From: Sneathiella chungangensis
Lineage (GTDB): Bacteria > Pseudomonadota > Alphaproteobacteria > Sneathiellales > Sneathiellaceae
DNA length: 64,000 nucleotides
NCBI RefSeq assembly: GCF_009882935.1
Contig: NZ_WTVA01000003.1
Span: forward strand, 284,715-348,714
Direction of reading: 5' to 3'
The position numbers and the translations under genes are program-made. Of this stretch, positions 1 to 64,000 are shown one piece after another. The notes under the pieces are model-generated. The model was not told the origin of the DNA. It was given only the letters and a program-made list of their open reading frames with translations, and ran no database searches. Position 1 is the stretch's first letter, and every line of letters starts with the position of its first letter.

Positions 1-245
1 ATACGCTGCGCAAGCGCCGCCAGATCAAGCTCAAGATCAAGGCGATGTCCTCGGAAGCGCGGGCCAGCGCCTGGATTATCGGCTCGCTCCCGTTCATCAT
101 GTTCTTCCTCCTCTGGCTGGCGAATGACGCCTATGTGATGACCCTCGTCGAGGATCCGCGCGGCATGTACATGATCGGCGCCGGTCTCGCGATGATCGGT
201 TCCGGTGTGGGCGTCATGGCCAAGATGGTCCGCTTCGAGATTTAG
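1..245 (+). CDS. tadB: TadB, Flp pilus inner-membrane protein (C-terminal fragment)
   Basis: Only the last 80 or so codons are in the window; the reading frame is open from base 3 and runs off the left edge. The visible part has a basic stretch (TLRKRRQIKLKIKAM) and two hydrophobic segments around WIIGSLPFIMFFLLWLA and MYMIGAGLAMIGSGVGVMA. That is the typical C-terminus of TadB, a T2SSF-domain platform protein of the tight-adherence (Flp) pilus secretion machine. The next gene starts 9 bases downstream and encodes the paired platform protein TadC, which supports the call. The conserved T2SSF domain itself lies outside the window. Confidence 0.8.
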   Translation, partial: TLRKRRQIKLKIKAMSSEARASAWIIGSLPFIMFFLLWLANDAYVMTLVEDPRGMYMIGAGLAMIGSGVGVMAKMVRFEI

Positions 246-254
246 GAGAGAGAT

Positions 255-1238
255 ATGGTCGATATCGCCACGCTGCTACCCGACTGGCTACGCTCCGAGA
301 ACATGCTGGCGCTTATTGCCGGCGCGGCCTCCTTCATGGTCGTCCTGATGATGTGGAACGCCTTCCTCGTCAAGGACAACCTGCCGGGCCGGATCAAGAG
401 TCTCGAAAAACGGCGGACCACGCTGAAAACCGACATCGCCAACCAGACGAAACAGCGCAGCAAGCTGGTGGTTCGCGAGAATTTCATGCATCGCGTCGTC
501 AAGAAGCTGCAGCTGATGCGCGGCGAGCGGGCGCGGGTAATGGCGGCGAAGCTCGCCAAGGGCGGCTGGCGCTCCAAGGATGCGCTGGTGGCTTATCTGT
601 TCGCGAAAATCTCGCTGCCGCTTCTCTTTACCGTGCTGACGGCCGTCTATCTGTTTGGTACTCATGCGGTGGAGTGGGGCGTCGCGGTCAAGCTGTTGGT
701 TTCCGCCTTCGCCGGTTTTATCGGCTATCTGCTCCCCGATACGCTGGTCAAGAACAAGGTCTCGAAGCGCTACCAGGCGATTCGCAAATCCCTGCCCGAT
801 GCGCTCGACCTGCTCGTCATCTGTACGGAGGCGGGCCTCAATCTCGACAGCGGTCTCGACCGCGTCTGCCGGGAAATTTCCAACTCGGCGCCCGAGCTAT
901 CGGACGAACTCGGCCTCACCTCGATCGAGATCGGCTTCCTGCCCGACCGGAAGTTGGCGCTCGCCAACCTGGCGGCCCGCGTCGATTTCCAGGCCATGAA
1001 CACGCTGGTCAACACCCTGATCCAGACCGAGAAATACGGCACGCCTCTGGCGGTTGCGCTCCGCGTCCTTGCCGCCGAAATGCGCGAGGAACGCCTGATG
1101 AAGGCGGAAGAAAAGGCGGCGCGCCTGCCAGCCATCATGACCGTGCCGATGATCGTCTTCATCCTGCCGGCCCTCTTTATCGTGCTGATCGGTCCCGCTG
1201 TCCTCAAGGCCATCGACGCCTTTTCGGGTGGCGGCTGA
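255..1238 (+). CDS. tadC: TadC, Flp pilus inner-membrane platform protein
   Basis: A 327-residue membrane protein of the T2SSF family. There is an N-terminal membrane segment (about residues 15-35), two segments around 110-160, and a hydrophobic C-terminal segment (PAIMTVPMIVFILPALFIVLIGP). The soluble T2SSF domain between them contains the typical DALDLLVICTEAGLNLDSGL stretch. TadB and TadC form the membrane platform on which Flp pilin is assembled, driven by the TadA ATPase. The start ATG at 255 follows an AGGAGAG ribosome site, and the gene is nine bases from tadB, so they are co-transcribed. A strong terminator follows at 1284-1311, making tadC the last gene of its operon here. Confidence 0.9.
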   Translation: MVDIATLLPDWLRSENMLALIAGAASFMVVLMMWNAFLVKDNLPGRIKSLEKRRTTLKTDIANQTKQRSKLVVRENFMHRVVKKLQLMRGERARVMAAKLAKGGWRSKDALVAYLFAKISLPLLFTVLTAVYLFGTHAVEWGVAVKLLVSAFAGFIGYLLPDTLVKNKVSKRYQAIRKSLPDALDLLVICTEAGLNLDSGLDRVCREISNSAPELSDELGLTSIEIGFLPDRKLALANLAARVDFQAMNTLVNTLIQTEKYGTPLAVALRVLAAEMREERLMKAEEKAARLPAIMTVPMIVFILPALFIVLIGPAVLKAIDAFSGGG

Positions 1239-1283
1239 CGCTGCACCCCTTACCAAAAGATCCAGGCCGTCAGGCCTGCAGAA

Positions 1284-1311
1284 ACGGTGCCCAACGGGCG
1301 CCGTTTTTTTT
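1284..1311 (+). terminator. Rho-independent terminator after tadC
   Basis: A stem of ACGGTGCCC and GGGCGCCGT (one G-T wobble) with an AAC loop is followed by a run of Ts. It lies 45 bases after the tadC stop codon and would end the tad operon. Confidence 0.8.
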
Positions 1312-1604
1312 ATGTGGTGAGGCAGCCGCAGCAGGAACGGACGCTGGCGGGGAGGGGTTCGATAGGGACGACATCGTCGAGGGCGATGTCCTTCAGTCCT
1401 GCAGGCTAGGCAGGCTCCGCCGTCGCCGCCCGTCGCAACGCCCGCGCCACCAGGTACAGCGGAAGGCTCGTTGTCCCCCATGGACGTCCGTCCGGCAGCT
1501 TACGCCGGGCTCGAGGGTCGTTTGTCAAAAGAGAAGGAGCGTGGGCTCCATCGCGGGGGCATCGCGCCTGACGGCCGGGCGTCCGCCTTGTCGGGTACGG
1601 ACAT
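1312..1604. other. Intergenic stretch between convergent terminators, no gene recognised
   Basis: About 290 bases between two terminators that face each other. It contains several small dyads, for example GACATCG/CGATGTC near 1370-1400, but nothing I can match to tmRNA, RNase P, SRP RNA or a tRNA. Long open frames cross it only as extensions of antisense shadows of tadC and the SPOR gene. I cannot assign a function. Confidence 0.4.
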
Positions 1605-1633
1605 AAAAAACGGGCCGGTGGTGAACCGGCCCG
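1605..1633 (-). terminator. Rho-independent terminator of the TPR/SPOR lipoprotein gene
   Basis: On the minus strand a perfect 8-bp stem, CGGGCCGG with CCGGCCCG around a 7-base loop, is followed by six Ts. It begins 24 bases after the stop codon of the minus-strand gene ending at 1657. Confidence 0.85.
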
Positions 1634-1656
1634 CTTTGTCGCATATGGACGGACGC

Positions 1657-3618
1657 TTAGAGGGCGCCGAGATCTTCCTTGAAGTCGGCGATCAGGTCGC
1701 TGTCATTCTGCGTCTTGGGATCGCCGCCATCGACCATCCGCTGGTTCGGGGCGAGGGTGGGCGCATCCTTCTTGACCGGCGTCGCCGATTTCGGCGTCAT
1801 CGGCATGAAGCAATCGAAGCTGCGGTCGCGCAGGCTGCCGCAGAGCTGCATGGTCCGGGTCTTGTCGGTAAAGCCGCCGATCTGCAGGCGGTAGTAAAGG
1901 CCGCCGTTGTCATCGCCAAGATCGATTTCCTGGATGACCGGCTCGATGCCGCCGAGAAGGTCGACATTCTGGCTCTGGACGATCCGCCAGCCTTTTTCAG
2001 CCGCGGCCTTTTCCTTGTAGGAGCCGATCTGCAGGAAGTAATCGCCGCCATCCGGACGGTAGGCCTCAACAAGGCTGGCCGTGACGATCGGGGTTTCTTC
2101 CTTTTTCTCGCTGACGTCGCCGTTGATTGGCATATCGCCCGGAATCAGCCCGATCTTCTTGGCCACCGGTTCATCATCCGGCGTCTCGGCGATCATGGGC
2201 GCGGGCTTCGCGGCGGGAGCTGGCTTTTCTTCCATCTTCCATTCGCGGGCGGGCGCCGGAGCTTCTTCGGTCTTGGCGACGCTCACCGGTTTTTCTTCCG
2301 GCGCGCTTTCCTTCTTCACGGCAACAGCCGGATTTTCAAGCGGCTGGCCGCTGTCTTTCTTGACAAAGGTGACCGGCTTGTCGCCGCCATCCTCATCCGC
2401 CTTGGCGACAGGTGCCGGGGCTTCAACTTCCTTCTTGGCGACCGTTACCGGCGCGTCAATTTCCGTGGGCGCGTCCTTCTTGGCAACGACCACCGGGGCG
2501 ACGGATTTCACCGGCGCGGATTTCGGCTCGGCCGGTTCCGCTTTCGCCATCATCATCGGCGCGGTCGGCGTCGGGACCAGGCGTTTAGGCTCGGTCGGGG
2601 CCGGCGCGGCCTTCTTGTTCGCTTCGGCATTCGTGCTCAGATATTCCGTTTCCGTGCGGGCCATCAGCACATCCGGATTTGCCGGTTCGCGCGGCGCGTC
2701 GGCAACGACGCGGCTTTCGCTGATGACGTCATCCTTGGATGCCTTCATCAGCTTGATCTGATCATCGAGCGAGGCAACCTGCTCATCGACCTTGCTGTTC
2801 AATGCCTCGAAATAGAGGGCATTGTTGCGGGCTTCCTTCTCGGAAAGGTCCATGCGCGAATATTTCATCGCTTCGCCCGACTGTCCGGCAAGTCCGTAGG
2901 CCAGCGCCAGGGTCTGGCGGTGCTTCGCGGTCGCGCGCGGATCATTCGTGACGACTTTCAACAGCGCGATTGCCTGCTCCGTCTCGCCGCTGAGGGCGAG
3001 GGAGAGGGCAAGATTGCTCTTGTAGTTCAGATTTTCCGGGTCGGCCTTGATGGCGGCCTTGTAGTAGCCCTGGGCCTTGTCATGCTCGCCGGCCTTGTCA
3101 TAGGCAACCGCGAGGCCGCCGAGCGACTTGGCGTCGTTATTGTCAAGTTCCAGCGCGCGGGCAAAGGCCTGGGAGGCCATGTAGGGCTTCTCCATCTGCA
3201 GGTAGCTGTAGCCCTTGCCGTGATGTGCCTCGAGATTTGTGGCATCGATCGAGAGAACGCGGTCATAAATGCCCACGGCATCACCCGGACGGCCGGTTTT
3301 CCGGAGAATTTCGCCAATGATGATCAGCGGCGCCGGATTTTCGGGCTGTTGCCGGGCGGCGGTCGCGTACAGACGGAGGGCCGTCGGTGCGTCATTTTTC
3401 TGCCAGGCCCGATCGGCCACCCGCATCATCGACTCAAAGGTCAGACCCTTGGTGGACTGCGTCTCGGTGGACTTGCTTGCGACGGCGACCGGCTTGCTAT
3501 CCGACGGATCAGCCGTCGCGGATTGATCAGAGATGGTGTTACACCCCGCGGCGACCAGGCCGGTCGTGGCGAGAAGAACTGTCCGAAGACGGGCGGCAAA
3601 TGGTGTATGTTGCGGCAC
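1657..3618 (-). CDS. TPR-repeat lipoprotein with C-terminal SPOR domain (TadD-like)
   Basis: I place the start at the GTG at 3618, because an AGAGAGG site lies nine bases upstream and the protein then begins with a compact lipoprotein signal (RLRTVLLATTGLVAAGC). An ATG at 3675 would add 19 residues. The 653-residue product has TPR repeats over roughly residues 50-250, as in TadD of Flp pilus systems. A long Pro/Ala/Lys-rich linker follows (about 300-490), and a SPOR domain (GGDYFLQIGSYKEKAAAEKG to SFDCFMP) ends the protein. SPOR domains bind denuded peptidoglycan, so this is probably an outer-membrane lipoprotein that contacts the wall. It converges on tadC, which suggests a role in the Tad apparatus; TadD is inferred, not proven. 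Confidence 0.7.
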   Translation of the reverse strand: MPQHTPFAARLRTVLLATTGLVAAGCNTISDQSATADPSDSKPVAVASKSTETQSTKGLTFESMMRVADRAWQKNDAPTALRLYATAARQQPENPAPLIIIGEILRKTGRPGDAVGIYDRVLSIDATNLEAHHGKGYSYLQMEKPYMASQAFARALELDNNDAKSLGGLAVAYDKAGEHDKAQGYYKAAIKADPENLNYKSNLALSLALSGETEQAIALLKVVTNDPRATAKHRQTLALAYGLAGQSGEAMKYSRMDLSEKEARNNALYFEALNSKVDEQVASLDDQIKLMKASKDDVISESRVVADAPREPANPDVLMARTETEYLSTNAEANKKAAPAPTEPKRLVPTPTAPMMMAKAEPAEPKSAPVKSVAPVVVAKKDAPTEIDAPVTVAKKEVEAPAPVAKADEDGGDKPVTFVKKDSGQPLENPAVAVKKESAPEEKPVSVAKTEEAPAPAREWKMEEKPAPAAKPAPMIAETPDDEPVAKKIGLIPGDMPINGDVSEKKEETPIVTASLVEAYRPDGGDYFLQIGSYKEKAAAEKGWRIVQSQNVDLLGGIEPVIQEIDLGDDNGGLYYRLQIGGFTDKTRTMQLCGSLRDRSFDCFMPMTPKSATPVKKDAPTLAPNQRMVDGGDPKTQNDSDLIADFKEDLGAL

Positions 3619-3765
3619 AGCTTTAGGCCTCTCTATTAAAAAATAAATCGAATCTAAGCTACACCCTACGGCCATCTTCCTTAAAAACGGTTAATGGTTA
3701 CGGAAAATTGTCGTAAAATTCGCGAAACAGCCGGATTTTCCGCCTTTCTCCGTCAGAACAAGGCC

Positions 3766-4143
3766 TTAGAGGCGCCGCCGCTTGACCGACGGGGCCGGCG
3801 CGGGCTGCGGCGCGGCGGTTTCCGGGGCCGCCCCGTAGCGATTGAGGTCGAGAGGCTGCTGCTGCGTCACGCTGACCGGCTCGCGGTAAGGCGGGGTGGC
3901 GGGGGCCGTTTGCGGGCGGTTGGGATCGACGAAACGGTCGAACATACCGGCGCGGATCTGCTGCGGCAGCACCTCGAACAGCGCCACGGTATTCTCAAGC
4001 CCGATGCCGTTCACGAAATTGGCGATGGCGATGGTGAGCAGCCCGGTGCGGACGGTGCCCGCATCGATGCCCTGCTGGTTGCAGCGGGCGAGGGCATCGG
4101 AAAATTCCTTGGCAACGATATGGTTCATGTTGGTCCTTTGCAT
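3766..4143 (-). CDS. Small conserved-looking protein of unknown function
   Basis: A 125-residue protein with no recognised domain. The start at 4143 has an ideal AAGGAG site six bases upstream; a second ATG five codons in (MNHIVAKEF) is also possible. The first 70 residues look folded and helical (SDALARCNQQGIDAGTVRTG). They are followed by a Pro/Gln/Ala-rich tail ending in KRRRL. No signal peptide or membrane segment is visible, so it is probably cytoplasmic. It stands alone on the minus strand, divergent from the sirtuin gene. Coding is supported by the ribosome site and the codon pattern, but I do not know its function. Confidence 0.6.
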   Translation of the reverse strand: MQRTNMNHIVAKEFSDALARCNQQGIDAGTVRTGLLTIAIANFVNGIGLENTVALFEVLPQQIRAGMFDRFVDPNRPQTAPATPPYREPVSVTQQQPLDLNRYGAAPETAAPQPAPAPSVKRRRL

Positions 4144-4325
4144 CTTTTACTCCTTGAGGCGCGCCGGCCCGGCGCTGTTTGACATGTACAGATAACGGTC
4201 CGCGAGGAGGCTTTGTGAACGGCAAAAGCCGGATTTTTTGCGATGGGTGTCTTTGCCGGAAATTCGCCTATAATGGGGATAAGACACAAAGGGCGCGGAC
4301 CCCGCGCCGATCAGGGGAGAGAGGA

Positions 4326-5072
4326 ATGTCAGCGGATCTCGAGGGTTTTGCAAAGCTGGTTCAGGACAGCCAGTCGATCGTCATCTTCACCGGCGCCGGG
4401 ATCAGCACCGAATCGGGCATCCCCGATTTTCGCAGCCCCGGCGGCCTCTGGGAGAAGAACCGGCCCATCGATTTCTCCGAATTCCTGCAATCGGAGGAAG
4501 CCCGGCGCGAGAGCTGGCGGCGCAAGTTCGCGATGGAACCGGTTTTATCGAAAGCCGTTCCGAATAAAGGACATATGGCGATTTCCTCACTCTATGATCA
4601 AGGAAAAATCAGCGCCGTCGTAACCCAGAATATCGACGGGCTGCACCAGGCGTCGGGGATCGACGATAAGGATGTGATCGAGGTGCATGGCAATACCACC
4701 TACGCCAAATGCCTCGATTGCGAGGCGCGCATGGGGCTCGACCGGGTGCGGGAGATATTCTTGCCCGATGAAATCCTCCCGACCTGCGAGAGCTGCGGCG
4801 GGATTATCAAGACGGCGACAATATCCTTCGGCCAGCCGATGCCGGTGACTGAGATGCGGCGTGCCTCGGCGGCGGCGCTCACCTGCGATCTGTTGATCGC
4901 CATCGGCTCGTCCCTCGTTGTCTATCCGGCGGCGGAGATCCCGCTGATGGCGAAGCAGGGCGGGGCAAATCTCGTCATTCTCAACCGCGAACCGACGCCG
5001 CTCGACCCCCATGCCGATCTCGTGCTGCACCGGGAAATCGGCGAAACGCTTGCATATGTCACGAAAATGTAA
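4326..5072 (+). CDS. cobB: NAD-dependent protein deacylase, sirtuin (Sir2/CobB type)
   Basis: A 248-residue class sirtuin that removes acyl groups from lysines while consuming NAD. Visible motifs are the NAD-binding GAGISTESGIPDFRS, the TQNIDGLHQ motif, the catalytic histidine in EVHGN, and two zinc-binding cysteine pairs (CLDC, CESC). The frame opens upstream at 4179, but the ATG at 4326 follows GGGGAGAGAGGA and gives the normal family length, so I use it. It is a single gene divergent from the small unknown protein. Whether it prefers acetyl, succinyl or another acyl group cannot be told from the sequence. Confidence 0.9.
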   Translation: MSADLEGFAKLVQDSQSIVIFTGAGISTESGIPDFRSPGGLWEKNRPIDFSEFLQSEEARRESWRRKFAMEPVLSKAVPNKGHMAISSLYDQGKISAVVTQNIDGLHQASGIDDKDVIEVHGNTTYAKCLDCEARMGLDRVREIFLPDEILPTCESCGGIIKTATISFGQPMPVTEMRRASAAALTCDLLIAIGSSLVVYPAAEIPLMAKQGGANLVILNREPTPLDPHADLVLHREIGETLAYVTKM

Positions 5073-5141
5073 AACAACGCTTCCATAAGGAATGGTCGAT
5101 TCCTCCTCCTTTTTCCGTGCGGCCGCCAGTGAGTTACGAGA

Positions 5142-6518
5142 ATGTATAACGGTAACAGATACTTATGGAAAATGCTGGTGTTCGTTTTCGCGATGGCGGC
5201 GCCCGTAACCCTTGTTACGTTTTTTTTAAACTCCGATGACGGCTTCGATTTCAACGACTATCTGCTGATCGTCGCCGCGGCGGCCCTGCCGGCGATTATC
5301 CTCTATGTCCGGCTGGTGCGCGAGATGCAGGTGGTGGCGGCCCGGATCGAGCGGGCGGCGGTGTTATCGCCGCTTGACGGGGATGGGCGCGCCGGCGGGC
5401 GTCCCGGACTGCTGCCGCTCGATAATCTCCTGCTCACCATGCAGCAGTACCGCCGGGTGTTGCAGCATATGCTGCGCGAGGCGCAGTCCCGCCAGGACGA
5501 GGCGTCGCGATTGTTCGACATGCTGCCCGATCCGGTGCTGGTGCTCGGCAGCAAGCGGCGCATCCGCCGCTCCAACGAGGCGGCGAATCGGTTCTTCAAT
5601 GTCACCGAGATGGACGGGGACATGACCCGCTTCATCCGCCATCCGGCGCTTTTGAAGGCGATCGATGCCGCCTATGAGGGCGCGGATCAGAGCGCCCGGA
5701 TCGAATTTACCATCTCCGATGTGGTGCCGCGCAATGTCGCCGCCTATATCGTCAATCTGGACGGGGAGAGCAGCGAGGGGCTGCATTTGATCGTCACCCT
5801 GCATGACCTCACCGAATCGCGCCGGATGCAGCAGATGCGGGTCGATTTCGTCGCCAACGCGAGCCATGAGCTGCGCACGCCGCTGGCCATTCTCATCGGC
5901 GCGCTGGAAACCCTGATGGGACCGGCGCGCAACGACCCGGAGGCGCATCAGCGGTTTTTTACCATGATGCAGGCGCAGTCGCTTCGCATGTCGCAGCTGA
6001 TTGACGATCTTCTGTCGCTCTCGCAGATCGAGATTAACGAACATAGCCGCCCTGCGGACCGGGTCGATATCGGCAAGGTGCTGAACGGGGTTGGCGGCCT
6101 GATCCGGGCGAAATCCGTGGAAATGGACAAGACCATCGCCATGACGCTGCCCGAAACGCCCGTCTTCGTGACCGGTGATTTCGACCAACTCACCCAGGTT
6201 TTCACGAATCTCGTCGATAACGCCCTTAAATACAGCCGCGAGAAGAGCGAGATTCGCGTCGAGATCGAGGTTGCGCGCCGTGAAGCGCGGATTTCGGTGA
6301 TCGACGAGGGGGAGGGCATCCCGGAGGAGCATATCGCCCGCCTGACCGAGCGCTTTTACCGCGTCGACAGCGACCGCAGCCGCAAACTCGGCGGCACCGG
6401 CCTCGGACTCGCCATCGTCAAGCATATCGTGAGTCGCCACCGCGGCCATCTGGAGATCGAGTCGGAAGTCGGAAAGGGCTCCAGATTTACCATCCGCCTG
6501 CCGCTGGCGGCCGAATAA
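5142..6518 (+). CDS. phoR: PhoR, phosphate-responsive sensor histidine kinase
   Basis: A 458-residue membrane kinase. Two membrane segments lie at about residues 10-30 and 40-58, followed by a PAS-like domain (DMLPDPVLVLGSKRRIRRSNEAA). The HisKA domain has its phospho-accepting His near residue 242 in NASHELRTPLA. The HATPase domain has its N box (NLVDNALKYS), G1 (DEGEGIP) and G2 (GGTGLGLAIV). There is no large periplasmic sensing domain, as usual for PhoR, which senses phosphate through PstSCAB and PhoU. It heads the pho/pst cluster, with its partner PhoB seven genes downstream; that arrangement supports PhoR over other kinases. Confidence 0.9.
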   Translation: MYNGNRYLWKMLVFVFAMAAPVTLVTFFLNSDDGFDFNDYLLIVAAAALPAIILYVRLVREMQVVAARIERAAVLSPLDGDGRAGGRPGLLPLDNLLLTMQQYRRVLQHMLREAQSRQDEASRLFDMLPDPVLVLGSKRRIRRSNEAANRFFNVTEMDGDMTRFIRHPALLKAIDAAYEGADQSARIEFTISDVVPRNVAAYIVNLDGESSEGLHLIVTLHDLTESRRMQQMRVDFVANASHELRTPLAILIGALETLMGPARNDPEAHQRFFTMMQAQSLRMSQLIDDLLSLSQIEINEHSRPADRVDIGKVLNGVGGLIRAKSVEMDKTIAMTLPETPVFVTGDFDQLTQVFTNLVDNALKYSREKSEIRVEIEVARREARISVIDEGEGIPEEHIARLTERFYRVDSDRSRKLGGTGLGLAIVKHIVSRHRGHLEIESEVGKGSRFTIRLPLAAE

Positions 6519-6543
6519 GCCGCAGATTTCCGGGATTTTCGGG

Positions 6544-6583
6544 CTGTAACATTACTGTCATGAAACTGTAGTAATTCTGACGC
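6544..6583 (+). promoter_or_regulatory. Pho box: four PhoB half-sites in 11-bp phase
   Basis: Four repeats start exactly 11 bases apart: CTGTAAC (6544), CTGTCAT (6555), CTGTAGT (6566) and CTGACGC (6577). The known PhoB half-site is CTGTCAT with 11-bp spacing, and two or more half-sites replace the -35 element. The array ends 66 bases before the chosen pstS start, so it should drive pstS when phosphate is low. Confidence 0.88.
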
Positions 6584-6649
6584 CAATGAAGCGCATGTTC
6601 CGCCCAACGACAGATAACGCTGTCGTATGCAATGAACGGAGAATGTATC

Positions 6650-7690
6650 GTGCTAAACAAAACTTTCGGTCTGGCAATCGCCGCAACGGTCGCCACTGTT
6701 GCCTTCTCAGGACAGGCTCTCGCCCGCGATCAGATCAGGATCGTCGGGTCTTCCACCGTATTCCCTTTCTCGACGGCAGTCGCCGAAGCCTTTGGCAGCA
6801 ACGGAAGCTTCAAAACCCCCGTCGTTGAGAGCACCGGTTCGGGCGGCGGCCTGAAGCTGTTCTGTGCGGGCGACGATATGAATACGCCTGATATTACGAA
6901 CTCATCACGCCGCATCAAGAAATCTGAAGTTGAAACCTGCGCCAAGAATGGCGTCACCGAAATCACCGAAGTGAAAATCGGCTATGATGGCATCGTGCTC
7001 GCCAATTCCAAGGACACGAAGCCGCTGGAACTCACCAAGAAGCAGATTTTCATGGCTCTGGCCAAGCAAGTGCCGATTGACGGCAAGCTGGTCGATAATC
7101 CCTACAAGACCTGGAGCGATATTGATCCGTCGCTTCCGAATGTCAAAATTGAGGTTCTCGGCCCGCCCCCGACCAGCGGCACGCGTGACGCCTTTGTCGA
7201 GCTCGCCATGGAAGGTGGCGCGAAGGAGTTCGATCTTCTGACCGAGTTGAAAAAATCCGACAAGAAGGCTTTCAAGTCGGCTGCCCATTCCATCCGGGAA
7301 GACGGCGCCTATATCGAAGCCGGTGAGAATGACAACCTGATCGTTCAGAAGCTTGAGGCCAACAAGGATGCCGTCGGTATCTTCGGTTTCAGCTTCCTTG
7401 ACCAGAATTCCGACAAGCTGCAGGGCAGCCTGGTTGGTGGTGTCGAGCCGACGTTCGAAAACATCGCCGATGGCCAGTACGGTATTTCCCGCTCGCTGTT
7501 CTTTTATGTGAAAGACACGCATGTCGGCCAGGTGCCGGGTATCCAGGAATTCATCGCCGAGTTCACCAGCGAGAAAGCCTTTGGTGAATTTGGTTACCTG
7601 ACGGAAAAGGGTCTGATCCCGCTGACCGATGCGGAACGCGAGAAGGTCCGCACTGATGCGCTTGCCCTTGCGCCGCTGAAACTGATGTAA
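6650..7690 (+). CDS. pstS: PstS, periplasmic phosphate-binding protein
   Basis: The phosphate-capturing component of the high-affinity Pst ABC transporter. I choose the GTG at 6650: a GGAGA site lies eight bases upstream and the product then starts with a clean signal peptide (MLNKTFGLAIAATVATVAFSGQALA). The ATG at 6632 would precede the ribosome site and add a polar extension. The mature protein begins RDQIRIVGSSTVFPF and contains the phosphate-loop motifs GSSTVFPF, STGSGGG and SGTRD. At 346 residues the length is normal. A Pho box lies upstream and a terminator downstream, so it is probably expressed more strongly than the transporter genes that follow. Confidence 0.93.
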   Translation: MLNKTFGLAIAATVATVAFSGQALARDQIRIVGSSTVFPFSTAVAEAFGSNGSFKTPVVESTGSGGGLKLFCAGDDMNTPDITNSSRRIKKSEVETCAKNGVTEITEVKIGYDGIVLANSKDTKPLELTKKQIFMALAKQVPIDGKLVDNPYKTWSDIDPSLPNVKIEVLGPPPTSGTRDAFVELAMEGGAKEFDLLTELKKSDKKAFKSAAHSIREDGAYIEAGENDNLIVQKLEANKDAVGIFGFSFLDQNSDKLQGSLVGGVEPTFENIADGQYGISRSLFFYVKDTHVGQVPGIQEFIAEFTSEKAFGEFGYLTEKGLIPLTDAEREKVRTDALALAPLKLM

Positions 7691-7703
7691 TTATCGCCCG
7701 AAG

Positions 7704-7744
7704 AGGCGGGTGGCCTTCGGGCCGTCCGCCTTTTCGCTTTTTTG
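7704..7744 (+). terminator. Strong hairpin with UUCG tetraloop between pstS and pstC
   Basis: AGGCGG-GT-GGCC closes on GGCC-GT-CCGCCT around a TTCG loop, giving a 12-bp stem with two G-T pairs, followed by TTTTCGCTTTTTT. It begins 13 bases after the pstS stop and should terminate most transcripts, letting a minority read into pstCAB-phoU-phoB. Confidence 0.88.
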
Positions 7745-7786
7745 TTTGTCCCTTTACCACGTGCTGCACCGGAAAAAGAAACCGAT

Positions 7787-9028
7787 ATGAGCTTTTACCC
7801 CCTTCTGATCGTGCTGCTGCTGATGTCCGCCGTCGGCTATTGGTTCGGATCGAAAAAGGCCCTCGGCGCAGTTCGCAAATCGACGAATTTCATTACGCCG
7901 CGCCCGCACCAGTTCGGGCTTTATGTGGTCATCTGGGCGCTGGTCCCGCCGATCCTTCTGGGCGCGATCTGGATCCTGATGCAAGTAACACCCCTGCAGA
8001 TGGAAGTCGGTCTCTCGCAACAGGTCAACCGGGTATTGTTTCCCGTGATCGTGCTCTTGGCCGCGGGCGGCGGGCTTTATTTCTCGCTTCAAAAAATCGG
8101 TCCCGATCTCAAGGTGCGCAAGACGATCGAGGGGCTGGTCTATATTGTGCTGATCCTCGCCTCGATCATTTCCATCCTGACGACCATCGGCATCGTCCTC
8201 TCGCTGCTCTTCGAGACGATCCAGTTCTTCAAGAAAGTGCCGATGTCGGAGTTTTTCTTCGGCCTCACCTGGAGCCCGCAGACCGCGCTTCGCGCCGACC
8301 AGGTCGGATCGAGTGGCGCCTTCGGCTCGATCCCGCTGTTTACCGGAACCCTGCTGATCACCTGTATCGCCATGTGCGTCGCCGTGCCGCTCGGGCTGCT
8401 GAGCGCCATCTATATGACCGAATATGCCTCGCAGCGCTTCCGGTCGGTGGTCAAGCCGATGCTGGAAATCCTCGCCGGTATTCCGACGGTGGTCTATGGC
8501 TTCTTCGCGGCGCTGACCGTCGGTGTCTTCTTCCGCGACATCGGCGATGCCATCGGCATCGATATCGTCTCGGAAAGCGCGCTCGCCGCCGGTGTCGTCA
8601 TGGGGATGATGATCATTCCCTTCGTCTCCTCGCTCAGCGATGATATCATCATGGCGGTGCCGCAGTCGCTTCGCGATGGCTCCTACGGGCTTGGCGCGAC
8701 GAAATCGGAAACCGTGCGCAATGTCATCCTGCCGGCGGCGCTGCCCGGCATCGTCGGCGCCGTGCTGCTGGCCGTTAGCCGGGCGATCGGGGAGACGATG
8801 ATCGTGGTGATGGCCGCCGGTTTCGCCGCCAACCTGACCGCCAATCCGCTGGAGGCCGTGACGACCGTGACCGTGCAGATCGTCGGCCTGCTCGTCGGCG
8901 ACCAGGAATTCGACAGCGCCAAGACGCTGGCCGCCTTCGCGCTCGCGCTGGTGCTCTTTATCGTCACCCTCTGCCTCAATGTGATCGCGCTGCTGGTGGT
9001 TCGCAAGTATCGGGAAAAATATGACTGA
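7787..9028 (+). CDS. pstC: PstC, phosphate ABC transporter permease
   Basis: A polytopic inner-membrane permease (413 residues) that pairs with PstA to form the phosphate channel. The C-terminal half carries the binding-protein-dependent transport domain, with the EAA-like loop near SLRDGSYGLGATKSETVRNVILPAALPG in pieces typical for PstC. The N-terminal third holds extra membrane segments (LLIVLLLMSAVGYWFG and others), as in alphaproteobacterial long PstC proteins. The frame opens at 7742, but that part overlaps the terminator region, so I use the ATG at 7787 (MSFYPLL). It overlaps pstA by eight bases, indicating translational coupling. Confidence 0.9.
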   Translation: MSFYPLLIVLLLMSAVGYWFGSKKALGAVRKSTNFITPRPHQFGLYVVIWALVPPILLGAIWILMQVTPLQMEVGLSQQVNRVLFPVIVLLAAGGGLYFSLQKIGPDLKVRKTIEGLVYIVLILASIISILTTIGIVLSLLFETIQFFKKVPMSEFFFGLTWSPQTALRADQVGSSGAFGSIPLFTGTLLITCIAMCVAVPLGLLSAIYMTEYASQRFRSVVKPMLEILAGIPTVVYGFFAALTVGVFFRDIGDAIGIDIVSESALAAGVVMGMMIIPFVSSLSDDIIMAVPQSLRDGSYGLGATKSETVRNVILPAALPGIVGAVLLAVSRAIGETMIVVMAAGFAANLTANPLEAVTTVTVQIVGLLVGDQEFDSAKTLAAFALALVLFIVTLCLNVIALLVVRKYREKYD

Positions 9029-10328
9029 ACAAACCCAAGACACCGCCGGGTCGAACTGGAATTCCGAAAAGTTCACCAAAGGGCTGGCAAAACGCAAGCG
9101 GGCTGAGGTGCGGTTCCGCCGCATTGGCCTGCTGGCGATCCTGACCGCGCTGACGCTGCTGGCGATCCTCCTGTTCAGCATTTTCAGCAAGGGTTATACC
9201 GCCTTCGTGCAGACTTACGTCACCCTCGACATCACCTTTTCCGAAGAGGTGATCGACAGGAACGGCACGCGCGATCCGGAAGAGCTCCGCCTTGCCAATT
9301 ATGCGAAGCTGGTGCAGAACGCGCTCCGGGCGAAGTTTCCCGAGGTGACGAGCCGGCGTGACCTGCGGGCCCTGTTCTCTCTGGTCAGCAATGATGCGGC
9401 CGATACCCTCCGCGACATGGTTGCGGACGACCCCGATCTGATCGGCAGAACCGTCCCGGTGTCGCTGCTGGCGGGGGACGATGTCGATATGGTCACTAAG
9501 GGCTATATTGATCGCGCGGCGGTGGAGGATGACCGGCGCGTCAAGGACCGCGAGCTTGCCTGGCTCGATATACTCGAGGCGGACGGCGATATCTCGCTGC
9601 GGTTCAACCGGGGCTTCTTTACCAATGGCGACAGCCGGGAGCCGGAGAAGGCGGGCATCGCCGGGGCCATGGTGGGGTCGCTCTATACGCTCGTGATCAC
9701 CATGCTGATCGCCTTTCCTATCGGGGTGATGACCGCGATCTATCTGGAGGAATTCGCGCCGCGCAACAGGTTCAACGACCTGATCGAAGTGAATATCAAC
9801 AATCTCGCAGCGGTGCCGTCGATCGTGTTCGGTCTTCTCGGCCTCGCGATTTTCCTCAACGTCGCGCATCTGCCGAGATCGGCGCCGCTGGTCGGCGGCC
9901 TGACACTCGCGCTGATGACCCTGCCGACGATCATCATCGCCGCCCGCGCCGCGATCCGCGCCGTGCCCGACAGCATCCGCCATGCGGCGCTCGGCCTCGG
10001 CGCCTCAAAACAGCAGGCCGCCTTCCATCATATCCTGCCGCTGTCGATGCCGGGGATCCTGACGGGAACGATCATCGGCCTGTCGCAGGCCCTTGGCGAA
10101 ACGGCGCCGCTTCTGATGATCGGCATGGTTGCCTTCATCGCCGATATCCCGGGAAGTATCAACGATCCGGCGACGGTCATGCCGGTGCAGATTTTTCTCT
10201 GGGCCGACAGCCCGGAGCGGGCTTTTGTCGAGAAAACCTCGGGCGCCATCATGGTGTTGCTCGGTTTTCTCATCCTGATGAACGCGCTGGCGATCTTCCT
10301 GCGCCGGAAATTCGAGCGCCGCTGGTAA
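9021..10328 (+). CDS. pstA: PstA, phosphate ABC transporter permease
   Basis: The second permease of the Pst system (435 residues). After one N-terminal membrane segment (IGLLAILTALTLLAILLF) there is a soluble insertion of roughly 150 residues, seen in many alphaproteobacterial PstA proteins (DUF3333-type N-terminal region). Then comes the five-segment permease domain, with the EAA-type loop around RHAALGLGASKQQAAFHHILP. It starts inside the end of pstC and is followed 12 bases later by pstB, so all three are one transcription unit. Confidence 0.9.
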   Translation: MTEQTQDTAGSNWNSEKFTKGLAKRKRAEVRFRRIGLLAILTALTLLAILLFSIFSKGYTAFVQTYVTLDITFSEEVIDRNGTRDPEELRLANYAKLVQNALRAKFPEVTSRRDLRALFSLVSNDAADTLRDMVADDPDLIGRTVPVSLLAGDDVDMVTKGYIDRAAVEDDRRVKDRELAWLDILEADGDISLRFNRGFFTNGDSREPEKAGIAGAMVGSLYTLVITMLIAFPIGVMTAIYLEEFAPRNRFNDLIEVNINNLAAVPSIVFGLLGLAIFLNVAHLPRSAPLVGGLTLALMTLPTIIIAARAAIRAVPDSIRHAALGLGASKQQAAFHHILPLSMPGILTGTIIGLSQALGETAPLLMIGMVAFIADIPGSINDPATVMPVQIFLWADSPERAFVEKTSGAIMVLLGFLILMNALAIFLRRKFERRW

Positions 10329-10340
10329 AGGTATAAGGAA

Positions 10341-11153
10341 ATGAATGTGCAAATACAGGCAGAAAAATCGGCGAACGCCGGCATGGACGTGGCGGAGGAA
10401 TTCGTCATCGAGACGCGCAATGTCGATGTCTTCTATGGCGACAACCATGCCATCAAGGGGGTCTCGCTGAACATCCCGAAACATCAGGTGACCGCCCTGA
10501 TCGGCCCGTCCGGCTGCGGCAAGTCGACCTATCTGCGGTGTCTCAACCGGATGAACGACACGATCGAGGGCTGCCGGGTGGAAGGGGAAATCCTGCTCGA
10601 CGGTCTTGATATCTACGCCTCGGGTGTTGACGAGGTCCTGCTGCGCGCCCGCGTCGGAATGGTGTTCCAGAAACCCAATCCCTTCCCGAAGTCGATCTAT
10701 GACAATGTCGCCTATGGTCCGCGCATCCATGGCTTGGCCGCCAACAAGGACGAGCTTGACGATATTGTCCTCACCAGCCTTGAACGGGCCGGCCTTCTGA
10801 AGGAGGTGCAGGACCGCCTGCATTCCATGGGCACGGGCCTTTCAGGCGGCCAGCAGCAGCGCCTCTGCATTGCCCGCGCGCTCGCCGTCCGTCCGGAGAT
10901 CATTTTGATGGACGAGCCTTGCTCGGCGCTTGATCCGATCGCCACGGCGAAGGTCGAGGAACTGATCGACGAGCTCAAGGAAAACTATACGATCATCATC
11001 GTCACCCATTCCATGCAGCAGGCGGCCCGCGTGTCGCAAAAGACGGCGTTCTTCCATCTGGGCGATGTCGTCGAGTCGGGGCCGACGGAAAAGGTCTTCA
11101 CCAGCCCCGAGGACGAACGGACGCAGGGCTATATCACCGGCCGGTTCGGTTGA
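10341..11153 (+). CDS. pstB: PstB, phosphate ABC transporter ATPase
   Basis: A 270-residue ABC ATPase that powers phosphate import. It shows Walker [10 protein letters not shown], the Q-loop in [11 protein letters not shown], the signature LSGGQQQRL, Walker [13 protein letters not shown] and the switch His in VTHS. The [17 protein letters not shown] stretch is characteristic of PstB among ABC ATPases. An AAGGAA site precedes the ATG at 10341. It lies between pstA and phoU, the canonical order. Confidence 0.95.
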
Positions 11154-11180
11154 TCAATACAGTGACAGGAGAGTCCCACC

Positions 11181-11897
11181 ATGAGTAGCGGCCATATAGT
11201 CAAATCCTTTGATGAGGAACTTGAGGGGGTGCGCAACACCATCGTCGAGATGGGCGGGCTTGCCGAGAGCCAGCTTGAGGCGGCGGTCCGCTCGCTGAGC
11301 GAGCGCAACACCGAGCTTGCCCTCAAGACGATCGAGGCCGACAAGGCGGTCGATGAGTTGGAGCATAAGGTCGACAATATGGCGATCCGGCTGCTCGCCC
11401 TTCGCAGCCCGGTGGCGGACGATCTGCGCCTCGTCATCTCGGCGCTGAAGATCGCCTCGCTTCTCGAACGCGTTGCCGATTATGCGACGAATATCTCGAA
11501 GCGGGTGATCGCCCTCAATCTCGCGCCGAGCATCGCGCCGATTTCCTCGATCCCGCGCATGGGCGAGATGGTCCGGCGAATGATCGATGATACGCTCACC
11601 GCCTATTCGACGGGCGATGCCGATCTCGCCTTAGACGTCTGGACGCGCGACCAGGAGGTCGACCAGCTATACAACAGCATGTTCCGCGAGCTGCTTACCT
11701 TCATGATGGAGGATCCGCGCAGCATCACGAGCTGCACCCATCTCATTTTCATGGCGAAGAATATCGAGCGCATCGGCGATCATATGACGAATATCGCCGA
11801 GATTATTATCTATCAGGTATCGGGCGAAATGCCGAAGGATCCGCGCCCGAAGGGCGACAAGACCAGCATGACCATGATTGAGCCCAAAGATTCGTGA
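11181..11897 (+). CDS. phoU: PhoU, regulator linking Pst transport to PhoR
   Basis: A 238-residue all-helical protein made of two PhoU repeats, each with an ExxxD-type metal motif (for example VADYATNISKRV and IGDHMTNIAEII). PhoU binds the Pst transporter and PhoR, and keeps the Pho response off when phosphate is plentiful. An ACAGGAGAG site precedes the ATG at 11181. It is followed after four bases by phoB, so sensor, transporter and regulators form one locus. Confidence 0.93.
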   Translation: MSSGHIVKSFDEELEGVRNTIVEMGGLAESQLEAAVRSLSERNTELALKTIEADKAVDELEHKVDNMAIRLLALRSPVADDLRLVISALKIASLLERVADYATNISKRVIALNLAPSIAPISSIPRMGEMVRRMIDDTLTAYSTGDADLALDVWTRDQEVDQLYNSMFRELLTFMMEDPRSITSCTHLIFMAKNIERIGDHMTNIAEIIIYQVSGEMPKDPRPKGDKTSMTMIEPKDS

Positions 11898-11901
11898 GTG
11901 T

Positions 11902-12594
11902 ATGAGTGAAGATATGAAAATTCTTATTGTTGAAGACGAGCCGGCGATGGTCGAGCTCCTGCGCTATAATCTGGAGAGCGAGGGCTTTGACGTTGCTTCC
12001 GCCCATGACGGCGACGAGGCGCTGCTCGCCATCGAGGAGGAGGCCCCGGACATGCTGCTGCTCGACTGGATGCTGCCGAAGGTGTCGGGGATCGAGATCT
12101 GCCGCCGCCTTCGCCGCGACCAGAAACACGGCAACCTGCCGGTCATCATGATCACCGCGCGCGGGGAGGAGGCGGACCGGGTGAGGGGGCTTGATGTCGG
12201 CGCCGACGACTATGTCGCGAAACCCTTCTCGCCGGCCGAGCTCATGGCCCGCATCCGCGCGGTTCTCCGCCGTCGCAACCCGGAGGCCGGCAGCGAAAAG
12301 CTGACCGTCGCCGATGTCATTATCGATCTCGTGGCCTATAAGGTCAGTCGCGGCGGACGTGACCTGCGCCTCGGGCCGACCGAATTCAAGCTCCTTCGCT
12401 ATTTCATGGAGAGAGCAGGGCGGGTGCTGACCCGCGAACAGCTTCTCGACGGGGTCTGGGGCCAGAATGTCTATGTCGAGGACCGCACGGTCGATGTGCA
12501 TATCCGCCGCCTGCGCAAGGCGCTGAATGAGGCTGGGGAGCCCGATCTTATCCGCACCGTGCGGGCCGTCGGCTATTGTTTCGAGAAGGCATGA
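11902..12594 (+). CDS. phoB: PhoB, phosphate regulon response regulator
   Basis: A 230-residue OmpR/PhoB-type regulator. The receiver domain has acidic residues in VEDEP, the phospho-accepting Asp near residue 55 (MLLLDWMLP), Thr in MITARGEE and Lys in VAKPFSP. The C-terminal winged helix starts near residue 130 (LRLGPTEFKLLRYFMERAGRVL). Start choice is uncertain: ATG at 11902 (MSEDMKILIVED) or the internal ATG at 11914 (MKILIVED). The frame also opens inside phoU at 11878. It should bind the Pho box before pstS. Confidence 0.93.
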   Translation: MSEDMKILIVEDEPAMVELLRYNLESEGFDVASAHDGDEALLAIEEEAPDMLLLDWMLPKVSGIEICRRLRRDQKHGNLPVIMITARGEEADRVRGLDVGADDYVAKPFSPAELMARIRAVLRRRNPEAGSEKLTVADVIIDLVAYKVSRGGRDLRLGPTEFKLLRYFMERAGRVLTREQLLDGVWGQNVYVEDRTVDVHIRRLRKALNEAGEPDLIRTVRAVGYCFEKA

Positions 12595-12596
12595 AA

Positions 12597-12624
12597 AATG
12601 CCGCCTGACGGATCAGGCGGCATT
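12597..12624 (-). terminator. 12-bp perfect hairpin between phoB and mlaC
   Basis: AATGCCGCCTGA and TCAGGCGGCATT form a perfect stem around a four-base loop, directly after the phoB stop. On the minus strand it is followed by TTTTTC, so it terminates mlaC. On the plus strand there is no T run, but the stem may still stabilise the 3' end of the pho transcript. Confidence 0.8.
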
Positions 12625-12645
12625 ATGTCGGAAAATCCCTGACCG

Positions 12646-13275
12646 TCAGTTCGACGCGGTCTTGATCTGTTCCTTCAGCTTGTTGATCAGCCCGTCGACG
12701 CCCATGCCGGGCTGGCTGATCACGGAAGCAAACTCCGAGCGGTGGGTCTGCGCCATGCTGATCCCTTCGATGATCACATCGACGATTTTCTCGCCGTTCC
12801 CGGTGTCGCGAACGCGCCAGTCAAGCTTGATGGGCGGGCCGTTCGGGCGGGTGATTACGGAATGAACCAGCGATTCCTTGTCGTTCAGCGACGTTGCATC
12901 CTTGATTTCCAGATTCTCGCCGGAATAGGAGCCGATCTTCTCACTGTAGCTGGCGACCATGAAATCACGGAAGACCTTGAGGAATTCCGTTTGCTGTTCG
13001 GATGACGCGTCGCGCCAGTACTGGCCGAGAACGAACCGGCCGATGCGCGGCATATCGAAGCTGTTGTCGAGAAACTTCTCGAAATGTTCCTGTTTCTGTT
13101 TTTCGCTCAGGGAAGTGTCCGCGAGCGTTTTAACCGCCTCGTCGCCGATATTCTTGACCAGCGCGAGTGCCGCCTGTTCTTTGGATTCCGCGGCGATTGC
13201 CGGGGCCTGGACGAATGCCGTCATTGCCATCGCGGCAATCAGCAGTCCATGGAAAAACCTTCTATTCATTACCAT
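12646..13275 (-). CDS. mlaC: MlaC-like periplasmic phospholipid carrier
   Basis: A 209-residue secreted protein of the MlaC/Ttg2D family. The signal peptide is MVMNRRFFHGLLIAAMAMTA and onward, ending near PAIAAE. The family features RFVLGQYWRDASSEQQTEF, FRDFMVASYSEKI and the LDWRVRD strand are visible. MlaC ferries phospholipids between the outer-membrane MlaA complex and the inner-membrane MlaFEDB transporter. mlaA lies just upstream on the same strand (71 bases between them). The inner-membrane components are not in this window. Confidence 0.88.
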   Translation of the reverse strand: MVMNRRFFHGLLIAAMAMTAFVQAPAIAAESKEQAALALVKNIGDEAVKTLADTSLSEKQKQEHFEKFLDNSFDMPRIGRFVLGQYWRDASSEQQTEFLKVFRDFMVASYSEKIGSYSGENLEIKDATSLNDKESLVHSVITRPNGPPIKLDWRVRDTGNGEKIVDVIIEGISMAQTHRSEFASVISQPGMGVDGLINKLKEQIKTASN

Positions 13276-13346
13276 TACAATACCCCCAACGGGAATGAGC
13301 CGATTAAATAAAAATAGCTATTTAAATGAAAAATGGATTAGCGACG

Positions 13347-14144
13347 CTAATTTTTCTTTACCGGTTTATCATCATCGTCAAAGGACATATCCGGCAATTG
13401 TGTCGAATTGCTGGCGCCATTGAGGATTAAATTGTTGCGGTTCTGCCGGTAAAGGCTGCGGACCGTCGCGTAAAAATCGATGGAATTCTTCTCGATCTCG
13501 TCAAGCGCGTCGATGGAGCGGGAACGCTCGTCGATCCCGCTTGCGCCGGCACGGATGAGGCCGACATGATCCATGTCGTTTTCTTTCGCCGCGTAATTGA
13601 TCGGGTCAAGATAGTAATCGGCAACGCCGCCGACAGCGGCGCGCGTCGTCCTTGGCCCGAAGACCGGCACGACCAGATAGGGTCCTTCCGGAACGCCCCA
13701 GGTGGCAAAGGTCTGGCCCATGTCTTCCTGCTGGTTATTCAGCTTGGCGACGTCGAATAGACCGCCGAGGCCGAGGAAAGTGTTGGTCACGAACGAGCCC
13801 ATATTATGCCCGGCGCGGTCAATCTCGCCCTGCAGCACATTGTTGATCAGGTAGATCGGCTGCTTCAGGTTGGTGAGGAAGTTGGTCACGCTGTCCCGGA
13901 CGGGAAGCGGCACGACCCCGCGATACATCTCGGCGACCGGCTTGAGGAACAGCGCATCCAGTGCATAGTTCACATCGAAGAAATACCGGTTCATCGGTTC
14001 CAGCGGATCGTAAACCTCGTTATACATCACGGCGACGGCCTTGCCCTCTTTTTGCTCAGGCGTCGCGCAGCCGCTCACTGCGATGAGGAGGGCGGTGGCC
14101 ATCAGGCCGACTTTTAAGGAAGATGATGTCGAACGCAAACCCAT
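13347..14144 (-). CDS. mlaA: MlaA (VacJ) outer-membrane lipoprotein
   Basis: A lipoprotein of about 265 residues that removes misplaced phospholipids from the outer leaflet. The lipobox is AVSGC near residue 26, and family motifs include YNEVYDPLEPMNRYFFDVNY, FLTNLKQPIYLINN, GSFVTNTFLGLGGLFDVA and GVPEGPYLVVPVFGPRTTR. The frame can be opened at a TTG at 14159, but the ATG at 14144, preceded by GGAAAAGAT, is the better start. The C-terminus ends in a charged tail rich in Asp and Lys. It is the first gene of the mlaA-mlaC operon. Confidence 0.92.
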   Translation of the reverse strand: MGLRSTSSSLKVGLMATALLIAVSGCATPEQKEGKAVAVMYNEVYDPLEPMNRYFFDVNYALDALFLKPVAEMYRGVVPLPVRDSVTNFLTNLKQPIYLINNVLQGEIDRAGHNMGSFVTNTFLGLGGLFDVAKLNNQQEDMGQTFATWGVPEGPYLVVPVFGPRTTRAAVGGVADYYLDPINYAAKENDMDHVGLIRAGASGIDERSRSIDALDEIEKNSIDFYATVRSLYRQNRNNLILNGASNSTQLPDMSFDDDDKPVKKN

Positions 14145-14460
14145 TTTTATCTTTTCCAACTCTGTACCCAGTTATCCGGAATTGAGGCCTAATCTATCCG
14201 GCAACCGTTACCAAAGTCTTTAACCTTAATGACCTAACCCTGTTTAACCGTTTTCAGCAATAAATCAATCGCCTAGACAGTCCATATTCAGTGTTCGTTC
14301 GTATCATAACCCCCATATCATGGCGAGTCGCCGTCTTTTAACGTTAACAGAATCCTTTCGTGGTGTGGCGAAAAAGTCGCTCTTGTACGGACATTTTCTC
14401 TGTACAAAGATATAAGGATATGTTTATATCATTTAACTTTATGGGATTATTGGGGTTGCT
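14145..14460. other. Divergent control region between mlaA and the ArsR-methyltransferase gene
   Basis: About 316 bases with an A+T-rich right half. I see two dyads: TTGTAC (14383-14388) with GTACAA (14402-14407), and the 22-bp near-palindrome at 14409-14430 listed separately. I looked for SAM-II or other SAM/SAH riboswitch cores and did not recognise one. Confidence 0.5.
14409..14430 (+). promoter_or_regulatory. Candidate operator of the ArsR-type regulator (GATATAA-N8-TTATATC)
   Basis: Arms GATATAA and TTATATC flank eight bases that themselves contain ATAT, so 18 of 22 positions are symmetric. It sits 31 bases before the GTG start of the regulator, where it could overlap the promoter. ArsR-family sites, including those reported for SahR regulators, are A+T-rich dyads with ATAT cores. 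Confidence 0.6.
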
Positions 14461-15420
14461 GTGGAGAATTTGCTTCAGGGATTACGCGCTGCGGGTGAGG
14501 AGACCCGGCTCCGGTTGCTGGTTCTCTGCGCGCATTCGGAATTGACCGTGAGCGAGCTTACACAGATTCTCGGTCAGAGCCAGCCGCGCGTCTCCCGTCA
14601 TCTGAAGCTTCTCTGCGAGGCCGGCCTGCTCGATCGCTATCAGGAGGGGAGCTGGGTTTTCTATCGTCTGTCCGCGAAAAACAGCGCCTCGCTGCTGGGC
14701 CGGACCCTTGTCGACCTGGTGCCGGAGACGGATCCGGTGGTGTCCCGTGATCTCGAGCGGCTCGAGACGGTGAAAAAGGCGCGCAATGTCGCGGCGGAGG
14801 AATATTTCCGCGAGAATGCCGCCCATTGGCGCGAGATCCGCTCCCTCCATGTCCCCGAAGAGGCGGTGGAGGAAGCGCTGCTCGAGTTGACCGGCGGCGT
14901 CGAGATCATCGATTTTCTCGATATCGGAACTGGAACCGGGCGGATGCTGGAGCTGTTCGGGCCCCGGGTGACGCATGCGATCGGTGTCGATACCAGCCGC
15001 GAGATGCTCTCCTTCGCCCGCTCGGCGATCGAGGATGCGGGCCTGCGCAATTGCCAGGTCCGGCTCGCCGATATGTATAACCTGCCGTTCGGCAATCACT
15101 CCCAGGACGCCGTCGTCATCCATCAGGTGCTCCATTATGCCGAGGATCCGGCGGTTGCCATCCGCGAGGCGGCGCGGGTCCTGCGCGGCGGCGGCATTCT
15201 CGCCATCGTCGATTTCGCACCGCATGATCTTGAAAGCCTGCGCGCCGAGCATGCGCACCGCCATATGGGCTTCGATGAGGAGGCCGTTTGGGCCTATTGC
15301 GCCGAGGCCGGTCTCGAGCCTCGGGACCTCAAGGTGCTGAAAGGCGATCCATTAACCGTCAATATCTGGACGGCGGTCCCGGCGGCCGCCCGTAAATCCA
15401 AAGGAGCCGTCGCGTCATGA
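14461..15420 (+). CDS. ArsR-family regulator fused to a SAM/SAH-binding methyltransferase domain (SahR-like)
   Basis: A 319-residue fusion. Residues 1-90 are a winged-helix ArsR domain (ELTVSELTQILGQSQPRVSRHLKLL, then GSWVFYRL). Residues 130-310 are a class I methyltransferase fold with motif I DIGTGTGRMLELFG and the later motif LHYAEDPAVAIREAARVLRGGG. The start is a GTG at 14461. The gene overlaps metF by four bases (ATGA), and metH follows. In Proteobacteria, regulators of this build (SahR) are known to control methionine-cycle genes in response to S-adenosylhomocysteine. By context I infer that this protein senses SAH or SAM rather than methylating a substrate. It lacks the cysteine pair of metal-sensing ArsR proteins. 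Confidence 0.78.
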   Translation: MENLLQGLRAAGEETRLRLLVLCAHSELTVSELTQILGQSQPRVSRHLKLLCEAGLLDRYQEGSWVFYRLSAKNSASLLGRTLVDLVPETDPVVSRDLERLETVKKARNVAAEEYFRENAAHWREIRSLHVPEEAVEEALLELTGGVEIIDFLDIGTGTGRMLELFGPRVTHAIGVDTSREMLSFARSAIEDAGLRNCQVRLADMYNLPFGNHSQDAVVIHQVLHYAEDPAVAIREAARVLRGGGILAIVDFAPHDLESLRAEHAHRHMGFDEEAVWAYCAEAGLEPRDLKVLKGDPLTVNIWTAVPAAARKSKGAVAS

Positions 15421-16346
15421 TCATGTCAGGAATACCGCAAAGCAACGAAATATCGAGTGGGTTGCTCGTCGGCTCCGCCCGTAACCGGGTCGAGGTGTCC
15501 TTCGAATTTTTCCCTCCGACCTCCGATGCGCTGGCGGACAAGCACTGGCAGGCGCTGATGCGCCTCGCGCCCTTGGGGCCGAAGTTCGTCTCCGTCACCT
15601 ATGGGGCGGGGGGATCAACGCGCGAGCGCACCCATGCGCTGGTGAGTAGGATCCGCCAGGAAACGACGCTGGAACCGGCGGCCCATCTGACCTGTGTCGG
15701 CGCGAGCAAGGGCGAGATCGAGGAGATTGCCGAACGCTACTGGCAGAGCGGCATCCGGCATCTGGTGGCGCTGCGCGGCGATCCGCCGGAGGGGTTCGAC
15801 GCCTTCAAACCGCATCCGGGCGGTTTCGCGGGCTCGGTCGAGCTGATCGACTTCCTCAAGAAAAAACATGATTTCGAGATTTCCGTCGGCTGTTATCCGG
15901 AAATCCACCCGGAAGCCAAATCCAGCCTCGCCGATATCGATTACCTGAAGCGCAAGATGGACGCGGGCGCCACGCGGGCGATCACGCAGTTCTTCTTCGA
16001 TCCGGAGGTGTATCTCCGCTTCGTCGACCGTGCCCGGGCCCATGGCATCACCATTCCGATCGTGCCGGGTATCCTGCCGGTCACCAGCTATTCGAAAATC
16101 CATCAGTTCAGCCGCCAGTGCGGCGCGCAGGTCCCGGCCTGGCTCACCCATCTGTTCGAGGATCTGGACGAGGATCCGGCGACGCGCAATCTGGTCGCGG
16201 CGATGGTCGCGTCCGAGCAATGCCTGCAGTTGCAGCGGGCCGGGGTCACGGATTTCCATTTCTATACGCTGAACCGGGCGGACCTGGTATATTCGGTCTG
16301 CCATACACTTGGGTTGCGACCTGAAAAAAATCAGATAACCTGTTAA
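15417..16346 (+). CDS. metF: MetF, 5,10-methylenetetrahydrofolate reductase
   Basis: A 309-residue FAD-containing TIM-barrel enzyme that makes 5-methyl-THF for methionine synthesis. Visible family motifs are VSFEFFPPTSD near the N-terminus, VTYGAGGSTRERTH, HLVALRGDPPEG, and AITQFFFDPEVYLRFVDRAR. It overlaps the upstream regulator gene by four bases and is followed 31 bases later by metH, so reductase and methyl acceptor are co-expressed. The second reductase in this window (51670) is a diverged form serving the corrinoid cluster. Confidence 0.94.
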   Translation: MIMSGIPQSNEISSGLLVGSARNRVEVSFEFFPPTSDALADKHWQALMRLAPLGPKFVSVTYGAGGSTRERTHALVSRIRQETTLEPAAHLTCVGASKGEIEEIAERYWQSGIRHLVALRGDPPEGFDAFKPHPGGFAGSVELIDFLKKKHDFEISVGCYPEIHPEAKSSLADIDYLKRKMDAGATRAITQFFFDPEVYLRFVDRARAHGITIPIVPGILPVTSYSKIHQFSRQCGAQVPAWLTHLFEDLDEDPATRNLVAAMVASEQCLQLQRAGVTDFHFYTLNRADLVYSVCHTLGLRPEKNQITC

Positions 16347-16377
16347 TTCATCTATTATTTCTTAAAAAGGTCTTTCC

Positions 16378-20085
<3,708 letters not shown>

Positions 20086-20156
20086 TGACATTTATTTGAT
20101 TTTCACAGGCCCCGGATCGCGGTGATAATGGCGTCAGGTCGAGGGAAAGGAAATTC

Positions 20157-20612
20157 ATGTACCGCCGTATTGCGCTTGTCGTTTTGATCCTGCTCTTTAT
20201 CGGGGCCGCGAAGGCCTTCGCCTTTGAGGAGGTGAACCGGACCTATCTCGGCGGCCTCGCGGTCGAGGGATATGACAGCACCGCCTATTTCACGAAGGCC
20301 GCACCTGCGCAAGGGGACGGGGATTTTTCCGTCGAGTACAAGGGCGCCAAATGGCGATTTGCGGACGCGAAAAGCCGTGATTTATTCGCCGCCAACCCCG
20401 AAGGCTACGCCCCGCAGTATGGCGGCTATTGCTCCAACCAGATGAGCCTTGGCAATCTCGCCGATATCGATCCCGGCGTCTGGCTGATCTTTGACGGCAA
20501 GCTCTATCTGTTCGGCCATGACGCGGGGAAGGACCGCTGGGAGGCCACCGGCATCGCCGCGCGCATCAAGGACGCCGACAAAAACTGGCAAGCCTTTCTC
20601 AGCAATAAATAA
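20157..20612 (+). CDS. Secreted YHS-domain protein
   Basis: A 151-residue protein with an N-terminal signal segment (RRIALVVLILLFIGAAKAFA). A YHS-type domain follows (AVEGYDSTAYFTKAAPAQGD, then WRFADAKSRDLFAANPEGYA and QYGGYC). YHS domains occur in metal-handling proteins, but many secreted YHS proteins of this length have no assigned role. A GAGGGAAAGG site precedes the ATG. It follows metH by 71 bases on the same strand, with no clear terminator between, and its stop codon abuts the convergent oxoprolinase gene. The function is unknown beyond a possible link to metals. Confidence 0.75.
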   Translation: MYRRIALVVLILLFIGAAKAFAFEEVNRTYLGGLAVEGYDSTAYFTKAAPAQGDGDFSVEYKGAKWRFADAKSRDLFAANPEGYAPQYGGYCSNQMSLGNLADIDPGVWLIFDGKLYLFGHDAGKDRWEATGIAARIKDADKNWQAFLSNK

Positions 20613-23600
20613 TTACTTCCCGTAGCCGCCACCGGTCGGGGTCTGGATGACGAAGATGTCGCCCGCGCCCATGTCGGTCTTGTCGCGTCCCTCGAGATAG
20701 TCGATCTCGCCGCTTGCGCGGATCACCCATTGATTGCCGACCTCGCCATTTTCCCCGCCGTTGAGGCCGAAGGGGGGCACCACGCGGTGGCTGGAAAGCA
20801 GCGCCGCCGTCATCGGCTCGTGAAAGCGGATTTTGCGAAGCGTCCCGTCGCCGCCCTTATGCTTGCCCTTGCCGCCCGAGCCCCGCCGAATCTCGAAGCT
20901 TTCCAGGGTCACCGGGAAACGCCATTCGAGGACTTCCGGATCCGTCAGGCGGGCGTTGGTCATATGGGTATGAACAGCGCTGGTGCCGTCGAAATCCGGG
21001 CCCGCGCCCGACCCGCCGCAGATCGTCTCGTAATATTGATAGGTATTGTTGCCGAAGGTGAAATTGTTCATCGTCCCTTGCGCCGCCGCCATCACGCCGA
21101 GCGCGCCGAACAGGCAGTCGGTGATGCATTGCGACGTCTCGACATTGCCCGCGACCACGGCCGCCGGATATTCCGGCGAGAGCATGGATTTTTCCGGCAC
21201 GATGATCTCGAGCGGTTTGAGACATCCCGCATTCAGCGGAATATCGCTATCCACCAGGCAGCGGAAGACATAGAGCACCGCCGCCGTCGTCACCGCGCGC
21301 GGCGCGTTATAGTTGGTCGGATGCTCCCCGCTGGTGCCGGTGAAATCGATGGTGGCCGTGCGATCCTTCTTGTTGATCGAGATCTTGACCTTGATCTCAT
21401 AGCCGTCATCCATGGGATATGTGAAGGAGCCGTCTTTGAGCACATCCAGCACCCGGCGGACGGATTCTTCCGCATTGTCCTGCACATGGCCCATATAGGC
21501 ATGGACCACCTCGAGGGAGAAGTGATCGACCATCTTGCGGAGTTCCTGAATGCCCTTTTCGCAGGCAGCGATCTGCGCTTTCAGATCGGCCATGTTCTGG
21601 TCGGTGTTACGGGACGGGTAGGGGCCGGATTTCAGGATCTCGACAATCTCCTCCTCCAGCAGCCGGCCGCCATCGACGAGCAGGATATTGTCGAGAATGA
21701 CGCCTTCATCCTCGACTATGCGGCTGTCTGGCGGCATGGAGCCCGGCGTAAGCCCGCCGATATCCGCATGATGGCCGCGGCTCGCGACATAGAAAAGGAT
21801 GTCCTCGCCTTTAAGATCGAAAACCGGCGTAATAACGGTGACGTCCGGCAGATGCGTGCCGCCGTTATAGGGGGCGTTCAGCACGAAGACGTCGCCCGCC
21901 TTCATCACCGCGCCATGCTTGCGGATCACCGCTTTGATGCTTTCGGACATGGAGCCCAGATGCACCGGCATATGCGGCGCGTTGGCGATCAGATCGCCGT
22001 AGAGGTCAAACACCGCGCAGGAGAAATCGAGCCGTTCCTTGATATTCACCGAATAGGCGGTCTTTTCCAGCACCGTGCCCATCTGCTCGGCGACATTCAT
22101 GAAGAGATTGTTGAAAATCTCCAGCATCACCGGATCGACTTCCGTGCCGATCGCCGTGTCGCGTTTGAGGGCCTCGACGCGGGTGAGGACAAGATGGCCG
22201 CGCGGCGTCATTTCGGCCTGCCAGCCAAGCTCGATCACCGTTGTGCCGGTCGCTTCGACGATCACCGCCGGGCCGTCGATCTTCGCGCCCGAGGGCAGCT
22301 TGTCGCGATCGAAGAAGGGGCAGTCGCGCCAGGCGTCCGCCATATAGACCTGTTCCGTCGCGACGGAGGTGATTGCCGCCTCGGTATCGGGGCGGAGCGG
22401 ATCGTCGATCTTGTCGCCCGCGCCGACGACTTCCACGGCCGCCGCCTCGACGATCATCGTCTTTTCCGGCGTGTTGAAGCCGAAGCGCTGGCGGTGCGCC
22501 GCCTCGAACGCCTTGATAACCTCCGCCAGCGGGCCGTCATCGACGACCATGGAGGTATCGGAGCCCTGATATTTGATATGCAGCTTGCGCTCGATAGAGA
22601 TGCGTTTCTCCTCGACCCCCTGGGCGCGCATCTCACCATGGCCTTCCGTGGCCAGCGCATCAAGGGTGGCGGCAATCTCCGGCAGGGCCGTCTCATTCAG
22701 CGGCACTTCCATCGCCTTTTCCTTGAGCACCCGCAAATCCGCGAGGCCCATGCCAAAAGCGGACAGGACGCCTGCGTAAGGGTGCAGCATGATCTTCGTC
22801 ATGCCGAGGCTGTCGGCGACCATGCAGGCATGCTGCCCGCCCGCACCGCCAAAGGAGGTGAGCACATATTCGGAGACGTCATAGCCGCGCTGGACGGAGA
22901 TTTTCTTGATGGCATTGGCCATATTCTCAACCGCGATGAAGAGAAAGCCGCGCGCGACTTCTTCCGGGCTGCGGTTATCGCCGGTCGCCGCGTTGATCCG
23001 GTCCGCCAGCGCCTCGAATTTTTCCCGGACTATCTCGGCATCGAGGGCTTCATCCGCGTTGGGTCCGAAGACCTTGGGGAAGAATTCCGGCGACAGCTTG
23101 CCGAGCATGACGTTGCAGTCGGTCACGGTGAGCGGACCGCCTTTACGGTAGCAGGCCGGGCCGGGGTTGGCCCCGGCGCTGTCGGGCCCGACCTTATAGC
23201 GGGCGCCATCGAAATGCAGGATCGAGCCGCCGCCCGCCGCCACCGTATGGATCAGCATCATCGGCGCGCGCATGCGCACTCCGGCAACCTCGGTCTCGAA
23301 GGTGCGCTCATATTCGCCGCCGTAATGGGAGACATCGGTCGAGGTGCCGCCCATATCGAAGCCGATCACCTTCTCGAACCCGGCCATGGCGCTCGTCTGC
23401 ACCATGCCGACGACGCCGCCGGCGGGGCCAGAGAGGATGGCGTCTTTCCCTTGAAAAAATCTCGCGTCCGTGAGGCCGCCGTTCGATTGCATGAACATCA
23501 GGCGGGTATCGCCCAGCTCGGACGCCACCCGGTCGACATACCGCCGGAGAATTGGGGAGAGATAGGCATCGACGACGGTCGTATCGCCGCGGCTCACCAG

Positions 23601-24227
23601 CTTCATCAGCGGGCTCGTCTCATGGCTGGTGGAGACCTGGCGGAAGCCAATGTCGCGGGCGATATCCGCCACCGCTTTTTCATGATCAGAGAAGCGGTAG
23701 CCATGCATGAAGACAATGGCGCAGGCGCGCAGCCCCTCGTCATAGGCCGCCTGGAGCTTCGCGCGGGCGTCCGAGACGTCGAGCGGGCGGATCATCTCGC
23801 CATTCGCGCCGACGCGCTCCGCGATCTCGATCACTTTCTGATAGAGCATTTCCGGAAGCTCGATATTGAGCGCGAAGAGTTTCGGCCGCGTCTGGTAGCC
23901 GATGCGGAGGGCATCGCGGAACCCTTCCGTCGTCACCAGCACCAGCGGTTCGCCCTTGCGCTCCAGCAGCGCGTTGGTGGCAACGGTCGTGCCCATCTTC
24001 ACGGCGCCGACTTTCTCGGCCGGAATATCGTCTGTCCGCGCGAGCCCGAGCAGGTCGCGGATGCCTTGCAGCGCCGCATCCTCATATTGCTCGGGGTTTT
24101 CGCTCAGCAACTTGTGGGTGACGATGCTGCCGTCGGGCCGCCGCGCGACGAGGTCGGTGAAGGTGCCGCCGCGGTCAACCCAGAATTGCCATTCGCCCAT
24201 CGCCGCACCGTTGGTCATCTCTGTCAT
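20613..24227 (-). CDS. 5-oxoprolinase, fused HyuA-HyuB type
   Basis: About 1204 residues. The N-terminal half is a hydantoinase A-type ATPase ([58 protein letters not shown]). The C-terminal half is hydantoinase B-type ([34 protein letters not shown], and a Gly-rich end GGGYGK). ATP-dependent opening of 5-oxoproline to glutamate is the usual reaction of this fused, eukaryote-like form, as opposed to the separate subunits of N-methylhydantoinases. The start at 24227 is preceded by GAGAGACGA; the frame opens 46 codons earlier. It stands alone and divergent from the next gene. Confidence 0.85.
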
Positions 24228-24401
24228 TCGTCTCTCGTTTCGTGCTGTGAAAGAGCGGCGATCCATCGCCTGCCATCCGCTTTGCATATCATTCCTGACG
24301 GTCGGAGGTAAAGCCGTATCGCGGATAGTTTTTTCCGCGGCCTGTTCACGAACCGCCGCCGCCATGCGTTCTGCTGGCAGAGGATTTAGACAAGGCGGTT
24401 C

Positions 24402-25985
24402 ATGATGACAACTGATGACAGAGAAGAAAATTTCCTGCCCCTCTCGCGCTCGCCGATCTGGGAGTTGCAGCGGAGCTACTACGAGAATCTCGGGATTGAC
24501 GCCTGGCAGCCCAACATGGTGCCCAATTACGTGACGACCAATCCCTTTATCGCGCGGGCCTACGGCAAGGTGATCGAGGGATTTTTAGAGGATTTCGCGG
24601 CAGGCGCGCGGGCGAAGGGCAGCGATGAGCCGCATTATATTCTTGAGCTCGGCGCCGGGTCGGGCCGCTTCGCCTACAGCTTTCTCCGGCATTTCTTCTC
24701 GCCGGAGGCAACGGAGCTGCGCAGGAAGCGGAATATCGTCTATGTGATGACGGATATCAGTCGCGCCAATATCGGATTTTGGGAGCGGCACCCGCAGCTG
24801 AGGCCATTTGTCGACGCAGGGGTCCTCGATTTCGCCCATCTCGATGTGGTGAAGGAGCATCCCATCCGCCTGCTGATTTCGGACCGGATCATCACGCCGG
24901 GATCGCTCGCAACGCCGCTCTCCGTCATCGCCAATTATGTCATCGACAGCATTCCGCACGATCTTTACAGCGTTCGCGACGGCGTCCTGATGGCGCGAAA
25001 GGTCTGCCACCGCATCGACACCGCCGGCGACAATATCGACGATATCGTCCGCAATACGGAATTCGACTATGTTGAGGAGCCTACTGGCGCGGACATTTAC
25101 GAGAATGCCGACTGGAACCGCATCGTTGAGTCCTATCGCCAGGTGAAGGGCGGGATCAATTTCTCGCTGCCCGTCGGCGGGCTGACGGCGATCGACCGGC
25201 TGTCGGCGCTGACCAGTGGTCCGATGTTCTGGCTGGCCGGGGATTTCGGCGCCATGGACTTGTCCGTCCTCAAGGAGATGGGGCCGCGCAAGGTGGCACG
25301 GAACGGCACCTATTCGCTGCATGTCAATTTTCACGCGATGGCGGCCTATGTAACGCATCGGAAAGGCCGGGTCTTCACGCCCGGTCATGCCAAATCCTCG
25401 CTGGAAATGGCTGGGTTTCTCATGAACCCGGGCCGGAAGAAGGTCCTGCATCTCGCCCATCGCTTCAAGGCGCATATCCGCGACAATGGCCCGGACGAAT
25501 ATTTCATGCTCAAGAAAATCGCCGAGGTGAATTTTTCCGGCCATAGTCTTGGGCATATTCTGGCGCTGCTCCGTATGGGGCATGGCGATATCAAGATGTT
25601 CCGCGGCTGCCTGGACGCGCTGACAGATGCCCTCCGCGGCGCCGGCGCTTTCGAGAAAAAATCGGTGGCGGAAGAGTTGGTGAAGGTGGATGAGGCGCAT
25701 TTCCGCTGCGACCGGACGACGGATCCGGCGCTGGTCATCCTGCCGATTCTGATGCATCTTGAGGCGATGAAGGAAGCCCAGTTGGTTCTTGAACGCAACC
25801 GGGCAACCTTGGAGGCGACGCCGGAGGGGACAACGATCATGTCGGAGGTGCTGATCAAGGCCGGGCGGCGCCATGAAGCGGCGGCAATTCTCAACCGCCT
25901 GATACAACGCGAGCCGGGCTATCCGCCGGCGCAGGCGCTTCTTGAGCGGCTCAAAACCGGCGAACGTGCGGCGAAGTCTGCCTGA
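24402..25985 (+). CDS. Putative SAM-dependent methyltransferase with C-terminal TPR-like region
   Basis: A 527-residue protein I cannot assign to a named family. Residues 60-200 look like a class I methyltransferase: motif I is YILELGAGSGRFAYSFLRHF, followed by YVMTDISRANIGFWERHP and then VIANYVIDSIPHDL, which resembles a MidA-type catalytic region. The last 150 residues are helical and repeat-like (MKEAQLVLERNRATLEATPE, then RRHEAAAILNRLIQREPGYP), as in TPR proteins. There is no signal peptide. It stands alone between the oxoprolinase and rmlA. Substrate and pathway are unknown. Confidence 0.6.
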   Translation: MMTTDDREENFLPLSRSPIWELQRSYYENLGIDAWQPNMVPNYVTTNPFIARAYGKVIEGFLEDFAAGARAKGSDEPHYILELGAGSGRFAYSFLRHFFSPEATELRRKRNIVYVMTDISRANIGFWERHPQLRPFVDAGVLDFAHLDVVKEHPIRLLISDRIITPGSLATPLSVIANYVIDSIPHDLYSVRDGVLMARKVCHRIDTAGDNIDDIVRNTEFDYVEEPTGADIYENADWNRIVESYRQVKGGINFSLPVGGLTAIDRLSALTSGPMFWLAGDFGAMDLSVLKEMGPRKVARNGTYSLHVNFHAMAAYVTHRKGRVFTPGHAKSSLEMAGFLMNPGRKKVLHLAHRFKAHIRDNGPDEYFMLKKIAEVNFSGHSLGHILALLRMGHGDIKMFRGCLDALTDALRGAGAFEKKSVAEELVKVDEAHFRCDRTTDPALVILPILMHLEAMKEAQLVLERNRATLEATPEGTTIMSEVLIKAGRRHEAAAILNRLIQREPGYPPAQALLERLKTGERAAKSA

Positions 25986-26099
25986 CCTTCCGCACCGTGA
26001 CCGCACGCGGCGGCGGGGGTAATAAAATTTAAACTCTATGCCGCTAATGTTATGCTATATCCCTGAACAGTATGTATTAACGGTGTAGAGACAAAATTC

Positions 26100-26969
26100 A
26101 TGGCGCATAAAGGCATTATTCTCGCGGGCGGCACGGGCAGCCGGCTTCATCCCCTGACACTCGGGGTCAGCAAGCAGCTGATGCCGATCTATGACAAGCC
26201 GATGATCTATTACCCGCTGACGACCCTGATGCTGGCGGATATCCGGGATATCCTGATCATCACGACGCCGGAGGAACAGGCGGTATTCCAGCGCGTGCTG
26301 GGCGATGGGGCGCGTTGGGGGTTGAATCTTACCTATGCGGCACAGCCGTCGCCCGATGGCCTCGCGCAGGCCTTCATCATCGGTGCGGAGCATATCGGCG
26401 ACGATCACTCTGCACTGATCCTCGGCGATAATATCTTCTATGCCAACCGGTTCAGCCTGCTGCTACAAAACGCCAAGGCGCGGGAGGTCGGCGCGACAAT
26501 TTTCGGCTACCATGTTTCCGACCCGGAAAATTACGGCGTTGCTGAATTTGATGAGGCAGGTAAAGTCATCGGGGTTGAGGAAAAACCCAAAAACCCGAAA
26601 TCGAATTTCGCCCTTACAGGGCTGTATTTCTACGACAATCAGGTAGTGGAATTTGCAAAGCAGCTGAAGCCAAGCGCGCGCGGGGAACTGGAGATTACCG
26701 ACCTCAACCGTCTCTATCTTGAACGGGGCCAGCTCAGCGTGGAGTTGCTGGGCCGCGGCAGCGCCTGGCTTGATACCGGAACCCACGACAACCTGCTGGA
26801 AGCGTCCCATTTCGTGCAGACGATCGAGAAGCGGCAGGGCCTTAAAATCGCCTGTCCCGAGGAAATCGCCTATCAGAAGAAATTCATCACGGCCGACGAA
26901 CTGGCCGCCCTCGCCGAACCGCTCCGCAAGAGCGGCTATGGCGAGTATCTGCTTAATCTTCTAAAATAG
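26100..26969 (+). CDS. rfbA: RmlA/RfbA, glucose-1-phosphate thymidylyltransferase
   Basis: A 289-residue nucleotidyltransferase that makes dTDP-glucose, the first step toward dTDP-L-rhamnose and other deoxysugars. It has the signature [20 protein letters not shown], the DKPMIYYPL motif, [10 protein letters not shown] and the sugar-binding [14 protein letters not shown]. The gene has its own A+T-rich upstream region (25986-26099) and no rmlB, rmlC or rmlD next to it, so the rest of the pathway must lie elsewhere. It ends three bases before the convergent cysNC gene. Confidence 0.94.
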
Positions 26970-26972
26970 ACC

Positions 26973-28871
26973 CTAGATAAATCCGCGCTGTTCGAGAACC
27001 GCAATGATCTGATCGGCGGCGTCTTCCGGACTTGTCCTGCCGCCGTCGATGATGATCTCGGCATTCTCCGGCCGTTCGTAATCAGACGAGATGCCGGTGA
27101 AATTCTTGATTTCCCCGGCGCGCGCCTTTTTATACAAGCCCTTGATATCGCGGGCCTCGCAAATCTCGAGCGGGGTATCGACGAAGACTTCCAGAAACTC
27201 GCCATCCTCCAGCAGGCCACGGGCCATCTGGCGCTCGCTCCGGAAGGGGGAGATGAAGGAGACGAGGGTGATCAGCCCCGCATCCACCATCAGCTTCGCG
27301 GTCTCGCCGACGCGGCGGATATTCTCCACCCGGTCGGCATCGGTAAAGCCGAGATCCTTGTTCAGCCCGTGCCGCACGTTATCGCCATCGAGCAGATAGG
27401 TATGCTTGTTCAGGGCATGGAGTTTTTTCTCGACCAGGTTGGCGATCGTCGACTTGCCCGAGCCCGAAAGCCCGGTGAACCAGAGGACGGAGGCTTTCTG
27501 TCCCTTCTGCTCGGCCCGGGCCTCCTTATGGATATCGACCGACTGCCAATGGATATTTTCGGCGCGGCGGAGGGCAAAATCGATCATCCCCGCGGCCACC
27601 GTCGCATTGGTGAAGCGGTCGATCAGGATGAAGGCGCCGGTCGCCGGTATCTTCGTGTAGGGATCGAAGGAAATCGCCTTGTCGAGCGACAGGTTACAAA
27701 CGCCGATCTCGTTAAGCTCCAGCGTTTTCGAGGCCATATGCTCCATGGTATTGACATTGACCTTGTATTTCAGATCGCTGATCCGCGCCGCCGTCGTCCC
27801 GGTGCCGAGTTTCAGCAGATAGGTCCGGCTCGGCAGCATCGGCTCCGCGCTCATCCAGACGACTTTCGCCTCGAACTGATCAGCGGTCGCCGGGCGGTCG
27901 TTCGCGGCGCAGAGGATATTGCCGCGGCTGATGTCGATCTCATCCTCGAGCGTGAGCGTCACGGCCTGGCCGGCAATCGCCACTTCAAGGTCGCCATCGA
28001 AGGTGACGATGCGCGCAACCCGGCTGCTGCGGCCCGAGGCGGGCTCGACGATGGCGTCGCCGACACGGAGGGTACCGCTCGCGATGGTTCCGGAAAAACC
28101 CCGGAAATCGAGGTTCGGCCGGTTCACCCACTGCACGGGCATGCGGAAGGGGCGGGAGAGATCCTCCGCGCCGATCTCGACGGTCTCGAGATAGTCGAGC
28201 ACGCTCGGCCCATCGTACCAGGGCATGGCCTCGCTCGCGCCGATCATATTGTCGCCCTTGAGGGCCGAGACCGGAATGGAGGTGACGTCGTCGAAGCCGA
28301 GCTGCGCCGCAAATTTCGCGTAATCTGCCTTGATCCGCTCGAACACTGCCGCGTCATAGCCGACAAGGTCCATCTTGTTGACGGCCAGCACGACTTTCTT
28401 GATCCCGAGAAGCGAGACGAGATAGCTGTGCCGCATGGTCTGGATCAGCACTCCTTTTCGCGCATCGATCAGGATGACCGCGAGATCGGCGGTCGAGGCG
28501 CCGGTCACCATGTTGCGGGTATATTGCTCATGCCCGGGGGTGTCGGCGACGATGAATTTGCGCTTGTCGGTGGCGAAAAAACGGTAGGCGACGTCGATGG
28601 TGATGCCCTGTTCGCGCTCCGCCTGCAAGCCGTCGAGCAGCAGCGCATAGTCGATTTCCCCGTTCTGGGTGCCGACGCGCTTGCTTTCCGCGGTGAGGGT
28701 CGCGAGCTGATCCTCGAACAATAGCTTCGAATCCCACAGAAGGCGGCCGATAAAGGTGCTCTTGCCGTCATCGACGCTGCCGCAGGTGATGAAGCGGAGA
28801 AGGTTTTTCTGTTCCTGGGTCTTCAGATAGGCGTCGATTTCCGCCGCCGCCGTCACGGATAGCTCGTTCAT
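26973..28871 (-). CDS. cysNC: CysN-CysC fusion: sulfate adenylyltransferase large subunit and APS kinase
   Basis: A 632-residue bifunctional protein of sulfate activation. The first 430 residues or so form an EF-Tu-like GTPase (G1 [10 protein letters not shown]3 [13 protein letters not shown]4 NKMDLVG), which uses GTP hydrolysis to drive APS synthesis by CysD. The last 190 residues or so are APS kinase (Walker [10 protein letters not shown], then [19 protein letters not shown] and [13 protein letters not shown]), which makes PAPS. The ATG overlaps the last base of the cysD stop (TGATG), so translation is coupled. Similar NodQ-type fusions are common in Alphaproteobacteria. Confidence 0.95.
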
Positions 28872-29779
28872 CAGAAATAGCCCTCCTGCTTCTTCTTCTC
28901 CATCGATCCGGCCTGGTCCTTGTCGATCAGCCGGCCCTGCCGCTCCGACGTGCGGGCGACGAGCATTTCCTGGATGATCTCGGGCAGGGTGGCGGCGGTC
29001 GATTCTATCGCGCCGGTCAGCGGATAGCAGCCGAGAGTGCGAAAGCGGATGGATTTCATCATCGGCGTCTCCCCCTCCTTCAGCGGCATCCGCTCGTCAT
29101 CGACCATGATTAGCATGCCGTCGCGCTCGACCACCGGGCGCTCGGCCGCGAAATAGAGCGGCACGATCGGAATATCCTCCATATAGATATATTGCCAGAT
29201 ATCGAGCTCGGTCCAGTTGGAGAGGGGGAAGGCGCGGATGCTCTCGCCCTTGCGGACGCGGCCGTTATAGAGGTTCCAGAGTTCCGGCCGCTGGTTCTTG
29301 GGATCCCAGCGATGGCTCTCGCTGCGGAAGGAGAAGACGCGTTCCTTGGCGCGGCTCGCTTCCTCGTCGCGGCGGGCCCCACCGAAGGCCGCATCGAATT
29401 TATACTGATTGAGCGCCTGTTTCAGCGCCTCCGTCTTCATCACGTCGGTATGCAGGGCCGAGCCATGGGTGAAGGGGCCGATCCCCTGTTGCACGCCGTC
29501 GGCATTGATATGCACAAGCAGCTCCAGCCCGTACTCCCGCACGATGGTGTCGCGGAAATGGATCATGTCGCGGAACTTCCAGGTGGTGTCGACATGAAGC
29601 AGCGGAAAGGGAACCGGGGAGGGATGGAAGGCCTTCCGCGCGAGATGCAAGAGAACCGCCGAATCCTTGCCGATCGAATAGAGCATGACCGGTTTCTCGA
29701 ACTCCGCGACGACCTCCCGGAAGATATGGATGCTTTCCGCCTCAAGCTGCCTGAGATGGGTTAATCGCGTCATGCTCAT
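28871..29779 (-). CDS. cysD: CysD, sulfate adenylyltransferase small subunit
   Basis: A 302-residue ATP pyrophosphatase-type enzyme that forms adenylyl sulfate from sulfate and ATP together with CysN. The PP-loop is [18 protein letters not shown]; further family motifs are [29 protein letters not shown], and [15 protein letters not shown]. The C-terminus has the usual [21 protein letters not shown]-like ending in pieces. It is the first gene of the cysD-cysNC operon. A candidate promoter lies about 100 bases upstream. Confidence 0.95.
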
Positions 29780-30090
29780 TATGTCGTCTCTGTTCCACTG
29801 TCACTGCGCCGATGCGCTGCTTTCGCGCTTGGGCTTACATAATATCCGGGCATCCCACAAGAAGAAACACCCCTATTATACGATAAAAAAATGTGAAATA
29901 TTGCATTTTGCATAATTTTATCGTGTAAATATGGAGATAGGAAGCCCGATGCGCCGCGGCAATAGCTTTATATGCGAAGGGGTGATAATCCGCCGAATAC
30001 CGTGAATGGAAAAATCGTGATGGAAATCAATTGAATGCGGCGCGGATGCCCTTTATTCTCTGGGCCGGGATCGATTGATGAAAGTATGGC
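29780..30090. other. Divergent control region between cysD and pqiA
   Basis: A stretch of 311 bases with a strongly A+T-rich core at 29870-29930. The core holds a minus-strand TATAAT and an 8-bp inverted repeat (CGATAAAA at 29881-29888, TTTTATCG at 29916-29923). The right part, toward pqiA, shows nothing I can name. No small gene or RNA is recognised. Confidence 0.5.
29875..29880 (-). promoter_or_regulatory. Candidate -10 element (TATAAT) for cysD
   Basis: On the minus strand CGTATAATAGGGG contains a perfect TATAAT about 95 bases before the cysD start. No good -35 lies at 17 bp, which would fit an activator-dependent promoter of the CysB kind; that is inference. The CGATAAAA/TTTTATCG repeat immediately upstream could be the activator site. 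Confidence 0.45.
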
Positions 30091-30723
30091 ATGGCGATCG
30101 ACAGTAATTTTACCTATACCGAGGCCTATCTTGCCTGCCCGGAATGCGACCTTGTCCATGCGGTTCCGTCAATCAGGGAGGGGGAGCAGGGACGGTGCAT
30201 CCGATGCGGCGCGCTGCTGTTCGTCCGCCACAAGGACAGCCTCGACCGGGCGCTCGCCTTCGCGATGACGGGGCTCATGTTTTTCATCCTCGCCAATATG
30301 TTCCCGCTGCTGACCTTCGAGATGGAGGGGCGGTCGGAATCCAACCGGCTGATCGACGGTGCCATCGCCTTCTGGACCGCCGGCTATTGGGAGCTCGGCA
30401 TTGTTGTCTTTATTTTCAGCGTCGTCGCGCCGCTGGCGGTTCTGCTCGTCCTGATTACGCTTCTCCTGCCGATGCGTCTCGGTAAGGCGCCGCCAAGCCC
30501 GCAGCTTCAGGTGCGCATCCTCACGCATCTCAAGCCATGGGCGATGTCGGAGATTTTCATTCTCGGCATCATCGTCGCCTTCGTGAAGCTGCAGGATTTT
30601 GCCGACGTCAGCGTCGGCCTGTCGCTTTTCGCCTTCGTCCTGATGGTGGCGGCGACGGTGATGGCCTATATGACCCTCGATGAAGGCGCGCTCTGGAGCC
30701 GCCTTAAGGAGATTCAGGCGTGA
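30091..30723 (+). CDS. pqiA: PqiA first half, paraquat-inducible membrane protein
   Basis: A 210-residue protein with one PqiA domain: an N-terminal zinc-ribbon-like motif (LACPECDLVHAVPS, then GRCIRCGALL) and four membrane segments (about residues 50-75, 95-125, 140-165, 170-195). In Escherichia coli PqiA two such domains are fused; here the second is the next gene, overlapping by four bases (GTGA). PqiA is the inner-membrane partner of the MCE protein PqiB in lipid transport across the envelope. Confidence 0.85.
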   Translation: MAIDSNFTYTEAYLACPECDLVHAVPSIREGEQGRCIRCGALLFVRHKDSLDRALAFAMTGLMFFILANMFPLLTFEMEGRSESNRLIDGAIAFWTAGYWELGIVVFIFSVVAPLAVLLVLITLLLPMRLGKAPPSPQLQVRILTHLKPWAMSEIFILGIIVAFVKLQDFADVSVGLSLFAFVLMVAATVMAYMTLDEGALWSRLKEIQA

Positions 30724-31361
30724 GCGCGGCGGGCGTCACAGCGAAATCGCTCGGCGCGCTGTCGTGCCATGTCTGCGGGCTGCTGGTCTCCGGATCTTAT
30801 AGCGCCGCTCATTCCGCCCGCTGTCCGCGCTGCGACGCGGCCCTGCACAGCCGCAAGGTCAACAGCATGCACCGGACCTGGGCGCTGCTGATCGCGGCGG
30901 GGGTTCTCTATATTCCGGCCAATGTCTATCCGGTGCTGACGCTGGTATCCTTTGGCCGCGCAACGACCAACACGATCATGGGCGGCGTCATCGAGCTGGT
31001 CCATTCCGGACAGATCGTGATCGCCGTGATCGTCTTCGTTGCCAGTGTCTTCGTGCCGATCTTCAAAATTGCCGCTTTACTTTTCCTGGTGCTTTCGGTG
31101 CAATTGCGCATGAAGGCACGCCCGCGCGCCCGGACGTTGCTGTACCGGTTCACCGAATTTATCGGTCGCTGGTCGATGATCGATATCTTCATGATCTCGA
31201 TCCTGATCGCGCTGGTGAAGCTGCAGGCGCTGGCGACGGTGACGGCGGGGCCGGGGGCGATTGCCTTTGCCGCAGTGGTGATTCTGACGATGTTTGCGGC
31301 GATGACCTTTGATCCGCGTTTGATCTGGGATGCAGAAGGGGAGGATGATGACGGACGATAA
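30720..31361 (+). CDS. pqiA: PqiA second half, paraquat-inducible membrane protein
   Basis: A 213-residue homolog of the preceding protein. It also has a cysteine-pair motif (LSCHVCGLLVSGS, then SARCPRCDAAL), and four membrane segments including LLIAAGVLYIPANVYPVLTL and IVIAVIVFVASVFVPIFKIAALLFL. The GTG start overlaps the stop of the first half. Together they are equivalent to one full PqiA. It overlaps the following pqiB gene by 14 bases. Confidence 0.85.
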   Translation: MSAAGVTAKSLGALSCHVCGLLVSGSYSAAHSARCPRCDAALHSRKVNSMHRTWALLIAAGVLYIPANVYPVLTLVSFGRATTNTIMGGVIELVHSGQIVIAVIVFVASVFVPIFKIAALLFLVLSVQLRMKARPRARTLLYRFTEFIGRWSMIDIFMISILIALVKLQALATVTAGPGAIAFAAVVILTMFAAMTFDPRLIWDAEGEDDDGR

Positions 31362-33057
31362 TGCGCATAAACTGCCGGAGGCCAAGATCCGGCGCGGATA
31401 TGCCAGTCTGATGAGTATCTGGATCGTGCCGGTCATCGCGCTCGGGGTCGCGGTATACCTCATTGTCCAAACGGTGGCGGAGCGGGGCGCGGAAATCTCC
31501 GTCGTCTTCGATGACGCGGAGGGCATGATTCCCGGCAAGACGCAGCTCAAATACAAGGATGTCACGATCGGCACCTTGAACCGGATAGACATCCTCGACG
31601 ACGACAAGGGCGTATCGCTCGTCATCGACGTCAACCGGACGGCGGACAAATATCTCACCGATACGGCCAGCTTCTGGATCGTCGCCCCGGCCATCGGGTT
31701 TCAGGGGATCACGGGCTTGCAGACGCTGCTCTCCGGCTCCTTCATCGAGATTGATCCGGGCAAGGGCGGCAAGCGGCAGACGGAATTCACCGGGCTCAAG
31801 ACGCCGCCCGTCATCACCTCCAACGACAAGGGGACGGAATATATCCTCTCGACGGAGAAGCTCAGCAACATCAATCGCGGCACGCCGGTCATCTACAAGG
31901 GCCTCGTTGTCGGCAGCATCCTCGGCTACCGCCTTGCCGAGGACAAGAAGGCGGTGGATGTCTACGCCTTCGTGCAGGCGCCCTATGACGATCTGGTGCT
32001 GGAAGGGACGCAATTCTGGAATGCCGGCGGCATCAATGTGTCGGTCTCGACCGCCGGCCTCGAGGTTGGCGCCAGTTCCCTGCAAAGCCTGATCGCCGGT
32101 GCCGTCGAATTTTCGACGCCGCGTCTCTACCAGAATACCTTCAAGGCGGAGGCGCGCCACGAATTCAAGCTCTATGACAACATCAAGGCGAAGGAGGATG
32201 CCCGCTTCACGGAGAAGGTCGTCTATGTCCTTTATTTTGACGGCTCCGTCAGCGGCCTCACGGTCGGCGCCAATGTCGAGTTCAAGGGCATCAAGATCGG
32301 CAGCGTTCGCGAGATCAGCCTCGAAATCGACGAGGCGAACCAGAAATTCTATATCCCGGTGCTGATCGAGGTCGAGCCGCAGCGGATCAGCCTCACCGAC
32401 AACGGGCAGAAAATCCGATCGGTGCTCGAGACGCGGGAGCTGCGGCAGAAAATCATCAAGGACCTGATCGAGCGCGGCCTCAAGGCCAAGCTGAAAAACG
32501 CCAACTTCCTGACCGGGCAGCTTATCGTCGAGCTTGACCTGGTGCCGGAGAAAGAGGCGGTCTATGTCGCGACGAGCGGGCGCTACCCGGAGATTCCAAC
32601 AGTCCCGGCGGATCTAGAGGCGATTACCGCGTCCGTCACCGAGATCATGGCGAAGATCAACAAACTGCCGATCGAGGAGCTCGGGCAGAACCTCAACGGC
32701 ACGGTCGCCGGGCTGGACAAGTTCATCAATTCCGGCGAATTGCAGAAAACCATCGATGAATATCGCAAGCTGGCGGTGTCGGTGCGCGTGGTGGCGGAGA
32801 ATATCGACACCAAGACCCTGCCCAACATCGGCCGGACGATCGAGGATATCCGCGATGCCATCAACAAGATCGATGCGACGCTCGTCTCCGCCGAAACCAT
32901 GTTCAGTTCGGTCAACGGGCTGATTGCCGACGGCTCGCCGTTCAAATATGATCTGACCAACATGCTGCAGGAACTGGCGGCGGCAAGCCGGGCGGTGCGC
33001 AGCCTTGCGGATTTCCTCGAACGGAACCCGAGTTCCCTGATCAGTGGAAAGAGATGA
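31348..33057 (+). CDS. pqiB: PqiB, MCE-domain intermembrane lipid transport protein
   Basis: About 569 residues: one N-terminal membrane segment (SLMSIWIVPVIALGVAVYLIV) followed by three MCE/MlaD domains. Each domain begins with a GxxVxYKGxxxG-type strand pair (GKTQLKYKDVTIGTLN, GTPVIYKGLVVGSIL, GANVEFKGIKIGSVR). A helical C-terminal region follows that in E. coli PqiB builds the periplasmic tube. Three ATGs are possible (31330, 31345, 31348); I prefer 31348 for its distance from AGAAGGGG. It is part of the pqiAABC operon. Confidence 0.9.
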   Translation: MTDDNAHKLPEAKIRRGYASLMSIWIVPVIALGVAVYLIVQTVAERGAEISVVFDDAEGMIPGKTQLKYKDVTIGTLNRIDILDDDKGVSLVIDVNRTADKYLTDTASFWIVAPAIGFQGITGLQTLLSGSFIEIDPGKGGKRQTEFTGLKTPPVITSNDKGTEYILSTEKLSNINRGTPVIYKGLVVGSILGYRLAEDKKAVDVYAFVQAPYDDLVLEGTQFWNAGGINVSVSTAGLEVGASSLQSLIAGAVEFSTPRLYQNTFKAEARHEFKLYDNIKAKEDARFTEKVVYVLYFDGSVSGLTVGANVEFKGIKIGSVREISLEIDEANQKFYIPVLIEVEPQRISLTDNGQKIRSVLETRELRQKIIKDLIERGLKAKLKNANFLTGQLIVELDLVPEKEAVYVATSGRYPEIPTVPADLEAITASVTEIMAKINKLPIEELGQNLNGTVAGLDKFINSGELQKTIDEYRKLAVSVRVVAENIDTKTLPNIGRTIEDIRDAINKIDATLVSAETMFSSVNGLIADGSPFKYDLTNMLQELAAASRAVRSLADFLERNPSSLISGKR

Positions 33058-33060
33058 CCT

Positions 33061-33687
33061 ATGACCTTGCCTAGCCTGCGCCCAATTGGACGAATTTTTG
33101 CGATCCTCCTGCTGATGGCCCCCTCGGCCTGCGGCGGCCTGCCGGGATCGGCGCCGACCAATTTCTATATCCTGAAAACGGCGGTCGGCCTGACGGCGGA
33201 TAGCGGCCTGTCGCTTGCCGAGGGGGCCACCGTCGGCATCGGTCCGGTGCAGATTCCGGGATATGCCGACCGGCCGCAGATCGTCACATTCGGCAGCGGC
33301 GCCGAGATCAATGTGTCCGATTTCGACCATTGGGCGGAACCCTTAAGCGATGCCATCAAGCGGGTGCTGACCAGCAATATCGCGACCCTGATCGGCGCGG
33401 AAAGGGTCTTCGCCTATCCCGCCGATTTCCGACCGACGAAGCAGTCGCTTCAGGTGGCCGTCAATGTCATCGATATCACCGAGACGGGGGCGGGCGTCGC
33501 GCGCCTCACGGTGCGTTGGCATATCAAGGCGCTCTATGACAATGTCGTGCTCGCGCGCCATGCGAAAACCTATGAGTCGGCGGCGACGCCCGGCGATTAC
33601 AACAGCTACGCCAATGCGCTCAGCAAGCTGCTGGGGGAGCTTTCGCAGGATATCGCCGCGTCGCTCAACGGGCTGAACATTTCCTGA
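33061..33687 (+). CDS. pqiC: PqiC-like outer-membrane lipoprotein (ABC-type transport auxiliary)
   Basis: A 208-residue lipoprotein of the PqiC/DUF330 family. The signal is MTLPSLRPIGRIFAILLLMA with lipobox APSAC near residue 24. Typical features are the TNFYIL strand after the lipobox, then VGIGPVQIPGYADRPQIV and FDHWAEPLSDAIKRVL. In E. coli PqiC forms an outer-membrane ring that receives the PqiB tube. It starts three bases after pqiB ends, and its stop overlaps the start of the sulfatase gene by one base. Confidence 0.88.
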   Translation: MTLPSLRPIGRIFAILLLMAPSACGGLPGSAPTNFYILKTAVGLTADSGLSLAEGATVGIGPVQIPGYADRPQIVTFGSGAEINVSDFDHWAEPLSDAIKRVLTSNIATLIGAERVFAYPADFRPTKQSLQVAVNVIDITETGAGVARLTVRWHIKALYDNVVLARHAKTYESAATPGDYNSYANALSKLLGELSQDIAASLNGLNIS

Positions 33688-35231
33688 TGACGAAAACCAA
33701 TGTTCTTTTCGTCACGCTGGACCAGTGGCGGGCCGACCATCTCGGCGCGACGGGCAATCCGATCATCAGGACGCCGAACCTGGACGCCCTCGCCGGTGAG
33801 GGGGTTGCCTTTCTCAATCATTTTACCTGCATTGCCCCTTGCGGTCCGTCGCGCACCACGTTTCTCACCGGCATTTATCCGAGCAATCACCGCTCCATCC
33901 GGAACGGCACGCCGCTCAATCACAGCCTGACCAATCTCGCGCTGGAGGCGCGCAGCTCCGGCTATGATCCGACCCTCTGGGGTTATACGGACACGACCCC
34001 GGATCCGCGCATACTGGGGGAGGATCATGAGGCATTCCTCACCTATGAGGGCGTCATGCCGGGCTTCACCGTGGGCCAGCAGCTGGCGGCGAACAGCATA
34101 CCCTGGCTCGATTATCTCGCGGCGAAGGGCTACGAGATTCCAGGGCCAGGCTATGCGATCTATCATCCCGATCCCGCCTATCAATTGCCGCCGGGCCGCC
34201 ACCCGCTGTTCGCGCCGAGCCGGTTCAAGGCGGAGGACAGCGAGACCCACTGGCTCGCCGACAAGCTGATCGCGGATCTGGAGGCAAAGCCGTCAACCGC
34301 CTTTTTCCATCACCTGACCTTCCTGCGGCCGCATCCGCCCTTTATCTCGCCGCCGGAATATCATGACCGTTACGATCCGGCGGACATGCCGCCGCCGGTG
34401 CAGGGCGCGACGCGCGATGAAATGCGGGCAATGCATCCGGCCCTCGGCCTCCTCTACGAGATGATCCCGCAGAGCGCCTTTTTCATGGGCGGAGAGGGCC
34501 GCGCGGTCGATCTTGATGACGCGGCGGTGGCGCAGCTTCGCGCCACCTATCAGGCGTTGATCACCGAGGCGGATAACAACCTCGGCCGCATCATCGCGAC
34601 ATTGAAGGCGCAGGGCCGCTATGACGAGACGCTGATCGTCGTCACCTCCGATCATGGGGAGCAGCTCGGCGATCATTACCTCTGGGGAAAAATCGGCTTT
34701 TATGACGAGAGTTTCCATATCCCGCTGATCATCAAGCCGCCGAAAAGCTGGAAGGCAAGCGGCGGGCGCCAGGTGAGCGAATTTACCGAATCCGTCGATC
34801 TGATGCCGACCATTCTTGAAGGACTGGGCCGCCCGGTCCCGCGCCAATGTGACGGCCATTCCCTGATGCCATTCCTGCGCGGGGAAACGCCCGCGAAATG
34901 GCGCCGCGCGGTGCATTGGCTCTATGATTTCCGCGATCCCGTCGACAGCCTGCCGGAGAAGCGGCTCGGTATTTCGTCCAGGGAATGCAATCTTCTTGTC
35001 CATCGCGACGCCGAGTTCAAATATGTGCATTTCGCCGCCCTGCCGCCGCTCCTGTTCGACATGAAGAACGACCCGGACGAGACGCGCAATCTCGCCGAGG
35101 AACCGGATTACCAGGGCGTCGTCCTCGACTGCCTGCAGGAGCTGCTGTCTTGGCGGATGCGTTATGAATACGGGGAACTCGCGAATTTAAGCACGTCGGA
35201 CAAGGGCCTCGTCGGCAATCGGATTTATTGA
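33687..35231 (+). CDS. Sulfatase / phosphonate monoester hydrolase-type enzyme
   Basis: A 514-residue member of the alkaline phosphatase superfamily. The N-terminal metal site is FVTLDQWRADHLG, and the formylglycine motif is C52-G-P-S-R (APCGPSRTTFLTG). The second metal site is VTSDHGEQLGDH. The cysteine must be oxidised to formylglycine for activity. Closest by motifs are arylsulfatases and phosphonate monoester hydrolases; the substrate is unknown. No signal peptide is visible, so it is probably cytoplasmic. It overlaps pqiC by one base, so it may be translated from the pqi transcript. No sulfatase-maturing enzyme is in the window. Confidence 0.82.
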   Translation: MTKTNVLFVTLDQWRADHLGATGNPIIRTPNLDALAGEGVAFLNHFTCIAPCGPSRTTFLTGIYPSNHRSIRNGTPLNHSLTNLALEARSSGYDPTLWGYTDTTPDPRILGEDHEAFLTYEGVMPGFTVGQQLAANSIPWLDYLAAKGYEIPGPGYAIYHPDPAYQLPPGRHPLFAPSRFKAEDSETHWLADKLIADLEAKPSTAFFHHLTFLRPHPPFISPPEYHDRYDPADMPPPVQGATRDEMRAMHPALGLLYEMIPQSAFFMGGEGRAVDLDDAAVAQLRATYQALITEADNNLGRIIATLKAQGRYDETLIVVTSDHGEQLGDHYLWGKIGFYDESFHIPLIIKPPKSWKASGGRQVSEFTESVDLMPTILEGLGRPVPRQCDGHSLMPFLRGETPAKWRRAVHWLYDFRDPVDSLPEKRLGISSRECNLLVHRDAEFKYVHFAALPPLLFDMKNDPDETRNLAEEPDYQGVVLDCLQELLSWRMRYEYGELANLSTSDKGLVGNRIY

Positions 35232-35232
35232 C

Positions 35233-35883
35233 ATGAACGGCCTTGCAGAGCGACAGGAACTGATTGCGACCGTGCGGAAGATGAACGCGCTCGGCATCAA
35301 TCAGGGAACCTCGGGCAATGCCAGCGTCCGCCTTGGGGGCGGCTATCTGATCACGCCGTCGGGCATGGCCTATGACGACCTCAAGCCCGAGGATATTGTC
35401 GAGATGTCCTTCGATGGGGAAGTGAGCGGCAAGCGCAATCCGTCGAGCGAATGGCGGTTCCATCACGACCTGTTGGCGGCGCGGTCGGAGTTCGGCGCGG
35501 TGGTGCATACCCATGGCAAGGGGGTGATGACGCTCGCCTGCCAGCGGATGGAATTGCCGCCCTTTCATTATATGATCGCGGTGGCGGGCGGCAATACGAT
35601 CCGCTGCGCCGATTATGCGACCTTCGGCACGCAGGAACTTTCCGATAACGCACTGAAGGCGATTGAGGGGCGCAAAGCCTGCCTGCTCGCCAATCATGGC
35701 CTGCTGGCGGCGGAGGCGAGCCTTGCGCGGGCGCTGGCGCTCGCCGTCGAGGTGGAGACGCTCTGCGAAACCTACTGGCGCATCCTGCAGATCGGCGATC
35801 CGGTCCTCTTGACTGAGGCGGAAATGGAGGAGGTCAGGGCGCAGTTCACGAAAGGCTATGGCATGCCACAGGGAGGAAAATGA
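35233..35883 (+). CDS. Class II aldolase/adducin-family protein
   Basis: A 216-residue zinc-dependent aldolase fold. Motifs are INQGTSGNASVRLGGGYLIT near the N-terminus, the metal ligands in VVHTHGKGVM, and the later LLANHGLLAAE. Families of this type include L-fuculose-1-phosphate aldolase and sugar-acid aldolases or decarboxylases; I cannot choose. It starts one base after the sulfatase stop codon, so the two are co-expressed, which hints at degradation of a sulfated or phosphonate ester whose product is a sugar-like compound. That link is inference. Confidence 0.8.
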   Translation: MNGLAERQELIATVRKMNALGINQGTSGNASVRLGGGYLITPSGMAYDDLKPEDIVEMSFDGEVSGKRNPSSEWRFHHDLLAARSEFGAVVHTHGKGVMTLACQRMELPPFHYMIAVAGGNTIRCADYATFGTQELSDNALKAIEGRKACLLANHGLLAAEASLARALALAVEVETLCETYWRILQIGDPVLLTEAEMEEVRAQFTKGYGMPQGGK

Positions 35884-35884
35884 A

Positions 35885-36181
35885 ATGACGACAAGCAGAC
35901 TGGCGGTGACGGCGCGTTTCGATATTATTCCAGGAAAAGAGGCGGCCTTCATGAAGGAAATGAAGAAGCAGGCGGAAAATTCCCTCAGCCTGGAGCCTGA
36001 CTGCCATTATTTCGACATCTGCGTCGATGTGGATAATCCCGGCCGGATCATCCTCTATGAGCTATACGAGGACGCGGCGGCCTTCGAGGAGCATCTCGCC
36101 TCCCGCCATTTCGCCGAGTTTGTCGAGACGATCACGCCGATGATAACGGCCAAGGAGATCGAACGCTGGAACCGCGTCTGA
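35885..36181 (+). CDS. ABM-domain protein, putative quinol monooxygenase
   Basis: A 98-residue protein of the antibiotic biosynthesis monooxygenase (ABM/YgiN-like) fold. The alternating pattern VTARFDIIPGKEAAFMKEM, EPDCHYFDICVD and ILYELYEDAAAFEEHLAS is typical. GGAGGAAAATGAA precedes the ATG at 35885; the frame opens earlier inside the aldolase gene. Such dimeric ferredoxin-like proteins oxidise quinols or simply bind small aromatics. It directly follows the aldolase gene and probably shares its transcript. Confidence 0.75.
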   Translation: MTTSRLAVTARFDIIPGKEAAFMKEMKKQAENSLSLEPDCHYFDICVDVDNPGRIILYELYEDAAAFEEHLASRHFAEFVETITPMITAKEIERWNRV

Positions 36182-36266
36182 ATTTCGCGGCCGAGGAATA
36201 GGGACTATCGCGGGCGCAAAAAATTCGCTAGAAAAACTGCTCAAATTGATTTGGAAGGAAACAATA

Positions 36267-36734
36267 ATGACAATGACACTATCCAAAGCCGATTTTTTGA
36301 ATTCTGTCGGCACCGTCTACGGACCCGGCGAGTGGTTCAAGGTCGATCAGGACCGCATCAATAAATTCGCCGAGGCGACGGACGATTTCCAGTTCATCCA
36401 TGTCGACCCGGAACGCGCGGCCAAGGAAACGCCTTTCGGCTCGACCATCGCCCATGGCTTCCTGACCCTGTCGCTGCTGGCCGGGCTGGTCCCGAAAATC
36501 CAGCCGAAGGTCGAGAATGTCCAGATGGGCATCAACTATGGTATCGACAAGCTGCGGTTCCTGCAGCCGGTCAAGGTGGACAGCGAAATCCGCGTCACCG
36601 CCAAGGTGCTCAGCATCGATGAGAAACGCCCGGGACAATATCTCACCAAGACCGAGGTAACCGTGGAAATCAAGGGATCGGACAAGCCGGCCCTGATTGT
36701 CGAATGGCTCGGCATGACCTTTGTTGGCGAATAA
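36267..36734 (+). CDS. MaoC-family enoyl-CoA hydratase
   Basis: A 155-residue hot-dog-fold hydratase. The hydratase 2 motif is clear: FQFIHVDPERAAKETPFGST with the catalytic Asp/His-type residues, then IAHGFLTLSLL. An AAGGAAA site lies before the ATG at 36267. (R)-specific enoyl-CoA hydratases add water to trans-2-enoyl-CoA in beta-oxidation variants or PHA synthesis. The next gene is an SDR related to (3R)-hydroxyacyl-CoA dehydrogenases, so the two could carry out consecutive steps as in peroxisomal multifunctional enzyme 2. Confidence 0.87.
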   Translation: MTMTLSKADFLNSVGTVYGPGEWFKVDQDRINKFAEATDDFQFIHVDPERAAKETPFGSTIAHGFLTLSLLAGLVPKIQPKVENVQMGINYGIDKLRFLQPVKVDSEIRVTAKVLSIDEKRPGQYLTKTEVTVEIKGSDKPALIVEWLGMTFVGE

Positions 36735-36770
36735 GAAAATTACGTAAAATCAAAACGTTAAGGAGAGAAG

Positions 36771-37688
36771 ATGAGCATTCGGTTTGATGGCAGGGTGGCG
36801 ATTGTCACCGGTGCCGGCAACGGTCTTGGGCGCAGCCATGCGCTCTGCCTTGCGGCGCGTGGCGCGAAAGTGGTTGTCAATGATCTTGGTGGATCGGTCG
36901 ACGGCAGCGGCGGGTCTTCCGATGCGGCGAAGGCAGTTGTCGCCGAGATCGAGGCGGCGGGCGGCGAGGCGATCGCCAACGGCGCCAATGTCACGGATAT
37001 GGCGCAGGTTGAGGCGATGGTGGCCGACGCCATGGATAAATGGCGCCGCGTCGACATCCTCGTGAATAACGCAGGGGTCCTCCGCGACAAGTCCTTCTCG
37101 AATGTCGAGATGAAGGACTTCTCCTTCGTGCTCGATGTGCATCTGATGGGCTCGGTCAATTGCTCCAAGGCGGTCTGGAACATCATGCGCGAGCAGAATT
37201 ACGGCCGCATCGCCATGACGACGTCATCGAGCGGGCTTTACGGCAATTTCGGCCAGACCAACTATGGCGCCGCCAAGATGGGCGTGATCGGGTTGATGAA
37301 CACGCTGGTGATCGAGGGCGCGAAATACGGCATCAAGGTGAACGCCCTCTCGCCCTGCGCCGCGACCCGGATGACCGAAGGGCTGATCCCTGACAATCTG
37401 CTTGAATTGCTGACACCGGAATCGGTGACCCCGGCGCTTCTTTATATCGTCTCCGACGACAGCCCCAACCGTACGATCATCACGGCGGGCGCGGGTACCT
37501 ATGCGCGCAGCATCGTCTATGAGACGGGCGGCAAATGGCTCGCCGAAGACGAGAGGACGCCGGAGAAGATCGCCGAGCATTGGGCGGAAATCGCCGATCC
37601 GGCGACGCAGGCCGAATATACCAGCGGCAATGACCAGACGACCAATATGCTGACCAAGGCGGCGAACGGCCTCGGTATCAAGCTCTAG
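36771..37688 (+). CDS. SDR-family (3R)-hydroxyacyl-CoA dehydrogenase-like protein
   Basis: A 305-residue short-chain dehydrogenase. The nucleotide motif is [20 protein letters not shown], followed by [14 protein letters not shown], which is typical of the dehydrogenase part of peroxisomal multifunctional enzyme type 2. Further motifs are [15 protein letters not shown], a Ser-rich SSSGLYG, and the catalytic YGAAK. AAGGAGAG precedes the ATG. It follows the MaoC hydratase by 36 bases, and its end overlaps the convergent hutU gene by four bases. Confidence 0.87.
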
Positions 37689-39358
37689 ACGTTCTTCAGG
37701 AACGGCAGATTGAGGTCATTCTCTTTCGCACAGTCTATGGCCTCCTCATATCCGGCGTCGGCGTGACGCATCACGCCCGTCGCCGGATCATTGAAGAGAA
37801 CGCGGGCGATGCGCTTGTCCGCTTCCTCGGTGCCGTCGCAGACAATCACCATCCCCGCATGCTGGGAAAAGCCCATGCCGACGCCGCCGCCATGATGCAG
37901 GCTGACCCAGGTCGCCCCGCTCGCGGTATTGAGGAGTGCATTGAGAAGCGGCCAGTCGGAGACCGCGTCCGATCCATCCTTCATCCCCTCCGTCTCCCGG
38001 TTGGGGCTGGCGACCGAGCCGCTATCCAGATGATCGCGGCCAATCACGATGGGGGCTTTCAGCTCTCCCGTCCGCACCATCTCGTTAAAAGCAAGGCCGA
38101 GGCGGTGGCGCTGACCTAGGCCCACCCAGCAGATGCGCGACGGCAGCCCCTGGAACTTGATGCGCTCCTTCGCCATGTCGAGCCAGTTGTGAAGATGCGC
38201 GTCATCGGGAATGAGCTCCTTCACCTTGGCGTCGGTCTTGAAGATATCCTCGGGATCGCCTGAGAGCGCGGCCCAGCGGAAGGGGCCGATGCCCCGGCAG
38301 AAGAGGGGGCGGATATAGGCGGGCACGAAGCCCGGGAAGTTAAACGCGCTGTCGACCCCCTGTTCCAGCGCGACCTGGCGGATATTATTGCCGTAATCAA
38401 CAGTCGGGATGCCGCGCGCCTGGAATTCCAGCATCGCCCGCACTTGCACCGCCATGGACGCGCGCGCCGCCATTTCCACCGCCTTCGGATCGTTTTCGCG
38501 CATCTGTTCCCACTGATCCAAAGTCCAGCCCTGCGGCAGATAGCCATTGACCGGATCATGGGCGGAGGTCTGGTCGGTCACGAGGTCGGGGAGCATGTCG
38601 CCTTCGAGAATTTCCGGGAAGATATCGGCGGCATTGCCGAGCAACCCGACGGAGACCGGCTTGCCCCGCGCAATGGCATCGCGGAGGATGGCGAGCGCCT
38701 CTGGCAGGCTATCCGCCTTCTCATCGAGATAGCCCGAGCGCAGGCGGAAATCGATGCTGCTCGGCCGGCATTCCACGGCGAGCATGGAGGCACCGGCCAT
38801 GGTCGCCGCGAGAGGCTGCGCCCCTCCCATGCCGCCGAGGCCGCCGGTCAGGATCCATTTGCCCGACAAATCGCCGCCGAAATGCTGCCGTCCGGCTTCG
38901 GCGAAGGTCTCATAGGTGCCCTGCACGATGCCCTGGCTACCGATATAAATCCAGGAGCCCGCGGTCATCTGGCCATACATCATCAGGCCCTTCTTATCGA
39001 GCTCGTTGAAATGATCCCAGTTGGCCCAATGCGGCACCAGGTTGGAATTGGCGATGAGCACGCGCGGCGCATTCTCATGGGTCTTGAAGATGCCGACGGC
39101 CTTGCCCGACTGGATAAGGAGCGTTTCATCGGCGTTGAGATCGCGGAGGGACCGCTGAATCTGATCAAAGCATTCCCAGTTGCGCGCGGCGCGGCCGATC
39201 CCGCCGTAAACCACCAGCTCCGCCGGGTTCTCCGCCACATCCGGATCGAGGTTGTTCATCAGCATCCGGAGCGGAGCCTCGGTCAGCCAGCTTTTGCAGG
39301 AAAGTTCCGGGCCCATCGGGGCCTTGATCACACGGCTGTTGTCTCGTCGGTTGGTCAT
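37685..39358 (-). CDS. hutU: HutU, urocanate hydratase
   Basis: A 557-residue NAD-dependent enzyme converting urocanate to imidazolonepropionate, the second step of histidine degradation. Landmarks are the Gly-rich [38 protein letters not shown], and the C-terminal [20 protein letters not shown]. The length is normal. AAGGATTGACCT precedes the ATG. It is the last gene of the minus-strand hutI-hutH-hutG-hutU operon. Confidence 0.96.
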
Positions 39359-39369
39359 AGGTCAATCCT

Positions 39370-40179
39370 TTATTTGGGCAGGCTGTTGCGCCCGTAGTCG
39401 AGCAGGGTTTCGAGAATCTGTTTCAATGTCGGTTGCAGCGCCGCGGCCTTCTCCGGCAGATAGGCGAAGGGGGCGTCTTCCTGCATGTAATCCTCCTGCG
39501 CGAGCTCCATCTGCAGCGCCTGAATATTATTTGCCGGATCGCCATAGTGGCGGGTGATATAACCGCCCTTGAACCGGCCGTTCACCGCATGGCTATAGGG
39601 GGAGGCGTGGGCGATTTTCCCAACGGCTCCGGTAAGCGCCGCATCCGCCGCAACCCCGTCTCCGGTGCCAATATTGAGCGTTGGCAGGCGCCCTTCGAAA
39701 AAGCGCGGCAGGACGGAGCGGATGGAATGGCAGTCATAGAGCAGCACATAGCCGTGCTGCGCCTTGATCCGCTCGATCTCCTCCGCCAGCACGTCGTGAT
39801 AGGGCTGCCAGAAGACGCCGCGCCGCGTCTCGATTTCCTCCTCATCGGGTTCCAGCCCGTCGAGATAAAGCTTCGAATTATCGAACAGCGTTGTCGGGCA
39901 GAGTTCCGTAACGCTTTGCCCGGTATAGAGGGAGGTGCCCTTGGGGTCCCGGTTAAGATCGATCACATAGCGGGAAAACCGCGCGGTCACGACGGTCGCG
40001 TCCAGCTCCTCCGCCAGTCCCTGATAGAGCCGGTCAATATGCCAGTCCGTATCGGGGCGGGCCTTCGCCGCCTCCGTCAGGCGCCGTTCGATGGACGCCG
40101 GAATCTCAAGCCCGACATGCGGCTGGCTGAGGAGGAGCGGGGAGGCGCGCCGCGTTAAGGTAAAAACGTCACCTTGCAT
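39370..40179 (-). CDS. hutG: HutG, N-formylglutamate amidohydrolase
   Basis: A 269-residue zinc hydrolase of the N-formylglutamate amidohydrolase family, which releases formate and glutamate in the last step of the five-step Hut pathway. Motifs include SQPHVGLEIPASIERRL, ATVVTARFSRYVIDLNRDP, VLLYDCHSIRS and GGYITRHYGDP. It lies between hutH and hutU with gaps of one and eleven bases. Its presence together with hutF shows the formimino group is released as ammonia and then formate, not transferred to folate. Confidence 0.93.
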   Translation of the reverse strand: MQGDVFTLTRRASPLLLSQPHVGLEIPASIERRLTEAAKARPDTDWHIDRLYQGLAEELDATVVTARFSRYVIDLNRDPKGTSLYTGQSVTELCPTTLFDNSKLYLDGLEPDEEEIETRRGVFWQPYHDVLAEEIERIKAQHGYVLLYDCHSIRSVLPRFFEGRLPTLNIGTGDGVAADAALTGAVGKIAHASPYSHAVNGRFKGGYITRHYGDPANNIQALQMELAQEDYMQEDAPFAYLPEKAAALQPTLKQILETLLDYGRNSLPK

Positions 40180-40180
40180 G

Positions 40181-41728
40181 CTAACTCTCCATTGTATCGG
40201 GAAGAAAGTCGGAGAACAGCCTCTTCAGGCTGCCGCTCATCACCAGCTTTTTCGCCGCCTCGATATCCGGCGCGAAGAAGCGATCCACGTCATAGGGCCG
40301 GGCAATTTTTCGGATTTCGCGGTGCAGTTTCTCAAGCGGTTTCGAGGTTTTGAGGGGGCTGCGGAGTTCAATTCCCTGCGTCGCCGCCAGCAGCTCGATC
40401 CCGACGATGGCCGCCGTATTCTCCGCCATGCGCAGGAGCCGCCGCGCGCCATGAGTCGCCATGCTGACATGATCCTCCTGATTGGCGGAGGTGGGGATAC
40501 TGTCAACAGAGGCGGGGAAGGCCTGTTGCTTGTTCTCGCTGGTGAGCGCCGCCGCCGTCACATGGGCGATCATGAAACCGGAATTGATGCCGGCGCTGGT
40601 CACCAGAAAGGCGGGCAGGCCGCTGATCGAGGTATCGACGAGCATGGCGATGCGCCGTTCCGACATGGAACCGATCTCGGCGATGGCGAGCGCGAGGTTA
40701 TCGGCGGCGAAGGCGACCGGCTCGGCATGGAAATTACCGCCGGAGATGACCTCGCCGGTCTCGACGAAGACCAGCGGATTGTCGGAAACGGCGTTCGCCT
40801 CGATGACGAGGACGCGGGCCGCATGGCGCATCTGGTCGAGGCAGGCGCCCATCACCTGCGGCTGGCAGCGCAGGCAGTAGGGATCCTGCACCTTCTCGCA
40901 TTCGGCATGGGATTTGCGGATTTCGCTCCCCTCGATGAGCGCGCGGTAGCTTGCCGCCATCTCCATCTGCCCGATCTGGCCGCGCGCCGCGTGGATGCGG
41001 GTGTCAAACGGCGCGTCCGTGCCCTTCGCCGCGTCCAGCGACAGGCTGCCCGCGAGCGTCGCCGCGGCGAGCAGCTTTTCCGCCTCGAACAGCCCGGCGA
41101 GGGCCAGCGCGGTGGAGACCTGCGTCCCGTTCAGCAGTGCGAGACCCTCCTTGGGGCCGAGGGTGAGGGGCGTGAGGTTCATTGCCTTAAGCGTCGCATC
41201 CGCCGGAACGATCTCGCCGTTGAAGCGGACATCGCCGATACCCATCAGGGCGGCGGTCATATGGGCAAGCGGCGCCAGATCGCCGGACGCGCCGACCGAT
41301 CCCTTCGCCGGGATGCAGGGATATATCCCGTGATCGAGGAATTCCATGAGGGCGTTGATTACCTCCATGCGGACGCCGGAAAAACCGCGGGCGAGGCTCG
41401 CTGTCTTCATTGCCATGACGAGACGGACAATATTGTCCTGCAGCAGCGGCCCGACGCCCGTCGAATGGGACAGCACAAGGTTTCTCTGCAGCGCCTCCAG
41501 TTTGTCCTTCGGGATAACTGCCTGCGCCAGGCGGCCGAAGCCGGTGTTGACGCCATAAACGGTCTTGTTCTTATCGACGATATTCCGGACGGCGGCGGCG
41601 CCCGCCTCGACGGCGTCGCGGCAGGCGGGATCGAGCGAGAGTTTGCGCCCGCCCTCATAGATCATCCGGAGTTCATCGAGCGTCAGATGTCCCGGCTCGA
41701 GAATAACGGCCTTCGAATTCGCGGTCAT
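40181..41728 (-). CDS. hutH: HutH, histidine ammonia-lyase
   Basis: A 515-residue lyase that deaminates histidine to urocanate. The self-formed MIO cofactor arises from Ala-Ser-Gly in [15 protein letters not shown]. Other motifs are [12 protein letters not shown] and the [16 protein letters not shown] region. The ATG overlaps the hutI stop by four bases (ATGA). It is the second gene of the minus-strand hut operon. Confidence 0.96.
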
Positions 41729-42939
41729 TGCAGGCCTCCATAATAGCGTGAATAGAGCGGGTTGGAACCGATAGCTTGTGTAAGCTCTGAAGGATGTTCG
41801 ATATCCCAGATGGCGAGATCGGCCTGCTTGCCGGTCTCCAGCGTGCCGAGTGTCCGCGACAGGCCGAGGGCAGCGGCGGCATTGCGCGTGAATCCGGCCA
41901 GCGTCTCCTCCGGCGTCATCCGGAACAGCACCGCGGCCATGTTCATCATCAGTTGCGGGTTGGTGGTCGGCGAGGAGCCGGGGTTGCAGTCGGTAGCGAG
42001 CGCCATCGGCACGCCATGGTCGCGGAACAGCTGGATCGGCGGTTTTTGCGTCTCGCGGAGGTAATAGAAGGCGCCGGGCAGGATGACCGCGACCGTGCCC
42101 GCCTTGGCCATTTCCTTGACGCCCCGCTCGTCGAGATATTCCAGATGATCCGCCGAGAGCGCCCGAAAATGGGCAGCGAGTTCCGCGCCGTGCTGATTGC
42201 TGAGCTGTTCGGCATGGAGCTTGATGGGGATATTCAGCTTGTCGGCGGCCTTGAAAAGCTGGCGGACCTGCTCTTCCGAGAAGGCGATCTTCTCGCAGAA
42301 GGCGTCCACCGCATCGACAAGGCCGAGCGCGTGGATGGTCGGCAGCATCTCGTGGATGACCTTGGCCATATAGCCATCACTGTCTCCCGCGAATTCCGGC
42401 GGCAGCGCATGGGCGCCGAGAAAGGTTTTAACCACCCGGACCGGGTTGATCTCCCCCAGATGCTTGGCGGCCTCCAGCATTTTGACTTCGTTTTCGAGAT
42501 CAAGGCCGTAGCCCGACTTGATCTCGACCGTGGTGACGCCCGCCGCCATCATCGCCTCAAGACGGACCTGGCTTTCGGCGGCGAGGTCGCTCTCGCTCGC
42601 CTCCCGCGTCGCCTTGACCGTGGAGAGAATGCCGCCACCCTTCGCGGCGATTTCCTCATAGGTCGCGCCGTTGAGGCTCATGTCGAATTCCCGGGCGCGG
42701 TTACCCGCATAGACAAGATGGGTGTGGCAGTCGATCAGCCCCGGTGTGATCCAGCGGCCCTCGAGATCGATGATGTCCCCGGCCTCAGGTGCGCCGTTCC
42801 CGGCAAGGCCGATCCAGCTGATCTTGTCGCCGGTGACGGCAAGGGCATCGGCATCGATCGCCCCGAAGGGCTCGTCCCCCGGCGCCATGGTCGCGAGGTG
42901 AGCATTGATGAAAAGCCTGTCAGCCGTCGCTTTCGCCAT
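41725..42939 (-). CDS. hutI: HutI, imidazolonepropionase
   Basis: A 404-residue amidohydrolase-superfamily enzyme opening imidazolonepropionate to N-formimino-glutamate. The metal-binding HxH is in [16 protein letters not shown]; further motifs are [29 protein letters not shown] and [12 protein letters not shown] start at 42939 ([10 protein letters not shown]), preceded by GGCGGGGAAAA; the frame opens 12 codons earlier inside the operator region. It is the first gene of the minus-strand hut operon, facing hutF across the HutC site. Confidence 0.95.
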
Positions 42940-42960
42940 TTTTCCCCGCCTCCATTTTTG

Positions 42961-42978
42961 AATTTGTATATACAAATT
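42961..42978. promoter_or_regulatory. HutC operator, perfect 18-bp palindrome
   Basis: AATTTGTATATACAAATT is fully symmetric and lies between the divergent hutI and hutF starts. The TTGTATATACAA core matches the known HutC repressor site. One site can therefore control both the hutIHGU and the hutF-hutC units, with urocanate as the usual inducer. Confidence 0.88.
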
Positions 42979-42998
42979 ATTATGATAGGATTCGCTGT

Positions 42999-44369
42999 AT
43001 GATCAAGCATTTTTTTGACGGAATACTCACCGTCGACGGCTGGCGGCAAAACCGGATCCTGGAAATCGCCGAAAGCGGGGAGATCCTGTCGATGGGAGAC
43101 GGGCGCGCGGAGGCCGCCGATATCGTTCACAAGGGCTATGCGCTGCCCGGCATGGCGAATGTGCATTCCCATGCGTTCCAGCGGGCAATGGCCGGACTTG
43201 CGGAGATTGGCGGCCCCGGCGCCGACAGTTTCTGGAGCTGGCGGCAGGTGATGTATGACTTCGTCGGGAAAATCACGCCGGACCAGCTTGAGGCGATTGC
43301 CGGGCAGCTTTATCTCGAAATGCTGAAGGCGGGCTTCACCTCGGTCGGGGAGTTTCACTATCTTCATCATGACCGCGACGGCCGACCCTTTAAGGACCCC
43401 GCGGAGATGAGCGGGCGTATCCTCGCCGCCGCGGCGGAAATCGGGATCGGACTCACCCTCTTGCCGGTCCTCTATCGTTACAGCGGGTTCGGCGGTCAGG
43501 CGCCGCTCGATCATCAGCGCCGCTTTATCCTCGACGGGGAAGCCTATCTCCAACTGCTCGAAAAGCTGCAAGCCGCGGCGGCGGGGCAGCCCGCCGTCGT
43601 GATCGGCATGGCGCCGCATTCGCTTCGTGCCGTTGATCCCGCGCTCCTGACCGACGTGCGGGCCGGTGCGGGAGCGGAAAATCCCTGTCATATCCATATC
43701 GCGGAGCAGCAGAAGGAGGTTGCCGACTGCCTCGACTGGTCGGGGAAGCGCCCGGTGGAATGGCTGCTGGAGAATGTGGCGGTTGATGAGCGCTGGTGCC
43801 TGGTCCATGCGACCCATGTGACGGAAGCGGAGCGGCGGGCCATCGCCTCGTCTGGGGCGGTCGCGGGGCTCTGCCCGATTACCGAGGCCAATCTCGGCGA
43901 CGGGATATTTCCGGCGGCGGCGTTCCTGAATGAGGGCGGACGCATCGCGCTTGGCTCCGACAGCAATATCTATGTCTCGCTTGCCGAAGAAATCCGGCTC
44001 CTTGAGTATGGCCAGCGGCTGACGTGCGGCGCCCGCAATGTCCTTGGCGATGCGGAAAATTCGACGGGAACGCGGATTTTTCTGGCCGCCCTCAACGGCG
44101 GGCATCAGGCGCTCGGGCGGCCCGGTCCGGCGGGCCTGCAGACCGGCGCAGTGGCCGATTTCGTGGTGCTCGATCCGGCGCATCCGGCGCTCGCGGGAAG
44201 GCCTGCGGAAAAAATTCCCGACAGCTGGCTTTTCGCGGGCGACAACGGCGTGGTAAAGGATGTCGCGGTCGGCGGCCGGATGGTGATCCAAAACCGCCGC
44301 CATGAACAGGAAGACCGTATTACCTGGCGGTTTCGCGCCGTCATGACGGAACTTGCGGCGACGGCTTAG
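42999..44369 (+). CDS. hutF: HutF, formiminoglutamate deiminase
   Basis: A 456-residue amidohydrolase that converts N-formimino-glutamate to N-formyl-glutamate and ammonia. The metal motif is ANVHSHAFQRAMAGLAE; others are SVGEFHYLHHDRDGRPF, HIHIAEQQKEV, LVHATHVTEAE and ALGSDSNIYVS. It is divergent from hutI, and is followed 15 bases later by the repressor gene hutC. Confidence 0.94.
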   Translation: MIKHFFDGILTVDGWRQNRILEIAESGEILSMGDGRAEAADIVHKGYALPGMANVHSHAFQRAMAGLAEIGGPGADSFWSWRQVMYDFVGKITPDQLEAIAGQLYLEMLKAGFTSVGEFHYLHHDRDGRPFKDPAEMSGRILAAAAEIGIGLTLLPVLYRYSGFGGQAPLDHQRRFILDGEAYLQLLEKLQAAAAGQPAVVIGMAPHSLRAVDPALLTDVRAGAGAENPCHIHIAEQQKEVADCLDWSGKRPVEWLLENVAVDERWCLVHATHVTEAERRAIASSGAVAGLCPITEANLGDGIFPAAAFLNEGGRIALGSDSNIYVSLAEEIRLLEYGQRLTCGARNVLGDAENSTGTRIFLAALNGGHQALGRPGPAGLQTGAVADFVVLDPAHPALAGRPAEKIPDSWLFAGDNGVVKDVAVGGRMVIQNRRHEQEDRITWRFRAVMTELAATA

Positions 44370-44384
44370 GCAAGATGGCAGGAT

Positions 44385-45119
44385 ATGAATAATATAAACG
44401 AACTCGTAATCGACCGGTCGGGGCCGCTCTATCAGCAGATCAAGGACCTGATTCTCCGCAAGATCGGCAGCGGCGAATGGCGCGCGGGCGACAGGATCCC
44501 GACGGAGCATGCGCTGGTCGCCGAGCTAAAGGCCTCCCGCATGACCATCAACCGGGCGCTGCGCGAACTGACGCAGGAGGGGATTCTGGCGCGCCGTCAG
44601 GGCTCCGGCACCTTCGTGGCGCCGAGCAAGCTCGAATCAGGGCTGCTCGAGATCCGTAATATTGCGGCGCAAATTGCCGGACGCGGCGGCGTTCACAGCG
44701 CGGAGCTGCTGAGACTGGAAGAGATCGCGGTTCCGACTGCGCTCAAAGAGCTGATGGCCGGGCAGGGAAGCCGCATTTTCCACTGCCTGATGCTGCATTT
44801 CGAAAATGGCGTGCCGGTGGAGCTGGAGGACCGCTACGTCAATCCGGCGCTGGTGCCGGGCTTCATCCGGCAGGAATTTCGGGCCGAGACGCCGAGCGGC
44901 TTCCTGATCCGGACCATGCCCTACAGCCATGCCGATCACCGCATCAGCGCCGATATCCCGACCGCGGAGCAAAAGCGCCTGCTCCGCCTGAAAGAGGGGG
45001 AACCGGTCCTGACGCTGGAGCGGCATACCTGGGCCGGGGACGAGATGATCACCACCGTCCGGCTTTATCATCCGGGCAGCCGCTTCGCCTTTGGTGGGGC
45101 CTTCACGGCGGATCGCTAG
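44385..45119 (+). CDS. hutC: HutC, GntR-family histidine utilisation repressor
   Basis: A 244-residue GntR/HutC regulator. The N-terminal winged helix is clear (LYQQIKDLILRKIGSGEW, then KASRMTINRALRELTQEGIL, then RRQGSGTFVA). The C-terminal UTRA ligand domain spans about residues 90-240 and ends GSRFAFGGAFTADR-like. It is translated with hutF and should bind the palindrome at 42961-42978, which gives autoregulation. Confidence 0.92.
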   Translation: MNNINELVIDRSGPLYQQIKDLILRKIGSGEWRAGDRIPTEHALVAELKASRMTINRALRELTQEGILARRQGSGTFVAPSKLESGLLEIRNIAAQIAGRGGVHSAELLRLEEIAVPTALKELMAGQGSRIFHCLMLHFENGVPVELEDRYVNPALVPGFIRQEFRAETPSGFLIRTMPYSHADHRISADIPTAEQKRLLRLKEGEPVLTLERHTWAGDEMITTVRLYHPGSRFAFGGAFTADR

Positions 45120-45121
45120 GA

Positions 45122-46660
45122 TCAGACGTTGGAATCGGGGAAGGACGCCTTGCGCTTTGCCATGAACTCCTTGAGCGCCTCATCAATGCCCTGATCGAGG
45201 GCGGGCGCCTGATAGTCATTCAGCATCTTCTTCCAGATGCCGTTGGCGCGCGTCGCCATGTCCTTGGAGCCGTCCGCCTGCCATTGCTCAACCGAGTTGT
45301 TATCGGCGGTGCGGGAGCGATAGAAGGCATCCTCGAAATTCGCCTGGGTATGGGCGCAGCCGAGGAAATGGCCGCCCGGCCCAACCTCCCGCACCGCATC
45401 CATGGCCTGGCCGTTCTCACTGACATCGATGCCGCGCGCGAGAACCTCCATCATCGCGCATTGATCGATATCCATCACAAACTTTTCGTAGGACGAACAA
45501 AGCCCGCCCTCCAGCCATCCCGCCGCATGGAGCGAGAAATTGACGCCAGAGAGAAGCGTCATCAGCAGGGTCTGCGCACTTTCATAGGCGGCTTGCGCGT
45601 CCGGCAGCTTGGAGGCCGTAAAGGACCCGCCGGAGCGGAAGGGCAGGTTCAAGCGCCGCGAAAGTTCTGCCGCGCCGTTGAGGACGAGACTGCTTTCCGG
45701 GGTGCCGAAGGTCGGCGCGCCCGACTGCATGGAAATGGAACTGACAAAGGTACCGAAGATGACCGGGGTGCCCGGCTTGATGATCTGCGTCAGCGCGCAG
45801 CCCGCCATGGCCTCGGCCAGCAGCTGCGAGAGCGTGCCCGCGCCGGAAACCGGGCTCATCGCGCCGGAGAGAATAAACGGCGAGACGACGCAGGCCTGAT
45901 TATTCGCCGCGTAAGTATTGAGAGCCCCCAGCATGGTCGAGTCAAATGTCATGGGGGAGTTGGCATTGATCAGGTTCAGCATCACGCAGTTGTTCTGCAC
46001 GAACTCCTCCCCGAAGACGAGGGCGGCCATATCCACGCTGTCCTGCGCCCGCTCCGGCGCGGTGACGGAGCCCATGAAAGGCTTGTCGGAATATTTGATA
46101 TGGCTGTAGACCATGTCGAAATGCCGCTTGTTGACAGGCAAATCGACCGGTTCGCAGACCGTGCCGCCGGAATGATGCATGGCGGGCGCCATATAGGCGA
46201 GCTTCACGAAATTCTCGAAATCCTTGAGCGTGCCGTAGCGGCGGCCCTTGTCGAGGTCATGCACGAAGGGCGGGCCGTAGACCGGCGCGAAGACCGTGTT
46301 ATTGCCGCCGATCTGCACATTATTGGCCGGATTGCGGGCATGTTGGGTAAACTCGGCGGGCGCGGTTTTGAGGAGTTGCTGGCAGAGGCCCTTCGGGAAA
46401 TGCACCCGTTCGCCCTGCACATCGGCGCCGACGGACTTCCAGAGCTGAAGCGATTCCGGATCGTCGCGGAAATCAAGGCCGATTTCCTCAAGGATCGTGT
46501 CGGCATTTGCCTCGATGATCTCAAGCGCCTCATTGCTGGTGAGGTTGGTAATCGGGATATTCCGCCGGATATAGGGGATATGGCGGGCGGCGTTGCTTGC
46601 CCGGGCTTCCCGGCGCGCATCGCGCCCCCTCCGGCCGCTGCGGCCTTGTGCTGCACTCAT
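45122..46660 (-). CDS. MttB-superfamily methyltransferase without pyrrolysine (glycine-betaine-type)
   Basis: A 512-residue COG5598/MttB-family TIM-barrel enzyme. The reading frame is open throughout with no in-frame amber codon, so this is a non-pyrrolysine member. In that subgroup MtgB-type enzymes demethylate glycine betaine by passing a methyl to a corrinoid protein. Visible landmarks are NIPITNLTSNEALEIIEANA, NNTVFAPVYGPPFVHDL, and LEGGLCSSYEKFVMDIDQC. The first 30 residues are Arg-rich (GRSGRRGRDARREARASNAA). It is divergent from the DMGDH-like gene and close to the corrinoid gene. The substrate (glycine betaine, proline betaine, trimethylamine or another) is inferred from context only. 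Confidence 0.82.
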   Translation of the reverse strand: MSAAQGRSGRRGRDARREARASNAARHIPYIRRNIPITNLTSNEALEIIEANADTILEEIGLDFRDDPESLQLWKSVGADVQGERVHFPKGLCQQLLKTAPAEFTQHARNPANNVQIGGNNTVFAPVYGPPFVHDLDKGRRYGTLKDFENFVKLAYMAPAMHHSGGTVCEPVDLPVNKRHFDMVYSHIKYSDKPFMGSVTAPERAQDSVDMAALVFGEEFVQNNCVMLNLINANSPMTFDSTMLGALNTYAANNQACVVSPFILSGAMSPVSGAGTLSQLLAEAMAGCALTQIIKPGTPVIFGTFVSSISMQSGAPTFGTPESSLVLNGAAELSRRLNLPFRSGGSFTASKLPDAQAAYESAQTLLMTLLSGVNFSLHAAGWLEGGLCSSYEKFVMDIDQCAMMEVLARGIDVSENGQAMDAVREVGPGGHFLGCAHTQANFEDAFYRSRTADNNSVEQWQADGSKDMATRANGIWKKMLNDYQAPALDQGIDEALKEFMAKRKASFPDSNV

Positions 46661-46814
46661 GATTTCCTCCAGCTCTCCTAACCAGACAAAAGCGCTCGTA
46701 TGGAATTATTAAATCCGATTGGCGGGGCGGGACTAGCCAATGCGCGTCTTTTTTTCCAATTTCTCTGGCGAATATAGAACAGTTTTCCGCCTGAGCTGCG
46801 GCGGGGGCGGGTCA

Positions 46815-46851
46815 TGACGGCTAAGGAACAGCGAGCGTCGGAGCCCCGTTA
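46815..46851 (+). promoter_or_regulatory. Candidate tandem regulator half-sites, 21-bp period (site A, weakest half-site match)
   Basis: TGACGG at 46815 and CGTCGG at 46836 are 21 bases apart. The dinucleotides CA and TA follow after eight bases in each. It lies 87 bases before the DMGDH-like start. The pattern parallels sites B and D but the second half-site lacks the initial T, so it is the weakest half-site match of the set. Confidence 0.4.
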
Positions 46852-46937
46852 GCGATTTAAAAGCGCAATCGCCACGGTGGACAGAATGAAAGTCAACGCC
46901 TCTCGATGACAGGGCAAGGGATTAAGGGGACGGATAA

Positions 46938-49376
46938 ATGAAATCACATGCGCGGGTGGTCGTAATCGGGGGCGGCGTTGTCGGGGTCAGCACGGCCTAT
47001 CATCTCACCAAGAAGGGCTGGTCCGATGTCGTCCTGCTGGAACGGACGGAATTGACTGCCGGATCGACCTGGCATGCGGCGGGTCTTCTCCCACTCTTTA
47101 ACATGAGCTATGCCGTCGGGCAGATCCATAAATACAGCGTCGATCTCTATAAACGGCTCGAGGCCGAGACGGGCCAGAATGTCAGCTTCCATGTGACCGG
47201 TAATCTCCGTCTTGCGACGAACAGGGAGCGGATGGATGAATATCTCAAATATTGCGGCACCGCCAACACCATCGGGGTGCCCTATGAGATCATTACCCCT
47301 AAGGAAGTGAAGGAGCTCTGGCCACTGGCGGAGGTCGACGGGCTGGTCGGTGCGCTCTATCATCCCGACGACGGCCATATTGCGCCGGTGGACGTGACCA
47401 ACGCCATGGCCATCGGGGCGCGCAACGGCGGCGCCGAGATCAACCGCCATACGGAAGTCCTCTCGATCGAGCAGCAGAAGAACGGCGAATGGCTGATCCG
47501 CACGAACAAGGGCGATATCACCGCCGAGCATGTGGTCAGTTGCACCGGCAACTACGCCCGTCAGACCCTTTCCATGGTCGGCCTTGATATCCCGGTCATC
47601 CCGGTTCAGCATCAATATATTGTCACCGACGAAGTGCCGGAACTACTCGAGCGGAAAAAGGCGGGCCTTCCCGAGATGGCGGTGCTGCGCGAGAGCGACG
47701 CCTCCTATTACCTCCGGGAGGAACGGCAAGGCTATATCCTAGGTCCCTATGAGAAGGGCGCGCCCGCCTGCTTCGTCGATGGGGTTCCGGACACTTTCGG
47801 TCAGGATCTCTTCCCGGGCGATCTCGAGCGGCTGATGCCGCATGTGGAGGCAGCGATCAAGCGTGTGCCAACCTTTGCCGAGGCCGGCATCAAGGATATC
47901 GTCAACGGCCCCATCGCCTATACGCCCGACGGCAGCCCGATGATCGGCCCCGCCTGGGGGCTCAAGAATTTCTGGATCAATGAGGGCCACAGCTTCGGCG
48001 TGACGGCGGCGGGCGGCTCCGGCTGGCAGCTCGCCGAATGGATCACCGAAGGCGAGCCCGGCATCGACATGATGGATGTCGATCCGCGCCGCTTTGGCGC
48101 CTATGCGACCAAGCCCTATACCAAGATCAAGAACGAGGAATGCTACGAGCATGTCTTCGTCATCCATTACCCCGATGAGGAGCGCCCGGCGGGCCGTCCG
48201 CTGAAAATGTCTCCCTGTCATGACCGTCTGGCGGCGCGCGGCGCGGTCTTCGGCCAGCGCTATGGCTGGGAACGGCCGAACTGGTTCGCGCCGAAGGGGG
48301 TCGAGGGCAAGGATGTCTGGAGCTTCCGCCGGTCCAACTATTTCGAGCATGTGGGGAACGAGGCGAAGAACACCCGCGAAAACGCCGGGCTCATCGATAT
48401 CACCAGCTTCTCGAAATTCCAGGTCTCGGGACCGGGGGCGGAGGCCTATCTCGACCGTCTCGTCTGTCGCAAGCTGCCGAAGGGGATCGGGCGGATCAAC
48501 CTCTCTCATGCGCTCAATAAGCGCGGCGGCATCCGCTCCGAATTCACCATCATGCGCGACGGGCCGGAAGCCTTCTATCTGGTGAGCTCCGGCGCGGCGG
48601 AACGCTTTGATCATGATTATCTGCTGAAGAACCTCCCCGATGACGGGTCCGTGCGGCTGGACAATGTAACGACCGCGCATGGGGTGCTGGTGCTTGCGGG
48701 ACCAAAGTCGCGCGATATCCTTCAGAAAATTACCGATGCGGACCTTTCCAACAACGGCTTTAAATGGTTGACGGGGCAGCATATCACGGTCGGGCTCGCC
48801 CCCTGCCGCGCCATGCGGGTCAATTTCGTCGGCGATCTGGGCTGGGAGTTGCACCACCCGATCGAATATCAGAATCATATTTTCGATGCTATTGTCGCGG
48901 CGGGTGAGGAATATGGCCTTGGCATGTGCGGCATGCGCGCCATGGACAGCCTGCGCATGGAGAAGAATTACCGCATGTGGGGGCAGGACCTGACCCGCGA
49001 ATATACGGTGTTCGAGGCGGGGCTGGAACGCTTCGTCCATCTCGATAAAGGCGATTTCATCGGCCGCGAGGCGCTGATCGCGCAAAAGGCGGCCGGCGTG
49101 CCGCAATCCTTCGTCTGCCTGGAGGTCGACGGGATCAAGGACGCGGACGCGCGCGGCAACGAACCGCTCTATGATGAGAATGGCAATATGGTCGGCCGGG
49201 CGACGGCCGGGGCCTATGGCCATTACGTCGGCAAAAGCCTGGCGCAGGGATATATCAAGGCCGGCATGGAGGCCATCGGCACCCGGCTCGAGATTGAAAT
49301 CCTTGGGACGCGCTATCCCGCAACCGTCATCGAGGAATCGATTTTCGATCCCGAAAATGAACGGTTGAGGGCCTGA
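46938..49376 (+). CDS. Dimethylglycine dehydrogenase-like FAD and GcvT-domain oxidoreductase
   Basis: An 812-residue two-domain flavoenzyme. The N-terminal DAO domain (1-380) has the FAD motif VIGGGVVGVSTAYHLTKKGW, and the STWHAAGLLP stretch whose His is the usual covalent flavin site in dimethylglycine and sarcosine dehydrogenases. The C-terminal half (430-800) is GcvT-like and folate-binding, capturing the released one-carbon unit as 5,10-methylene-THF. AAGGGGACGG precedes the ATG. The reaction is probably dimethylglycine to sarcosine, which would take over the product of the neighbouring methyltransferase. Sarcosine dehydrogenase is the main alternative; soxBDA at the right end could then be redundant. 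Confidence 0.82.
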   Translation: MKSHARVVVIGGGVVGVSTAYHLTKKGWSDVVLLERTELTAGSTWHAAGLLPLFNMSYAVGQIHKYSVDLYKRLEAETGQNVSFHVTGNLRLATNRERMDEYLKYCGTANTIGVPYEIITPKEVKELWPLAEVDGLVGALYHPDDGHIAPVDVTNAMAIGARNGGAEINRHTEVLSIEQQKNGEWLIRTNKGDITAEHVVSCTGNYARQTLSMVGLDIPVIPVQHQYIVTDEVPELLERKKAGLPEMAVLRESDASYYLREERQGYILGPYEKGAPACFVDGVPDTFGQDLFPGDLERLMPHVEAAIKRVPTFAEAGIKDIVNGPIAYTPDGSPMIGPAWGLKNFWINEGHSFGVTAAGGSGWQLAEWITEGEPGIDMMDVDPRRFGAYATKPYTKIKNEECYEHVFVIHYPDEERPAGRPLKMSPCHDRLAARGAVFGQRYGWERPNWFAPKGVEGKDVWSFRRSNYFEHVGNEAKNTRENAGLIDITSFSKFQVSGPGAEAYLDRLVCRKLPKGIGRINLSHALNKRGGIRSEFTIMRDGPEAFYLVSSGAAERFDHDYLLKNLPDDGSVRLDNVTTAHGVLVLAGPKSRDILQKITDADLSNNGFKWLTGQHITVGLAPCRAMRVNFVGDLGWELHHPIEYQNHIFDAIVAAGEEYGLGMCGMRAMDSLRMEKNYRMWGQDLTREYTVFEAGLERFVHLDKGDFIGREALIAQKAAGVPQSFVCLEVDGIKDADARGNEPLYDENGNMVGRATAGAYGHYVGKSLAQGYIKAGMEAIGTRLEIEILGTRYPATVIEESIFDPENERLRA

Positions 49377-49409
49377 GAACCTGCGCCCTTGTTCCAATTT
49401 CGACAAAAG

Positions 49410-49446
49410 TGTCGCGGTAAAATTATTCCATGTCTGCGCGGGAATA
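49410..49446 (+). promoter_or_regulatory. Candidate tandem regulator half-sites, 21-bp period (site B)
   Basis: TGTCGC at 49410 and TGTCTG at 49431 lie exactly 21 bases apart, each followed after eight bases by TA. This has the form TGTCGC-N8-TA-N5 repeated. It is 72 bases before the corrinoid protein start, and a -10-like TTATAT lies 15 bases downstream. Direct repeats of TGTCGC-N8-AA-N5 are, as I recall, the operator of Pseudomonas ArgR, a regulator of the same DJ-1/AraC build as the one at 55787. Confidence 0.6.
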
Positions 49447-49456
49447 GTTTTACCGC
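49414..49456. repeat. Near-perfect 16-bp inverted repeat
   Basis: GCGGTAAAATTATTCC (49414-49429) and GGAATAGTTTTACCGC (49441-49456) are complementary at 15 of 16 positions around 11 bases. No T run follows, so it is not a simple terminator. It overlaps site B and could be an operator or an RNA hairpin in the leader of the corrinoid operon. Confidence 0.75.
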
Positions 49457-49517
49457 CCGGCTTATATGAAACTTTTCGTTAGATCGTCGTCAATTTTTGC
49501 AGTCAGTGGAGATTTCG

Positions 49518-50204
49518 ATGGAAGATGATGATATTGACCTCTCGGCCCTGGATGACGGGGAACTCGTCGAACAGATGCATGATGACCTGTATGACGGGCT
49601 GGCGGATGAGATTTGCGAAGGGGTGAATATCCTTCTGGGGCGCGGCTGGGAACCTTACAGGGTCCTGACGGACGCGCTGGTTGAGGGAATGCGCATCGTC
49701 GGCATCGACTTCCGCGACGGTATCCTGTTCGTGCCCGAAGTGCTGCTGGCCGCCAACGCGATGAAGGCAGGCATGGCGATCCTGAAGCCGCTGCTCGCCG
49801 AAACCGGCGCGCCCAAGGCCGGCAAGATGGTCATCGGCACCGTCAAGGGCGACATCCACGATATCGGCAAGAATCTCGTGATCATGATGATGGAAGGCGC
49901 GGGCTTCGAGGTCATCGACCTTGGCATCAACAATCCGGTCGAGAAATATCTCGAGGCGCTGGAGGAACATAAGCCCGACATCATTGGCATGTCGGCGCTG
50001 CTCACCACCACCATGCCCTATATGAAGGTCGTCATCGATACCATGAAGGAGAAGGGTATCCGCGACGATTACATCGTCATGGTCGGCGGAGCGCCGCTGA
50101 ATGAGGAATTTGCCGAGAGTGTCGGCGCTGATGCCTATGGACGGGACGCCGCGATGACGGTGGAGATTGCCCAGAAAATGGTCGCGGAGCGTCGCGCAGC
50201 CTGA
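49518..50204 (+). CDS. Corrinoid (cobalamin-binding) methyl carrier protein
   Basis: A 228-residue protein of the MtbC/MttC family. Residues 1-30 are strikingly acidic (MEDDDIDLSALDDGELVEQM and onward). Then follow a helical cap domain (about 30-95) and the Rossmann-like B12 domain with the cobalt-ligating His in GDIHDIGKNLV and the later VGGAPLNEEFAE. It would shuttle methyl groups between the MttB-type enzyme and the methyl-THF enzyme. I use the ATG at 49518 (GTGGAG upstream); a TTG at 49497 extends the frame. It heads the operon that runs to 55790. Confidence 0.9.
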   Translation: MEDDDIDLSALDDGELVEQMHDDLYDGLADEICEGVNILLGRGWEPYRVLTDALVEGMRIVGIDFRDGILFVPEVLLAANAMKAGMAILKPLLAETGAPKAGKMVIGTVKGDIHDIGKNLVIMMMEGAGFEVIDLGINNPVEKYLEALEEHKPDIIGMSALLTTTMPYMKVVIDTMKEKGIRDDYIVMVGGAPLNEEFAESVGADAYGRDAAMTVEIAQKMVAERRAA

Positions 50205-50224
50205 CCCCTTTGCCCGGGAGCGTG

Positions 50225-50827
50225 ATGATGACAGTTGCGCGGAAAAAAACCCTGCTGATTGCCTGCGGCGCGCTGGCGGAGGAATGCTTCGCCGTGATCC
50301 GCAGCAATGGCTGGGAGCATATGGAGGTGACCTGCCTGCCTGCCAAGCTGCATAACCGCCCGGCGCTGATACCGGAGGCCATGCGGGCGAAGATCCATGA
50401 AAATCGCGACCGCTTCGATCAGATTCTCGCGCTCTATGGCGACTGCGGTACGGGCGGCCAGCTCGACAAGATGCTGGAGGAAGAAGGCGTCGAGCGGATC
50501 GCCGGCGCCCATTGCTACGAATTCTACACGGGCGCGAAGGCGTTCGAGGCGATTGCCGATGCGGAGCCGGCGACCTTCTATCTCACCGATTTCCTCGCCC
50601 GGCATTTCGACCGGCTGATTATCGAAGGACTCGGCATTGACCGGCATCCGGAGCTCCTGCCGCTCTATTTCGGCAATTACGAGAAACTTCTCTATCTCTC
50701 CCAGATTGAGAATGCGGAGCTGCAGGAAAAGGCCCGCCGGGCGGCGGAGCGACTCTCTCTCAAATACGAATATCGTTTCACCGGGCTTTCCGGCCTTGGC
50801 GATTTTTTGAGCCGGAAGGCGGGATAG
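50225..50827 (+). CDS. DUF1638-domain protein
   Basis: A protein of about 200 residues recognised as DUF1638 by its pattern of conserved cysteines and glycines: LLIACGALAEEC, LYGDCGTGGQLDKML and GAHCYEFYTG. Several Cys and His residues could bind a metal or corrinoid. Two adjacent ATGs (50225, 50228) follow GGGAG; either may start. DUF1638 proteins are often found with corrinoid methyltransferases, in archaea as well as bacteria, but no role is established. It lies between the corrinoid protein and a small unknown protein in the same operon. Confidence 0.78.
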   Translation: MMTVARKKTLLIACGALAEECFAVIRSNGWEHMEVTCLPAKLHNRPALIPEAMRAKIHENRDRFDQILALYGDCGTGGQLDKMLEEEGVERIAGAHCYEFYTGAKAFEAIADAEPATFYLTDFLARHFDRLIIEGLGIDRHPELLPLYFGNYEKLLYLSQIENAELQEKARRAAERLSLKYEYRFTGLSGLGDFLSRKAG

Positions 50828-50831
50828 GACC

Positions 50832-51134
50832 ATGGCGCAACTGACTATTCTTTACTGGCGCGATATCCCCTCGCAGATCGTTGTGAAGGAGGGGCGCAAG
50901 AACGCCAAGGTCATGCTCTCCGACCGCTTTCAGGAGGCGATCGACATGGCGGCGATGCGTGACAAGGCCCATGAATCGGACGCCTATCTCGAGGGCTGGC
51001 GCAAGGGCGATGCCGAGGCGGTCGCGGGCGATCTGGAGGCTCTTGCCACCGACCGCGCGGCGGCGATTGAGGCGGAATTCGACGCGGCGGCGCTGCGCGC
51101 GTTGGTCGTTTCCGGCGGCCGGAAGGAGGGCTGA
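50832..51134 (+). CDS. Small 'virulence factor' domain protein in the corrinoid operon
   Basis: A 100-residue protein that resembles the Pfam 'Virulence factor' family: the N-terminal LTILYWRDIPSQIVVKEGR, then KVMLSDRFQEAIDMAAMR. The second half is acidic and helical (EAVAGDLEALATDRAAAIEA). The name is historical and gives no function. It follows the DUF1638 gene by four bases, and its stop overlaps the MetV-like start by one base. Its position between corrinoid and folate genes suggests an accessory role in methyl transfer, which is inference. Confidence 0.72.
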   Translation: MAQLTILYWRDIPSQIVVKEGRKNAKVMLSDRFQEAIDMAAMRDKAHESDAYLEGWRKGDAEAVAGDLEALATDRAAAIEAEFDAAALRALVVSGGRKEG

Positions 51135-51673
51135 TGCCGAGATCCGCCTATCAGCCCGCGAGCCGCAGCCCCGTCACCCGCAGCCGCGCCTTCTATTCGG
51201 TGCGGCTCTGGTCCGTGCGCCATTCCCGCGGCCTTGAACGCATCTACAAGCTTCTGGCGGGTATTTTCCTGAAGCTGCATCCCTTCTGGACCTTTGTTGG
51301 GTACAAGCGCGCCGAAAAGCCTGTCGTGCTGGTCGAGAAGGCGGTGAAAAGCTTCCTTTTCGATTGCCGCATGTGCGGCCAATGCGCATTGAGCGATACC
51401 GGCATGTCCTGCCCGATGAACTGCCCGAAATCGCTCCGCAACGGGCCCTGCGGCGGGGTGCGGGCAAACGGCAACTGCGAGGTTGAGCCGGACATGCCCT
51501 GTGTCTGGGTCGAGGCCTGGAAGGGCAGCCGCCATATGCGCGCGGGCGACAATATCCTGAAAGTCCAGCCGCCGGTCGATCATTCCTGGCGCGGCTCCTC
51601 CGCCTGGCTGCGGGCAACCGCCGAGGCGGCCGAAGAGAAGGCCGCTGCGAAGGAAGGGGCCCCGACGTCATGA
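51134..51673 (+). CDS. MetV-like methylene-THF reductase C-terminal domain protein
   Basis: A 179-residue cysteine-rich protein of the MTHFR_C/MetV family. The conserved cluster is CRMCGQCALSDTGMSCPMNC followed by NGPCGGVRANGNCEV and MPCVWVEAW. In acetogens MetV binds zinc or an iron-sulfur centre and pairs with MetF. It overlaps the downstream reductase gene by four bases (ATGA), and the upstream gene by one. It is probably a subunit that feeds electrons to, or takes them from, the reductase encoded next. Confidence 0.85.
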   Translation: MPRSAYQPASRSPVTRSRAFYSVRLWSVRHSRGLERIYKLLAGIFLKLHPFWTFVGYKRAEKPVVLVEKAVKSFLFDCRMCGQCALSDTGMSCPMNCPKSLRNGPCGGVRANGNCEVEPDMPCVWVEAWKGSRHMRAGDNILKVQPPVDHSWRGSSAWLRATAEAAEEKAAAKEGAPTS

Positions 51674-52758
51674 CGGCCGCCGCACATGATCATGGCGCAC
51701 AGCTTCCGCCCCTTCCCGGTCATACCTCCCGTGGCCGGCTGGAGAGGGTGCTGCGGGCCGGGGAGTTCGCCGTCACCGCCGAGCTTAACCCGCCCGACAG
51801 CGCCGATCCGAACGAGGTGTTCGAGCGCGGCGCCGTCTTCGACGGCTGGGTCGACGGGATCAATGCGACGGACGGCTCCGGCGCCAATTGCCATATGTCC
51901 TCGGTCGGGATTTGCGCGCTGTTAACCCGTGTCGGCTATTCGCCGGTGATGCAGATTTCCTGTCGCGACCATAACCGCATTGCCATTCAGGGGAACGTCC
52001 TTGGCGCCGCCGCCATGGGGGTGAACAACATCCTCTGCCTGACCGGCGACGGGGTGCAGGCGGGCGATCAGCCGGGGGCGAAGCCGGTCTTCGATCTCGA
52101 CAGCATGTCGCTGCTCCGGACGATCCGGCAGATGCGCGACGAGGGACGGTTTCTCTCCGGCCGCAAGATCACCTCGCCGCCGCAGGTTTTTCTGGGCGCC
52201 GCGATCAATCCCTTCGCGCCGCCCTATGACTTCCGCCCGCATCGTCTTGCGAAAAAGATCGAGGCCGGGGCGCAGTTCGTGCAAAGCCAGTATTGCTTCG
52301 ATATCGTGATGCTGGAGCGGTACATGGAGATGGTCCGCGATATGGGCCTTGACGAGCAATGCTTCATCCTGATCGGTGTCGGGCCGCTCGCCTCCGCGCG
52401 GGCCGCGAAATGGATCCGCGCCAACGTCCCCGGCATCCATATTCCCGACGCCGTCATCGAACGGCTGGAAGGGGCGGCGGACCAGAAGCTGGAGGGCAAG
52501 AAAATCTGCATCGAAATGCTCCAGCAGGTGCATGAGATGAAGGGCGTCTCCGGTGCCCATGTGATGGCCTACCGGCAGGAAGAACTGGTCGCCGAAATCG
52601 TCCATGAATCCGGGGTTCTGAAGGGCCGCAGGCCCTGGAAACGCGAGAACAACCCGGATTTCGAGGCGGTGAGCGGCGCCTTCGAGAGCGTGAAGGAGCA
52701 GATCCGCCATCCCGTCGATCCGGCCGAAGCGGTCGCTGCCGTTTCCGAGGAACATTAA
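51670..52758 (+). CDS. Methylene-THF reductase, corrinoid-cluster type
   Basis: A 362-residue TIM-barrel reductase of the MetF family, clearly diverged from MetF at 15417. Landmarks are FAVTAELNPPDSADPNEVFE, QISCRDHNRIAIQGNVLGAA, NILCLTGDG and AGAQFVQSQYCFD. Paired with the MetV-like protein, it could oxidise methyl-THF made by the cluster to methylene-THF. The longer N-terminus, and a C-terminal extension of about 60 residues, differ from classical MetF. The direction of reaction is inferred from the catabolic neighbours. Confidence 0.87.
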   Translation: MTAAAHDHGAQLPPLPGHTSRGRLERVLRAGEFAVTAELNPPDSADPNEVFERGAVFDGWVDGINATDGSGANCHMSSVGICALLTRVGYSPVMQISCRDHNRIAIQGNVLGAAAMGVNNILCLTGDGVQAGDQPGAKPVFDLDSMSLLRTIRQMRDEGRFLSGRKITSPPQVFLGAAINPFAPPYDFRPHRLAKKIEAGAQFVQSQYCFDIVMLERYMEMVRDMGLDEQCFILIGVGPLASARAAKWIRANVPGIHIPDAVIERLEGAADQKLEGKKICIEMLQQVHEMKGVSGAHVMAYRQEELVAEIVHESGVLKGRRPWKRENNPDFEAVSGAFESVKEQIRHPVDPAEAVAAVSEEH

Positions 52759-52788
52759 GTCGTTCTTGGGCAAGAGGGAACTGCCTCC

Positions 52789-52825
52789 TGTCCTTTAATG
52801 GAAGATGGATGACAACCGGCGAAAG
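52789..52825 (+). promoter_or_regulatory. Candidate tandem regulator half-sites, 21-bp period (site C)
   Basis: TGTCCT at 52789 and TGACAA at 52810 are 21 bases apart, each followed after eight bases by AG. The site ends only 25 bases before the methyltransferase ATG, too close for ordinary activation, so its role is doubtful even though the spacing matches sites B and D. Confidence 0.35.
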
Positions 52826-52849
52826 CCCCGCAATTCAAGGTAACTCACT

Positions 52850-53752
52850 ATGACGGATACGCGCATTTCATCAGCCACCAGAGAAGTCATCATCGGATTT
52901 GACCGTCCGTTCGTGATCATCGGTGAGCGCATCAACCCGACAGGGCGCAAACTTCTCGCCGAGGAGATGAAAAACGGCGATTACAGCCGTGTCGAGGCGG
53001 ACGCACTGGCCCAGGTTGCGGCGGGCGCCCATATGCTCGATGTGAATGCCGGTATCCCGCTCGCCGATGAGCCGCGCATCCTCGCTGAAACCGTCAAGCT
53101 GGTGCAGAGCCTCACGGACGTGCCGCTCTCCATCGATAGTTCCATCGTCGCGGCGCTTGAGGCCGGCCTCGCCGTCTATCAGGGCAAGGCGCTGGTAAAC
53201 TCCGTAACCGGGGAGGAGGAGCGGCTGGAAACCGTGCTGCCACTGGTCAAGAAGCATGGCGCGGCGGTTGTCGCGATCTCCAATGACGAGAGCGGCATAT
53301 CCGAGGATCCGGATGTCCGCTTCGCCGTCGCCAAGAAGATCGTTGAACGGGCGCAGGATTACGGGATTTCCCCGGCCGATGTCGTTGTCGATCCGCTGGT
53401 CATGCCCGTTGGCGCGCTCAATGACGCCGGGCGGCAGGTCCTGACGCTCGTCCGCCGCCTGCGCGACGAGTTGAAGGTCAACACGACCTGCGGTGCCTCC
53501 AACTTCAGCTTCGGGCTGCCCAACCGCCATGGCATGAATGCGGCGTTTTTGTCCATGGCGATCGGCGCCGGCATGACCTCGGCGATTACCAATCCGCTGC
53601 ATGAGCCGGAAATGGCCGCCATCAAGGGCGCCAATGTGGTGATGGGGCGCGACCCGAACTGCGTGAAGTGGATCAAGACCTTCCGCGAACCCGCTGCCGA
53701 GGGCAGCGAGGAGGCCCGCCGGGCGGGCCGGCGACGGAGACGCAATGCCTGA
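52850..53752 (+). CDS. Methyl-THF:corrinoid protein methyltransferase (AcsE/MtrH-like)
   Basis: A 300-residue pterin-binding TIM barrel. Landmarks are FVIIGERINPTGRKLLAEEM, MLDVNAGIPLADEPR, PLSIDSSIVAALEAGL and TTCGASNFSFGLPNRHGMN, as in AcsE and the pterin domain of MetH. It would move the methyl from the corrinoid protein to THF (or the reverse). The last 14 residues are Arg-rich (EEARRAGRRRRRNA). It overlaps the activator gene downstream by eight bases. Confidence 0.9.
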   Translation: MTDTRISSATREVIIGFDRPFVIIGERINPTGRKLLAEEMKNGDYSRVEADALAQVAAGAHMLDVNAGIPLADEPRILAETVKLVQSLTDVPLSIDSSIVAALEAGLAVYQGKALVNSVTGEEERLETVLPLVKKHGAAVVAISNDESGISEDPDVRFAVAKKIVERAQDYGISPADVVVDPLVMPVGALNDAGRQVLTLVRRLRDELKVNTTCGASNFSFGLPNRHGMNAAFLSMAIGAGMTSAITNPLHEPEMAAIKGANVVMGRDPNCVKWIKTFREPAAEGSEEARRAGRRRRRNA

Positions 53753-55790
53753 CCGCCTGATTACCAAGGAAAAGACCCATCTGATCGCTTTCATGCCGTC
53801 GGGCAAACGGGGCCGCTTTCCGCATGGTACCCCGGTTCTGGAGGCTGCCCGCGCCCTCGGTGTCGATATCGACAGTGTCTGCGGCGGACGCGGCATTTGC
53901 GGCCGTTGCCAGGTCGATATGACCGTCGGCCGCTTTTCCAAGCACGGGGTTACCAGCCGCGCTGGCTCACTCTCCGCCTTCAACGATGTCGAGGAAAAAT
54001 ACCGGGAGCGCCGCAACCTCAAGGAGGGACGGCGGCTTAGCTGCCAAGCGCTGCTCAATGGTGACGCGGTCATCGATGTTCCCGCCACCAGCCAGGTCCA
54101 TAAGCAGGTTGTCGTCAAGCAGGCGGATGATCGCAAGATCGAGATGGACCCGGCGATCCGGCTGCATTTCGTCCAGGTGCTGGAGCCGGACATGCATAAC
54201 CCGACCGGCGATTTCGAGAGGCTTTGCCTCGCCCTCAAGCAGCAATGGGGGCTCGATGGCCTCGAATGCGACCTGCGCACCCTGCGGGCACTGCAAAAGG
54301 TGCTGCGGGCGGGCAACTGGAGCGTGACCGTCGCCGTCCACCGGGAGCGGCGCATCACGAAAGTCTGGCCGGGCTTCGCCAATCAGGCCTACGGCATCGC
54401 CGTCGATGTCGGCTCTACCACCATCGCCATGCATCTGTGCGATCTCTCCACCGGGGCGGTCATCGCCTCCGCTGGTATGATGAACCCGCAGATCCGCTAT
54501 GGCGAGGACCTGATGAGCCGGGTCTCCTATGTGATGATGAACCCGGGCGGGGAGAAACTGCTGACCGAGGCGGTGCGCTCTGGCATCAACGATCTGATCG
54601 CCGAAGTGAGTGAGGCCGCCAAGGTCGATCCCGACGATATCCTGAACGCGGTCTTCGTCGGCAATCCGATCATGCATCACCTGCTGCTCGGCATCGATCC
54701 GACGGAACTCGGCGGCGCGCCTTTCGCGCTTGCCACCAATTCGGGGATGATCGTCTGGGCGAGTGAGGTCGGGATGATTTCCAACCCCGATTGCCGGGCC
54801 TATTTCCTGCCCTGCATCGCGGGCCATGTCGGCGCGGATACGGCGGCGGTGATCCTGTCCGAGGCACCGCATCTGCAGGAACAGATGACCCTGATCATCG
54901 ATGTCGGCACCAATGCCGAGATTGTGCTCGGCAACAACGAACGGTTGCTCGCGGCCTCCTCGCCGACGGGACCGGCCTTCGAGGGGGCGCAGATTTCCTG
55001 TGGCCAGCGGGCGGCCGCGGGCGCGATCGAGCGGGTGCGCATTGATCCCGAAACGCTGGAACCGCGCTTCAAGGTCATCGGCTCCGATCTCTGGTCCGAT
55101 GAGGAAGGGTTTGAGGCGGAGACGAAAAAGATCGGCGTTACCGGTATTTGCGGCTCCGGTATTATCGAGGTGATCGCCGAAATGTATCTTGCGGGCATTC
55201 TCAGTTCCGATGGCGTGATCGATGGCGCGATGGCGGCGAAAAGTCCACGAATTGTCGCCGATGGCCGCACCTTCTCCTATGTGATCCGTGACGGCGAGAA
55301 CGAGATCAAGATCTACCAGACCGACGTGCGGGCGATTCAGCTCGCCAAGGCGGCGCTCTATGCGGGCGCGAAGCTGTTGATGGATAAGCTCGATCTGGAA
55401 AAGGTGGACCGTATCCAGCTGACCGGCGCCTTCGGCAGCCATATCGACACCAAATACGCCATGGTGCTCGGCATGATCCCCGATTGCGATCTTGAGGAAG
55501 TGAAGGCCGTCGGCAACGCGGCCGGGGTCGGCGCCCGCATCGCGCTCCTCAACAATTCGGCTAGGAACGAGATCGAGGAGTTGGTGAAGTCGGTCGAGAA
55601 AATCGAGACGGCGGTCGAGCCGAAATTCCAGCAATATTTCGTCGAGGCGATGGCCATCCCCCATAAAACCGCGCCCTATCCGGAACTCTCCAAGGCGGTC
55701 AAGCTGCCGGCGCCGAAAATGCTCTCCGATACCTCTGGTGAAGGGGGGCGTCGCCGTCGCCGCCGCGGCATGGAGACAGTGGCGGATTAG
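53745..55790 (+). CDS. RACo-type reductive activator of corrinoid protein
   Basis: A 681-residue protein with an N-terminal plant-type [2Fe-2S] domain, ligands Cys46, Cys52, Cys55 and Cys100 (SVCGGRGICGRCQ and RRLSCQ). A linker follows, and then an ASKHA ATPase domain (about 210-640) with AYGIAVDVGSTTIAMHL and LIIDVGTNAEIVLGNN. RACo proteins use ATP and low-potential electrons to reduce inactive Co(II) corrinoid to Co(I). The C-terminus carries GEGGRRRRRRGMETVAD. Its stop overlaps the convergent regulator gene by four bases. An activator of this kind is needed because Co(I) oxidises often, particularly in an aerobe. Confidence 0.9.
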   Translation: MPDRLITKEKTHLIAFMPSGKRGRFPHGTPVLEAARALGVDIDSVCGGRGICGRCQVDMTVGRFSKHGVTSRAGSLSAFNDVEEKYRERRNLKEGRRLSCQALLNGDAVIDVPATSQVHKQVVVKQADDRKIEMDPAIRLHFVQVLEPDMHNPTGDFERLCLALKQQWGLDGLECDLRTLRALQKVLRAGNWSVTVAVHRERRITKVWPGFANQAYGIAVDVGSTTIAMHLCDLSTGAVIASAGMMNPQIRYGEDLMSRVSYVMMNPGGEKLLTEAVRSGINDLIAEVSEAAKVDPDDILNAVFVGNPIMHHLLLGIDPTELGGAPFALATNSGMIVWASEVGMISNPDCRAYFLPCIAGHVGADTAAVILSEAPHLQEQMTLIIDVGTNAEIVLGNNERLLAASSPTGPAFEGAQISCGQRAAAGAIERVRIDPETLEPRFKVIGSDLWSDEEGFEAETKKIGVTGICGSGIIEVIAEMYLAGILSSDGVIDGAMAAKSPRIVADGRTFSYVIRDGENEIKIYQTDVRAIQLAKAALYAGAKLLMDKLDLEKVDRIQLTGAFGSHIDTKYAMVLGMIPDCDLEEVKAVGNAAGVGARIALLNNSARNEIEELVKSVEKIETAVEPKFQQYFVEAMAIPHKTAPYPELSKAVKLPAPKMLSDTSGEGGRRRRRRGMETVAD

Positions 55791-56776
55791 TGGCGGACGC
55801 GCCGCTCGTCGCTCGGCGTGCGGCCAAAATGCTCCCGGTGACATTTCGAGAAATGCGAGGCCGAGACGAAGCCGCAGGCAAGCGCCACCTCGATGATCGG
55901 CAGGCTCGTCTGGGTCAGGAGATAGCGCGCCCGGTCCAGCCGGAGCCCGAGATAATAGCGGGTCGGTGAATAATCGAGATATTTCTGGAACAGCCTTTCA
56001 AGCTGCCGGGTGGACAGCCCGACTTTGGTCGCGAGATCGCTGCAGCTCAAGGGCTCCTCGAGATTTTCCTCCATGCAGGCGATCGCGGCGAGCAGTTTCG
56101 GATGCGAGATGCCGAGACGCGCCCGCAGCTCCATCCGCTGGCGTTCCGTTCCCTCGCGGATGCGATGATAGATGAGCTGGTCGGCGACGGCGAGCGCGAG
56201 TTCCTGGCTGGTCTCCTTGGCGATCAGGCTCAGCATCATGTCGAGCGATGCCGTCCCGCCGGCGCAGGTATAGCGGTTGCGGTCGATCTCGAAAAGTTCC
56301 GAGGTGATGTCGAGATCGGGGAAATCCTCGATAAAGCCGGAGAGGTTCTCCCAATGGATGGTGCAGCGGTAGCCCTTCAGCAGCCCGGCCTTCGCCAGCA
56401 CATGCGGGCCCGTGCAGATGGCGCCCAGACTGGACCCGTGGGAGGACAGGCGGCGCAGGGTGGAGATGATCTGCGGTTCCGTATGTTTGTGGATATTGAT
56501 ACCGCCGCAGGTGAAGACTGTGGGAAGCGCGGGCATGTCCGAAATGCTTCCCTGCACCGAAAATTCAATTCCGGCGGAGCTGACGGCAGGCTTGCCATCG
56601 ACAGAAAAACATTCCCAGCTATAGATCGTTTCCTTGGCCAGCCGGTTGGCGATCCTGAGCGGTTCGACAGCCGAAATGAATGCAAGCGATGAAAATTCGG
56701 GAAGCAGGCAGAACCCGATCCTGTGCCTGATGCCCCCGGAATTCGATTTACCGTTCAAATTTGCGACTTCCAGCAA
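55787..56776 (-). CDS. GlxA-family regulator (DJ-1/PfpI and AraC-type HTH)
   Basis: A 329-residue regulator. Residues 15-190 or so are a class I amidotransferase-like DJ-1/PfpI domain (GFCLLPEFSSLAFISAVEPLR, GSSLGAICTGPHVLAKAGLL). Residues 220-320 are two AraC helix-turn-helix motifs (CSDLATKVGLSTRQLERLFQ and VALACGFVSASHFSKCHREH). This build is shared by GbdR, CdhR, SouR and ArgR of Pseudomonas, which control glycine betaine, carnitine, sarcosine and arginine catabolism. It abuts the corrinoid operon. I propose it controls that operon and the soxBDA genes through the 21-bp tandem sites; this is inference. Confidence 0.87.
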   Translation of the reverse strand: MLEVANLNGKSNSGGIRHRIGFCLLPEFSSLAFISAVEPLRIANRLAKETIYSWECFSVDGKPAVSSAGIEFSVQGSISDMPALPTVFTCGGINIHKHTEPQIISTLRRLSSHGSSLGAICTGPHVLAKAGLLKGYRCTIHWENLSGFIEDFPDLDITSELFEIDRNRYTCAGGTASLDMMLSLIAKETSQELALAVADQLIYHRIREGTERQRMELRARLGISHPKLLAAIACMEENLEEPLSCSDLATKVGLSTRQLERLFQKYLDYSPTRYYLGLRLDRARYLLTQTSLPIIEVALACGFVSASHFSKCHREHFGRTPSDERRVRH

Positions 56777-56899
56777 AAATCACCCTGTTTTCTAAACGCT
56801 ACTTCAGATGCCGAAAAAGACAAACATTTTTTGTACATCTGTCGGCAAAAAAGCCCGCCTGACAGCTGTCCCTTGCCACTAGCTGCCGCAACGGGAAGG

Positions 56900-58408
56900 C
56901 TACCTTCTCAGTGAGAGGAATTGAACGACACCGACAATTGCCAGAATGGCCATCCAATTGACCGGTGCGATGCGGAAGAATCCCATTTCAACGTAGAGGC
57001 TGACGCCGAGAAGAACGGCGCCTAACAGCAGGACCTCCAACAGGAGAATGAGGGCGATCTTCACCCAGCGTAACCAAATTCTTCTTCCGGAATGATTTTT
57101 GTAGAATGCCAGTAAAAAAAGAAATACATGCTTTATATGGACGAATGGATTATTCGTGGTTTCGTATTCGTACTTCACCTTCTTGTATTTCTTGTCCAGG
57201 AAAATTTGCACATAGGGCGTGAGATAATGGGCGAGGAGGAAGTACAGGAGGAGGATCACGACAAGCGTCGCCACCTCCAGGACGTCCGCCGTTATGGGCA
57301 GATAGTCGTTCGCCCGGCTCCCGGTCAGGGACAGGTAATCAGACCCCCATTCAATCAGATTCTCCAAGGCCATGGCGTGAATAAAGACGCCGGGGATATC
57401 ATTCGTCGTGGTTGGCGGCTTGACCGTGTCCTGAATACCTTCAAGGTTAAAACCATAGAAAACCACGCGGCCCTTCAGGGCCTCGTCGATCCGATTGTCG
57501 GGATCTTTAATGAAATAATGCGCGGGCAACCAGGGTTGCGGCGGACAGCTGGATTCCGGCTCCAGATCCAGAATGCTGTCGACAATATAATCGAGCGGGC
57601 CATCATCCAGATGAGCTCGCGTGCATTCAACGGCTTCAAACGGCTCTCCCTTATCCAGTTGGAAGACTTTTGAATTATCGGGCACGCGCGAAGACCAGAA
57701 AACCCACATTTCCCTGGCGGACTCTTCGAGATTTTTCCTGGTGTCGCAGCTGGCCGGCGCTTCGGCCGTTTCGTCACGTTTGCGGTTGTTGCAAAAGGCC
57801 TCAAACGCCTCGATCGCAATGGAGGGGGCGGCGTTCTCCTCGTCTTTCGGGTAAAGCGCATAACGGAAGGCAGAGTGACCGCCACTCTCCGACCAGCCGG
57901 CGGCCTGCGTAACATGGTCTTCCAGATCGGAAATGATACCTGTTTTCCCATAGGCGGAAAAAGATCCACGGGCCACAATGATCGGAATATTCAAGTCATT
58001 CTTGGCGTAGGAAAAGGTCGCCACCAAATCATCCAGGGATTTATCCTGACGTCTGTCCACCAATAGGAAATCAAGGACAACCGCCGCAGGCTCGGCCTTC
58101 AAAATCCGGCGGATGACGTCACTGTGAAACTCGAAGGGGGGCGGCCAGGTAAGATTGTCTTCGTTGAGGCTCTTCTGGTTAATGATCACCACGAACGTGG
58201 ATTTTTTCGCGACCTCGCTATCGGGATAAAATCTGGAACCAAGTAACCGGGTAAAATAACCATAGGACAATTCATCGGTCGGTTTCTCGATGGCCTCGGG
58301 CGTGATCAGGACGAGGATCACGGACATGACGATGGCGAACAGTAATTTTAGAAATTGCGCAAGTTTCGGGCCCGGCATAACCTTGAATGCCCGTTTGGGC
58401 CGACTCAT
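56900..58408 (-). CDS. CHASE2-domain membrane protein without an output domain
   Basis: A 502-residue protein: one N-terminal membrane segment (FLKLLFAIVMSVILVLI), a long extracytoplasmic CHASE2-like sensor domain (about 35-360; FVVIINQKSLNEDNLTWPPPF, AAVVLDFLLVDRR, VVFYGFNLEG), then three or four membrane segments (about 375-400, 430-455, 465-500). Most CHASE2 proteins end in a cyclase, kinase or phosphatase; this one ends in the membrane. It overlaps the upstream peptidase gene by four bases on the minus strand. It probably senses an envelope signal and acts with its two operon partners. Function unknown. Confidence 0.72.
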   Translation of the reverse strand: MSRPKRAFKVMPGPKLAQFLKLLFAIVMSVILVLITPEAIEKPTDELSYGYFTRLLGSRFYPDSEVAKKSTFVVIINQKSLNEDNLTWPPPFEFHSDVIRRILKAEPAAVVLDFLLVDRRQDKSLDDLVATFSYAKNDLNIPIIVARGSFSAYGKTGIISDLEDHVTQAAGWSESGGHSAFRYALYPKDEENAAPSIAIEAFEAFCNNRKRDETAEAPASCDTRKNLEESAREMWVFWSSRVPDNSKVFQLDKGEPFEAVECTRAHLDDGPLDYIVDSILDLEPESSCPPQPWLPAHYFIKDPDNRIDEALKGRVVFYGFNLEGIQDTVKPPTTTNDIPGVFIHAMALENLIEWGSDYLSLTGSRANDYLPITADVLEVATLVVILLLYFLLAHYLTPYVQIFLDKKYKKVKYEYETTNNPFVHIKHVFLFLLAFYKNHSGRRIWLRWVKIALILLLEVLLLGAVLLGVSLYVEMGFFRIAPVNWMAILAIVGVVQFLSLRR

Positions 58409-59850
58409 TGACAGAGATCTCGACTTTGCGGATGCTTGGCGACACAGGCGAGACGGAAGCCGGTGACTTCCTGTTTTTTACCGAGAACCTGCCCAAGCTC
58501 AATGGCCTCCCTGAAGGTCGCGAGCGGCCAGTCATAATATTCCCCGACTTCCTTCGTGCGATCGAAGGCCTCCTCATTCTGGCGCGTTTGCTTCAACCAT
58601 TGAATGCGGTTCATTTCCATCGGGCCCGGAAGGAATCCGTCGGTATTCTCGGTCAGCTCGAGATTTTTCAGCGCCAGCTCATACGCGCCCTTGTATTCCC
58701 GCACCAGGGACATGGTCTGGCGGGTATAGGGATGGTTCTGCGTGCTGCCGGAAATCGTCCAGCGGGCGGTGCTCTCCAGTTCGGCGAATTGCGCCGCGGA
58801 TAGTTTCGGCTCGCTCACCAGCGTTCGCCGGATTTCAAATGCCTTTTTGTACTTGTCCAGAATCTCCTGGTTGGCGGCGACGACACTTGCAAATTCAGCC
58901 TTGGTAAGATCCCGAAAAGCGGCTTCGGAATATTCCCGCTCGGTATATTCAAAGACGTCCTGCATGCGTTCCTGGGCATCCGGATGCTCTTTCGCGACTG
59001 TCGTCTGGAGATCCTTAAACGCGGTTTGTATCGATTCTACGAGATTGAATTTGTCGTTGTTCTTTGAGGAATGGTTTTCCGCGAGGATTTCCTTTTCGAG
59101 CGCATTGCGTTCGACCTCGAAACTGGCTTCGAACTGCTTTTCATACTCGTCGATGATTGTCAGGGCTTTGAGGGACTCGTTCGGATTGTAGCCCGCCGCG
59201 ACCATCAGATCGACGCCCAGCCGGTCGGCTTCCGCTTCATTTTGCCGGCTCCAGAATGGCAACAAGACGTCCCGCGCCATCAGGTCCGTCCCATATAGCC
59301 GGATTCCCTTGCCGGAATGGGGGTTCTTTCCGGCCTGACCGACCGCGATGTCGGCGGCCGTCACCAGATAGGGATGCATCGTCGTAAACAGGTCCGAGGT
59401 AAAATGCTGCAGCAACAGATGGGAATATTCATGGGCAATAATGAAGGCAATCTGGTCTTCGTTTTCCAGATAGTCGAAGAGACTGTGATTGAGGAAAATC
59501 GTGCCGCTTTTCACGGTGATGGCCCCCGGGTTCATATTTGCCCCGATTTGAATTTCCGGCTGCAATGGCACTTTCGGGCCGTTTTCGACAATCTTGGTCA
59601 GTATTGTCTGGGCGTAGAGGCGCAGGCTGTCGTCCGGAATTGTCCCAAGCGAATTCAGATAGATATTGCGTGTATCCTGCGTCGTCGTCAGATCGCCGGT
59701 TTCATATGATTTGGCGGTAAAATCATATTCTTCGACGAATTTTCCCTCCTTGCTGGTCTGGTCAAACGCGCCGACATAGGGAAGATCATCGATTGATACG
59801 CAGCCCACCATGAAACTGCTGAGAAGTATTACGGAGGTGAATTTTTTCAT
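58405..59850 (-). CDS. M48-family metallopeptidase lipoprotein
   Basis: A 481-residue lipoprotein. The signal is MKKFTSVILLSSFMVGC, and the zinc motif is HEYSH in FIIAHEYSHLLLQHF, with a third ligand Glu in RQNEAEADRLGVDLM. M48 peptidases of the periplasm (BepA, LoiP type) degrade or help fold outer-membrane proteins. The C-terminal 200 residues are helical and might be TPR-like (ALKNLELTENTDGFLP), as in BepA. It overlaps the CHASE2 gene by four bases, and follows the small SH3-like gene by nine. Confidence 0.82.
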   Translation of the reverse strand: MKKFTSVILLSSFMVGCVSIDDLPYVGAFDQTSKEGKFVEEYDFTAKSYETGDLTTTQDTRNIYLNSLGTIPDDSLRLYAQTILTKIVENGPKVPLQPEIQIGANMNPGAITVKSGTIFLNHSLFDYLENEDQIAFIIAHEYSHLLLQHFTSDLFTTMHPYLVTAADIAVGQAGKNPHSGKGIRLYGTDLMARDVLLPFWSRQNEAEADRLGVDLMVAAGYNPNESLKALTIIDEYEKQFEASFEVERNALEKEILAENHSSKNNDKFNLVESIQTAFKDLQTTVAKEHPDAQERMQDVFEYTEREYSEAAFRDLTKAEFASVVAANQEILDKYKKAFEIRRTLVSEPKLSAAQFAELESTARWTISGSTQNHPYTRQTMSLVREYKGAYELALKNLELTENTDGFLPGPMEMNRIQWLKQTRQNEEAFDRTKEVGEYYDWPLATFREAIELGQVLGKKQEVTGFRLACVAKHPQSRDLCQ

Positions 59851-59859
59851 TGGGCCAAC

Positions 59860-60249
59860 TCAATTCTTTTTGCAGGTGGATCGATCACCCAGACCTTTAC
59901 CGCTCTGGCCCGTTTTGGCGACCGCCGTTGACTCGCAGGCTATTTCAACTTTCCTGTCAATCTTCGGCAACGTCACCCTGGTGCTTTTAACCCATACGGG
60001 CTTTTCATAATTCTGGAGGCGGATTTTGTGCATGCCATTGGAAGAGGTGTCGATATACAGGACGGTTGGCGGAAATTCGGACGGCATGATCGTGTCGACA
60101 ATTTCCGCGTCTCTCGATGCCTCGGAATAGAGTTTAAGGTTGAGGCCTGGTAAACTCACTACCGCCGGAGTCATATCTTCGGCCATCGCTTTCGCCGCCG
60201 CGAAGGGCAGCAACATAACCATGGCGATTATAAACCATCTTTTAAGCAT
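59860..60249 (-). CDS. Small secreted protein, possibly SH3-like
   Basis: A 129-residue protein with a signal peptide (MLKRWFIIAMVMLLPFAAAKAMAE in part). The sequence LPGLNLKLYSEASRDAEIVD, then IRLQNYEKPVWVKSTRVTL, resembles a bacterial SH3 (SH3b) domain. The start at 60249 follows GGAGAG; the frame opens 13 codons earlier. It is the first gene of the three-gene minus-strand operon with the M48 lipoprotein and the CHASE2 protein. It may bind the cell wall or a peptide. Function unknown. Confidence 0.6.
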   Translation of the reverse strand: MLKRWFIIAMVMLLPFAAAKAMAEDMTPAVVSLPGLNLKLYSEASRDAEIVDTIMPSEFPPTVLYIDTSSNGMHKIRLQNYEKPVWVKSTRVTLPKIDRKVEIACESTAVAKTGQSGKGLGDRSTCKKN

Positions 60250-60368
60250 CTCTCCAAATTCCCCCCAGAACGAGAGCGTCCCTTTCATCCCTACAGGAAT
60301 ATGGTCATGTTTTCAATGGTAAATAAGATAGAAGTTATATAGGGCTAGGCGGTTCGCCGACCTCTCTT

Positions 60369-62063
60369 CTAGAAGAGGCCGACAATTTCGCCCGCCTCGT
60401 TTACGTCGATTGAATTTGCGGCGGGAATGCGGGGCAGGCCCGGCATCGTCATGATATTGCCGCAGACCGCGACGACGAATTCCGCCCCGCCGGAGATGCG
60501 CACCTCGCGGATCGGCACCACATGATTGCTGGGCGCGCCCTTGAGGTTCGGATCCGTCGAGAAGCTGTATTGCGTCTTGGCGATGCAGACCGGATAGTGA
60601 CCGAAGCCGCCGTCCTGCAGCTCCTTGAACTGGTCGCGCACCTTCTTGTCGGCGATAATGCCCTGCGCGCCATAGAGCGTTTGCGCGACCGTGCGCACCT
60701 TGTCCCAGAGCGGCAGCGCGTCGTTATAGAGCGGGGCGTAATTGCTGCCGTTCTGGTCAATTTTCTTAACCACCGCCTTGGCGAGATCCTTTGCGCCCGC
60801 GCCGCCATTGCCCCAGTGATCGGATTCGATCGCATCGACGCCAAGCTCGGCGCAGATCTGCCGGACCTGGTCGACCTCTTCCTTGGTATCGGCCGAGAAT
60901 TTATTGATGGCGACAATGACGAGCAGGCCGAATTTCTTCAAATTCTCCACATGGCGGGAGAGATTTTCGGCGCCGTCGATGACCGCCTTGACATTCTCCT
61001 TGCCCAGATCCTCCTTGGCGACGCCGCCATGCATCTTGAGCGCCCGGATCGTCGCGACGACGACGGCGATTTCCGGCTTCAGCCCGGCCTTGCGGCATTT
61101 GATATCGAGGAATTTCTCGGCCCCGAGATCGGCGCCGAAGCCGGCCTCCGTCACCACATAATCGGCGAGCTTGAGCGCCGTCTTGGTTGCCAGCACGCTG
61201 TTGCAGCCATGGGCGATATTGGCGAACGGCCCGCCATGGATAAAGGCGGGGTTGTTTTCGAGCGTCTGCACGAGGTTCGGCTGGAACGCATCCTTCAGGA
61301 GCACCGTCATCGCCCCATGGGCGTCGAGATCCTTCGCGAACACCGGCTTCTTTTCGCGGGTATAGCCGACGATGATATTGCCAAGGCGGCGCTTCAAATC
61401 GTCGATATCGGTCGCGAGGCAGAAGATCGCCATCACCTCGGAGGCGACGGTGATATCGAAATGATCCTCGCGCGGGAAACCGTCGGCGATGCCGCCAAGG
61501 CTGTTGACGATATTGCGCAGCGCCCGGTCATTCATGTCGACGACGCGCCGCCAGATGATCCGCCGCTCATCCAGGCCGAGCTGATTGCCCCAGTAGATAT
61601 GATTGTCGACCAACGCCGCCAGCAGGTTGTTGGCGACACCGATCGCATGGAAATCGCCGGTGAAATGCAGGTTGATATCGGTCATCGGCACGACTTGCGC
61701 ATAGCCGCCGCCCGCGGCGCCGCCCTTCATGCCGAAGCAGGGGCCGAGGGACGGTTCGCGCAGGCAGATGATCGCCTTCTTGCCGATGCGGTTGAGCCCG
61801 TCGCCGAGCCCGACGGTCGTCGTGGTCTTGCCTTCACCTGCCGGGGTCGGGGTCATGGCGGTCACCAGGATCAGCTTGCCGTCCGGCTTTTTCTCGAGCG
61901 TTTTGATATAGTCGAGCGAGAGCTTCGCCTTGTAATGGCCATATGGTTCCAGCTTGTCGGCGTCGATCCCGAGACTGTCCTTCGCCACCTCCGCGATCCG
62001 CTTCATCTTGGCGGCCTGCGCGATTTCGATATCACTTTTGGGATTCTTATGTTGGTCCGTCAT
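60369..62063 (-). CDS. fhs: Formate-tetrahydrofolate ligase
   Basis: A protein of about 564 residues that joins formate to THF using ATP, giving 10-formyl-THF. The ATP loop is [19 protein letters not shown]; others are [21 protein letters not shown] and [17 protein letters not shown] start at 62063 ([11 protein letters not shown]), preceded by GAGGGAGGG; the frame opens 15 codons earlier. In this setting it could run in reverse to release formate and ATP from one-carbon units of betaine breakdown, or salvage formate from HutG. It is divergent from soxB. Confidence 0.95.
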
Positions 62064-62206
62064 CGCTTGTCGCCCTCCCTCAAAAGCCGCTAACATCTGA
62101 TATTCCAACCGTTTCAGTCACAGTGGCGGCAGGCCCGACCGGCGGCTATTCATAAAACGACATTTATTCTTCAACATGCGGAGCGGGCGCGGCGGAGAAA
62201 AGCGAA

Positions 62207-62243
62207 TGTCGCTAATTTTCTACTAAATGACCGTTTGCGACAG
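62207..62243 (+). promoter_or_regulatory. Candidate tandem regulator half-sites, 21-bp period (site D)
   Basis: TGTCGC at 62207 and TGACCG at 62228 lie exactly 21 bases apart, followed after eight bases by TA and AG. The site ends 58 bases before soxB, and a -10-like TAAGAT lies 13 bases downstream. The first half-site is identical to that of site B. Confidence 0.6.
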
Positions 62244-62300
62244 ATATGCAGATCGTTAAGATGGCAGTTTCCGAAGGTCCGGACCGAGCGAGGAATCTCC

Positions 62301-63551
62301 ATGGTGAAATATTCCATTTTCACGATCGCGCGAAATGCGCTGACCAGCCACAAGAACTGGCCGAAGCAGTGGCGCAGCCCGGAGCCGAAATCCTCCTATG
62401 ACGTGATCATCATCGGCGGCGGCGGCCATGGCCTCGCGACGGCCTATTATCTCGCGAAGGAACATGGCATGCGCAATATCGCCGTGCTCGAAAAGGGCTG
62501 GCTTGGGGGCGGCAATACGGCGCGGAACACGACCATTGTCCGCTCCAACTATCTCTGGGATGAAAGCGCGGCGATCTATGAGAAATCCTTGCAGCTCTGG
62601 GAAGGGCTCGCGCAGGATATCAACTATAATGTGATGCTGAGCCAGCGCGGCGTGCTCAATCTCGCCCACAGCCTCGGTGATGTCCGCGAAGGGGTGCGGC
62701 GGGTCAATGCCAACCGCCTCAATGGCGTCGATGCGGAATGGCTGGATGCGGAAGGGGTGAAGGACTTCTGCCCGATCATCAATATCTCCAAAACCGCGCG
62801 CCATCCGGTCCTTGGCGCAACGTTGCAGCGGCGCGGCGGTGTCGCCCGGCATGACAGCGTGGCCTGGGGCTATGCCCGCGCGGCGGATGCCCTCGGCGTC
62901 GACATTATCCAGAACTGCGAAGTCACCGGCATCAAGCGCGAGGGCGGCAAAGTGACGGGCGTCGAGACAACGCGCGGCGATATCGCGGCCAAGAAAATCG
63001 GCGTGGTCGCGGCGGGCCACAGCTCCGTCATTGCGGAGATGGCGGGCATCCGCCTGCCGGTCACTAGCCATCCCTTGCAGGCGCTCGTCTCCGAACCGAT
63101 CAAGCCGGTGATCGACTGCGTCGTCATGTCGGGGGCGGTGCATGTCTATGTCAGCCAGTCGGACAAGGGGGAACTGGTCATGGGGGCGGGGATCGACAGC
63201 TTCAATTCCTATGCCCAGCGAGGCAGCTTCCATGTGATCGAGCATCAGCTCGGCGCTTGCCTCGAACTCTTCCCGATTTTCAGCCGGGTCCGCATGATGC
63301 GAAGCTGGGGCGGCATCGTCGATACCTGCCCCGACGCCTCGCCGATCCTCTCCGGCACCTCCGTGGAGGGGCTCTATTTCAACTGCGGCTGGGGCACGGG
63401 CGGGTTCAAGGCCACGCCGGGATCAGGCTGGTGCTTCGCCTATACGCTCGCGAACGACGCGCCGCATCCGCTCAATGCACCCTTCAGCCTCTCGCGGTTC
63501 GAGAGCGGGGCGCTCATCGATGAACATGGCGCCGCCGGCGTCGCCCATTAG
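62301..63551 (+). CDS. soxB: SoxB, sarcosine oxidase beta subunit
   Basis: A 416-residue flavoprotein of the heterotetrameric sarcosine oxidase. The FAD motif is [22 protein letters not shown] in part, followed by [20 protein letters not shown]. The His in [17 protein letters not shown] is the likely covalent FMN site. It oxidises sarcosine to glycine with O2, and forms methylene-THF when folate is bound. GAGGAATCTCC precedes the ATG at 62301; the frame opens at 62235. It is followed by soxD and soxA in the canonical order. Confidence 0.94.
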
Positions 63552-63562
63552 GAGGGATAGAG

Positions 63563-63862
63563 ATGCTCAATATCGACTGCCCCTGGTGCGGCAAACGGCA
63601 TGAAACGGAATTCCGCTACGGCGGGGAGGCGCATATCGCCCGCCCGGAGGACCCTGCCAAACTTGATGATGCAGAATGGGCGGAGTTTCTCTTCATGCGG
63701 ACCAATACGAAAGGCTACTTCGCCGAACGATGGCTTCACAGCCACGGCTGTCGACGCTGGTTCAACGTGATCCGCCATACGGTCACCCATGAGATTGTCG
63801 GTTCCTACAAGATGGGCGAGAAACCGCCGAAGCTGCCGAAATCGGCCGGGGGCGCAAAATGA
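63563..63862 (+). CDS. soxD: SoxD, sarcosine oxidase delta subunit
   Basis: A 99-residue zinc-binding subunit. The N-terminal LNIDCPWCGKRHETEFRYGG and the later GCRRWFNVIRHTVTHEIVGSY are characteristic. It helps hold the alpha subunit and the folate site together. It overlaps the soxA start by four bases. Confidence 0.93.
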   Translation: MLNIDCPWCGKRHETEFRYGGEAHIARPEDPAKLDDAEWAEFLFMRTNTKGYFAERWLHSHGCRRWFNVIRHTVTHEIVGSYKMGEKPPKLPKSAGGAK

Positions 63863-64000
63863 CACAAGCCTTTCGTACCACCTCCGGCGGGCGCATCGAC
63901 CGCAAGAAGGCGATCACTTTCACCTTCAACGGCAAGCCCTACATCGGCTATGAGGGCGACACACTTGCCTCGGCATTGCTGGCGAACGGTGTGCATCTTC
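63859..64000 (+). CDS. soxA: SoxA, sarcosine oxidase alpha subunit (N-terminal fragment)
   Basis: Only the first 47 codons are present; the gene runs off the right edge. The start MTQAFRTTSGGRIDRKKAIT and then FTFNGKPYIGYEGDTLASAL match the N-terminal ferredoxin-like region of the alpha subunit, which binds NAD and folate in the complete enzyme. The ATG overlaps the soxD stop (ATGA). soxG is expected next, outside the window. Confidence 0.9.
   Translation, partial: MTQAFRTTSGGRIDRKKAITFTFNGKPYIGYEGDTLASALLANGVHL

Follow-up and report, generated by a model that had tools for sequence, protein, structure and literature searches.

The region considered here contains three minus-strand genes, encoding a small secreted SH3-like protein (59860-60249), a BepA-like M48 protease (58405-59850) and a standalone CHASE2 membrane protein (56900-58408), that almost certainly represent one horizontally moving functional unit and that probably make up an envelope protease system complete in itself. 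The window, i.e., the whole stretch of DNA analyzed, spans 64,000 nucleotides. No publication on the trio was found in the open-access literature, and the trio seems to be undescribed so far. As the earlier note had read from the sequence, the genes overlap or nearly touch. The SH3-like gene extends from an ATG at 60249 to a stop at 59860 (the in-frame ORF reaches further, from 60288), the M48 gene (59850-58405) follows after a 9-bp gap, and the CHASE2 gene (58408-56900) overlaps the M48 gene by 4 bp (ATGA). These coordinates are compatible with an operon. A scan for promoter-like sites returned two, as compared to the 2.7 expected, i.e., chance level.

The trio lies between genes encoding FTHFS and a GbdR-like AraC protein, in a foreign segment on the minus strand (56854..60371) delineated by congeneric loci, blastn and GC content. 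In 16 of 17 congeneric loci, GbdR is found directly downstream of FTHFS. The GC content of the trio is 51-53%, as compared to 60-62%, and blastn comparison gives breakpoints for the segment. Judged from these sequence comparisons, the trio in this genome is a low-GC horizontal insertion. The observation that the trio sits within a one-carbon region with no evident link to it thus holds, the trio being inserted there; because congeners have this FTHFS-GbdR region but lack the trio, a link to one-carbon metabolism was rejected. The trio was found in two of the 24 genomes of the genus and in four of 299 Pseudomonadota genomes, as well as on three plasmid records only, none of which is typed as mobilizable.

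Linkage of the three genes was addressed in loci recruited by the CHASE2 protein. Among the best 80 of 182 such loci, a choice that leans towards the subfamily represented in the window, an M48 gene adjoins CHASE2 in 74 (73 by ORF, together with L109, which is cut by a contig end) and a small secreted gene is present in 77, as compared to 64 of 2270 background windows. The pattern used in the locus scan fixes HAM-x-x-x-NL, such that conservation of that stretch is no evidence. In controls, an M48 neighbor was seen in all eight standalone CHASE2 loci and in none of ten loci encoding cyclase-type CHASE2 proteins, while in hold-outs, linkage was seen in three of three plasmid records and in three of three Vibrionaceae standalone matches other than the query. 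Reverse searches of the 299 Pseudomonadota genomes gave the same picture: the four best M48 matches were all trios, none of 26 weaker M48 loci had CHASE2 within the flank covered, and the SH3 profile matched three genomes, all with trios. Mantel correlations over 40 loci reached 0.82-0.86, a statistic that ignores the species tree. Besides linkage, gene order and orientation are conserved; two orders occur, and in one arrangement the genes are divergent, and the three stay together in all of these. Single-sequence searches alone, in which CHASE2 retrieved just 4/95 relatives and a blast-type search with the SH3-like protein retrieved 1/95, its own genome only, suggested no conservation, a view overturned by gene neighborhoods and profiles. 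The trio is shared across several proteobacterial classes, such that the refuting condition set in the earlier note, a lack of joint conservation, fails. No fourth conserved partner was found, with recurrent neighbors tracking genus synteny and being shared just by related genera.

The CHASE2 protein (56900..58408, minus strand; 502 residues) matches Pfam PF05226 (2.4e-19; 70.3 bits, cut-off 26.3), with the domain covering residues 29-388 (57245..58324). Hydropathy places transmembrane segments at residues 17-35, 376-394, 451-469 and 477-495, corresponding to one N-terminal segment, a periplasmic CHASE2 domain and three C-terminal segments; helices in the AlphaFold2 model (pLDDT 83.2, pTM 0.85) agree with this layout. 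Of 90 sequences, 64 remained after near-identical ones were dropped, and 62 were aligned (L063 and L117 were left out). PF05226 was matched by all 62 at 0.001, and no second Pfam domain was detected in the window protein or in any of these homologs, and at most 77 residues follow the last predicted transmembrane segment. The earlier description of a CHASE2 protein lacking an output domain is, therefore, correct. The cytoplasmic loop, of some 40 residues, could still contact a cytoplasmic partner. Two cysteines are trio-specific, namely, Cys262 (57623..57625, minus strand; 60 of 62 trio members as compared to one of ten cyclase-type proteins) and Cys288 (57545..57547, minus strand; 58 of 62 as compared to none of ten), and these probably form a disulfide. 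In comparisons with the PDB, Foldseek gave nothing at an E value of 0.001 or below, the best VIA match (Z 4.7, rmsd 4.9, 112 aligned residues) was not significant and no sequence match was found; lack of a significant match does not show a new fold.

The adjacent gene (58405..59850, minus strand) encodes an M48 zinc protease and probable lipoprotein of 481 residues (Pfam Peptidase_M48, PF01435; 1.3e-19; 71.2 bits, cut-off 20.3). After near-identical sequences were dropped, 48 of 81 remained, of which 47 were aligned (all save L095). H140, E141, H144, E205 and D209 are invariant in these and include residues of the HExxH active site (HEYSH, residues 140-144; 59419..59433). The HPx4R active-site plug, H289-R295 (58966..58986), is the counterpart of BepA H246-R252, the BepA motif being taken from PMC7950410; R295 is invariant and H289 is conserved in at least 90% of the 47 members. 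All three features of such M48 peptidases, i.e., HExxH, third ligand Glu and HPx4R plug, are present. The HEYSH-containing lipoprotein originally described was accordingly recovered, with a lipobox (VGC-VS), read from the sequence, ending at Cys17 (59800..59802). A lipobox is not universal in trio M48 proteins, being found in 44 of 81 sequences by a strict pattern that misses some true lipoboxes; ordinary signal peptides are plain in several of the sequences outside this pattern. Pfam TPR models match just a few of the 47 members. The genome of the window has two M48 genes besides that of the trio.

The third protein (59860..60249, minus strand; 129 residues) is predicted to be a small secreted protein of the bacterial SH3 (SH3b) fold. 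The core of its AlphaFold2 model has pLDDT values above 90, and the top Foldseek and VIA matches are bacterial SH3 domains, including 4krt_B (Z 8.0, rmsd 2.2, 66 aligned residues) and 6biq_B (Z 8.1, rmsd 2.2, 68 aligned residues). By sequence, the window protein has no Pfam match, and none of 63 members (those left of 84 once near-identical sequences were dropped) matched the SH3 families of Pfam at 0.01. The SH3-like label of the earlier note is thus supported by predicted structure and not by Pfam; wall binding does not follow from the predicted fold alone. The protein ends in a tail (59872..59937, minus strand) of predicted low order, in which a Gly-rich stretch is bounded by Cys105, invariant in the 63 members, and Cys126, conserved in at least 90%. 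A Gly-x-Gly-type tail is seen in 71 of 84 sequences. The SH3 finder demands a C-terminal Cys pair, such that the pair was selected in the 77 loci it returned; the window, L037-L040, L155 and L157, all found otherwise, likewise have the pair.

In three loci from two families, of Vibrio and Marisediminitalea (L062, L084 and L121), CHASE2 and SH3 are retained and a caspase-like protein with an intact His-Cys dyad (SGHG and DSCH) is adjacent instead of M48. No trio-type M48 was found in these three genomes, where the best match scored 71 bits. In L108, CHASE2 and SH3 occur with no protease nearby; in total, CHASE2 and SH3 without M48 were seen in four of the best 80 of 182 loci. The swap of caspase for M48 suggests a modular receptor.

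Of the envelope surveillance system proposed in the earlier note, the functional coupling of membrane protein and protease is well supported as a unit, while surveillance itself enters here as a conditional reading. We tentatively favor, at somewhat less than even chances, a regulated sensor/adaptor/protease system confined to the periplasm, with the protease as an exchangeable effector. The constant sensing/adaptor module would consist of the SH3b protein together with the part of the inner membrane CHASE2 protein that lies in the periplasm. The effector would be the BepA-like M48 protease, in many cases a lipoprotein attached to the outer membrane. The SH3b protein may dock on peptidoglycan or an envelope protein, with its disulfide-closed tail touching CHASE2 or the protease. 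A change in the envelope, such as a stalled outer membrane barrel or lost contact between outer membrane and wall, would release the His plug of M48, and the freed protease would cleave or clear envelope proteins locally. Because CHASE2 lacks an output domain, no message would cross the inner membrane. Complex formation, direction of control, ligand and substrate in this scheme are what we infer. The broader proposal, that output-less CHASE2 and SH3b are an old mobile receptor module for a new kind of signaling that begins and ends in the periplasm, with an exchangeable protease effector (M48 in most lineages, but in some marine gammaproteobacteria a caspase that is secreted), is rather doubtful; if true, it would be a periplasmic analog of a ligand-gated protease switch. 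There are precedents for CHASE2 domains reading envelope partners: Sinorhizobium meliloti CHASE2 cyclases act via the outer membrane barrel NsrA (PMC13001267), and in Burkholderia, the gene for a CHASE2 kinase accompanies one for a secreted LysM-FecR protein (PMC5192318).

Other explanations were weighed. A structural or assembly system with no sensor, in which CHASE2 in the inner membrane, SH3b at the wall and the M48 lipoprotein at the outer membrane would tie these layers together and M48 would mainly serve a single dedicated outer membrane client, as its chaperone or its maturation protease, is unlikely, albeit the strongest of these. It would fit one predicted product per envelope layer, the absence of an output domain in all 62 CHASE2 proteins and the chaperone and protease roles of BepA at the BAM complex, as given in PMC7950410; yet the trio has no conserved neighbor that would encode such a client, recurrent neighbors being shared just among related genera, and replacement of M48 by a caspase better suits an effector than a chaperone. 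The reverse circuit, in which M48 would process CHASE2 or the SH3 tail, with the membrane protein or freed tail serving as signal, appears quite improbable. The conserved, Gly-rich, Cys-closed tail, with its predicted low order, resembles a bait or substrate, and CHASE2 domains elsewhere are signal receivers, according to PMC13001267. However, CHASE2 here has nothing to which a signal could be handed, and CHASE2 and SH3 persist without M48 in the four loci, among the best 80 of 182, noted above.

The patchy presence of the trio (2/24 genomes of the genus; 4/299 Pseudomonadota genomes), its self-contained, horizontally inserted nature and its exchangeable protease would also suit a defense or inter-bacterial protection cassette, in which CHASE2 and SH3 would detect attack and the protease would hit a phage or rival protein or destroy a receptor in the periplasm. 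This is improbable, since the three proteins gave no convincing PADLOC family match (CHASE2 and SH3 matched no model, and M48 reached just 15.8 bits with peptidase_U41 and 13.3 bits with Lit) and the three plasmid records are not typed as mobilizable. Only a handful of 121 neighbors matched PADLOC models at 1e-15; these being mostly candidate models, there is no sign of defense islands, which were rejected as the general setting of the trio. That the genes are chance neighbors, or share a promoter without sharing a function, is scarcely credible: the single-sequence SH3 search would fit, but this reading is refuted by the linkage counts, controls, hold-outs and reverse searches, and by the three genes staying together in different arrangements.

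Known systems resemble parts of the trio. The M48 protein shares HExxH, the third ligand Glu and the HPx4R plug with BepA, the BAM-associated periplasmic M48 protease of Escherichia coli, and its family profile aligns to BepA structures over the protease and TPR regions (E ~1e-15). Unlike BepA, it scores 47.7 bits on NCBIfam NF052400, as compared to an equivalog cut-off of 570, is often a lipoprotein, has a C-terminal Cys pair (C469, C480) and has close relatives that, where examined, always occur with CHASE2 and SH3. With CHASE2 receptors, such as adenylate cyclases and histidine kinases, the trio protein shares PF05226, one N-terminal together with C-terminal transmembrane segments, and P89, D113, G319 and D327, whereas Y183, W238, C262 and C288 are its own, output domains are lacking and the partner is a protease. 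The Burkholderia BiofilmReg operon likewise encodes a CHASE2 protein with a secreted, probably wall-binding protein; there, however, CHASE2 has a PAS/HisKA output and a response regulator, and the available part of PMC5192318 names no protease. In the cyanobacterium Trichodesmium erythraeum, CHASE2 is paired with a caspase-fold protease, although the two are fused, the protease is not M48 and the authors place the caspase on the cytoplasmic side (PMC3501461). Finally, the predicted fold of the SH3 protein is that of bacterial SH3b cell wall-binding domains, e.g., of the phiSM101 endolysin, whereas the trio protein is free-standing and periplasmic, with a Cys-closed tail and no Pfam family.

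Receptors with a CHASE2 domain are widespread in bacteria, yet few of the ligands of this domain are known (PMC5192318). As CHASE2 here has just two constant partners, namely, an adaptor that is secreted and a protease, the trio provides a direct route to what this domain reads. The trio also defines an SH3 family uncatalogued so far, a CHASE2 subfamily that works with no output on the cytoplasmic side and, in its M48 member, a BepA-like protease that has dedicated partners. Carriers include Thalassospira, as well as Pseudomonas and Stutzerimonas, genera with good genetics. TonB-receptor, ECF and FecR genes lie near the Thalassospira trios and one Pseudomonas trio, a local rather than a general feature.

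Examination of the minus strand of the window revealed an SH3-like gene (60249-59860; 129 residues, no Pfam match), an M48 metalloprotease gene (59850-58405; 481 residues; Pfam Peptidase_M48, 71.2 bits) and a CHASE2 gene (58408-56900; 502 residues; Pfam CHASE2, 70.3 bits), in that order, with a 9-bp gap between the first two and a 4-bp overlap between the last two. The earlier note had described overlapping or near-touching genes, and a CHASE2 protein lacking an output domain; both descriptions held, CHASE2 being the sole Pfam domain in 62/62 such proteins from trios. A further CHASE2 protein of the same genome (G000:C13:137441-137635) is cyclase-sized and lacks an M48 neighbor.

The trio interrupts a methyl-transfer/one-carbon region (53745-62066), whose genes for formate-tetrahydrofolate ligase (FTHFS; 60369-62063), a GbdR-like AraC regulator (55787-56776) and a RACo-like corrinoid activator (53745-55790) are syntenic genus-wide. 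FTHFS was found in 18/24 genomes of the genus, and 16 of the 17 loci besides the window's carry GbdR immediately after it, the sole exception (L180) showing none within the 1.5 kb covered. Similarity to congener DNA ends at ~60371 and picks up again at ~56854, and the trio genes have a GC content of 50.8-53.2%, whereas neighboring genes reach 60.2-62.1%. Beyond the trio, no further recognizable gene was found in the inserted segment. A scan for terminator-like sites called no minus-strand site separating FTHFS from the SH3-like gene, so transcription may read through from FTHFS. The genus has one further trio (L039, genome G014; 7697-11595), with CHASE2 divergent from SH3-M48, which lies in a different context and was probably acquired independently.

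Searches of 95 relatives yielded CHASE2 matches in four genomes, including the query's own, M48 matches in 57, mostly generic, and an SH3 match only to itself. CHASE2, a secreted protein of 120-145 residues and M48 occurred together in each of the G028, G059, G014 and G057 neighborhoods (L037-L040). A five-sequence CHASE2 alignment scanned against named genomes of bacteria and archaea found 182 relatives, and the 80 best loci were retained. These include Thalassospira, Pseudomonas, Stutzerimonas, Pantoea, Vibrio, Alteromonas, Endozoicomonas, Acetobacter, Komagataeibacter, Achromobacter, Comamonas, Polaromonas and Desulfovibrio, as well as MAGs labeled Myxococcota and Anaerolineae. By ORF, an M48 related to that of the window adjoins CHASE2 on the same strand in 73/80 loci, or 74/80 when L109, where a contig end cuts the M48, is counted. 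Of the others, two (L056 and L067) lie at contig ends, three (L062, L084 and L121) have caspase-like genes in place of M48, and L108 has neither. A secreted ORF of 95-165 residues with two C-terminal cysteines occupies the expected place in 77/80 loci (absent from L048, L056 and L095), against a background of 64/2270 windows of 600 bp. M48 follows CHASE2 in 63/73 loci, with -67 to 135 bp between the CHASE2 stop and the SH3 start (58/63 between -70 and 60), and precedes it in 10/73; the order SH3-M48-CHASE2 is common to the window and Thalassospira. Duplications within the unit were seen as tandem M48 genes (L075:3939-7106) and tandem CHASE2 genes (L096:6890-10909, in a possibly misassigned MAG labeled Anaerolineae). 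In Thalassospira (~11000-14200) and one Pseudomonas, a TonB-dependent receptor, an ECF sigma factor and FecR are encoded within a few kb of the trio (L046, L047, L050, L055 and L069).

A class search returned CHASE2 matches in 102/386 genomes, from which 18 control loci were fetched. M48 lay alongside in all eight scoring at least 76 bits and in 0/10 of the cyclase-type loci, scoring at most 45 bits. SH3 and M48 were likewise present in 3/3 plasmid-collection records (Photobacterium, Novosphingobium and Caballeronia), the last annotated 'CHASE2 domain-containing protein - hypothetical protein - M48 family metalloprotease'. Among 81 genomes from the family of the L062 genome, five had a CHASE2 match: the L062 genome itself, three with trios, and one matching weakly, with no SH3 or M48 within the flank covered. 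When 299 Pseudomonadota genomes were searched in reverse, the top four M48-profile matches (G666, G691, G000 itself and G607; at least 149 bits) were all trios, while 0/26 weaker loci (at most 124 bits) had CHASE2 within the flank covered. At 1e-5, the SH3 profile matched only G000, G666 and G691, that of G607 being found only at 8e-8 in a search of its small locus. Given these controls, hold-outs and reverse-search counts, the trio is a rare, patchy unit whose parts are nearly always together. An SH3-M48 pair possibly occurs at L211 (genome G681), where a weak SH3-family match (935-1462; 17.6 bits) lies immediately upstream of a generic M48 gene that has no accompanying CHASE2.

The M48 profile matched BepA structures across the protease and TPR regions. 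Among 47 aligned members, H140, E141, H144, E205, D209 and R295 are invariant, and H289, C469 and C480 are each conserved in at least 90%. The trio M48 retains the HPx4R plug element of BepA, where, according to PMC7950410, an H246/P247/R252 plug occludes the active site and the authors' data support deregulation of the protease by H246N. CHASE2 is predicted, from hydropathy and an AF2 model, to contain four TMs, with a periplasmic domain between TM1 and TM2. Y183 (62/62), W238 (62/62), C262 (60/62) and C288 (58/62) mark trio CHASE2 proteins, as compared with 0/10, 0/10, 1/10 and 0/10 at the same positions in cyclase-type proteins. A Pfam search of 63 SH3 members assigned no family, giving one marginal unrelated match. 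The AF2 model (core pLDDT above 90, low-confidence tail) matched mostly bacterial SH3 domains, with 9a7d_A (Z 8.1, rmsd 2.5, 70 aligned), 6biq_B (Z 8.1, rmsd 2.2, 68 aligned) and 4krt_B (Z 8.0, rmsd 2.2, 66 aligned) tied.

Since trio CHASE2 lacks an output domain, periplasmic proteolysis is the trio's only enzymatic output. CHASE2 domains elsewhere read envelope partners: S. meliloti CHASE2 is reported to do so via the outer-membrane barrel NsrA (PMC13001267), and a Burkholderia CHASE2 to be encoded beside a secreted LysM-FecR protein (PMC5192318). Together, these precedents and that sole output lead us to favor a periplasm-confined sensor-adaptor-protease switch over the rival views of the trio as an assembly complex, a defense cassette or a reverse circuit. 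The switch model supposes that the proteins form a complex, and likewise supposes a ligand, a substrate and a direction. The components are known families; the joining of CHASE2, M48 and SH3, this SH3 family and a CHASE2 subfamily devoid of output domains all appear undescribed. Searches of open-access literature gave nothing on the trio among the papers listed, no paper pairing CHASE2 with M48 and none in which a CHASE2 domain, an SH3 domain and a metalloprotease co-occur; CHASE2 and metalloprotease shared one paper, in an unrelated sense.

Finally, three loci of marine gammaproteobacteria, L062 (Vibrio; 4830-6914), L084 (Vibrio; 4858-6870) and L121 (Marisediminitalea; 8499-10502), retain CHASE2 and SH3 beside a Peptidase_C14 protein (PF00656, 2e-14 to 5e-15) containing SGHG and DSCH motifs, that of L062 having a start which, by eye, resembles a signal peptide. 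M48 searches of these genomes and that of L108 returned generic M48s only (at most 71 bits). These three loci suggest CHASE2 and SH3 to be a constant module and the protease an exchangeable effector. L062 (8716-12870) and L121 (1373-6214) additionally encode another caspase-domain protein, which is larger and bears WD40-like repeats.
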